Shown here: one piece after another, positions 1 through 34,701 of the stretch
Position numbering within the stretch: the first letter of the stretch is position 1
Layout of the letters: every line of letters starts with the position of its first letter
NCBI GenBank assembly: GCA_027488865.1
Contig: JAIYAU010000023.1
Span: 1 to 34,701, forward strand
Direction: 5' to 3'
DNA: 34,701 nt
Source of the DNA: Cytophagaceae bacterium
Lineage (GTDB): Bacteria; Bacteroidota; Bacteroidia; Cytophagales; UBA9547
Position numbers and translations under genes: made by a program
Notes under the pieces: model-generated
Seen by the model: only the letters and a program-made list of their open reading frames with translations
Database searches by the model: none
What the model was told of the DNA's origin: nothing

Positions 1-22
1 AGAAAGGAAGTAGAAAGGAAGT
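1..22. repeat. 11-bp tandem repeat, two copies
   Basis: The unit AGAAAGGAAGT occurs twice in a row at the window edge and is followed by a partial third copy (AGAAA). The array may continue outside the window. No gene covers it. Confidence 0.7.
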
Positions 23-30
23 AGAAACCT

Positions 31-315
31 ACACCGTAGGATATAGAAAGAAAGTATATAGGCTAATTTTGGGAATAACTACCAAACCATGTTTATAATT
101 GACAATTGACAATTATCAATTCTCAATTATAGACTTTATAGAGACCTAGTAGAGAGGAACATCGGACACACACCGTAGGATATAGAAAGAAAGTATATAG
201 GCTAATTTTGGGAATAACTACCAAACCCTGTTTATAATTGATAATTATCAATTCACAACTATCAATTCACAACTATCAATTCACAATTATCAATTTACCA
301 TTCTCAATTATAGAC
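31..315. repeat. Intergenic direct duplication (two units, about 139 bp apart)
   Basis: Positions 31-102 and 170-241 match over 72 bp with a single difference (A versus C in ACCAAACC[A/C]TG). Both units then run into AT-rich runs of the TCAATT/ACAATT type and both end in TTCTCAATTATAGAC, at about 134 and 315. The second unit is longer because of an internal tandem expansion. The copies share no ORF, so this looks like non-coding repeat DNA, possibly a remnant of a small mobile or BIME-like element. A related TTATCAATTTTCAATT string lies near 4908-4930, upstream of the 7TM receptor gene, so the AT-rich tail motif is dispersed in the genome. Confidence 0.8.
248..295. repeat. 14-bp tandem repeat (ATCAATTCACAACT)
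   Basis: About three consecutive copies of ATCAATTCACAACT, the last diverging to ATCAATTCACAATT, sit inside the second unit of the larger duplication. This accounts for most of the length difference between the two units and suggests slippage. No spacers are present, so it is not a CRISPR array. Confidence 0.7.
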
Positions 316-459
316 GTCAGGTTGGTTTCCCAAAATTTTTCACCAAGGCAGCAAACAAAAAAATCACAAACGCAACACTTCAAATAATAATCTTTAGTCA
401 GTAATTTACTTATTTTAAAAATTAAGTCTATTTTAGTGGTTGATAATAACAAATATTGC

Positions 460-1023
460 ATGAAACCTATTAAATTTATTCTTGAAGGAGTGCCTATTGA
501 GGGAGCGTTGCAATCTAAAGTAGCTAAAAAGGACCTGTATGGTTACGCCAAAAAGCTGGTGCTCAAAGGGGATGTTCCACTCGAAAAGGGTTATATCTCA
601 TCTGAAGGAAAATTGATTCCTAGAAAAGCGCTATCCTTAGAAAAATGTGATCCTTTGGGTTCGCCTATTGAAGCCATTCAAATAGAACTTAACGGCGAAG
701 TGGCAGAAAAAAAACCAAGTACCTTGGAGGAGCCAGCGCAATTAGTTCAAGCAAAAATAACTGATTTGGTTGGTTTTAATGTTACCGATGTATACCCACT
801 TCAACTAAAATTGAACCCAGGTTTGTATGCTACCCAATTTTCGTACTACGCCAATATTTTACGTAAAGAAGCTTTTTTATTGGTAAAGGAAGATGATCAG
901 GCATTTCTGTTGGTGGGTGAAGCTAAATCAACCGCGTGGATAGGTAATGTAGTCCTTTACGATTTTTTTAATACTACCGAAGAGGAAGAAGAAAGTGACG
1001 AATTGGACTTTGACATGATTTAA
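460..1023 (+). CDS. Uncharacterised protein, first gene of the ATP-dependent ligase cassette
   Basis: I do not recognise this family. From the ATG at 460 the protein has 187 residues. An in-frame GTG at 436 would add eight residues, but ATG with MKPIKFILEG is the more natural start. No signal peptide or membrane segment is visible, so it should be cytoplasmic. The N-terminal half is rich in Lys, Pro and Gly and includes EKGYISSEGKLIPRKALSL. The C-terminal part is more hydrophobic and ends in a strongly acidic tail (EEEEES then DELDFDMI), as in proteins that contact basic partners or mimic nucleic acid. The next gene starts 12 bp downstream and the third overlaps the second, so the three are very likely one operon with the ligase. 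Its role is inferred only from that context: a cofactor of a nucleic acid joining reaction is possible. The gene is confident, the function unknown. Confidence 0.8.
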   Translation: MKPIKFILEGVPIEGALQSKVAKKDLYGYAKKLVLKGDVPLEKGYISSEGKLIPRKALSLEKCDPLGSPIEAIQIELNGEVAEKKPSTLEEPAQLVQAKITDLVGFNVTDVYPLQLKLNPGLYATQFSYYANILRKEAFLLVKEDDQAFLLVGEAKSTAWIGNVVLYDFFNTTEEEEESDELDFDMI

Positions 1024-1035
1024 ATAATTTTTTTA

Positions 1036-1731
1036 ATGGATTTACTACACTTAGAATACAATGGAAAATCGGCCAAACTACCGATAAGGAGTTTGCCGGC
1101 CAAAATAAAACCACAACTGAGCTATAAAACAAGTGTGGGAAAGTTAAGTTCTGTGCTGTTGAGGTCAGGGATAAACCCACTTGTACAAACTGAAAATATT
1201 TCATTTCAAGATATAATTGATAAAGATGATGAAATTATTTTAGACGGGATAGGTGAGGCAGTTGATCGAGACACATTGTCTACAGCCTATTATGACCCAG
1301 CCAATCCCCAACCCGAAACCGGATTTGAGTTTGTGGATGTTATATTTGGGCCGGATGGAGCAGAAAAACAACGCAGGCCACATTTGATTCGATCGGCCAA
1401 TATAAACACTTTAAATCCAATTAAAATAACCAAACAATTGCCTATCAACGAAGCATTTGCTTCATTTGTTTTTAAACAAACCCATCAAATTGTGCATGAA
1501 GATGGCTTAATGCGTGATTTTTTGTTTGGATTGGCACAAGATTTACATCAATCACAAACGATTGCGGTATTGGGCGCAGGCGCTAAAGGAAATCAACCCT
1601 TAATAGTGAGGGACAAGGGTAATCCCTACCGCGCATTTTTGTATGGTGAAATAGGCACTGGCGATAATGCTGGTGCGTATAAATTGTTATTATTACTTTC
1701 AGATCAAGAACTTAAACTTCCCGAGGCATGA
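1036..1731 (+). CDS. Uncharacterised protein, second gene of the ligase cassette
   Basis: 231 residues, starting at an ATG 12 bp after the previous stop. Its stop overlaps the next start in an ATGA arrangement (1728-1731), which implies translational coupling to the ligase-like gene. No transmembrane segment or signal peptide is visible. The middle contains an acidic stretch (DIIDKDDEIILDG) and the C-terminal third has a Gly-rich run (VLGAGAKGNQ), but no motif I can assign to a known enzyme. FVDVIFGPDGAEKQRRPH is a distinctive segment for searches. The tight coupling suggests its product is needed in a fixed ratio with the ligase. I do not recognise the family. Confidence 0.85.
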   Translation: MDLLHLEYNGKSAKLPIRSLPAKIKPQLSYKTSVGKLSSVLLRSGINPLVQTENISFQDIIDKDDEIILDGIGEAVDRDTLSTAYYDPANPQPETGFEFVDVIFGPDGAEKQRRPHLIRSANINTLNPIKITKQLPINEAFASFVFKQTHQIVHEDGLMRDFLFGLAQDLHQSQTIAVLGAGAKGNQPLIVRDKGNPYRAFLYGEIGTGDNAGAYKLLLLLSDQELKLPEA

Positions 1732-3161
1732 TTGATAGCAGCATGTTCACAGTTTCATCAGGATCCTATCGATTTGCTCCAAAAGGGGCCATTACGGATC
1801 AAGTGCTTATAGATGTAGCCAACAGATATGAGCAGCAGGTGATGCGTAAAATTGCCTTTGTGTTTCCAGATCAACTCGGACAAAGATTTTCTGGTACAAA
1901 TCAAGTGCTCGAAACCACCAAATACGATGGAGAGGGTGTTTTTATATATTTTGAAAAAGACAAATACCTATTTTGTTTTAGTCCTTCCAGTGGCAGAACT
2001 CGCCTAGGTTTTGCTGCATTAGATAATCTTAAAAGCAAACTAAACGCGGGAGTTAAAAAAGCACTTTTTAGAGCAGAATTATACTTGGCCAATATCAATG
2101 GCGTTAGAGAAAACGTGGGCGATGTGATAAGGGTAAGTTTTTCTAATAATCAAGAAGATATTAATCGATTGCATTTGGCGGTGTTTGACATGATAATGCT
2201 CGATGGCGAAGATTACCAAGTGCTTCCATTTGATAAAACTTGGGCAAAAATTGGTGACTTATTAGCTGGTAGCACTAATGACCTCGCCCACAGGGCCGAA
2301 GGAGGGCTAGTGGGGGAGAATGAAATTGAAAAAATATTTAATACCAAAATTGAAAGTGGACAAGAAGGTATTGTAGTTCGTGTTTTTTCACGAAACGAGA
2401 TTTATAAGATAAAACCGCGACGTACCATCGATGCGGTTGTAATTGGGTATGTAGAGGGTGAGTTGGAAAACGGACATGGTATTACCTCCTTATTAACAGC
2501 ACTTAATTATCCCTTGGCCAATCAACTGGTGTTTCAAACTTTGGTGCGAATAGGCTCTGGTTTTACTGATGAGCAAAGAATTTCTTTACTTTCTGTGCTG
2601 GAAAGCAGTAAAATAAACCCACCCATCATCATGACAGATTCCGACGGGCGAAGTGTTCATTTTATTAAACCAGAACTAATAGTTGAGGTCTCTTGTGAAG
2701 ACCTTATTGAAACCAGTGCTTCGAACAAAACTAACTTAACACAAGTATTTAAATACGAGGCAGGTAGTTATACTTTTGAAGGAATGAGTGTGTGTCCAAG
2801 ACCTACATTCGCCACTTTTGTAAAACTCAGGGAAGATAAAACGTTAGCAGCTGGTGGGGCAAGGTTTTCGCAAATTTCTTCAGCTACTGCCCCAACCATA
2901 AAAAAATCAAGCACTTCAAAGCCGCAGATTTTACGTAGAGAGGTTTATTTAAAAGGTGAAATGGTAAGAAAGCTGCTATTGATAAAAAATGAAAATGACA
3001 CCGTGCCGTTTCCTTATTTGATTTATTGGACAGACTATTCTTCTAAAAGAAAAGATCCGTTAAAAGTTGATTTTGAAAGTGCAGCTACTATCGAACGCGC
3101 GGAGCTGTTGTGTAAAAAATTGATTGATGAAAATATTGTTAAGGGTTGGGCACCAATGTAA
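1728..3161 (+). CDS. ATP-dependent DNA ligase-like nucleotidyltransferase with C-terminal extension
   Basis: 477 residues, with the ordered motifs of the covalent nucleotidyltransferase superfamily. Motif I is KYDGEG, with K65 as the expected adenylated lysine. Motif III is FDMIMLDGED near 153-162. Motif IV is EGIVVR at 213-218. Motif V is KIKPRRTIDAVVIG, with K227 and K229. Motif VI is in FVKLREDK, with R368, D370 and K371. The segments GFTDEQ and FIKPELIVEVS match the OB-fold part of ATP-dependent DNA ligases. The enzyme should seal nicks using ATP. Bacteria rely on NAD-dependent LigA for replication, so this would be an accessory ligase. Residues about 400-477 form an extra domain (YLIYWTDYSSKRKDPLK) that I cannot name. 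The start overlaps the upstream stop. RNA rather than DNA as substrate cannot be excluded. Confidence 0.85.
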   Translation: MIDSSMFTVSSGSYRFAPKGAITDQVLIDVANRYEQQVMRKIAFVFPDQLGQRFSGTNQVLETTKYDGEGVFIYFEKDKYLFCFSPSSGRTRLGFAALDNLKSKLNAGVKKALFRAELYLANINGVRENVGDVIRVSFSNNQEDINRLHLAVFDMIMLDGEDYQVLPFDKTWAKIGDLLAGSTNDLAHRAEGGLVGENEIEKIFNTKIESGQEGIVVRVFSRNEIYKIKPRRTIDAVVIGYVEGELENGHGITSLLTALNYPLANQLVFQTLVRIGSGFTDEQRISLLSVLESSKINPPIIMTDSDGRSVHFIKPELIVEVSCEDLIETSASNKTNLTQVFKYEAGSYTFEGMSVCPRPTFATFVKLREDKTLAAGGARFSQISSATAPTIKKSSTSKPQILRREVYLKGEMVRKLLLIKNENDTVPFPYLIYWTDYSSKRKDPLKVDFESAATIERAELLCKKLIDENIVKGWAPM

Positions 3162-3162
3162 T

Positions 3163-3891
3163 TTACCAATTTCTGCTACTCAGTACCAAATGGGTAGCAG
3201 AAAGTGTAACCATTATAACACTCCCAAAATACAATAAATCTCTGCTGTCAACAAGCCCTTTGCTAATAGATTGATAGTGGTAATCGATGCCAAATTGAGA
3301 AATAATATCTGACCACGTGCCCCATACATTTACAGAGGCAAGTGCTGTAAAGCCTGAATGGAATAAATAACATAAAAATACAGCAATTATAAATGCAGTA
3401 ATTTGATTTTCATTTAAGGAAGAGGTAAAAATGCCGATGGCTGTAAAAACTGCTCCCAATAGAAAGAGTCCTAGGTACGAACCAATTACCCCAGCAGTAT
3501 CAATGTTGTTTTCAGGATTGCCCAAGGCCCTAATGCTATAATAGTATATAAAAGTGGGAAGTATGGATAAGACCACGAGGGTTAAACCTGCCAAGTATTT
3601 ACCCAAAATTATGTCCCAATCGGTTAAAGGTTTGGTAAATAAAAGCTCCATGGTGCCTCCTTTTTTTTCTTCAGCAAATGTGCGCATGGTGATGGCAGGA
3701 ATTAAAAACATAAAAATAAATGGGGCAATAGAAAAAAGCGTGTCCATGTCAGCAAAACCATATTCCAAAACACTAGTATCTGGAAAAACCCACATAAACA
3801 AACCCATACCTGTCAAAAACAACCCAATAACAATGTAGGCTATCATTGAATTGAGAAAGGAATTGATTTCTTTTAAAAGAATACTTATCAT
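3163..3891 (-). CDS. gldF: GldF-type ABC-2 permease (gliding motility-associated)
   Basis: 242 residues with about six hydrophobic membrane segments. The phrase TFAEEKKGGTMELLFTKPL near residues 71-89 is the conserved cytoplasmic stretch of ABC-2 permeases of the GldF/NosY type. It would form the membrane channel of the Gld ABC transporter in the inner membrane, powered by GldA, whose gene ends 3 bp upstream, so the two are cotranscribed. In Flavobacterium this transporter is linked to gliding and T9SS function; its substrate is not established. The usual third subunit gene, gldG, does not follow. Instead the stop codon lies 1 bp from the stop of the convergent ligase gene. A generic ABC-2 permease is the alternative. 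Confidence 0.85.
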   Translation of the reverse strand: MISILLKEINSFLNSMIAYIVIGLFLTGMGLFMWVFPDTSVLEYGFADMDTLFSIAPFIFMFLIPAITMRTFAEEKKGGTMELLFTKPLTDWDIILGKYLAGLTLVVLSILPTFIYYYSIRALGNPENNIDTAGVIGSYLGLFLLGAVFTAIGIFTSSLNENQITAFIIAVFLCYLFHSGFTALASVNVWGTWSDIISQFGIDYHYQSISKGLVDSRDLLYFGSVIMVTLSATHLVLSSRNW

Positions 3892-3894
3892 GAG

Positions 3895-4806
3895 TTATTT
3901 TGTTAAATCACCAAAAATTTGTTCTAAAGAGCCTTCTTCTTGCTTAAGTTCAATTAAAGGCCAGCGATTTTCTGCAGCTAGTTTAAATATGATTGATCTT
4001 ATGTCTTTGTCCTTGTTAGTTTTTAACTGATATTTTCCATTAGCAACACGACTCACCGCTAGGGCACCTTCCAGTTGCTCTAGTTGACTCATGTCTATAT
4101 CTTGCTCAAACTCAATATTTATAAGCATAATAGTCTGATGGCCCGATTTAAGTGCTCCGATGGTTTCGTTGGCCACAATTTTACCTTTGTTTATAATCAC
4201 CACCTGGTCACACAGTTGCTGCACTTCTTGCATAATGTGTGTTGAGAAAATAACTGTTTTTTCCTTGCCTATTTCTCTTATTACCTCCCTTATTTCAATG
4301 ATTTGGTTAGGGTCCAGTCCAGTGGTTGGCTCATCCAATATCAATACTTCTGGATCATGTAATATAGCTTGTGCCAACCCTACACGTTGTCTGTAGCCTT
4401 TAGACAATGAACCTATTTTTTTATTTTTTTCTACTAAAAGGCCAGTGAGGGATATCATTTCTTTGATTCTCTTTGCCAATTTTTCTCCTTTAATACCATG
4501 AATACCACCTATAAAACTTAGATATTCATACACGTACATATCTAGATACAAGGGATTGTGCTCTGGTAAATAACCTATGCGCTTTTTTGATTCTATAGGT
4601 GACAAGGTTACATCGATGCCACACACAATTATTTTGCCTTCGGTAGGAGGGAGGTAGCTGGTAGCAATTTTCATGGTCGTGGATTTGCCTGCTCCATTAG
4701 GACCCAAAAATCCCAAAATCTTGCCTTTTTCGGCGGTAAAGCTAATATTGTCTACTGCTGTCTGAGTGCCAAAAGTTTTTGTTAAATTAATTACCTGTAC
4801 CGACAC
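3895..4806 (-). CDS. gldA: GldA-type ABC transporter ATPase
   Basis: 303 residues. The Walker A motif GPNGAGKST is at 35-43, the ABC signature LSKGYRQ at 134-140, Walker B LILDEP at 155-160, and the H-loop histidine is in FSTHIMQEV. The C-terminal ~80 residues after GKIVANETIG match the GldA-type extension rather than a short generic ATPase. It binds and hydrolyses ATP on the cytoplasmic face to drive the partner permease (3163-3891). A good Bacteroidota promoter lies upstream on the minus strand (4857-4888), divergent from the 7TM receptor gene. Confidence 0.88.
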   Translation of the reverse strand: MSVQVINLTKTFGTQTAVDNISFTAEKGKILGFLGPNGAGKSTTMKIATSYLPPTEGKIIVCGIDVTLSPIESKKRIGYLPEHNPLYLDMYVYEYLSFIGGIHGIKGEKLAKRIKEMISLTGLLVEKNKKIGSLSKGYRQRVGLAQAILHDPEVLILDEPTTGLDPNQIIEIREVIREIGKEKTVIFSTHIMQEVQQLCDQVVIINKGKIVANETIGALKSGHQTIMLINIEFEQDIDMSQLEQLEGALAVSRVANGKYQLKTNKDKDIRSIIFKLAAENRWPLIELKQEEGSLEQIFGDLTK

Positions 4807-4856
4807 GTGCTTATGTTATAATGGCTTACTAGTTTGATAATTTCTGTATTAAAAAT

Positions 4857-4888
4857 CAAAGTTATGAAATCTAAACAATTCTTGCCAA
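4857..4888 (-). promoter_or_regulatory. Predicted promoter for gldA-gldF
   Basis: Read on the minus strand, TTG (plus 4886-4888), 21 bp, then TAACTTTG (plus 4857-4864). This matches the Bacteroidota consensus TTG-N17-23-TAnnTTTG. The start codon of gldA is about 50 bp downstream. Confidence 0.6.
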
Positions 4889-5001
4889 TTCTATTTGAAT
4901 AGTGAATAATTATCAATTTTCAATTTACAATTTTCCATTAACGTACATTTAGAAAAACCGATATGTATTCTTAAACAATAATTATTAAATTGTGGCTAAT
5001 T

Positions 5002-6921
5002 ATGAGAATCAAACTTTCATTCGGCTGTTATTGCACACTCAACTTTGTTAAATTTTGGTTATTGTTTGTTTCTTTGATTTGTTTTTCTTCGGGTAATGTG
5101 TTTTCTACTAACCTTGATACACTTTTTTTATCTGCCGAACCACTCGAATTAGTTTTAGAAAATAGTAAAGTAACAGTATTAGAAGATACAACGGGAAAAT
5201 TAGATTTAGCCCAAATTAATACCTTAAAGCCAATCCAAACACCTTTTACCCGTAAAGCTGGCGCTGTATACTGGGTTAAATTTATTCTTAAAAATAACGA
5301 TTATTCAGGCAAACGTTGGCATTTAGAAGCTATCGATCCACGATTTCTTAACGTTTCTTTATTTGAGTTGTCCAACGAAGGATATAAAGAGAGCCAAACC
5401 ATGGGTTCAAATCTTCAGTTTGCCAATCGACCTTTTTTTCACAAAAATTTTATTTTTAACATCAACATCAAAAGTGAAAAATCTAAAACGTTCTATTTTA
5501 GGGTACAATCGCATATCCGTAGTCCGCTCATTTTTAAAGTAAGGTCCGGCGAATATTTGTTGAGCTATTCGGTAGTGGAGTATTTTTTATTGGGGTTGTT
5601 TTATGGCATTTTGGCCATCATAATACTTTATAATTTTTTTCTTTTTATTTCAACAAAAGAAAAGGTTTACATTTTCTATGTGTTTTATGTAATAGCCTGT
5701 GGTTTTTCGGCTTTTAATGAAGACGGCACTGGCTTTCAATTTATTTGGCCATATTTCCCGCTTTTTAATACTTTTCTTATCAATTATTCACAAAGTTTGC
5801 TTTTGCTGGCGTTTGTGGTGTATGCCATTCATTTTCTTGAAATAAACAGAACCAATAGTAAATTTTATCTATTTATTATCGGTTCTACCCTCGTCTATGT
5901 ATTATATAAAGCTTTTATACTAACCCTAGGCTCTAATTACGAAGAGGTTTTAATTATCTATTTTCTTCCATTTATTCTAGTGTATTGTGCCGCCATAGAA
6001 CAAACATTTAAAAAAAGCAGGTCTGCATCGCTTTTTTTGGCTGGCTATTCAATTATTGTGCTAAGTGTATTGTTGTCAATATTGCGCATAAGTGGTTTGG
6101 TAGAAGGCAATGCGTGGAGCGTATATGGCCTAAATATTGGTTTTGTAATTGAGGTATTAATTTTGTCTTATGCCCTTGGCGACAAAATGAAATTAGCCAT
6201 AAGAGAAAAGGATAAATACCAACAAGGACTTATTACACAACTTGTTGAAAATGAAAAATTAAAAGATGAGATTAACCAAGGTCTTGAGCATAAAGTAGCC
6301 CAAAGAACTACCGAGCTCAATTACAAAAACCAATTGTTAGAAGATACGAATTTAAAACTTGAAGACGCTTTTGAGCAGTTGAAGCACCAAGCTGAAGAAA
6401 TTAAAACCATGAACGAATTGTTACATGAAGATAATAGAATGTTAAAACTTGACCTTGAGCAGCAGTCTAAAGCCAAGCTCATGTTTGAGGACACTAGTTA
6501 TGAGGAGTTCAATAAAATTTATCCAGACGAAGAACACTGCTTGAGTTATTTAGCTGAAATTAAATGGAAGAACGGTTATAGCTGCAAAAAATGTTCAAAT
6601 GTAACCTTTTTTGAAGGTAGAACGCCTTTTTCGCGAAGGTGTACCAAGTGTGGTTATGAAGAATCTGCTACTGCATACACAATTTTACATAGAAGCAAGG
6701 TCCCTATCAACAAGGCCTTTTACATTGTGTATTTGGTAAGCACTCAAAAGCAGGAAATCACTTCTGAGGAACTGTCAAAAATACTAGACCTGCGGCAAAA
6801 AACCTGTTGGAGTTTTAAACAAAAGGTAGTTATCGCCATCAATAGATTTGCGATTACCAACAAACGGCCTTACAAAAAGTGGGGAGAGCTTTTACTTGAG
6901 GACCTTACAGACGAAAATTAG
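5002..6921 (+). CDS. 7TM-DISM receptor fused to an IS1595-transposase-like zinc ribbon and helix-turn-helix
   Basis: 639 residues from the ATG at 5002; a TTG at 4990 is in frame, but the ATG gives a normal signal peptide. Order of parts: signal peptide (1-37), periplasmic 7TMR-DISMED2-like domain (about 45-185, with YWVKF), seven-helix 7TMR-DISM region (about 190-390), coiled coil (about 395-485), then a C-terminal DNA-binding-like module. That module has FNKIYPDEEHCLSYL, a zinc ribbon (C528-x2-C531 and C547-x2-C550) and a helix-turn-helix segment (LSKILDLRQKTCWSFKQK). This matches the N-terminal zinc ribbon of IS1595-family transposases. The catalytic DDE domain is absent. I infer a membrane-bound sensor acting directly on nucleic acid. 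A close paralogue lies at 20137-22044. The TPR histidine kinase gene follows 241 bp downstream. Confidence 0.85.
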   Translation: MRIKLSFGCYCTLNFVKFWLLFVSLICFSSGNVFSTNLDTLFLSAEPLELVLENSKVTVLEDTTGKLDLAQINTLKPIQTPFTRKAGAVYWVKFILKNNDYSGKRWHLEAIDPRFLNVSLFELSNEGYKESQTMGSNLQFANRPFFHKNFIFNINIKSEKSKTFYFRVQSHIRSPLIFKVRSGEYLLSYSVVEYFLLGLFYGILAIIILYNFFLFISTKEKVYIFYVFYVIACGFSAFNEDGTGFQFIWPYFPLFNTFLINYSQSLLLLAFVVYAIHFLEINRTNSKFYLFIIGSTLVYVLYKAFILTLGSNYEEVLIIYFLPFILVYCAAIEQTFKKSRSASLFLAGYSIIVLSVLLSILRISGLVEGNAWSVYGLNIGFVIEVLILSYALGDKMKLAIREKDKYQQGLITQLVENEKLKDEINQGLEHKVAQRTTELNYKNQLLEDTNLKLEDAFEQLKHQAEEIKTMNELLHEDNRMLKLDLEQQSKAKLMFEDTSYEEFNKIYPDEEHCLSYLAEIKWKNGYSCKKCSNVTFFEGRTPFSRRCTKCGYEESATAYTILHRSKVPINKAFYIVYLVSTQKQEITSEELSKILDLRQKTCWSFKQKVVIAINRFAITNKRPYKKWGELLLEDLTDEN

Positions 6922-6932
6922 AAGAAGATAGA

Positions 6933-6958
6933 ACAAAAAAATTGCTTAAATTTTTTGT
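6933..6958 (+). terminator. Possible weak terminator after the first 7TM receptor gene
   Basis: An imperfect A/T inverted repeat (ACAAAAAAATT / AAATTTTTTGT, one A-A mismatch) lies 11 bp after the stop. The stem has almost no G-C pairs, so termination would be weak. Confidence 0.3.
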
Positions 6959-7108
6959 AATTATTTCATGATTTTTCGCTAATAACTAAAGTTTTTCTAC
7001 CAATTTCTTAACTCATTTCGCATAATGATGCACTTTTTTATATAAAACAATTATATTTTGTTGTAAATTAGTTAAAGCCAGCAATTAATATTTTTTCAAC
7101 TTTACTAG

Positions 7109-7115
7109 TACTTTG
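7109..7115 (+). promoter_or_regulatory. Predicted -7 element for the TPR histidine kinase
   Basis: TACTTTG followed by C, the same form as the -7 elements upstream of glyS and the ECF sigma gene in this window. No convincing -33 TTG lies 17-23 bp upstream. The predicted start of transcription would be about 40 bp before the GTG at 7163. Confidence 0.4.
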
Positions 7116-7162
7116 CCACATTCTTATGTAGATTTGGATGATTCATATACCCTATTTGATAA

Positions 7163-9562
7163 GTGCGGCTTCTAACCTTTATTTATCTACTTTTTTTGGT
7201 TTGTTCGAGCTTTTGCGCCTACTCGCAAGAAGCAGAGGAGTTGTTGTTAAAAGTCGAAAAGACCACAGATTTACAAGAACGTGCCCAGTTATACAAACAA
7301 TTGGCAGTACAATATCAACAAAAGGGTATCCACATCAAGGCTATAGAATCTTTAGAAAAGTATTATGACTTACTTAAAGGAAAACTTACCAACAGCGAAG
7401 AGATTGAATATAATCAAAAGTTAAGTATTTCTCTCTTTTCAATCAGGGCTTATAAACCTTGTAAAGTGGCCTTAAAAAGGGTTCTTGACTTAACCAATGC
7501 TAAAGATTCTCAAAGTGCGAAACAAATTTTGGTCCAGTTAATCAATGTTAGCAAGTTAGACACAAGTTACAACGAGGCTATTTTATACAGCGAAAGGCTA
7601 TTGGAGATAAACAAAAGCCAAAATGATTATAAAGGTATGTTTATCAATTACAACAATATAGGTATTCTATATAAAAAAGTTGATAATACTGATGAATCTA
7701 AAAGGTATTTAAACAAGGCCTTGGAAATATTAAATAAAATCGAATCTTCTTCTAAAAATGATGAAGCCAATGCTACCCTATTTTTAAATCTCGCCGCGGA
7801 TTATACACAAAATAAGGATTATGAATCTGCACGAAGGTATTATCAAAGAGCCCTTGATATTTACACCAACAATAACAAAAAAAAGGAGATCACTATAGTA
7901 CAAAATTATTGCTCACTTAATGAATTTCTTTCGGGAAACATCGCTGAAGCTTATTTATTTGTGAATAATGCCATCGAGATGGGAGAAAAGGAGAATTATG
8001 AAGACGTGTTGGTTAATTCTTATAAAATCATTTCAGATATCACACTTTCTGAAAGGAAGTTGAAAGATTTTGTACAATGGAACGCAAAATATACCGAGCT
8101 AAAAGAAAAGATTGACCGTAATTATCTAAAACTTGAACAAGATTTACTACAAAAGCAGCTAGAAGCAGAAAAACGAGAAAGCAAACTTAGACTTTTGGAG
8201 GTAGAACAAGAAAAACAGCAATTATCGTTGAAACAAATAAAACTAGAGAAGGAGAAGCAGGAGAAAGAAATTGAGCTCTTGAAGCACCTCCAAGAGCTGC
8301 AAGAAGCCAAAATAAATAAGGAATCTCTTGAAAGACAAAAAATTGAGCAATTGCTTAAGTTGGCGGAGCAAAAAAACCTAACTGCTCGCCAGCAAGCTGA
8401 AATAGTTGAGCTTCAAAAAAACCAACATTTACAAGAGGTTGAACTATTACAACGAGCCCTTATAGAAAAGGAGAATTTAAAGAAAGTTGAGTTACTCAAA
8501 AAAGACACAAGGCTAAAAGCTTCTGAGCTAATGGCCTCTAAAAATGAACGCAACCAATTGGTTATTGTAATATTATCCACACTTGGGTTAGCGTTAATGC
8601 TCGTAGTTTTTTTATATCATAATAGGGTTGTTAATAAAAAGTTAACGGCCAAAAATAAAGAAATACAAATTAAGGGGGAGGAAATTGCCGCTCAAATGGA
8701 GGAACTACATCAAAGGCAAGAGGAGATTTTGGCACAAAGAGATTTAATTGAGCAAAAAAATGACATTCTTGTTTTTAAAAATAGTGAAATTGAGCAACAA
8801 TCAGAGGAGCTTAAATTAATGAATGATAAAATATCTGAAATTAACTTGTATCTCGAACAATTGGTAGAAGAAAAAACCATCAAACTACAAAATACAAATA
8901 AAGAACTGGATACCCTTCTGTATCGTACCTCACATGATTTTAGAAGACCACTTACTTCTATCATGGGCCTTGTTGAGTTGGCCAAGATATCCATGAAGGA
9001 AAAAGAAAACATGTGGATAATCGACAAGCTTAACCAAGTATGTATAGAGCAAGATAAAATGCTTGAAAAAATTAAAATTTTAAGCGAAATTGAAAGATTT
9101 GTAGATGAGCATCATAAAGTTAATCTTTCTGAAATTGTCGATAGAATTTTGTTTGAATTTAAAAGTCAAATAAATTCACAAAATATTGCTGTAGAAGTCA
9201 ATAATGATATTGATGAACAAATCTATATTTCGGGGGTGCTCATAGGTACGATCATTAAGTATCTCGTAGAAAATTCCATTGCATTTTGCAGCCCAAGAAA
9301 ACCTCGTATTGGCATCGAGTTTAATGCGGTTAAACAAGTTTTGCACATTATTATTAGTGATAACGGACAAGGCATACCAGAGACTTACCAGCCAAGGGTA
9401 TTTGATATGTACTACCGTGCTAATGAAAACTCCAAAGGTAATGGCCTAGGGTTATACGTTGTAAAGAAAGCAGTTGAAAAACTAGATGGTCATATAATTT
9501 TTACTAGTACCGTGGCATTAGGTTCTACTTTTAGAGTTGCTATACCACTTAAAGAATCATAA
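7163..9562 (+). CDS. TPR-domain sensor histidine kinase (orphan)
   Basis: 799 residues, starting at a GTG at 7163, because in-frame stops lie just upstream. Parts in order: signal peptide (1-22), TPR-type helical repeats (about 30-320, with YYQRALDIY), a long Glu/Lys/Gln-rich coiled coil (about 325-455), one membrane helix (about 466-486), a second coiled coil, a HisKA dimerisation domain with SHDFRRPL (H591 the expected phosphorylated histidine), and a HATPase_c domain with N704, DNGQG at 733-737 and GNGLGL at 759-764. It should autophosphorylate in response to a periplasmic signal read by the TPR region. No full-length response regulator gene is adjacent, so its partner lies elsewhere. The stop codon directly abuts the stop of the convergent gene (9563). 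Confidence 0.92.
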   Translation: MRLLTFIYLLFLVCSSFCAYSQEAEELLLKVEKTTDLQERAQLYKQLAVQYQQKGIHIKAIESLEKYYDLLKGKLTNSEEIEYNQKLSISLFSIRAYKPCKVALKRVLDLTNAKDSQSAKQILVQLINVSKLDTSYNEAILYSERLLEINKSQNDYKGMFINYNNIGILYKKVDNTDESKRYLNKALEILNKIESSSKNDEANATLFLNLAADYTQNKDYESARRYYQRALDIYTNNNKKKEITIVQNYCSLNEFLSGNIAEAYLFVNNAIEMGEKENYEDVLVNSYKIISDITLSERKLKDFVQWNAKYTELKEKIDRNYLKLEQDLLQKQLEAEKRESKLRLLEVEQEKQQLSLKQIKLEKEKQEKEIELLKHLQELQEAKINKESLERQKIEQLLKLAEQKNLTARQQAEIVELQKNQHLQEVELLQRALIEKENLKKVELLKKDTRLKASELMASKNERNQLVIVILSTLGLALMLVVFLYHNRVVNKKLTAKNKEIQIKGEEIAAQMEELHQRQEEILAQRDLIEQKNDILVFKNSEIEQQSEELKLMNDKISEINLYLEQLVEEKTIKLQNTNKELDTLLYRTSHDFRRPLTSIMGLVELAKISMKEKENMWIIDKLNQVCIEQDKMLEKIKILSEIERFVDEHHKVNLSEIVDRILFEFKSQINSQNIAVEVNNDIDEQIYISGVLIGTIIKYLVENSIAFCSPRKPRIGIEFNAVKQVLHIIISDNGQGIPETYQPRVFDMYYRANENSKGNGLGLYVVKKAVEKLDGHIIFTSTVALGSTFRVAIPLKES

Positions 9563-10777
9563 TTACCTCTCTCCAATAAGCAGATTACGCATTATTTTTT
9601 CTTGGTCAAATACCTCTCTTAAAATAGCTCTATCAAAATTGTCCAAGGTTTTATGTCTCCTAGCCATGGCTCTTTCGGCCACTTCAAAAGCCTGCTCTAA
9701 TTTAAATGTTTCTATGCCTTCCGAACCACCCCAAGAATAGGAAGGTATAAATTTTGGAGGAAATCCGCCCCCAAAGATGTTACAACTCACACCTACCACA
9801 GTACCCGTATTAAACATAGTGTTAATTCCCACTTTGCTGTGGTCGCCAAGCATTAAGCCACAAAATAATTTTTGGGTATCAATATATTCTTTGGCTTGGT
9901 AGTTCCAAACTTTAACAGTACCATAGTTATTTTTGAGGTTGGAGGTATTTGTGTCTGCGCCAATATTGCACCATTCTCCAATAACAGAGTTACCCAAAAA
10001 ACCATCATGTACCTTACTGCTAAAGCCAAGGAATACGCAGTTACTCACTTCGCCACCTACTTTACAATATGGTCCTAAAGAACTATCGCCGTGCATTTTG
10101 GTGCCAAGATTTAACATGGAATGGTCACCCATGGCAAACGGCCCCCTAATCATAGATCCCTCTTTTATTTCAGCATTTTTACCTATGTAAATTGGACCAT
10201 CCTCGGCATTTAATATAGATGCTTTTATAATCACCCCTTCTTCCAGAAATACCTGTGAAGGATTATACACAATTGTATGTTTATCAGTAATTTCGGCAGA
10301 TTTTCGTCCTTTGGTTATCAGATTATAATCGTGCCTAATTTCTTGGCTGTTCATTCCAAAAATATTCCAAGGAGCTTTAATTACCGTAATTTCACCATTA
10401 AACATTTTTTTGTTTGGCACTTCAAACGTCTTTAAAAATTCTTCGGCATGCACATGATCACATCTATATGCTACAAGTGTGTCACTTGCAAACAATGCTT
10501 CACCTGGACCCAAGCTTTCAATTTCGTTAATGATGATGGAGGAGGGGCAGATTGCTCCATTTATAAGTAAATTATCATTTTTGATGCTAAGGTTATATTT
10601 TGAAGATAAATACCATTGTGTAGAATAAGATACTGGTGCTGATAATCTTAAGCTCCATTTTTCAGCTATTGTTAGTATACCAACACGTATTTCACTGATT
10701 GGCCTTATAAATGTAAAAGGTAGTAGCGATGCCCTAAGTGAAGGTTCATCAAAAAGAATGTAATTTTTATAATTCAT
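9563..10777 (-). CDS. GlmU-like sugar-1-phosphate nucleotidyltransferase (Bacteroidota type)
   Basis: 404 residues. The N-terminus (ILFDEPSLRASLLPFTF then IRPISEIRVGI) matches the alternative GlmU-like family of Bacteroidota, annotated as putative UDP-GlcNAc diphosphorylase/glucosamine-1-phosphate acetyltransferase. The C-terminal half (about 150-360) is a left-handed beta-helix of hexapeptide repeats (IYIGKNAEIKEGSMIRG, NSVIGEWCNIGADT). It is thought to make nucleotide-activated amino sugar for the cell envelope; the exact reaction of this branch is less certain than for classical GlmU. It lies downstream of rpmE2 on the same strand, but a strong terminator separates them. The N-terminal catalytic part is divergent from E. 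coli GlmU. Confidence 0.85.
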   Translation of the reverse strand: MNYKNYILFDEPSLRASLLPFTFIRPISEIRVGILTIAEKWSLRLSAPVSYSTQWYLSSKYNLSIKNDNLLINGAICPSSIIINEIESLGPGEALFASDTLVAYRCDHVHAEEFLKTFEVPNKKMFNGEITVIKAPWNIFGMNSQEIRHDYNLITKGRKSAEITDKHTIVYNPSQVFLEEGVIIKASILNAEDGPIYIGKNAEIKEGSMIRGPFAMGDHSMLNLGTKMHGDSSLGPYCKVGGEVSNCVFLGFSSKVHDGFLGNSVIGEWCNIGADTNTSNLKNNYGTVKVWNYQAKEYIDTQKLFCGLMLGDHSKVGINTMFNTGTVVGVSCNIFGGGFPPKFIPSYSWGGSEGIETFKLEQAFEVAERAMARRHKTLDNFDRAILREVFDQEKIMRNLLIGER

Positions 10778-10831
10778 ATTTCTATGTATACTAAAGCTAC
10801 AATTTATATTAAAAATGGTGGTTGACTATAA

Positions 10832-10863
10832 CAAAAAAAGCCCCAAGATATTATTCTGGGGCT
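10832..10863 (-). terminator. Rho-independent terminator of rpmE2
   Basis: Inverted repeat AGCCCCA (10839-10845) and TGGGGCT (10857-10863) with an 11-nt loop. On the minus strand the stem is followed by seven T residues (plus-strand A at 10833-10839). It starts 26 bp after the rpmE2 stop and insulates the downstream GlmU-like gene. Confidence 0.85.
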
Positions 10864-10888
10864 ATAGTTGCTTCTTATTTGTAGAAAA

Positions 10889-11134
10889 TTATTTCTTTGT
10901 GTAACGTTTGTTGAACTTCTCAACACGTCCAGCAGTATCTAAGAACATTTTCTTACCAGTATAAAAGGGATGAGAAGCGGAGCTCACCTCAATTTTCAAC
11001 ACTGGATACGTATTGCCATCTTCCCATACTATGGTGTCTTTAGAAGACATAGTGGACTTAGTAAGAAATTTAAAATCAGACGACTGATCCCAAAATACTA
11101 CGTAATCATATTTAGGGTGTATTCCTTCTCTCAT
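10889..11134 (-). CDS. rpmE2: 50S ribosomal protein L31 type B
   Basis: 81 residues, the normal size for type B L31. It begins [16 protein letters not shown], contains [20 protein letters not shown], and ends KFNKRYTKK, all typical. The CxxC zinc-binding pairs of type A L31 are absent, so it does not need zinc. It is part of the large ribosomal subunit at the inter-subunit bridge. It has its own strong promoter (11178-11207) and terminator, so it is a single-gene transcript, divergent from the delta' gene. Confidence 0.97.
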
Positions 11135-11177
11135 TGTGAATATATATTTTAATTTTGTATTTTCTGTAAAAGGATTG

Positions 11178-11207
11178 CAAAGTTAAGTATTTTTCTGGTG
11201 GTTCAAA
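11178..11207 (-). promoter_or_regulatory. Predicted promoter for rpmE2
   Basis: On the minus strand, TTTG (plus 11204-11207), 18 bp, then TAACTTTG (plus 11178-11185), a full match to the Bacteroidota consensus. It lies 43 bp upstream of the rpmE2 start codon. Confidence 0.75.
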
Positions 11208-11302
11208 ATTTTTGCACCAATTTTTCCATTTATTTTTCGCTCTTTCTGTTTTATCTATTTACATAAATTTGCCTAGAATGAATTTTCTAGTCAAATATTG
11301 TA

Positions 11303-11310
11303 TAATTTTG
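11303..11310 (+). promoter_or_regulatory. Predicted -7 element for the delta' gene
   Basis: TAATTTTG is a full match to TAnnTTTG and lies 20 bp before the preferred ATG at 11331. A second match, TAAATTTG, lies at 11264-11271. No clear -33 element is seen for either. The short leader from 11303-11310 is one reason to prefer the ATG at 11331 over an upstream TTG at 11298. Confidence 0.45.
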
Positions 11311-11330
11311 GGCGTATTAATATAAGGTCT

Positions 11331-12452
11331 ATGCTGTTTGCAACTATTCCAGGTTTAGAAGATGTTAAAAAAGTATTGATAGCTGCCGTAGCTAATAATC
11401 ATGTGGCACATGCGCAACTTTTTTTGGGTCATTTGGGCAGTGCCAACTTGTCCATGGCCTTGGCGTTGGCCACTTATCTTAATTGTGAAAACAAACTGGA
11501 GCATGATGCCTGTGGTACCTGTTCTTCTTGCATCAAGATGAACAAATTTATACATCCTGATCTTCATTTTTTGTTTCCAACCGTTTCCAAAGAAGGTAAG
11601 GATAAGGATGCTCTTAAAGCTAAATTACTCGTGGACTGGCGATTATTTTTACATGAGAAGATCTATGGCAGTGCCAACGATTGGCTTGGATATTTAAACG
11701 CTGAAAACAAACAGTTGGCAATTAATGTAGATGATGCTCGATCACTGGCAAGTGTTTTATCCTTAAAGCCCTATGAAGGTGAGTATAAAATTGTAATATT
11801 ATGGCTACCGGAGTACATGAATGCGGCTTCCGCTAATATGCTCTTAAAGACCCTTGAAGAACCACCTGATAAAACTGTATTTCTGCTGGTTTCACAAGAT
11901 ATTGAGAAGATAATTCTAACCATTTTATCAAGAACTCAACTTATTTATTTCCCAGATTTTGAGGATAGCGATATCAATAAGTATTTGCAATCTAGATTTG
12001 ACTTCGACAGTAAAAAATCAAGTCAACTATCATTGTTGGCGAATGGTAGCATTTATGAAGCTGAGCGACTAGCAAATGAGGTAGAAGATGATAATCAAAT
12101 TCTTTTTAGAGATTGGATGCGTCTTTGTTTTAAGAGAGATCACAAAGGATTAATGGATTTCTCTGAAGATTTTCAAAAGTTGGGCAGAGAAGCTCAAAAG
12201 GGTTTACTTTCATTTGGCTTAAATGTGATACGGGAATCACTCATTTTTACACAAACAGGAGTCTCGTTTTTAAGATTAAAAGACGAAGGACTAGAGTTTA
12301 TAAAAGGATTTTCCAAAGTTATTAATGATGATAACATCGAAGGTCTTGTTAAAGAATTATCTGAGGCACACTATCACATAGAACGTAACGCTAATCCTAA
12401 AATACTATTTTTAGATGTCTCCTTGAGAATATCGAGTTTTTTTAGAAAATAG
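11331..12452 (+). CDS. holB: DNA polymerase III, delta' subunit
   Basis: 373 residues from the ATG at 11331. An upstream in-frame TTG (11298) overlaps the promoter and is less likely. AAA+ clamp-loader fold: the P-loop region reads LFLGHLGSANLSMALA and lacks the Walker A lysine, as expected for the non-hydrolysing delta' subunit. Four cysteines (C52, C61, C64, C67) form the zinc module of this family. LLKTLEEPPDKTVFLL and ILSRTQ are the conserved sensor and SRx (SRC-like) regions. It joins delta and tau/gamma in loading the sliding clamp. The C-terminal third is divergent, as usual for delta'. It appears to be monocistronic. Confidence 0.92.
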   Translation: MLFATIPGLEDVKKVLIAAVANNHVAHAQLFLGHLGSANLSMALALATYLNCENKLEHDACGTCSSCIKMNKFIHPDLHFLFPTVSKEGKDKDALKAKLLVDWRLFLHEKIYGSANDWLGYLNAENKQLAINVDDARSLASVLSLKPYEGEYKIVILWLPEYMNAASANMLLKTLEEPPDKTVFLLVSQDIEKIILTILSRTQLIYFPDFEDSDINKYLQSRFDFDSKKSSQLSLLANGSIYEAERLANEVEDDNQILFRDWMRLCFKRDHKGLMDFSEDFQKLGREAQKGLLSFGLNVIRESLIFTQTGVSFLRLKDEGLEFIKGFSKVINDDNIEGLVKELSEAHYHIERNANPKILFLDVSLRISSFFRK

Positions 12453-12620
12453 TTTGAAAGGGTATCAATAAGCTATTTCCATTTTTTTGTTTTCTGCATT
12501 GTAACACCTTAATTGTTTTTATCGTACAAAGTGATGGTATTAAAAAGGGATATTTTCGGGTCATATTGATATACCTTATAACGCATTTGTAGCTTATTTT
12601 TGAAATATCCTTATATGTTA

Positions 12621-12648
12621 TTGTACCTTTCTCATAATTTTACATTCG
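12621..12648 (+). promoter_or_regulatory. Candidate promoter of the chitin-utilisation locus
   Basis: TTG (12621-12623), 17 bp, then TACATTCG (12641-12648), one mismatch from TAnnTTTG. It lies 62 bp before the first GH18 gene, the first of a run of same-strand genes. TAATTTCG at 22214-22221, before the second GH18 gene, deviates at the same position. Confidence 0.4.
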
Positions 12649-12710
12649 TAATTCTATTAAATATAAGTTAATTAATATTTAATCGTTTTTAAAACTCCCA
12701 ATAGTTTAAT

Positions 12711-14027
12711 ATGTCGATTTTCAGATTATCTACCCTGTTTATTGTATTAATGACCATCACACAAATGATGGCACAGCAACCTCAAGAAAAGGAAAGAAAT
12801 TACCAACTTCAAGGTGTTACTATACGTCCAGAATGTAAACAAATCATTGGTTATTATCCTTCATGGGAACAATATAAAAGGAACGGCGTTTTTGTGCCTG
12901 ATAATGTAAACTTCAAAAATTACACAGTAATTAACTACGCTTTTTTTGCGCCAGATACCAATGGAAATATTGCAGGCACCGATGCTTGGGGCGATAGCAT
13001 CTTATTAAGAGGTCGTTTTGATTTTGGAGCTGCTGAACAACCAGCATATTATCCAAATACTTCCCTTATAGATAATGCACACGCATGGGGAGTAAAAGTA
13101 ATGGTGTCTATTGGGGGCTGGACATTATCAGAAAATTTTCCAAGAATAGCCGCTGATCCTGTAAAACGAGCTCATTTTGCATCAGAGTGTGTTACCGCAT
13201 TAAGACGTTATAAATTTGATGGCATTGACATCGATTGGGAATATCCAGGATATGCTGAACATAAAGGCACACCTGATGACAAATACAATTACAGTCTTTT
13301 TATGGGAGCGATTAGAGATTCCATTGATGCTTACGGCGAAAAAATAAAAAAATACTTTTGGCTTAGTGCCGCCTTTGGAGCCAATAAAGCCCAAATGGAT
13401 AACATTGAATGGGATAAAATTAGTGCCACTTTGGACATGATTAACATGATGACTTATGACTATAACGGTACTTGGTCAGAAACTGCCAATCATAATTCGC
13501 CATTGTACAATCCGGCTGAAGGTGGTGTAGGTAGCATGGATGAGGCCTACAGACTAATGACCCAAACTTATAAAGTACCAGCAGAAAAGTTAAACATGGG
13601 TGTTGCTTTTTATGGTCGTACATTACTAGGAAAAAAGGATTCTAAAATTTCGCTTTATGGAAAAAGTCACCTGGCACTTACCGATTCCATAAATTTTGTT
13701 CCAGATGATGGAGGGGCTCTTTACTATAACATCCTTCTTCAAAAGGATAAATTTGACCAATTCTGGGACAGTACTGCTCAAGTACCCTATCTTATTGGTA
13801 AAAAGAATAACACTTTTGTCTCTTACGACGATGAAAAATCAATAAAACTTAAGGCAGAATATATCAAAGATAAAAAGTGTGCTGGGGCTATCATTTGGGA
13901 AATTTCTGGCGATTTTGTAGAGAAAAAGCCTGGGACCGGATTTATTAAAGGAAATCCTTTAGCTGAGGTTTTGAGAGAAACCCTTGATCCTTGTAGTTTA
14001 AGGCCAATTAGAAAAAGGTTTAAATAA
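12711..14027 (+). CDS. GH18 chitinase-type glycoside hydrolase
   Basis: 438 residues: signal peptide (MSIFRLSTLFIVLMTITQMMA, 1-21) then one GH18 catalytic domain (about 43-420). The SxGG motif is seen as VMVSIGGW and the active-site DxxDxDxE motif as DGIDIDWE at 170-177, with E177 the expected proton donor. MMTYDYNG and AGAIIWEISGD are further conserved GH18 strands. It should hydrolyse beta-1,4-GlcNAc chains by substrate-assisted catalysis. There is no carbohydrate-binding domain and no T9SS sorting domain, so it is probably periplasmic and acts on imported oligomers, while the large enzyme at 22295-24958 acts outside. It heads a run of closely spaced genes. Confidence 0.92.
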   Translation: MSIFRLSTLFIVLMTITQMMAQQPQEKERNYQLQGVTIRPECKQIIGYYPSWEQYKRNGVFVPDNVNFKNYTVINYAFFAPDTNGNIAGTDAWGDSILLRGRFDFGAAEQPAYYPNTSLIDNAHAWGVKVMVSIGGWTLSENFPRIAADPVKRAHFASECVTALRRYKFDGIDIDWEYPGYAEHKGTPDDKYNYSLFMGAIRDSIDAYGEKIKKYFWLSAAFGANKAQMDNIEWDKISATLDMINMMTYDYNGTWSETANHNSPLYNPAEGGVGSMDEAYRLMTQTYKVPAEKLNMGVAFYGRTLLGKKDSKISLYGKSHLALTDSINFVPDDGGALYYNILLQKDKFDQFWDSTAQVPYLIGKKNNTFVSYDDEKSIKLKAEYIKDKKCAGAIIWEISGDFVEKKPGTGFIKGNPLAEVLRETLDPCSLRPIRKRFK

Positions 14028-14034
14028 GGTACTG

Positions 14035-16068
14035 TTGTCAAAGTTAAAATTATATAAAATCGTGAAAATCAGAATATTCATAACATACTTGATGGTACTA
14101 TCTACCTTAATTATTCAAGCTAAAGATGACACTTCGATAGGTAAATCTGACAGTGTAGTTAATCAAAACAATACTAAAACTTGGCATAAGAGTATTTTGC
14201 TTTCTGATTTTTTCAATTTGAAAGGGCAAAAACGCAAACCAGTGGCTAGCTTTATTTTAGATGAAGAAAAGCCTAAAGAAAGTATTTTTAAGAAAAATCT
14301 ACAAATAAGCGGTATAGCAAGAATTATATCAATCTATAGAAATATGGATACTTATTATGAGGACATGATTACAAGTGAAAAGAATTTTTCTTTCACTGAT
14401 TACCCAGTTGCATTATCAGGAGCCAGCTTTTTGGGTGGTTATCCTAATCTTGAGCTTAATGTACAGTCAAAAATCACAAATGATGCCACTGTTAACGTAG
14501 GTTATTCCATGTCACATGGCTTTAGTGGACAAACGACCAACGATGCAGGTAAAAGTTTATCCTCTTTACAGAACTTAAGATTTGGTGGTAAACTTAATAC
14601 TAGTGTGGCTAAATTCAATTTAAATGTTGGAAGTGTGTTATGGACGAAATTAAGTAGATTTACACTAGGGCAAACTGAATATCGCGATGATTATTTTGAT
14701 AGATTGCCCTGGGATTGGTACAGGAAATCATTTTTAAGATATGAAGAATACCATGGTTTGGGTGCTAATGTGGGCGCACAAGGAGGCGCAAGATCACCAA
14801 TTATGGGTTTTGTAGGTAATATTGATATATTTCCAAGAAGCATCAACATAACTATGGTGCTAGGTAGAACAAACCTTACTTCCACCGATTCAAGAAAAAC
14901 ATTAGGATTTCCAGAGATGGTTTATGGTGCGAGAGTTGAAAAGAACTTTTTTGTAAAGTCTATTGATGCTAGGGTAGGTGCAAACTTTTACACGCGACGT
15001 GCAGATACTGATAAAAGCAGAGGAATTCAAGATAACAACGAGTTGTACACAGTTGATGGAAATATAAGAATTAGAAAAACCAAATTTTTTACGGAACTGG
15101 CATATGGTAAAATCAATACACCACACTTAAGAGGGGGCGAAGGCTTCGGGGGTGCGTTTAGGGTTGATTTTGACAAACGTGCTTCACCTGTACCATTTTC
15201 CATTGAGGTTTATAGAATTGATAAAAATATTGTGAGTATTGATGGTAGCATCATTAATTCTAATTCAGCTGTTCGTGGAGGTGGTTATGCTACCGAGTTT
15301 ATCTATGACGTTACAAGAATTATCAATGCTGCGCAAGAAGTAGGGCAATATGCTAACAATAGGATGGGCATTAGTTTAAATGCAGAAAAGAAATTTGGAA
15401 AATTGGCTTTCCAATTTGGTACGAATATGAGTCAGGAAATTGAAAATCTCTCTGATACCATAAGCATGCAGCACCGTATGGTTTCTTTTACAAGATCAAG
15501 ATTTAGGCCTTGGTATCAAGCAGGAGGCAATTATGGTAGAATCCGAAGCCTCTGGAGAAGAACTTACGAAACAATGATAATCTCAGATGATGGAAGTGAT
15601 TATAAAAAAGGATATAACGGCGTAGAATTATTAACTAAGTATAGGGTTAAATTTTTAACTAAAGATTTCGTTTTGATGAATTTGACCACATTTAATTCAA
15701 TTCAAAAGAACTTTTCAGGAGTTCCAGTTGTGACTGATAGAGCTTTTGCAAGAACTCTTTTTACAGAGATAACAGTGGCTTGTAAACTTACCAACAAATA
15801 TACTATCGTTGTAAATGGTGGCATTGAACGACTTAAGGGAAATAATAAAACCCTTGCCAATCCTGATAACGGAAATCCTACTGCGGATGCTATTGGCGTA
15901 GCAGCAGATCAACATGGGGAAACTTATGGGATTGGAGTCGATTATGATTTCTCTTCTACGGCAGGCCTCCATATAAGACATCGTTGGTTTAATCACCAAG
16001 ATTTTAATCTGGTCTTAGATAAGTTTAAGGGATCAGAAACCATGTTTGAATTAAAATTATTCTTCTAA
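14035..16068 (+). CDS. Outer-membrane beta-barrel protein of the chitin locus
   Basis: 677 residues from a TTG at 14035, 7 bp after the previous stop; a GTG at 14062 is an equally reasonable start and leaves the signal peptide (ends near LIIQA) intact. After about 100 residues the protein consists of alternating amphipathic strands rich in aromatic residues and turns, and ends with FELKLFF, a terminal Phe typical of outer-membrane barrels. It shows no TonB box, plug or SusC signature. It probably serves as a porin or scaffold for product uptake. The next gene, also a barrel, starts 19 bp on. The specific family is not recognised. Confidence 0.8.
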   Translation: MSKLKLYKIVKIRIFITYLMVLSTLIIQAKDDTSIGKSDSVVNQNNTKTWHKSILLSDFFNLKGQKRKPVASFILDEEKPKESIFKKNLQISGIARIISIYRNMDTYYEDMITSEKNFSFTDYPVALSGASFLGGYPNLELNVQSKITNDATVNVGYSMSHGFSGQTTNDAGKSLSSLQNLRFGGKLNTSVAKFNLNVGSVLWTKLSRFTLGQTEYRDDYFDRLPWDWYRKSFLRYEEYHGLGANVGAQGGARSPIMGFVGNIDIFPRSINITMVLGRTNLTSTDSRKTLGFPEMVYGARVEKNFFVKSIDARVGANFYTRRADTDKSRGIQDNNELYTVDGNIRIRKTKFFTELAYGKINTPHLRGGEGFGGAFRVDFDKRASPVPFSIEVYRIDKNIVSIDGSIINSNSAVRGGGYATEFIYDVTRIINAAQEVGQYANNRMGISLNAEKKFGKLAFQFGTNMSQEIENLSDTISMQHRMVSFTRSRFRPWYQAGGNYGRIRSLWRRTYETMIISDDGSDYKKGYNGVELLTKYRVKFLTKDFVLMNLTTFNSIQKNFSGVPVVTDRAFARTLFTEITVACKLTNKYTIVVNGGIERLKGNNKTLANPDNGNPTADAIGVAADQHGETYGIGVDYDFSSTAGLHIRHRWFNHQDFNLVLDKFKGSETMFELKLFF

Positions 16069-16087
16069 ATAAGCAATTAGTATTACA

Positions 16088-17791
16088 ATGAACATAATGA
16101 GAATTTCCAAATATTACCTTTTCATTTTCTTGCTTTCTACAAATGTGATATTGAAAGCACAAACTGAGTTTTCACTTGACGCTCTTGGAAGATCTATTTT
16201 TACGAATAACAAGTTGGAAGGTGATTCAGTAGTTAACACTTCTTCATCCGATAAAAAGGGTGTGAGTGGCTATGTATTGTTCGACCTTGGAACCAATTTA
16301 AAATACAAGGATTTACTTCAAGCAAATGCCATTTTGCGTGCTAAAAGTCCATTTGGGGCGGCGTTTGGTCAACCAACTGTGTTTCAATTTAGACAATTCC
16401 AATTAATAGGTAAAATAAACAAGAATATCAACTATGAAATAGGTGATATAAATGTAGAACTTACTCCTTATACAGTTTTTAATGCGAATGAAACATTCAG
16501 CACTTATGAATCGGATATTTTCAAAAACAGACGTAACGTAGTAGAGTACGAAAATTTTATCTTTGGAAATGTTTGGCGTTTGCAAGGAGCACAATCAAGA
16601 GCAAAGTTTGATTTTGAAAAAGGCATTAAATCAATTAAGGTGTATGGATTTGGAACAAGGACTAACGCTACTAATAATACTAACGTCGCAGACAGAATTC
16701 TTGCTGGTGGGCGAGTAGGTATAGTACAAAGCGATTTGTTACAAGTAGGTGCTAATTATACTGGTTTGCTGGATGTTACAGTTGATCGTGTAGATGTTGA
16801 ATATAAAAGTAATGTATTAACAGGTGATATTAAGTTTAATCTTGATAAAGAAAATTTTGGGTTGGTAGCTAAATATGAAGGAGGTTTGTCATCCTACAAT
16901 TTTACCCAAAAATCGTTAAAAGTTGATAGTAGTTTTAACGACTATTTTTATGATGGTAACGTAACAGTTACTATCAAACCAGCAAAAATCAAATTACTAG
17001 GAGGTTATAAAGAAGTTGGGCCTCAATTTTATAGCCCAGCTGCACAAACCGTTCGTTTAGATCCTTCCTTGAATTCTGGATTGTTCCCTACCATAGGTAC
17101 ACAAAGAACACAAACACTTTACGATCGTACGACGCAAGAGAACTTGTACAATAGATCAATCAATCCTGTATTTTACAACTTTAACCCTGTATTTGGTAAT
17201 ATTGATCCATACGGCGTTGCTACACCAAATAGACGAGGTTTTAGCGCTGGTTTGGCCTCAGATACTTCATTTAAATTTGCAAATTTCACAATTAACTACA
17301 CCTCACAATCCGAAATAATTGGAGAAGGAACTACCGAAAAAAGGAAATTTGTTGGCATAAATGGAGGAGTTGTGTTGGATATAGCAAAATTAGTTACCGC
17401 TAAACGAGTTATAAGTTTAACAATAGGAGGGAGGCAAGAGAAAACTACAAGAGGTGGTTATTCAAGTATAGATTTTACTACGAATTCTATTGATGCAGGA
17501 CTTACCGTAGAGGCTTTTAAAAAGTTTGACATAATGGTTGGTTATAAAGCCATTAAAGCTGAAGGAAATGAGTACCTAGGGTCACGGAATGTCTTCAATC
17601 AATTAGAAAATTTCCAGTCAATTAAATACGACCTTAATCAAAACAACTACGCTTTTGGTGCTAGAGTAAGATTTGCAGATAAATCATATTTGATTCTTAA
17701 CTATAATTTAAGTAAGGCTGCGTTTAACAATATAGAAGGTAATAATTATGCGATTAAGCAATTGTTCATTAATTATACTATAATATTTTAA
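16088..17791 (+). CDS. Second outer-membrane beta-barrel protein
   Basis: 567 residues with a clear signal peptide (ends near VILKAQ). The mature part is a series of amphipathic strands (VSGYVLFDLGTNLKYK, AFGARVRFADKSYLILNYN) and the last strand ends FINYTIIF, with terminal Phe as expected for BAM-assembled barrels. It is not similar enough by eye to the preceding barrel to call a recent duplicate, but both have the same layout. It sits 10 bp upstream of a lipoprotein gene. By position it could form an outer-membrane complex with the two lipoproteins, replacing SusC/SusD. No TonB-dependent receptor features are visible. Confidence 0.8.
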   Translation: MNIMRISKYYLFIFLLSTNVILKAQTEFSLDALGRSIFTNNKLEGDSVVNTSSSDKKGVSGYVLFDLGTNLKYKDLLQANAILRAKSPFGAAFGQPTVFQFRQFQLIGKINKNINYEIGDINVELTPYTVFNANETFSTYESDIFKNRRNVVEYENFIFGNVWRLQGAQSRAKFDFEKGIKSIKVYGFGTRTNATNNTNVADRILAGGRVGIVQSDLLQVGANYTGLLDVTVDRVDVEYKSNVLTGDIKFNLDKENFGLVAKYEGGLSSYNFTQKSLKVDSSFNDYFYDGNVTVTIKPAKIKLLGGYKEVGPQFYSPAAQTVRLDPSLNSGLFPTIGTQRTQTLYDRTTQENLYNRSINPVFYNFNPVFGNIDPYGVATPNRRGFSAGLASDTSFKFANFTINYTSQSEIIGEGTTEKRKFVGINGGVVLDIAKLVTAKRVISLTIGGRQEKTTRGGYSSIDFTTNSIDAGLTVEAFKKFDIMVGYKAIKAEGNEYLGSRNVFNQLENFQSIKYDLNQNNYAFGARVRFADKSYLILNYNLSKAAFNNIEGNNYAIKQLFINYTIIF

Positions 17792-17801
17792 GAGATTAAT
17801 T

Positions 17802-18872
17802 ATGAAAGTATTAACTGCAATATCCGTCTTCTTCTTTTGTCTAGGTATTATTAGTTGCAAAAGAACTGCTAAGGATTTAGATATTCTTGGCAAAGAATAT
17901 CAAGCGGCCTCGGCTGACTTTAAAGTTCTTTCAGTGGTGAGAAATAGAATAAATGATGGTTATAGACTTGCAAACAGTAACTCTCCTTTGGTTTATAATA
18001 TGAAGTTTTCTCAGGAGGTAACTTGGAAAATTACTATTACAAGCAAGGCCACTGGTGCATACCAAGAATTTAACGGCTTTTCTGATACTATTGCTGATTA
18101 CAATTTTAAATGGCGTGGTTCATCGGCTGGTTACAGGTTTTTTAGTGTTGCTGATACGGCAATCATTAATTTAACCGTGTTAGGACGTGAAATTCCAGTA
18201 TTTAGAGACACTATTAATATTATTAATTTGCCTAATTTAAGTAATAACAATATTAAAGGAGTATTTCATTACCTAGTGGGAGATTTTGAATCTGGAGGTA
18301 ATTCATTTGGAACACCTTACAATGATGTTAGCGATGATGGTTCAAAATTCATTGCAGTTTTGGATGAAATAAGCGATAAGGTCCAAGGTTTATCATCTTT
18401 TTATTTCGCAGGAAGTGACGCCCTCAATCCTAATACCTACGTGGGAGGCTGCGATACACGAAATTTATATGATTTGGCACAAAAATTCTCAAAAATTTCA
18501 CCCGATAGCACCTATATAAATTTATACATAAAAGGAACAGAGAAAAAGGGTACTTCTCTACTTTTAATTGTTTATGAGCAAGATGGAGAAACAGGAAGTT
18601 CGTTTAATTTAAATATTAATGATAAGTATCAGAATAGAGTTGTAGTTGATTGGGTTGGTTGGAAACTAGTAAGTATACCATATAGTAAATTTACCAAAGC
18701 AACTTCTGGCGGAGGTCTAGGAAATAATGAGCTGGAATCAGATAAAATTAGCGGGTTTTCAATTCAATTGGAATCCTATCCAGATGGAGGTAAAGATGTA
18801 GAGGCTTACATAGATTATGTGATTTTTACTCAAGGTAAGCCATTTGATATAAGTATTATTGACAAAATTTAA
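17802..18872 (+). CDS. Lipoprotein of the chitin locus, paralogue of the next gene
   Basis: 356 residues. The N-terminus has a lipoprotein signal peptide with lipobox GIISC (C20 the lipidated residue). A beta-rich N-terminal domain contains VTWKITITSKATGAYQEF and GFSDTI, then a jelly-roll-like C-terminal domain ends AYIDYVIFTQGKPFD. The next gene shares these landmarks (VSWAISIKG, GFSDSI, IYVDFVVFTKDVPF), so the two are paralogues. The C-terminal part resembles sugar-binding jelly-roll modules in general shape, but I cannot name a family. A likely role is glycan binding at the outer membrane in place of SusD. No catalytic motif is apparent. Confidence 0.82.
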   Translation: MKVLTAISVFFFCLGIISCKRTAKDLDILGKEYQAASADFKVLSVVRNRINDGYRLANSNSPLVYNMKFSQEVTWKITITSKATGAYQEFNGFSDTIADYNFKWRGSSAGYRFFSVADTAIINLTVLGREIPVFRDTINIINLPNLSNNNIKGVFHYLVGDFESGGNSFGTPYNDVSDDGSKFIAVLDEISDKVQGLSSFYFAGSDALNPNTYVGGCDTRNLYDLAQKFSKISPDSTYINLYIKGTEKKGTSLLLIVYEQDGETGSSFNLNINDKYQNRVVVDWVGWKLVSIPYSKFTKATSGGGLGNNELESDKISGFSIQLESYPDGGKDVEAYIDYVIFTQGKPFDISIIDKI

Positions 18873-18878
18873 TTGATT

Positions 18879-19856
18879 ATGAGATCATTATATTTATTAT
18901 TATTTTCTTTAGTAGTTGTGGGGTTTTATACTTCATGTATAAGAACCGAGGACAGTAGTTTTGTAGGACCTAGCTTATGTCCTACTTCAAATTTTAAAAT
19001 TTTGGAGGATTTTAAGCTAAGTAAGAGCAAAATTGATTTTAACGTGGACGGAACCTTGGGCTTGTCTGCAAAATTTAATGAGAAAGTAAGTTGGGCGATC
19101 TCTATTAAGGGCAGTTCTGGTGCTAAAAAAACTTTTGAGGGTTTTTCAGATTCAATCCAAGTTGAATGGTACGGTAATCAAGATTCTTTAATTTTCTTTC
19201 AGGCAGAAAATTGTGTTGTTTCTTTAACTGTAGCCTGTCAAAATCCTATTGTTGAAAACGTAAAGATTACCACAAAAAACAAGTTTTTAAATACGAAAGG
19301 GTACGCTTATTTGCTTTCAGATATGGAAAACGATACCAGGGTGGGAAGTTATCCTGGTGGTCCAACTAATCTACCTGGGGATACAATAACGTTTGTATCT
19401 TACGGCATTGACTCTTCTAGTATATCTAAATCCCCTGCTGGAGGTGGTTTTTATAGGATGGAAGTAGCTAAAAAACAAAATGCTTGGTTTTTTGGAGGCA
19501 TTACTTTTACAAAAAATGCAGCTTTTAATGTAAATTCATTAAAGGCATTATCTACTGATCCGTCAAAGATTTATTTTAATTGTTTCATACACGGAGATGA
19601 TAATTTTACCAATAATCAGGCACAGATTTATATGTCGTTTGGTAAAATAGTTAAACAAGATTTAAATTTTAGTGGATGGAAATATGTAAGTTTTAAATTG
19701 TCTGATTTAAGGATTACAAATTTAAATAATGTTGCTCCCGAAATTCAACTCGGAGCTTCACCTGTACAAACGCGAAAAGGTAAAATATATGTAGATTTTG
19801 TTGTTTTTACCAAAGATGTACCATTTATTGATCTTAATAAGAATCAACAGAAGTAA
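18879..19856 (+). CDS. Second paralogous lipoprotein of the chitin locus
   Basis: 325 residues from the ATG at 18879; a TTG two codons upstream (18873) is also in frame. The signal peptide ends in lipobox FYTSC. The body aligns by eye with the previous lipoprotein: an N-terminal domain with VSWAISIKGSSGAKKTFEGF, and a C-terminal domain with KIYVDFVVFTKDVPF. It is shorter than its neighbour. The 6-bp gap between the two genes and the similarity suggest tandem duplication followed by divergence. It probably binds glycan on the cell surface. The family is not recognised. Confidence 0.8.
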   Translation: MRSLYLLLFSLVVVGFYTSCIRTEDSSFVGPSLCPTSNFKILEDFKLSKSKIDFNVDGTLGLSAKFNEKVSWAISIKGSSGAKKTFEGFSDSIQVEWYGNQDSLIFFQAENCVVSLTVACQNPIVENVKITTKNKFLNTKGYAYLLSDMENDTRVGSYPGGPTNLPGDTITFVSYGIDSSSISKSPAGGGFYRMEVAKKQNAWFFGGITFTKNAAFNVNSLKALSTDPSKIYFNCFIHGDDNFTNNQAQIYMSFGKIVKQDLNFSGWKYVSFKLSDLRITNLNNVAPEIQLGASPVQTRKGKIYVDFVVFTKDVPFIDLNKNQQK

Positions 19857-19914
19857 AAGATAACCTTAATTCTAGATTTCCGTTCTGATAAGAATTGTTA
19901 ATATTATTTGTATT

Positions 19915-20124
19915 ATGGCAAAACCTTTTAATGTTTTTATACAAGAAGACGACGAAAAACAACGGGTAATTATACTTGATGAATTAAAACATTTCAATTA
20001 TCTAATTACTTTTTTTCCAAAAGAAGAATCGTTGTTTGACTTGATAGATTTAAAACCTGATATGGTTATTCCCGATTATCAAAAAATGGAGGTTATTGAT
20101 TGTCATCAGTTGGGGTTGGCTTAG
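19915..20124 (+). CDS. Half-length receiver (response-regulator-like) protein
   Basis: 69 residues matching the N-terminal half of a CheY-like receiver domain. VFIQEDDEKQ corresponds to the first strand and acidic pocket (E11, D12, D13), and DLKPDMVIPDY to the third strand with the phosphoacceptor aspartate (D54). A whole receiver has about 115-120 residues, with the conserved Thr/Ser and Lys in the second half; these are missing. Only 12 bp separate the stop from the next gene, so the lost half is not recoverable by a frameshift. It may be a decayed gene, or a mini-protein kept for coupling to the receptor gene just downstream. Confidence 0.6.
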   Translation: MAKPFNVFIQEDDEKQRVIILDELKHFNYLITFFPKEESLFDLIDLKPDMVIPDYQKMEVIDCHQLGLA

Positions 20125-20136
20125 TTCACCATTGTC

Positions 20137-22044
20137 GTGCGAAGAATAGATGTTTTAATTGCTTTATTTTTACTTGTTTTAATTAATATTTCTTGGGCGG
20201 TTAAGCCTATAAATATTAGTGACAATACCAAAGATTTCGCTCTGGTAAATGATTATTATGAAATATTTGAAGACCCTACTGGTAATCTAAATATTTATGA
20301 TGTTATTACAGATTCTATTGATCGCAAGTTTGTACTTAATCAAGATTATTACAATTATAACAGAAATACGTCTTCTGCTTACTGGATTAAATTTAAGGTA
20401 AATAAGCAGTCGGGTACTCAATCAAGTTTTGTATTTGAATCGTATTCCTCTCACACAAAAAACCTGCAGCTTTTTGTACCCTCAGTTAATGGGCATTTTA
20501 ATATACACAAGGCTGGGCTAGATTTCGCATTTAAGGATCGGGATTACATACATCAAAATCTTGTTTTTGACCTAAATGTTGCGGATGGTAAAGAAACCAT
20601 TTGTTATGTTAGAGTATATTCCGATAATCACAGCGCCTTCGAGTTTAGGATTAAAAGCAATAACTATTTTTCATTTTATTCTACCAACGAGTATTATTAT
20701 TTAGGTATATTTTATGGCATTTTGTTAATAATGGCCATTTACAACCTATTACTTTTTCTTTCAATTAAAGACAAGGTTTATCTTTTTTATGTTTTCTATG
20801 TTTTAAGTTGTATGCTTTCTACTTTGGCCGATGATGGTTTAGGTCTTAGATACATTTGGCCATCAGCCCAAAATTTAGACAACTTTATCGGTCATGTAAT
20901 AGCGCCAAATCTGCTCCTATTTAGTTTTCTTTTTTATGCCAATGAGTTTTTAAGTATAAAGTCGAAGCACTCTACTTATTACAATTATGTGCGATATGCT
21001 ACTATAATTTATGTAGTTTATTTTATAATTGAAAAGATTTTTCTACCTGATAACATTCAAATAAGGATTTTTTATTTGTTACCTTTTTTGACAGTTTACA
21101 CCATATCCATATTTTGTTTTTATAAAGGACAAACAACAGCCCGTTACTTTATCATTGGTTATACTTTTATTTTTTTAAGTATTATTTTAATTCAATTACG
21201 CGCTTCTGGTACAATAGAAGGTAATATTTTTACTGTTTATAGCCTTAATTATGGGCTTATTTTTGAAGTAGTGGTGTTTTCATTTGGTTTGTCCGAACGA
21301 ATTAAGCACATTTTAAAAGAGAAGCAAGAAGCACAATCTGGAATAATAGATCAACTAGAAAAAAACAATAAACTTCAAGAAGAGATTAACATTCAACTTG
21401 AACATAATAATTTGCTTCAAGAAAAGGTGAATCGTGAACTTGAAGCAAAAGTAACTGAGCGTACTGAGGAAATAAATCAAAAGAATGTAGAACTTGAAGA
21501 AACCAACAAAAAGCTAAAAGAGATGACCGAAAGAGCCAACTCTATGGCTGCAAAGCTGGATCTTGATAATTGGAATTTACAAAAGTATGTTAAAGAAGAA
21601 ATAAAAGCTCGCATAAGTGACCAAGAGGTGCCCTATGAGGAATTTATTAAAATTTTTCCAAATGAACACGCCTGTTTTAAATTTTTGGATGACTTAAAAT
21701 GGAAGGACAATTCCTTTTCATGTCGCAAATGTAAAAATGTAAAATATATAAAAGGGATTAAACCATTTTCTAGAAAATGTACACGATGTGGATATGTTGA
21801 ATCCGTAACAGCCTATACATTGTTTCATGGTGTACGATTTGAGGTAGATAAAGCATTTTACATGACCTATATTGTACATAGAAGGGGCACCAAGATCACG
21901 TTAGATCAATTATCAGACCTTCTACAACTAAGACGTAACACTTGCTGGAATTTCAAGAAAAAGATTCTAAGCACAATTGATCTATATAAAACTACACATC
22001 CCAAAGGACCAGAACATTGGGAAGACATTATTTTGGAAAATTAA
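20137..22044 (+). CDS. Second 7TM-DISM receptor with IS1595-transposase-like zinc ribbon
   Basis: 635 residues from a GTG at 20137; no ATG start is available nearby. Signal peptide 1-21 (ends SWA). The layout is as in the paralogue at 5002-6921: periplasmic DISMED2-like domain (YWIKFKV), seven membrane helices (about 185-390), coiled coil (about 395-490), then FIKIFPNEHACFKFL, the zinc ribbon (C529-x2-C532 and C548-x2-C551) and a helix-turn-helix stretch (LSDLLQLRRNTCWNFKKK). Cysteine spacing is identical to the paralogue. No DDE transposase domain follows. Its position between glycan-binding lipoproteins and the T9SS chitinase suggests that it senses chitin breakdown products or envelope state and controls this locus. 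That role is inferred. Confidence 0.85.
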   Translation: MRRIDVLIALFLLVLINISWAVKPINISDNTKDFALVNDYYEIFEDPTGNLNIYDVITDSIDRKFVLNQDYYNYNRNTSSAYWIKFKVNKQSGTQSSFVFESYSSHTKNLQLFVPSVNGHFNIHKAGLDFAFKDRDYIHQNLVFDLNVADGKETICYVRVYSDNHSAFEFRIKSNNYFSFYSTNEYYYLGIFYGILLIMAIYNLLLFLSIKDKVYLFYVFYVLSCMLSTLADDGLGLRYIWPSAQNLDNFIGHVIAPNLLLFSFLFYANEFLSIKSKHSTYYNYVRYATIIYVVYFIIEKIFLPDNIQIRIFYLLPFLTVYTISIFCFYKGQTTARYFIIGYTFIFLSIILIQLRASGTIEGNIFTVYSLNYGLIFEVVVFSFGLSERIKHILKEKQEAQSGIIDQLEKNNKLQEEINIQLEHNNLLQEKVNRELEAKVTERTEEINQKNVELEETNKKLKEMTERANSMAAKLDLDNWNLQKYVKEEIKARISDQEVPYEEFIKIFPNEHACFKFLDDLKWKDNSFSCRKCKNVKYIKGIKPFSRKCTRCGYVESVTAYTLFHGVRFEVDKAFYMTYIVHRRGTKITLDQLSDLLQLRRNTCWNFKKKILSTIDLYKTTHPKGPEHWEDIILEN

Positions 22045-22046
22045 TT

Positions 22047-22082
22047 GTATCGGTATTAAAACGATACTACTTCTATATTTTT
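22047..22082 (+). terminator. Possible terminator after the second 7TM receptor gene
   Basis: GTATCG (22047-22052) pairs with CGATAC (22062-22067), starting 3 bp after the stop codon, and a T-rich run follows about 10 bp later (22077-22083). The stem is short and the T-run is not adjacent, so this is tentative. If real, it separates the chitinase gene at 22295 from the upstream operon. Confidence 0.35.
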
Positions 22083-22294
22083 TAGTCAGATATAAAACAG
22101 CTCTTGTTTTTTTTAATATTAATCAGCAAATCTTATGTCGTTTTAATGGATTAAACGCAACCAAAAATTGTGTTTTTCTTATTTAGTTTAGAAACATTTT
22201 AACACTTTGGTTGTAATTTCGTTGAATAGTGCATCATTAACTGGTTTAAATTATACTGAGGATATTAAATTGTTGGTTTATTAATTATAATAGT

Positions 22295-24958
22295 ATGAGA
22301 AAAAATTTTATCGGCTTTGGGGTTATTTTATTATTTTTTTCATTCACTAGTTTTTCACAAATTGTAAAAGGATATTTTCCGTATTATAGATCGGTTGCTC
22401 AAGCGAATGCAGTACAATACAACTATTTAACGGATGTAATTTATGCATTTGCACAACTTAATACCGACGGTAGTTTAACCATTATGACACCTACAGTTTT
22501 TAATGCGGTTAAGGCTAATTGTACTACAAATAATGTTAAACTTTGGATAGCTATTGGTGGATGGGGACTTTCAGGTAATTTCTCTGGCGTAGCAAGTGAT
22601 CTTACCAAACGCACTACCCTTGCAAATGCCTGTTTAAATCTATGTACTACGCATAACTTAGAGGGTATAGATATTGATTGGGAGTTTCCCGCAGCTTCTG
22701 ATAAATCTAATTTTACCGCGATGTTGGCCGCTATCAAAGGAACGCTTGGTAGCTCTTACAAATTAAGTGCGGCCTTAGGAGGTGAGTCATATAGCGAAGG
22801 TTGTATTAATAAAGGTCACGTCCCGGGTGTTGAGTCTGCTGCATTTGCTTATTTAGATTATTTCAACATTATGTCTTATGATGCGCCCTCTTGTGTAAGC
22901 AATCATGCCTCAGTCGACTTTACCAAAAAGGCGATGGACGGTTATAATGCCCTAGGATGTCCCTATAGTAAAATGCTACCAGGCTTAGCTTATTATGGTA
23001 GGTGTGCAGGTGAGGAAACCTTTGCTAATTTTTCTAATTCCAATCCAAGTGGTTTTTTTAATGATGCTGATGGGGTTTTTAATAATTGGTGTTATGATTC
23101 CAAACCCACCATTGAAGCAAAAGTGAATTATGCCATGTGCACTAAAGGTGGGCCAGGCGTCATGATTTGGGAGTTGTCACAAGACAGAACAGATCAATAT
23201 AGTTTGTTAAAGGCAACTAGGGAAGCAGTAGATGCTTGTGCTTGTCCTTTTAGCTCTCCAAATTTAGGTTCGGATAAGTCTTTGTGTGGTGTTTCTTCAA
23301 TTAATTTAAATTCAAGCATTGCCACTACGTCAGGAAGAACTTTTACTTGGCAAAAAGATGGGGTAAATGTAACTGGTTTTATAAATTCTACCACAGCTAG
23401 TTCATTTACAGCAACTTCTGCCGGTTCTTACAAAGTCATTGTTACTCAAGGTACATGTACCAAAGAGGATGTTATAGTAATCACCAATACGCTTCCAACT
23501 CCTGCACTTGGCACGGATAAATCAATTTGTACACCAGCATTTTATGATTTATCACCTGCTAATATTGCTTCGTTTCCTGTAGGTGTAACATATCAATGGA
23601 AGAAAGATGGTAATAACCTAACAGGCGAAACAAATGGTACTTTGGCCAACGTCCGATCTTCCGGCTTATATCGACTAGTGGCTAGTATATCAGGTTGTTC
23701 AGATGTATTTGATGAAATAGTAATCAGTTCTTCTTTACCGTCCCCTGTTGATGGTTGTCGTGGGAATGCAGGTTCTGTTACGCTGGGGTTGAGCGGTGCC
23801 ACTGGTGGTCCATACAATTGGTATCAAACGGCAACGTCCACATCGGTTTTGGGTACAGGTACTTCATTTAATACTCCTTCTATTAGTGCTAACACTACGT
23901 TTTTTGTGGCTGAAGGGGCTGGCACATCTGGATCTATAGGGGGCAATGGAGCATTTGGGGCTGCTGCTTGGGGTAATTATGCTTCTCCAGCCATGGAGCT
24001 TAATTTTACCACAAGTGTTGCAGGTGTCAAAATCAATTCGGTGGATTTATATGTTCATGATTGGGCCAAAATTACGGATGTTCTTGTGCGCATAGCCAAG
24101 TCTGATGGTACTGTGATTGGTTCTACCGCACCTTTCAATTATGACAATTCTGGTTCAGGTAGCCCTTATAAATTAACTGTCAACACTTCCAGCATTCCAG
24201 CGCTTGGGGCAGCTGGGAATTACAAAATTTATTTAATTGATAATACGACAGCTGATTTGGGTACATCTGCGCTAAGATATCTTCAATTGACAGCTGATGT
24301 TACAGAAATCACCAATACTTTAACACTAAAATTTGGTAGTTATCAAACTTTTAATAATGTCCAATTTGTCGCTGGTTCAGGTTGTGATCGACTGCCTGTT
24401 TTGGCTAAAATTGATGCCAGCTGCAATCCATTACCTGTAACTTGGAGCGAATTTGAAGTATATTTGCATAATAATTATGTAATTTCTACCTGGGAAACTT
24501 TATCTGAGCTTAATAATTCACATTTTGAGGTTCAACGTTCAGAGGATGGTTTAAATTTTATCACATTACAGAAAGTGGATGCTAAAGGAAAACCATCCAC
24601 TTACACCTATACAGATAAAAGTTTGCCATATTCTTCAACTGTTTTTTATCGGATTGCACAAATTGATTATGATGGTAAGATTACCTATACACAAAAGAAA
24701 CAACTGGTATTAGCAGAATATAGTTTTAACGTTAGCCCAAACCCTTTTAACGATTTCGCATCGTTAGTAGTATTGGGAGATTTTACGGGAATAATTAATT
24801 ATAAAATAGCCGATGTTTATGGTAACTTATTAGAATCTAAGGAAGTATTAATTAATGATAGTGGTCTTAATTTTGGTGGTAATTTGGCGGTAGGCTTCTA
24901 TTTATTAACAATTGATGCCAATAATCGATTGTATCACTTTAAGATAATTAAAAAATAG
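22295..24958 (+). CDS. Secreted multidomain GH18 chitinase with T9SS sorting domain
   Basis: 887 residues. Signal peptide 1-21; GH18 domain about 23-310 with LWIAIGGWG, catalytic motif EGIDIDWE at 123-130 (E130 proton donor) and GVMIWELSQD. The first motif position is Glu rather than the usual Asp. Then come two Ig-like repeats (about 315-480, with TFTWQKDG and TYQWKKDG), a further beta-rich repeat and a beta-sandwich region with DLYVHDWAKITDVLVRI (about 545-680). The C-terminal ~80 residues (NVSPNPFNDFASLVVLGDF, FYLLTIDANN, IIKK end) are a type A T9SS sorting domain. The enzyme should be exported through T9SS and attack polymeric chitin on the cell surface or outside. It lies 250 bp after the receptor gene, so it may have its own promoter. 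Confidence 0.93.
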   Translation: MRKNFIGFGVILLFFSFTSFSQIVKGYFPYYRSVAQANAVQYNYLTDVIYAFAQLNTDGSLTIMTPTVFNAVKANCTTNNVKLWIAIGGWGLSGNFSGVASDLTKRTTLANACLNLCTTHNLEGIDIDWEFPAASDKSNFTAMLAAIKGTLGSSYKLSAALGGESYSEGCINKGHVPGVESAAFAYLDYFNIMSYDAPSCVSNHASVDFTKKAMDGYNALGCPYSKMLPGLAYYGRCAGEETFANFSNSNPSGFFNDADGVFNNWCYDSKPTIEAKVNYAMCTKGGPGVMIWELSQDRTDQYSLLKATREAVDACACPFSSPNLGSDKSLCGVSSINLNSSIATTSGRTFTWQKDGVNVTGFINSTTASSFTATSAGSYKVIVTQGTCTKEDVIVITNTLPTPALGTDKSICTPAFYDLSPANIASFPVGVTYQWKKDGNNLTGETNGTLANVRSSGLYRLVASISGCSDVFDEIVISSSLPSPVDGCRGNAGSVTLGLSGATGGPYNWYQTATSTSVLGTGTSFNTPSISANTTFFVAEGAGTSGSIGGNGAFGAAAWGNYASPAMELNFTTSVAGVKINSVDLYVHDWAKITDVLVRIAKSDGTVIGSTAPFNYDNSGSGSPYKLTVNTSSIPALGAAGNYKIYLIDNTTADLGTSALRYLQLTADVTEITNTLTLKFGSYQTFNNVQFVAGSGCDRLPVLAKIDASCNPLPVTWSEFEVYLHNNYVISTWETLSELNNSHFEVQRSEDGLNFITLQKVDAKGKPSTYTYTDKSLPYSSTVFYRIAQIDYDGKITYTQKKQLVLAEYSFNVSPNPFNDFASLVVLGDFTGIINYKIADVYGNLLESKEVLINDSGLNFGGNLAVGFYLLTIDANNRLYHFKIIKK

Positions 24959-25009
24959 CTATTTAGTAGTTACAGCTCCTCAGATTAATTATCAATAAAA
25001 ATATTATTT

Positions 25010-25036
25010 AAGAGAATCCAAAAAAGGGTTCTCTTT
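25010..25036 (+). terminator. Terminator after the T9SS chitinase gene
   Basis: AAGAGAATCC (25010-25019) pairs with GGGTTCTCTT (25026-25035) through a 10-bp stem with one G-T wobble and an A-rich loop. The downstream T-run is short (CTCTTTG), but the position, 52 bp after the stop, and the A-rich loop fit. Confidence 0.6.
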
Positions 25037-25219
25037 GATCTATTGTTCAATTCTCAAATGAGGTTTTAAGGTTAGTGATGTTCTAAACCTATTCAAAGTT
25101 AGTTTTGTACATTTTTAGTAATATTTAGTAAATTATTTCTATATCAAAAACAGTTTATTACAAACATTTGTCAAATTAGTTTTGAAAATTTAATTTGTTT
25201 ATATTGTTTTAATAAGGAA

Positions 25220-25250
25220 TTGGCTTTTGGTTTTTAATAATATTACTTTG
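25220..25250 (+). promoter_or_regulatory. Predicted promoter of the ECF sigma operon (leaderless?)
   Basis: TTG (25220-25222), 20 bp, then TTACTTTG (25243-25250). The start of transcription expected a few bases downstream would coincide with the GTG start codon at 25255, which would make the message leaderless. Confidence 0.5.
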
Positions 25251-25254
25251 CAAC

Positions 25255-25863
25255 GTGACAATTGTACTTAATTATTCTAGGGCATTTAATATATTATTTT
25301 CTGATATTGTCGGTAATGTTGATCCAATCGGCAATGAAGAGGAAGTGCGATTAGTTACGAATGCACAACAGAATCCAGCATTTTTCAATAAAATTTATGA
25401 TATTTATTTTGAAAGAATTTTTTTATACGTGCATAAACGCGTTCAAAATGAGTTCATAACTGATGATATTACTTCCCAAACATTCTATTTAGCTTTAAAA
25501 AACATTAATAACTTTAAGTTTAATGGTTATCGTTTTTCATCCTGGTTGTTTAAGATTGCTACCAATGAACTTAATTTATATTATCGAAAAAATAAAAACG
25601 CAGAGTTTAACGTTAGCTTAGATCTAATTGGTGTTGAAAGAATAATAGTTGCAACTGAAAACGACAACACTGACGGTCAACTAGATAAATTAGCTAAGAT
25701 TATGGTTGGTTTAGATACATTTGAGATTCAATTACTAGAATGGCGCTTTTTCGAGGATCGCACGTTTAAAGAAATAGGATTCTTTTTACAAATTTCTGAA
25801 GACAGTGCAAAAACCAAAACTTATCGTTTGTTGAAAAAGGTAAAAAATTTGATGTTAAAATAA
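25255..25863 (+). CDS. ECF-type RNA polymerase sigma factor
   Basis: 202 residues from a GTG; no alternative ATG exists in the first 140 codons. Sigma region 2 spans about 40-105 (IYFERIFLYVHKRVQ, DDITSQTFYLALKNI, SSWLFKIATNELNLYYRK), the part that binds core polymerase and the -10/-7 element. Region 4 spans about 145-200 (FEIQLLEWRFFEDRTFKEIG, a helix-turn-helix for the -35/-33 element). Regions 1 and 3 are missing, as in ECF factors. The ~35-residue N-terminal extension is not conserved. No classical FecR-type anti-sigma gene follows; instead a small membrane protein starts 4 bp downstream. The regulon is unknown. Adjacent location to the chitinase may or may not be meaningful. Confidence 0.9.
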   Translation: MTIVLNYSRAFNILFSDIVGNVDPIGNEEEVRLVTNAQQNPAFFNKIYDIYFERIFLYVHKRVQNEFITDDITSQTFYLALKNINNFKFNGYRFSSWLFKIATNELNLYYRKNKNAEFNVSLDLIGVERIIVATENDNTDGQLDKLAKIMVGLDTFEIQLLEWRFFEDRTFKEIGFFLQISEDSAKTKTYRLLKKVKNLMLK

Positions 25864-25867
25864 GTCA

Positions 25868-26086
25868 ATGGCGAAAATACGTGTACATAAAGAACCATTG
25901 CCGCCACCCTCAACCGAGGTTATAAAAAAGTATAAAAACTATGGTAAAATTGAAGGTAGACTTACAAGGTTCACGACTTTAAAGGGAGTTCAACGTTTAT
26001 TTAAAAAAAATAAAATGCTCTTTACCTTGCTTTTTTTGGCTTGGCTTACCTTATTTTTACTACTGTTTTGGGATTCTCTCGATTAA
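25868..26086 (+). CDS. Small C-terminally anchored membrane protein
   Basis: 72 residues, starting with ATG 4 bp after the sigma factor stop and ending 15 bp before the next gene. The first ~48 residues are basic and polar (EPLPPPSTEVIKKYKNYGK). A single hydrophobic helix (about 50-68, LFTLLFLAWLTLFLLLFW) near the C-terminus would anchor it with the N-terminus in the cytoplasm. No known domain is recognised. The tight spacing supports a real coding gene cotranscribed with the sigma factor. A membrane-tethered regulator of that sigma factor is one possible role, from context only. Confidence 0.75.
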   Translation: MAKIRVHKEPLPPPSTEVIKKYKNYGKIEGRLTRFTTLKGVQRLFKKNKMLFTLLFLAWLTLFLLLFWDSLD

Positions 26087-26101
26087 AACATATCAAATAC
26101 T

Positions 26102-26614
26102 ATGGCAATAATTAAAGCAGTAAATGGAAAAAGTCCACAATTTGGCAACAATGTTTTTATTGCAGACAATGCTACTATAGTAGGAGAAGTGACCTGTGGT
26201 GAGGACTGCTCATTCTGGTTTAATGCAGTTATAAGGGGAGATGTTCATTACATTAAAATGGGAAATAAAGTGAATGTGCAAGATAATGCAACTATTCATT
26301 GTACGTATTTAAAACATCCTACTACGATTGGAAACAATGTATCTATCGGGCATAATGCAATAGTACATGGCTGCACCTTAGAGGACAATGTATTGATTGG
26401 CATGGGAGCGATTGTGATGGATAATGTTTATGTGGAAAAAAATTCAATTGTGGCAGCAGGAGCTGTTGTACTTGAAAACACAAGAATTGAAAGTGGATCG
26501 ATTTATGCCGGGGTACCGGCTAAAAAGGTTAAAGAACTTAGCCAAGAACATATAGAGCAACTTATAAACAGGATATCAAATAATTACGTGATGTATGCTA
26601 CTTGGTTTAAATAG
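26102..26614 (+). CDS. Gamma-class carbonic anhydrase family protein
   Basis: 170 residues, almost entirely a left-handed beta-helix of hexapeptide repeats (VFIADNATIVGEV, VSIGHNAIVHGC), ending in a C-terminal helix. The three zinc-binding histidines are present (H66, H84, H89), as are R45, D47 and Q60, which correspond to active-site residues of the archaeal Cam enzyme. It lacks the acidic loop of Cam, as in YrdA/PaaY-type proteins. It may interconvert CO2 and bicarbonate in the cytoplasm as a trimer, though many relatives have low or untested activity. Gene spacing suggests the same transcript as the sigma factor and small membrane protein. Confidence 0.9.
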   Translation: MAIIKAVNGKSPQFGNNVFIADNATIVGEVTCGEDCSFWFNAVIRGDVHYIKMGNKVNVQDNATIHCTYLKHPTTIGNNVSIGHNAIVHGCTLEDNVLIGMGAIVMDNVYVEKNSIVAAGAVVLENTRIESGSIYAGVPAKKVKELSQEHIEQLINRISNNYVMYATWFK

Positions 26615-26765
26615 GTTAGGGGAAACACGGTTTTAAATTTTACTTTGAACCTAGTTCCCCATGAACAACTTTTTACCAAATATTTATATTTATGACATAC
26701 CTGCTAATGTTTTAAATACTTATTATGATTTATAAATAATTACCTTATATTGTAGTTTTTGAGTT

Positions 26766-28715
26766 CTAGTTTTTAATTATTTTTTGAATTCTTGAATCAG
26801 TTTCAGAGGAAATTTTAACCAAATAAGTTCCTTTTTTAAAATTTTCTCCAAATTTTTCACTTAATTTTTCCTGTTCTAGCTCCTTAAAATACACCAACTC
26901 ACCTAGTAAGTTATAGACAGATAGTTGCTCGTTTTTAAAACCAGATGGTTGTACTTCAAACACATCATTACTTGGGTTTGGGAATGCTAATGAATTGGTA
27001 TTTTCTGAAATTATTGCTTTTGTAGAGGAAGTTGTTTTTTGTCCATTTTTCTCATTCTGTACAATTTTATAGTATTTAGTGCCTATGGAAGAGGAAGGAT
27101 CAACAAATGAATAGGTTTGAACTATGTTTTGGACACTTTTTGGATTTATGATACCAATCGTTTTGAATTCAAACCCGTCTTCAGAGCTTTGAACTTCATA
27201 ATTTTCATTGTTATTATCTTCAATTACCGTCCATTCAATGAGTGCATTATCGTGGTTATTCTTAACTGAAAAATCTATCCAAGTCACAGGTGTCACACAA
27301 CTAATATTTACGCTTTTAGTAGCTGACCAATTGTGGCCACAGGTGGCATCTTTAAAGGATAGGGTTACATTGTATGTACCATTGGCAGTATATGTATGCG
27401 TCGGTGCTAAACTCGTTGAGGTTTGTGAATCACCAAAATTCCAAGTAAACGTACCAGAATTTACGCCAACATTTGATAAGAAGTAGTTTTTAAAATCATG
27501 GGCAAAATTAACATCACAAGCGTTTATGGTGTTGTTAATTTTAGGGATTTCAGGGCTAAGCCATGCCAAATTTATTAACCCTCTATAAGTATTACCACCG
27601 CCAGGAAGAGAAATAGTGCTATAAGTGCCAGTACCGCCATTTGGATTGGATATTACACCAATTGTGAAGCCTGGTGGCGAGGCATAAATTTTACCATCAG
27701 GTCCCAATTGCATGCTCCAAGATGATGAACCAGCAACAGTGCCTGTTGCACCTGAGGCAATATTTACATAGCTTATTATATTCCCCTGCCCTGAATAATA
27801 TACTGTACCTCCATCTGGACTAAACTCTAATCCTACACCATAATCTGCGGGCGATATTAATATCCTTCGTAGTTCTGATCCTACAACTCCAGTTTTACGA
27901 TTAAATTGATGAACTACAATAGAGCCTCCTGAGTGATACGCTATCTTATCTTGACATGGGCTTATTTTTAAGTAAGATTGACTGCCAGAAACGTCAGTTA
28001 CGGCGGCGCCTACTGTATAATCTGTTGGTCCTGTTATGCCTAATGCAGTATATCTCCACACTCTGAAGGTATTGGATGTGCTTTTGTCATGTGCAACTAC
28101 AAAATATCCTCCTGATGTATCTGTACCAACGGTGAGCGCTTCGCCTGCAAAACTAGTGGGTGCTATGGTGGTTGGCCCAGCATTATAAGCCACGCTTGTT
28201 CCAGTACCTGTGAATCTATACCTTGAAATCCCTTGATTGGCACAACCACCACCAGTAAGGTCATTTCCTATAATTACATAAAATGCATTACTAGGGCTGG
28301 TAGGGTCAGGAAAAGCCACAGCTCCTCCAGTAGAAGAACCAGCACATTTACCATCTAATGTAAAATTTCTAATGAAATCATTCCAAGTCGTGTTTGTTGG
28401 ATTGTTGTTATAGGCCTGCATTGTATTGGTATATAAGGCTACATTTCCATTACTAAACGAAATACTGGTTGAGTTTTCAACTCCTGTCGAAGTGTTCGTT
28501 CCTTTAAAGCCTGCGGTGGGTGATCCACTATTTGGGAAACTTCCAGTAGGAAAGGTAAGTCTTCCGCCTTGACCAAAATACCAGTCAGGGGTAATCGAAT
28601 AAGGGGAAACTTGAGCATGGCCTGATGTTCCTAATAACACCAACAAATTTATAAAATAATAATATTTAGAAAATGAGCCCCAGCTAAATCTTTCTGCTTC
28701 TAAATTGATGTTCAT
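26766..28715 (-). CDS. T9SS-secreted protein with beta-propeller-like region and PKD domain
   Basis: 649 residues. The signal peptide ends near GHAQ (about residue 35), after a rather long N-terminal stretch. Residues about 40-390 are beta-rich, with repeats containing LKISPCQDKIAYHSGG and GLEFSPDGGTVYYSGQ, which look like propeller blades. A PKD domain follows (about 415-475: FTWNFGDSQTSTS, PTHTYTANGTYNVTLSF). The last ~75 residues (FPNPSNDVFEVQPSG, GTYLVKIS, IQKIIKN) are a type A T9SS sorting domain. It is therefore exported and anchored or released at the cell surface. No catalytic motif is visible; adhesion or polymer binding is plausible. It stands alone on the minus strand between gene-poor flanks. 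Confidence 0.88.
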   Translation of the reverse strand: MNINLEAERFSWGSFSKYYYFINLLVLLGTSGHAQVSPYSITPDWYFGQGGRLTFPTGSFPNSGSPTAGFKGTNTSTGVENSTSISFSNGNVALYTNTMQAYNNNPTNTTWNDFIRNFTLDGKCAGSSTGGAVAFPDPTSPSNAFYVIIGNDLTGGGCANQGISRYRFTGTGTSVAYNAGPTTIAPTSFAGEALTVGTDTSGGYFVVAHDKSTSNTFRVWRYTALGITGPTDYTVGAAVTDVSGSQSYLKISPCQDKIAYHSGGSIVVHQFNRKTGVVGSELRRILISPADYGVGLEFSPDGGTVYYSGQGNIISYVNIASGATGTVAGSSSWSMQLGPDGKIYASPPGFTIGVISNPNGGTGTYSTISLPGGGNTYRGLINLAWLSPEIPKINNTINACDVNFAHDFKNYFLSNVGVNSGTFTWNFGDSQTSTSLAPTHTYTANGTYNVTLSFKDATCGHNWSATKSVNISCVTPVTWIDFSVKNNHDNALIEWTVIEDNNNENYEVQSSEDGFEFKTIGIINPKSVQNIVQTYSFVDPSSSIGTKYYKIVQNEKNGQKTTSSTKAIISENTNSLAFPNPSNDVFEVQPSGFKNEQLSVYNLLGELVYFKELEQEKLSEKFGENFKKGTYLVKISSETDSRIQKIIKN

Positions 28716-29430
28716 ATATAAATGTGTTTAATTGTAATAATGAAATTTCTCTATACAAGTTAAACGAGATTCTATATGTTATGATACACAATTTCTATAA
28801 ATTATCTTTAAATTATTACTCTATACTCCAAATAAATGATATTTTATCCCACTATGATATTAAATAATTGCCATATATTGTAAAAATTATAGTAAAATGT
28901 AAAATTAGGTATCGTTTTAGTATATAGTTGGCCAATATGGTGTATTTTAGACAAATGCTTTCTAAAATAAGGTAATACTCGTGGCTCAAATAGTTTTTAA
29001 GAATTTTTCACGAATCTTTTACAGTTATTTATTCTTATTGAAATTTTTTTTAAATATGCGACCCTAATTGATTTTGGTCATAGAAATTAACTGCGAGAAA
29101 ATCCAATTGGATTTACATCACTGACTTGAACTTATCGCCAAACAAAGATTAAGCTTATATGCGGTAATTGTTGAGTCGCTATGAGGAGGTGCGAGATAGA
29201 GAAACACGTTCCAAACTAGGAGCTGTAATAAATACCATCCACATAAAATGTTATTTTGAAAAAGTGATAATATCTAATAAAAAATCTATCAAACTCAATT
29301 TTGCAAATGCTTGGGTAAAAAATTAAAAACTTGAATTGATCAAAACCCATCGTTACACGTTTATTAAGAGTTGATGTTGTTGTGCTAGTAAGGGAACAAA
29401 GTGAATTTGTCTTTAAATTAGTAGGTTTTT
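28716..29430. other. Gene-poor stretch between divergent genes
   Basis: More than 700 bp in which I find no convincing gene. All frames are broken by frequent stops, and trial translations around 29050-29200 gave nothing recognisable. It must hold the upstream region of the T9SS/PKD protein gene (minus strand). The one clear structure is the perfect 16-bp palindrome AAATCCAATTGGATTT at 29099-29114. The part at about 29150-29220 is less AT-rich than its surroundings and could be a gene remnant or a non-coding RNA, but nothing proves it. Confidence 0.5.
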
Positions 29431-29461
29431 TTGATTATTTATAAAATTAACTTGTACTTTG
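29431..29461 (+). promoter_or_regulatory. Predicted promoter of glyS
   Basis: TTG (29431-29433) preceded by T-rich sequence, 20 bp, then GTACTTTG (29454-29461) followed by C. It lies 27 bp before the glyS ATG. The -7 sequence TACTTTGC is also found before the kinase (7109) and sigma factor (25244) genes. Confidence 0.65.
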
Positions 29462-29488
29462 CAAACTGTACAAGGTGCAAGCAAATAA

Positions 29489-30982
29489 ATGGAGACGAAA
29501 GAAAAAAATCAGGTAGAAAATGCCACACTTAAAAAGGTAATCTCACATGCCAAAGAATATGGTTTTGTGTTTCCTAGCAGTGAAATATATGATGGATTGC
29601 AAGCTGTGTATGACTACGGGCAATATGGGGTGGAGCTTAAGAACAACTTAAAATCGTTATGGTGGAAAACCATGACCCAAGTTTATGGCAACATAACAGG
29701 TATAGATGCTTCCATTTTTATGCACCCACTTACTTGGAAGGCTTCAGGCCATGTGGATGGCTTTAACGACCCCATGATCGACAATAAAGATAGTAAAAAG
29801 AGATACAGAGTAGATCATCTTATTGAGGCGCACATTGAAGCATTGAGGGAACTAACACAATTGGACAAAGCACAACAGGTGGAAGATGCCATGAATGCAG
29901 CCATCCGCAACGATGATTTTGAAGGTTTACGTAATTTGATTATCGCAGAAAACATTAAATGTGCCATTTCCAATACGTGCAACTGGACGGAAGTAAGGCA
30001 ATTTAACTTAATGTTTAGCACCCAAATTGGCTCCATTGCAGAAGAATCAGATAAAATTTATTTAAGACCAGAGACAGCACAAGGTATATTTGTAAACTTT
30101 TTAAATGTGCAAAAAACCGGAAGGATGAAAATTCCTTTTGGAATAGCACAAATAGGAAAAGCATTTAGAAATGAGATTGTTGCAAGACAGTTCATTTTTA
30201 GAATGCGGGAGTTTGAACAAATGGAAATGCAGTTTTTTGTTCGCCCAGGTACAGAATTAACGTGGTATAATCACTGGAAAGAAACAAGGTTGAAATGGCA
30301 CATTGCTTTGGGCATACCTTCTGCGAAACTAAAACATCATGACCACGAAAAATTGGCACATTATGCCAATGCTGCTGTAGATATAGAATATGAATTTCCC
30401 TTTGGCTTTAAAGAAATAGAAGGCATCCATTCCAGAACAGATTTTGACCTTAAAAATCATCAAGAATTGTCAGGCAAAAAAATGCAATATTTTGATGCTG
30501 ATCCAGAAGTTAATAAAAACTACATCCCTTATGTGGTAGAAACATCCGCAGGGGCTGATAGATTATTTTTGGTACACCTTTGTAATGCTTATACCGAAGA
30601 GGTAGTTATAGCAGATGATGGTACTAAAAAAGAAAGAATTTTCATGAAATTTCATCCATCACTTGCACCAATTAAAGCTGCCATTTTTCCTATTACCAAA
30701 AAAGATGGCCTGCCAGAGAAAGCACTTGAAATATTTGAAGACTTAAAACTAGAGTTTAATTGTCTTTACGAAGAAAAAGATTCGATTGGCAGGAGATATA
30801 CACGCCAAGACCTTATTGGTACTCCATTTTGTATAGCAGTGGATTATCAAAGTCTAGAGGATAATACTGTAACCATTAGGCATAGAGATGACGCCACTCA
30901 AGTGCGTGTGCAAATAGCGGATTTAAAGGGCATCATTACTGAGGCAGTGAGTTTTAGAAAAATATTTGAAAAATTGACATAA
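29489..30982 (+). CDS. glyS: Glycyl-tRNA synthetase, class II alpha2 type
   Basis: 497 residues, the usual size for the single-chain dimeric GlyRS of Bacteroidota. It attaches glycine to tRNA-Gly in the cytoplasm. The N-terminal class II core begins with YGFVFPSSEIYDGLQAVYDY. Motif 2 is recognisable around FRNEIVARQFIFRMREFEQM, preceded by the family signature RPETAQGIFVNF. The C-terminal anticodon-binding domain (about 395-497) contains IKAAIFPITKKDGLPE and the DLIGTPFCIAVD segment. It is not the alpha2beta2 type found in many other bacteria. Its own promoter lies 27 bp upstream; a TPR protein gene follows 38 bp after its stop. Confidence 0.97.
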   Translation: METKEKNQVENATLKKVISHAKEYGFVFPSSEIYDGLQAVYDYGQYGVELKNNLKSLWWKTMTQVYGNITGIDASIFMHPLTWKASGHVDGFNDPMIDNKDSKKRYRVDHLIEAHIEALRELTQLDKAQQVEDAMNAAIRNDDFEGLRNLIIAENIKCAISNTCNWTEVRQFNLMFSTQIGSIAEESDKIYLRPETAQGIFVNFLNVQKTGRMKIPFGIAQIGKAFRNEIVARQFIFRMREFEQMEMQFFVRPGTELTWYNHWKETRLKWHIALGIPSAKLKHHDHEKLAHYANAAVDIEYEFPFGFKEIEGIHSRTDFDLKNHQELSGKKMQYFDADPEVNKNYIPYVVETSAGADRLFLVHLCNAYTEEVVIADDGTKKERIFMKFHPSLAPIKAAIFPITKKDGLPEKALEIFEDLKLEFNCLYEEKDSIGRRYTRQDLIGTPFCIAVDYQSLEDNTVTIRHRDDATQVRVQIADLKGIITEAVSFRKIFEKLT

Positions 30983-31003
30983 ATGCCCACTTTAATAACT
31001 TTA
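30974..31003 (+). promoter_or_regulatory. Candidate promoter of the TPR membrane protein gene
   Basis: TTG (30974-30976), 19 bp, then TAACTTTA (30996-31003), one mismatch from TAnnTTTG. It overlaps the end of glyS. If used, transcription would begin just before the ATG codons at 31021 and 31027, which would exclude the GTG at 31006 as the start. Confidence 0.35.
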
Positions 31004-31020
31004 AAGTGAAATGGTTTATC

Positions 31021-33093
31021 ATGCACATGCAAAAAAGGATTCTAGTTTGTTTTATTTTTTGGTGTTCATTAGCTTTTGCTGATGTACGTGAAGACATCAA
31101 CCAAAAAAGACAAGGAATTTGGTTTTTTGATAAAAAGGCATTTGCACTTTCTCAAGAGTTTTTAAAACTAGACAGTACGTATTATGTAGGGTGGTTGTAC
31201 GAGGCAGGTGCCAAATACGACCGCGCACAAGACGAAATAGGCTATTTTAATGCCATCAAGCCATTAGAAAAAGCCCTAAAATATATTGAGAAAGATTTTA
31301 ACAATCTTTTAAAAGTACGAACGGACGATGTTACCCTGTACATACCAGCCTATCAAGCACAGCAAGATTACTGCATGGTGATGTATTTGTTGTATTCGTG
31401 TTACATGAATATCGAAAAACAAGAGATAGCCTTTAACTACCTCAAAAAATTTAAAAAGAAAAACCTGCAAAAAACATTTTTCTTAGAACCCAATAACTCC
31501 ATGTCATGGATTTTGCATCGTTGTCGGGTTTTTACCAATTCTAAATACGACTTTTGCCAAAATACTATTGAAGACAATGAGCTCGCTGCATTGAGGCATA
31601 TCGATACGTCGATGTATCAAGCCAGAAAATATTATAATTGGAACGCAAAAATCTTTCCACCAGACTATATCAACGAAGATTTTTATTACAATTATCATAA
31701 TAAAGCCCTCATATATACCTACTTGGGGGTGTTAGATTCCGCTGAATACTATTATAATTATTTAAAACCAACACGATACTTCTCTAATAACAACTATGCC
31801 TATTTAAAAATGGTCACGGCGGATTTTAGTGAATGTGAACGTTATTTTACTATTGAAAAAAACCAAGATAACCTTGCAGAAAAGCAAACCAAGGAATACA
31901 ATTATATGCTTGGCATACTAAATGTTTATAAGGGAAATTCCAATAAAAATTTACAAGAACTTGATGAATTTACCAAATCCATGGGTAGCACACCTGGATA
32001 TGGATGGAATAATATTGCCTTAGCCCGAGCATCTTATTATTCCGGACTACTCTCAGAAAGCGAAAAATACAGGGAGAAAGCGGAAAAATTTAGAGAATTA
32101 CACATTAATACATCCTGGGGGCCTGAGCAATATGAATATGCTTTAAGTTTGTTTAAATACCTAAATAGCCAAAGACGCGTAGCTAGTTTATTGTTTCAAG
32201 ATAGGTATTGGTATTTAAGTCTCGACACTTGGTTGAAATTACCCAAATATCTAATTCAGAAATATACCGATATGTTTATCCTAACCAATCGATTTGGCAC
32301 CAACCCAGAAAGAGAATTGGCATTTTACAAATTGTTTAATAGTGAAAGTGTGATGTCTTTTGATGAGGTATGGCTCACAATTGAAGGGTTTAACACGAAT
32401 TTTTTTCTTAATAAATACAATCAATATTTGAAGCTTGAAAAAAGAGAGAACGTCAAACGGTATTATAAATATGTTATTGGTCGGTTGTTGTTAAAAAAGG
32501 GTGAGAATGACCTAGCTATTAGGCGCTTAAACGAAGTTATTGCTGACAAACAGCTCGATCCAGCGTTTGAAAAACTTCTAATTGCACGTTGTTATGAAGG
32601 GCTGGCTTTAGCCTATAAAGCTAAAGAAGATTATACTCAAAGTGATAAATTTGTTAATCTGCTCTTTCAAACGTACCCTTCCTTGCTTCCATTTAGTGAA
32701 TTAAAAATGAAAATGCGCTTGGAGACCAATGAAAACAATATTGATTCACCTGAATTAAAAACAATACTAAAAGATCTCAAAAACACGCAAATTGAGTGGA
32801 TAGATGAATCAACTCCTGGCTCATTTCCAAAAGTGGTGGTAGGATTAACTAAGAATGATTCTATTAAAACTGCGCAGTTTGAATATAAAGCGGTGCAAGG
32901 AGAATCTTATAAGGGTTTTGTTCAACTTGAACCTGGTGTGAGTACAGGTAAAAAACTTGCCTATGCCTTATTCAATATTCCTATTACCGAAATAGAAGAA
33001 GTTGAAAAAAATGATTATTGGAAAATTGCCATTGTAGTGGGAGGAATATTTATACTATGGTTAGCATGGTATATCAAAAAGACAGTTTCTTAG
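31021..33093 (+). CDS. TPR-repeat membrane-anchored envelope protein
   Basis: 690 residues from the ATG at 31021; a GTG at 31006 and an ATG at 31027 are in frame. A signal peptide (RILVCFIFWCSLAFA) leads to a long helical region with TPR-like repeats rich in Tyr, Asn and Lys (YYNYLKPTRYFSNNNYAYLK, RRLNEVIADKQLDPAFEKLL). A beta-rich section follows (about 590-650), then one membrane helix near the C-terminus (IAIVVGGIFILWLAWYI). Most of the protein should therefore face the periplasm, with only a few residues (KKTVS) inside. TPR proteins act as protein-binding scaffolds; the partner is unknown. The distance to glyS (38 bp) permits cotranscription, but no functional link is evident. Confidence 0.85.
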   Translation: MHMQKRILVCFIFWCSLAFADVREDINQKRQGIWFFDKKAFALSQEFLKLDSTYYVGWLYEAGAKYDRAQDEIGYFNAIKPLEKALKYIEKDFNNLLKVRTDDVTLYIPAYQAQQDYCMVMYLLYSCYMNIEKQEIAFNYLKKFKKKNLQKTFFLEPNNSMSWILHRCRVFTNSKYDFCQNTIEDNELAALRHIDTSMYQARKYYNWNAKIFPPDYINEDFYYNYHNKALIYTYLGVLDSAEYYYNYLKPTRYFSNNNYAYLKMVTADFSECERYFTIEKNQDNLAEKQTKEYNYMLGILNVYKGNSNKNLQELDEFTKSMGSTPGYGWNNIALARASYYSGLLSESEKYREKAEKFRELHINTSWGPEQYEYALSLFKYLNSQRRVASLLFQDRYWYLSLDTWLKLPKYLIQKYTDMFILTNRFGTNPERELAFYKLFNSESVMSFDEVWLTIEGFNTNFFLNKYNQYLKLEKRENVKRYYKYVIGRLLLKKGENDLAIRRLNEVIADKQLDPAFEKLLIARCYEGLALAYKAKEDYTQSDKFVNLLFQTYPSLLPFSELKMKMRLETNENNIDSPELKTILKDLKNTQIEWIDESTPGSFPKVVVGLTKNDSIKTAQFEYKAVQGESYKGFVQLEPGVSTGKKLAYALFNIPITEIEEVEKNDYWKIAIVVGGIFILWLAWYIKKTVS

Positions 33094-33198
33094 AAGAATT
33101 GTTCACTGTCGAACTGAACATTATTTAATTCTTTGAAACCCTTCAAAGTAAAATGTGAATGTAATTATAAGCAGACTGTTAATCTGGCTTGATAGTTC

Positions 33199-33234
33199 AA
33201 AAAAATAGGTTGCCTTTTATGGGGCAACCTATTT
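33199..33234 (-). terminator. Rho-independent terminator of fbaA
   Basis: A 12-bp perfect stem, AAATAGGTTGCC (33203-33214) with GGCAACCTATTT (33223-33234), and an 8-nt loop. On the minus strand it is followed by a run of T (plus-strand A at 33199-33205). It lies 20 bp after the aldolase stop and could also block read-through from the plus-strand TPR gene ending at 33093. Confidence 0.85.
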
Positions 33235-33254
33235 AGAGGTGTGAATAGCAAATA

Positions 33255-34334
33255 TTATCCGATGGTATTTACGTTATTAAGATCAGTAAATGCTTGTTTT
33301 AAGCGAGCAATAAACTCTTCTTCTCCTTTGCGCAACCATACTCTTGGGTCATAATACTTCTTGTTTGGCTTATCTTCTCCTTCTGGATTACCGATTTGGC
33401 CTTGAAGATACCCTTCGTTTTTCTTGTAAAAATTCTTAATTCCATCCCAATATGCCCATTGCATATCCGTATCGATGTTCATTTTAATAACACCATAAGA
33501 TATGGCTTCAGTAATTTCTTCATGCGTAGAGCCTGAGCCACCGTGAAATACAAAATACAACGGTTTATCTTCTGTGGTTTTATATTTATCTTTAATAAAA
33601 TCCTGAGATTGTTTTAATATTTTTGGTTCTAACTTCACGTTACCTGGTTTATAAACACCATGTACGTTACCAAAAGCAGCTGCAATTGTAAATCTATCGC
33701 TTACTTTTGAAAGCTCTTCATAAGCATATGCTACATCTTCTGGCTTGGTATATAATTCACTTTGGTGTACTCCTGAGTTATCAACACCGTCTTCTTCACC
33801 ACCAGTTACTCCAAGTTCAATTTCCAAATACATACCTAGTTTACTCATTCTTTCTAGGTATCTTTTACATGTTTCTATATTTTCATGGATTGGCTCCTCA
33901 GACAAATCAAGCATGTGTGAGCTATACAATGGTTTGCCATGGGTTTTATAGAATTTTTCACCCGCATCTAACAAGCCATCAATCCATGGTAATAATTTTT
34001 TTGCTGCGTGGTCTGTATGTAAAATAATAGTAGCACCATACAATTCAGCAATTTGGTGCACGTGCATAGCGCCAGAAATACCACCAGCTATAGTTGCTCT
34101 TTGTGCATCGTTGTTCAACGATTTACCAGCATAAAACTGAGCACCACCGTTAGAAAACTGAATAATGGCAGGAGCATTCATTGCTTTTGCGGTTTCTATA
34201 ACAGCATTTACAGTACTAGTGCTAATCACGTTAACTGCAGGAAGTGCGAATTGCTTTTCTTTCGCGTATTTGAAAATATCCTGTACAGCATCTCCTGTTG
34301 CCACACCTGGTTTAAATGCAGTAGTTGTAGTCAT
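33255..34334 (-). CDS. fbaA: Fructose-bisphosphate aldolase, class II
   Basis: 359 residues, the length of E. coli FbaA-type class IIA aldolases. It cleaves fructose 1,6-bisphosphate to dihydroxyacetone phosphate and glyceraldehyde 3-phosphate, in glycolysis and gluconeogenesis, with a catalytic zinc. The HTDHAAKK motif (H106-K113) holds the catalytic Asp (D108) and a zinc-binding His (H109). FGNVHGVYKPGN and FHGGSGSTHEE hold further zinc and phosphate-binding residues, and the MNIDTDMQWAYWDG segment is conserved near the C-terminus. A strong terminator lies just downstream. A poorly matching -7 element (TAACTTTA, plus 34352-34359) lies upstream. It appears monocistronic. Confidence 0.97.
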   Translation of the reverse strand: MTTTTAFKPGVATGDAVQDIFKYAKEKQFALPAVNVISTSTVNAVIETAKAMNAPAIIQFSNGGAQFYAGKSLNNDAQRATIAGGISGAMHVHQIAELYGATIILHTDHAAKKLLPWIDGLLDAGEKFYKTHGKPLYSSHMLDLSEEPIHENIETCKRYLERMSKLGMYLEIELGVTGGEEDGVDNSGVHQSELYTKPEDVAYAYEELSKVSDRFTIAAAFGNVHGVYKPGNVKLEPKILKQSQDFIKDKYKTTEDKPLYFVFHGGSGSTHEEITEAISYGVIKMNIDTDMQWAYWDGIKNFYKKNEGYLQGQIGNPEGEDKPNKKYYDPRVWLRKGEEEFIARLKQAFTDLNNVNTIG

Positions 34335-34463
34335 TATTCGAAATTTTAGTTTAAAGTTAAAAGAGGAAGCAAGTTAATAAAATTATTCATATTTGGCCAA
34401 AAATAGGTATACAAAAGAATACTAATTGGAAATATTTTATATTAATAATCAACTTTTGATGCA

Positions 34464-34701
34464 TTACTTTTGAATAATACAGATTACGGAAAGGCCAATT
34501 TTTCTTCCTAATAGCCAATCTATTGCTTTTACTATAGGTACAAGTTTATTATAAACCTTCATTTGGCCTACAGGAATAGTTTTGTTTTTCATGAGTTTTC
34601 CACTTACATACCAGCCTAAAATGCCTACAGAATTAAAGTAAAATCGTTTTATCAACCTTCCTTTGTCAAGCATAATTGTTGATAATGTATTTATTGTATA
34701 C
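34464..34701 (-). CDS. Probable SAM-dependent methyltransferase, C-terminal part (cut by window edge)
   Basis: The reading frame is open from the stop at 34464 to the end of the window (at least 79 residues), so the gene begins outside. An internal Met at 34673 is not likely to be the true start. The visible part (SVGILGWYVSGKLMKNKTIP, YNKLVPIVKAIDWLLGRKIG, ending LSVICIIQK) resembles the C-terminal tail of class I SAM-dependent methyltransferases that occur in envelope glycan gene clusters. The catalytic Rossmann part is not in view, so the call is tentative. Confidence 0.55.
   Translation of the reverse strand, partial: YTINTLSTIMLDKGRLIKRFYFNSVGILGWYVSGKLMKNKTIPVGQMKVYNKLVPIVKAIDWLLGRKIGLSVICIIQK

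Follow-up and report, generated by a model that had tools for sequence, protein, structure and literature searches.

How could a sensor held in the membrane act through a domain that resembles the DNA-binding part of a transposase? The question is raised by a gene in the window, the stretch of 34,701 nucleotides analysed here (Cytophagaceae bacterium, order Cytophagales; assembly GCA_027488865.1, contig JAIYAU010000023.1). The gene lies on the forward strand at 5002–6921 and encodes 639 amino acids from the ATG at 5002; its mechanical open reading frame begins at a TTG at 4990. An earlier note, made from the letters alone, had read the product as a one-component receptor of the membrane, with a DNA-binding domain captured from a transposase as its output. 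Sequence comparisons, structural models, a tree and a survey of relatives support this reading, in which DNA binding by the module is predicted.

Architecture of the receptor

Pfam and AlphaFold bore out the succession of signal peptide, periplasmic domain, seven membrane helices and coiled coil that the note had described. The putative signal peptide, a first helix that is hydrophobic in sequence and helical in the AlphaFold model, occupies 5029–5088 (residues 10–29). It is followed by a periplasmic 7TMR-DISMED2 beta sandwich at 5164–5523 (residues 55–174; PF07696, E 2e-21), by the seven-helix 7TMR-DISM membrane domain at 5578–6186 (residues 193–395; PF07695, E 9e-39) and by a long helix or coiled-coil linker at 6187–6486 (residues 396–495; AlphaFold). 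The protein ends in an IS1595-type zinc ribbon at 6523–6657 (residues 508–552; PF12760, E 3e-7) and a three-helix helix-turn-helix (HTH) segment at 6706–6861 (helices 569–581, 588–595 and 599–620; AlphaFold). The profile searches for 7TMR-DISM and IS1595 zinc-ribbon domains that the note had suggested thus all gave matches, and the three families (7TMR-DISMED2, 7TMR-DISM_7TM and Zn_ribbon_IS1595) exceeded the Pfam curated cut-offs. The zinc-ribbon cysteines, C528-x2-C531 and C547-x2-C550, lie exactly where they had been placed. The likeness of the HTH stretch to IS1595 transposases was also recovered: the NCBIfam model NF033547 matches residues 564–614 with E 1.4e-6, at 28.4 bits for a cut-off of 75 and over 52 of its 215 positions.

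Structure prediction of the C-terminal segment gave a confident module (143 residues, pLDDT 93.6), composed of a zinc-ribbon hairpin and a helix-turn-helix (H92–99 and H103–124, module numbering). In the model of the full receptor (mean pLDDT 80.3) the parts follow in the order signal helix, beta sandwich, 7TM, long helix and module, with one continuous helix at 376–495 in which pLDDT is below 50 at 459–475. By fold, the best PDB match of the receptor is the periplasmic domain of RetS (3jyb, E 2.8e-6).

As the note had claimed, the catalytic DDE domain is absent. Only 19 residues separate the last HTH helix from the C-terminal end, and a search of the genome with DDE_Tnp_IS1595 (PF12762) gave no match at E <= 0.001. 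Histidine kinase and receiver domains had no Pfam match in this receptor or in a second one that the window encodes at 20137. From what is known of the family, a signal peptide followed by seven helices would place the output in the cytoplasm.

Copies in the genome and spread of the fusion

The genome (4.33 Mb, 64 contigs) encodes nine receptors with PF07695, six of which end in the IS1595 module; the remaining three (L018, L020, L021) read by eye as histidine kinases. The second receptor of the window (forward strand, 20137–22044; 635 aa) has a like architecture, with 7TM at E 4e-42, DISMED2 at E 2e-23 and PF12760 at E 5e-5, the last under the cut-off as a protein match and above it as a genome match. 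Its zinc ribbon lies at 21658–21795 on the forward strand (genome profile match). Compared with the 5002 receptor, the five other copies show 35–49% identity in the module and 25–38% over the full length. The six copies have thus diverged, and the family is therefore old.

The module was found in 97 of 241 genomes and 46 of 103 genera of the order (E <= 1e-8, transposases included). Among the best 30 loci in the order, 28 are 7TM fusions (two of them incomplete, and our own gene counted), the other two being a locus with a DDE domain and a short one. In a sample of the phylum, 52 of 395 genomes carried the module at E <= 1e-10; among the matches listed outside the order, frames mostly measure about 300 aa, and two are longer (650 and 663 aa).

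When named genomes were scanned with a single peptide pattern, 203 relatives emerged, of which the best 80 were kept (L053–L132) and sorted with home-made profiles. Receptor fusions account for 21 of these 80 (two incomplete), 19 have a DDE domain and 40 consist of the module only. The sources of the receptor fusions include Cytophagaceae metagenome-assembled genomes (MAGs), Hymenobacter, Sporocytophaga, Mangrovivirga, Pinibacter and Mucilaginibacter MAGs. In the same set, the IS1595-like copies of Membranihabitans marinus (L067–L104) have open frames, some with clear terminal repeats; by eye, most of them seem to have lost or shifted the first acidic DDE residue.

Association with glycan-use genes

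Bacteroidota are major degraders of polysaccharides. In the genome studied here, a glycan gene lies within two genes of four of the six receptor genes: GH18 for the receptor at 20137, CE2/polysaccharide deacetylase for C21, a GH5 cellulase for C24 and GH9 for C15. The C36 copy has no glycan gene within two genes, and a VWA/YfbK protein is encoded upstream of it.

In the window, the second receptor gene is followed directly by a gene (22295–24958, forward strand; E 3e-41) for a GH18 chitinase-family protein with a CHU_C-type Ig domain, which this receptor probably controls. Another GH18 gene lies upstream (12711–14027, forward strand; E 6e-74). The two GH18 genes flank the receptor together with four genes at 14035–19856 (327–677 aa) that had no Pfam match at E <= 0.001, and the whole of 12711–24958 is possibly a chitin-use locus.

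Among the receptor-class loci of named genomes (n = 22, L087 included), glycan or TonB/SusC genes were present at 13, the other nine being unscanned or blank by eye. The 20 neighbours run on Pfam were hand-picked, and they include proteins that are not glycan enzymes (a VWA protein, a DUF2339 protein and a plain MFS transporter). The association was then assessed in a matched test, in which 18 preset query proteins drawn from these neighbours were searched in 20 receptor regions, taken from 15 genomes within the order, and in 20 control regions of the same contigs at a distance of about 40 kb. The test regions were chosen non-randomly, for long contigs and varied genera, with up to four per genome; one of them, L188, lies on the contig of L070 from the discovery set, and had no match. 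Matches were found in 11 of 20 receptor regions versus 2 of 20 controls (Fisher p 0.006), the other nine receptor regions having no match with any preset query. A SusC-SusD pair directly downstream on the same strand was present in 10 of 20 receptor regions versus none of 20 controls (p 0.0004), the ten regions not being independent because they come from nine genomes of four families. In a later look at the receptor regions only, GH3, GH67/GH10/GH43 and ribokinase/sugar-transport neighbours appeared in three more; these are not counted, since the controls had no equal search. At the level of the family, receptor genes thus often adjoin genes for the digestion of sugar polymers; the receptors, acting from the membrane, therefore probably switch them directly.

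Candidate operators

A motif search in 22 intergenic regions next to receptor genes (L056, a near copy of L055, was left out) gave TGTTTTTTAAGCG-like sites, whose boxes, of the form TGTT-TTTAAGCG, we treat as candidate operators. The motif scored 77.8 versus 55.8–65.4 in 12 control sets, and 72.1 versus 52.6–54.5 with a Markov background, in a comparison that favours the real set because the controls received 120 starts versus 200 and, where regions were longest, less sequence. A matrix was then made by hand and by eye from 15 sites. Ten held-out regions, which contributed no letters to the matrix but had been viewed earlier, outrank 184 control regions (p 0.001 on both strands, 0.017 on the gene strand); one of the ten falls under the control median. 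Pairs of sites at 64–66, 80 and 90–91 bp occur in 9 of the 22 regions, at spacings chosen after viewing. The spacing is not sharply peaked, pairs being enriched at most distances.

In the window, a tentative operator at 22051–22068 (forward strand, score 10.3, with the motif derived from other genomes) lies between the second receptor and its GH18 neighbour; this site is weak alone, since it is only the seventh best in the window. Autoregulation found little support in our genome: upstream of five of its receptor genes, four had no good motif site (best 5.7), and a site scoring 13.1 lies upstream of the C36 receptor, on the opposite strand. By eye, a second recurring word, approximately TTTATCAG-nn-AGTTAT, stands near the candidate operators in the intergenic regions of L055, L057, L065, L195 and L198; it may be a promoter or a second site.

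Proposed mechanism and alternatives

We propose, with a probability of roughly 0.75, that these proteins are one-component regulators which, in the manner of SusR, control glycan use from within the membrane, through a DNA-binding domain domesticated from a transposase. The periplasmic DISMED2 domain would sense a ligand, in most cases a sugar or a piece of a glycan. The seven membrane helices and the long coiled coil would relay the change, probably within a dimer, and the cytoplasmic IS1595 zinc ribbon and HTH would bind DNA near the membrane, upstream of nearby glycan-use genes. Transcription of SusC/SusD, glycoside hydrolase and esterase genes would then change. Signalling by sugars in the periplasm is proposed because the sensor matches the fold of RetS and because the DISMED2 domain of NicD is carbohydrate-binding according to the part of PMC8544897 consulted.

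For the 5002 receptor itself, we give somewhat less than even odds to a specialised role, with the same fusion and mechanism and a non-glycan target such as gldA/gldF, the TPR histidine kinase gene or distant loci. This refines the proposal above, and the odds of the two overlap. No glycan gene stands beside this receptor: its neighbours are gldF and gldA (gliding motility ABC transporter; 3163–4806), divergent and about 190 bp away, and a co-oriented TPR histidine kinase gene about 240 bp downstream. Its module falls in one unresolved group of the tree described below with four modules of one genus; one of these four, L153, belongs to the receptor of test region L187, which had no match with the glycan queries. 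Against a separate role, the sensor is of the DISMED2 type, as in the paralogues, and no good motif site was found in the flanks of the receptor gene (best 4.3) or near either neighbour. Further upstream, 1728–3161 encodes a 477-aa protein with ATP-dependent DNA ligase domains.

A module that targets RNA or a partner protein, or one left over without function, in a receptor that signals otherwise, is unlikely. Such readings draw on the fact that DNA binding is predicted and that the module has no close structural relative: a Foldseek search of the PDB gave nothing at E <= 0.001, and a search by sequence gave no significant relative, the top insignificant matches being ribosomal zinc ribbons. 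The weak fold matches (Z at most 4.1) consist largely of DNA-binding chains of the HTH or homeodomain kind, with the transposase IstA at Z 3.1. Conservation points the other way. In an alignment of 24 receptors, preselected as receptor-like and including all six copies of our genome, the four cysteines and an E-S-x-T-A-x-T-x-x-H motif are invariant; the cysteines are invariant in 60 aligned modules too. No other part of the receptors is conserved as well as the module, which has a mean pairwise identity of 46% versus 38% for the coil, 34% for the 7TM domain and 25% for the sensor. Pfam (E <= 1e-3) found the 7TM domain in 24 of these proteins, DISMED2 in 23, the IS1595 ribbon in 20 and no other family, hence no kinase or other cytoplasmic domain through which they might signal. 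The enriched upstream motif also argues for a DNA-binding output.

About equally improbable is a module cut from the membrane that acts as a released soluble regulator. DDE-less modules that stand alone are common among relatives, making up 39 of the 40 module-only loci in the best 80 (L087 is the exception, its module following two membrane helices and a coil), and the module may therefore work alone. The solitary modules, in stop-to-stop frames of 120–232 aa (mostly 135–200 aa), come mostly from Bacteroidales and unplaced Bacteroidetes; they resemble small regulators that act on their own. L081, L084, L101 and L125 are examples of such modules, and neighbour families recur beside the group. 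In the receptors, however, the coil that joins the 7TM domain to the module is conserved, at the 38% mean identity given above, and by eye a coil recurs with other membrane heads.

Finally, both a recent insertion of IS1595 within a receptor gene and an error of assembly can be dismissed: the module is indeed homologous to an insertion sequence transposase, but the genome has no DDE match, its six copies have diverged, the tree places the receptor modules apart from transposases, and the fusion, whose absence from relatives the earlier note had named as a sign of such an insertion, proved widespread and old across many genomes.

Origin of the module and other membrane heads

A quick tree, without bootstrap, was built from 143 modules and 120 columns; it left out modules shorter than 100 aa, identical modules and L130, and it holds the 5002 module twice (W5002 and L136). 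On one side of the tree (SH-aLRT 94) stand 109 rows, comprising the receptor modules, those of the Reg_prop and two-helix proteins described below, 37 solitary modules and one incomplete receptor; the transposases lie outside. The 37 solitary modules form a group of their own (support 96). As exceptions, the short rows L080 and L141 fall among the transposases, and L024 and L037 among distant outgroups. Given this separation, the simplest reading of the sequences would be a single domesticated, DDE-less lineage, in which the transposase presumably came first.

Other heads were sought among 20 stretches fetched for odd frames. L163 (1068 aa; 1006–4209 of its stretch) and L164 (1001 aa; 891–3893) carry Reg_prop repeats and Y_Y_Y, and end in the IS1595 module, which by eye is preceded by a membrane helix and a coil. 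Kinase, receiver and AraC domains had no Pfam match in either. In L087 and L181 (303–307 aa), two membrane helices and a coil precede the module. The IS1595 module is thus a swappable output, found behind three membrane heads, 7TM receptors included.

It is tempting, and rather doubtful, to suppose that an insertion sequence gave both halves of the circuit: its DNA-binding domain as the output of receptors and other heads, and operators that resemble ancestral IS1595 ends. With the operator matrix, 12 IS ends from 12 loci score as a set above background 31-mers (p 6e-5) and above their own shuffles (p 3e-5); the strand of the match differs between elements, a single genome supplied four of the 12, and three score near the background median. 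Scans with a full-length IS-end matrix were negative and speak against this idea. In the window, where it also served to look for terminal inverted repeats around the receptor gene, the matrix, which was built from other insertion sequences whose ends vary from one to another, gave a best score of 16.0 versus 11.2–16.5 in five shuffled windows, and nothing convincing was found at four paralogue loci of our genome and ten solitary-module loci.

Comparison with known systems

The 7TMR-DISM family was reportedly defined in a 2003 paper, and RetS and SagS, two of its members, end in kinase-type domains. The receptors described here share DISMED2 and 7TM with receptors of the NicD, RetS and SagS type. 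According to the part consulted of PMC8544897, a paper on SagS, NicD ends in GGDEF. The earlier note had considered the output unfamiliar, and this stands for the IS1595 module: among the matches listed in the open-access literature, titles and abstract openings held no description of a 7TMR-DISM/IS1595 fusion. It does not stand for DNA binding as such, since a 7TMR-DISM receptor with a C-terminal ChiS-family DNA-binding domain is drawn in PMC8092284 (Figure 5 legend). That domain, a cryptic HTH, is taken there from proteobacterial genomes, and the section of PMC8092284 consulted names neither a zinc ribbon nor a transposase origin. With IS1595 transposases the module shares the N-terminal zinc ribbon and HTH; unlike them, it has no DDE domain and is fused to a receptor.

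SusR-like regulators of Bacteroides are described, in the excerpt of PMC3878776 used here, as membrane proteins with a periplasmic sensor and a cytoplasmic C-terminal putative HTH; several of their genes adjoin susC/susD, and the operators predicted for them consist of direct repeats separated by long spacers (67 or 77 bp). The IS1595-tailed receptors resemble SusR-like regulators in being predicted membrane proteins with a periplasmic sensor and a cytoplasmic HTH, and in standing beside susC/susD (the 10 of 20 regions above, versus no control). The motif pairs at 64–66, 80 and 90–91 bp recall those long repeats, but pairs are enriched at most distances. The receptors differ in the sensor, DISMED2 with 7TM, and in the DNA-binding part, an IS1595 zinc ribbon with HTH; the 5002 receptor itself, unlike SusR-like regulators, has no susC/susD or glycan enzyme beside it.

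Hybrid two-component systems (HTCS) of Bacteroidetes are a further parallel, through the control of SusC/SusD loci that we propose, and we take the Reg_prop/Y_Y_Y head of L163 and L164 to be of the HTCS kind. Unlike HTCS, the window receptors, the 24 aligned receptors, L163 and L164 had no match for kinase, receiver or AraC domains. The same excerpt of PMC3878776 puts the spacing in HTCS operators at about 21 bp, and it names SusR-like proteins, HTCS and ECF sigma/anti-sigma pairs as Bacteroidetes-specific regulators proposed for polysaccharide loci.

Judging from these sources, membrane one-component regulators of glycan use (SusR) and a DNA-binding 7TMR-DISM output (the ChiS domain) were already known, and the IS1595 output, described in none of the matches listed, appears to be new. 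If our reading is right, the pairing of receptor and locus, and hence glycan preference, could be read from the genomes of little-known environmental bacteria. The receptors would have a clear evolutionary source, the DNA-binding domain of a transposase, reused as an exchangeable output behind several membrane sensors. Beside SusR-like proteins, HTCS and ECF sigma/anti-sigma pairs, they would form a fourth kind of regulator, common in the Cytophagales and with a testable operator.
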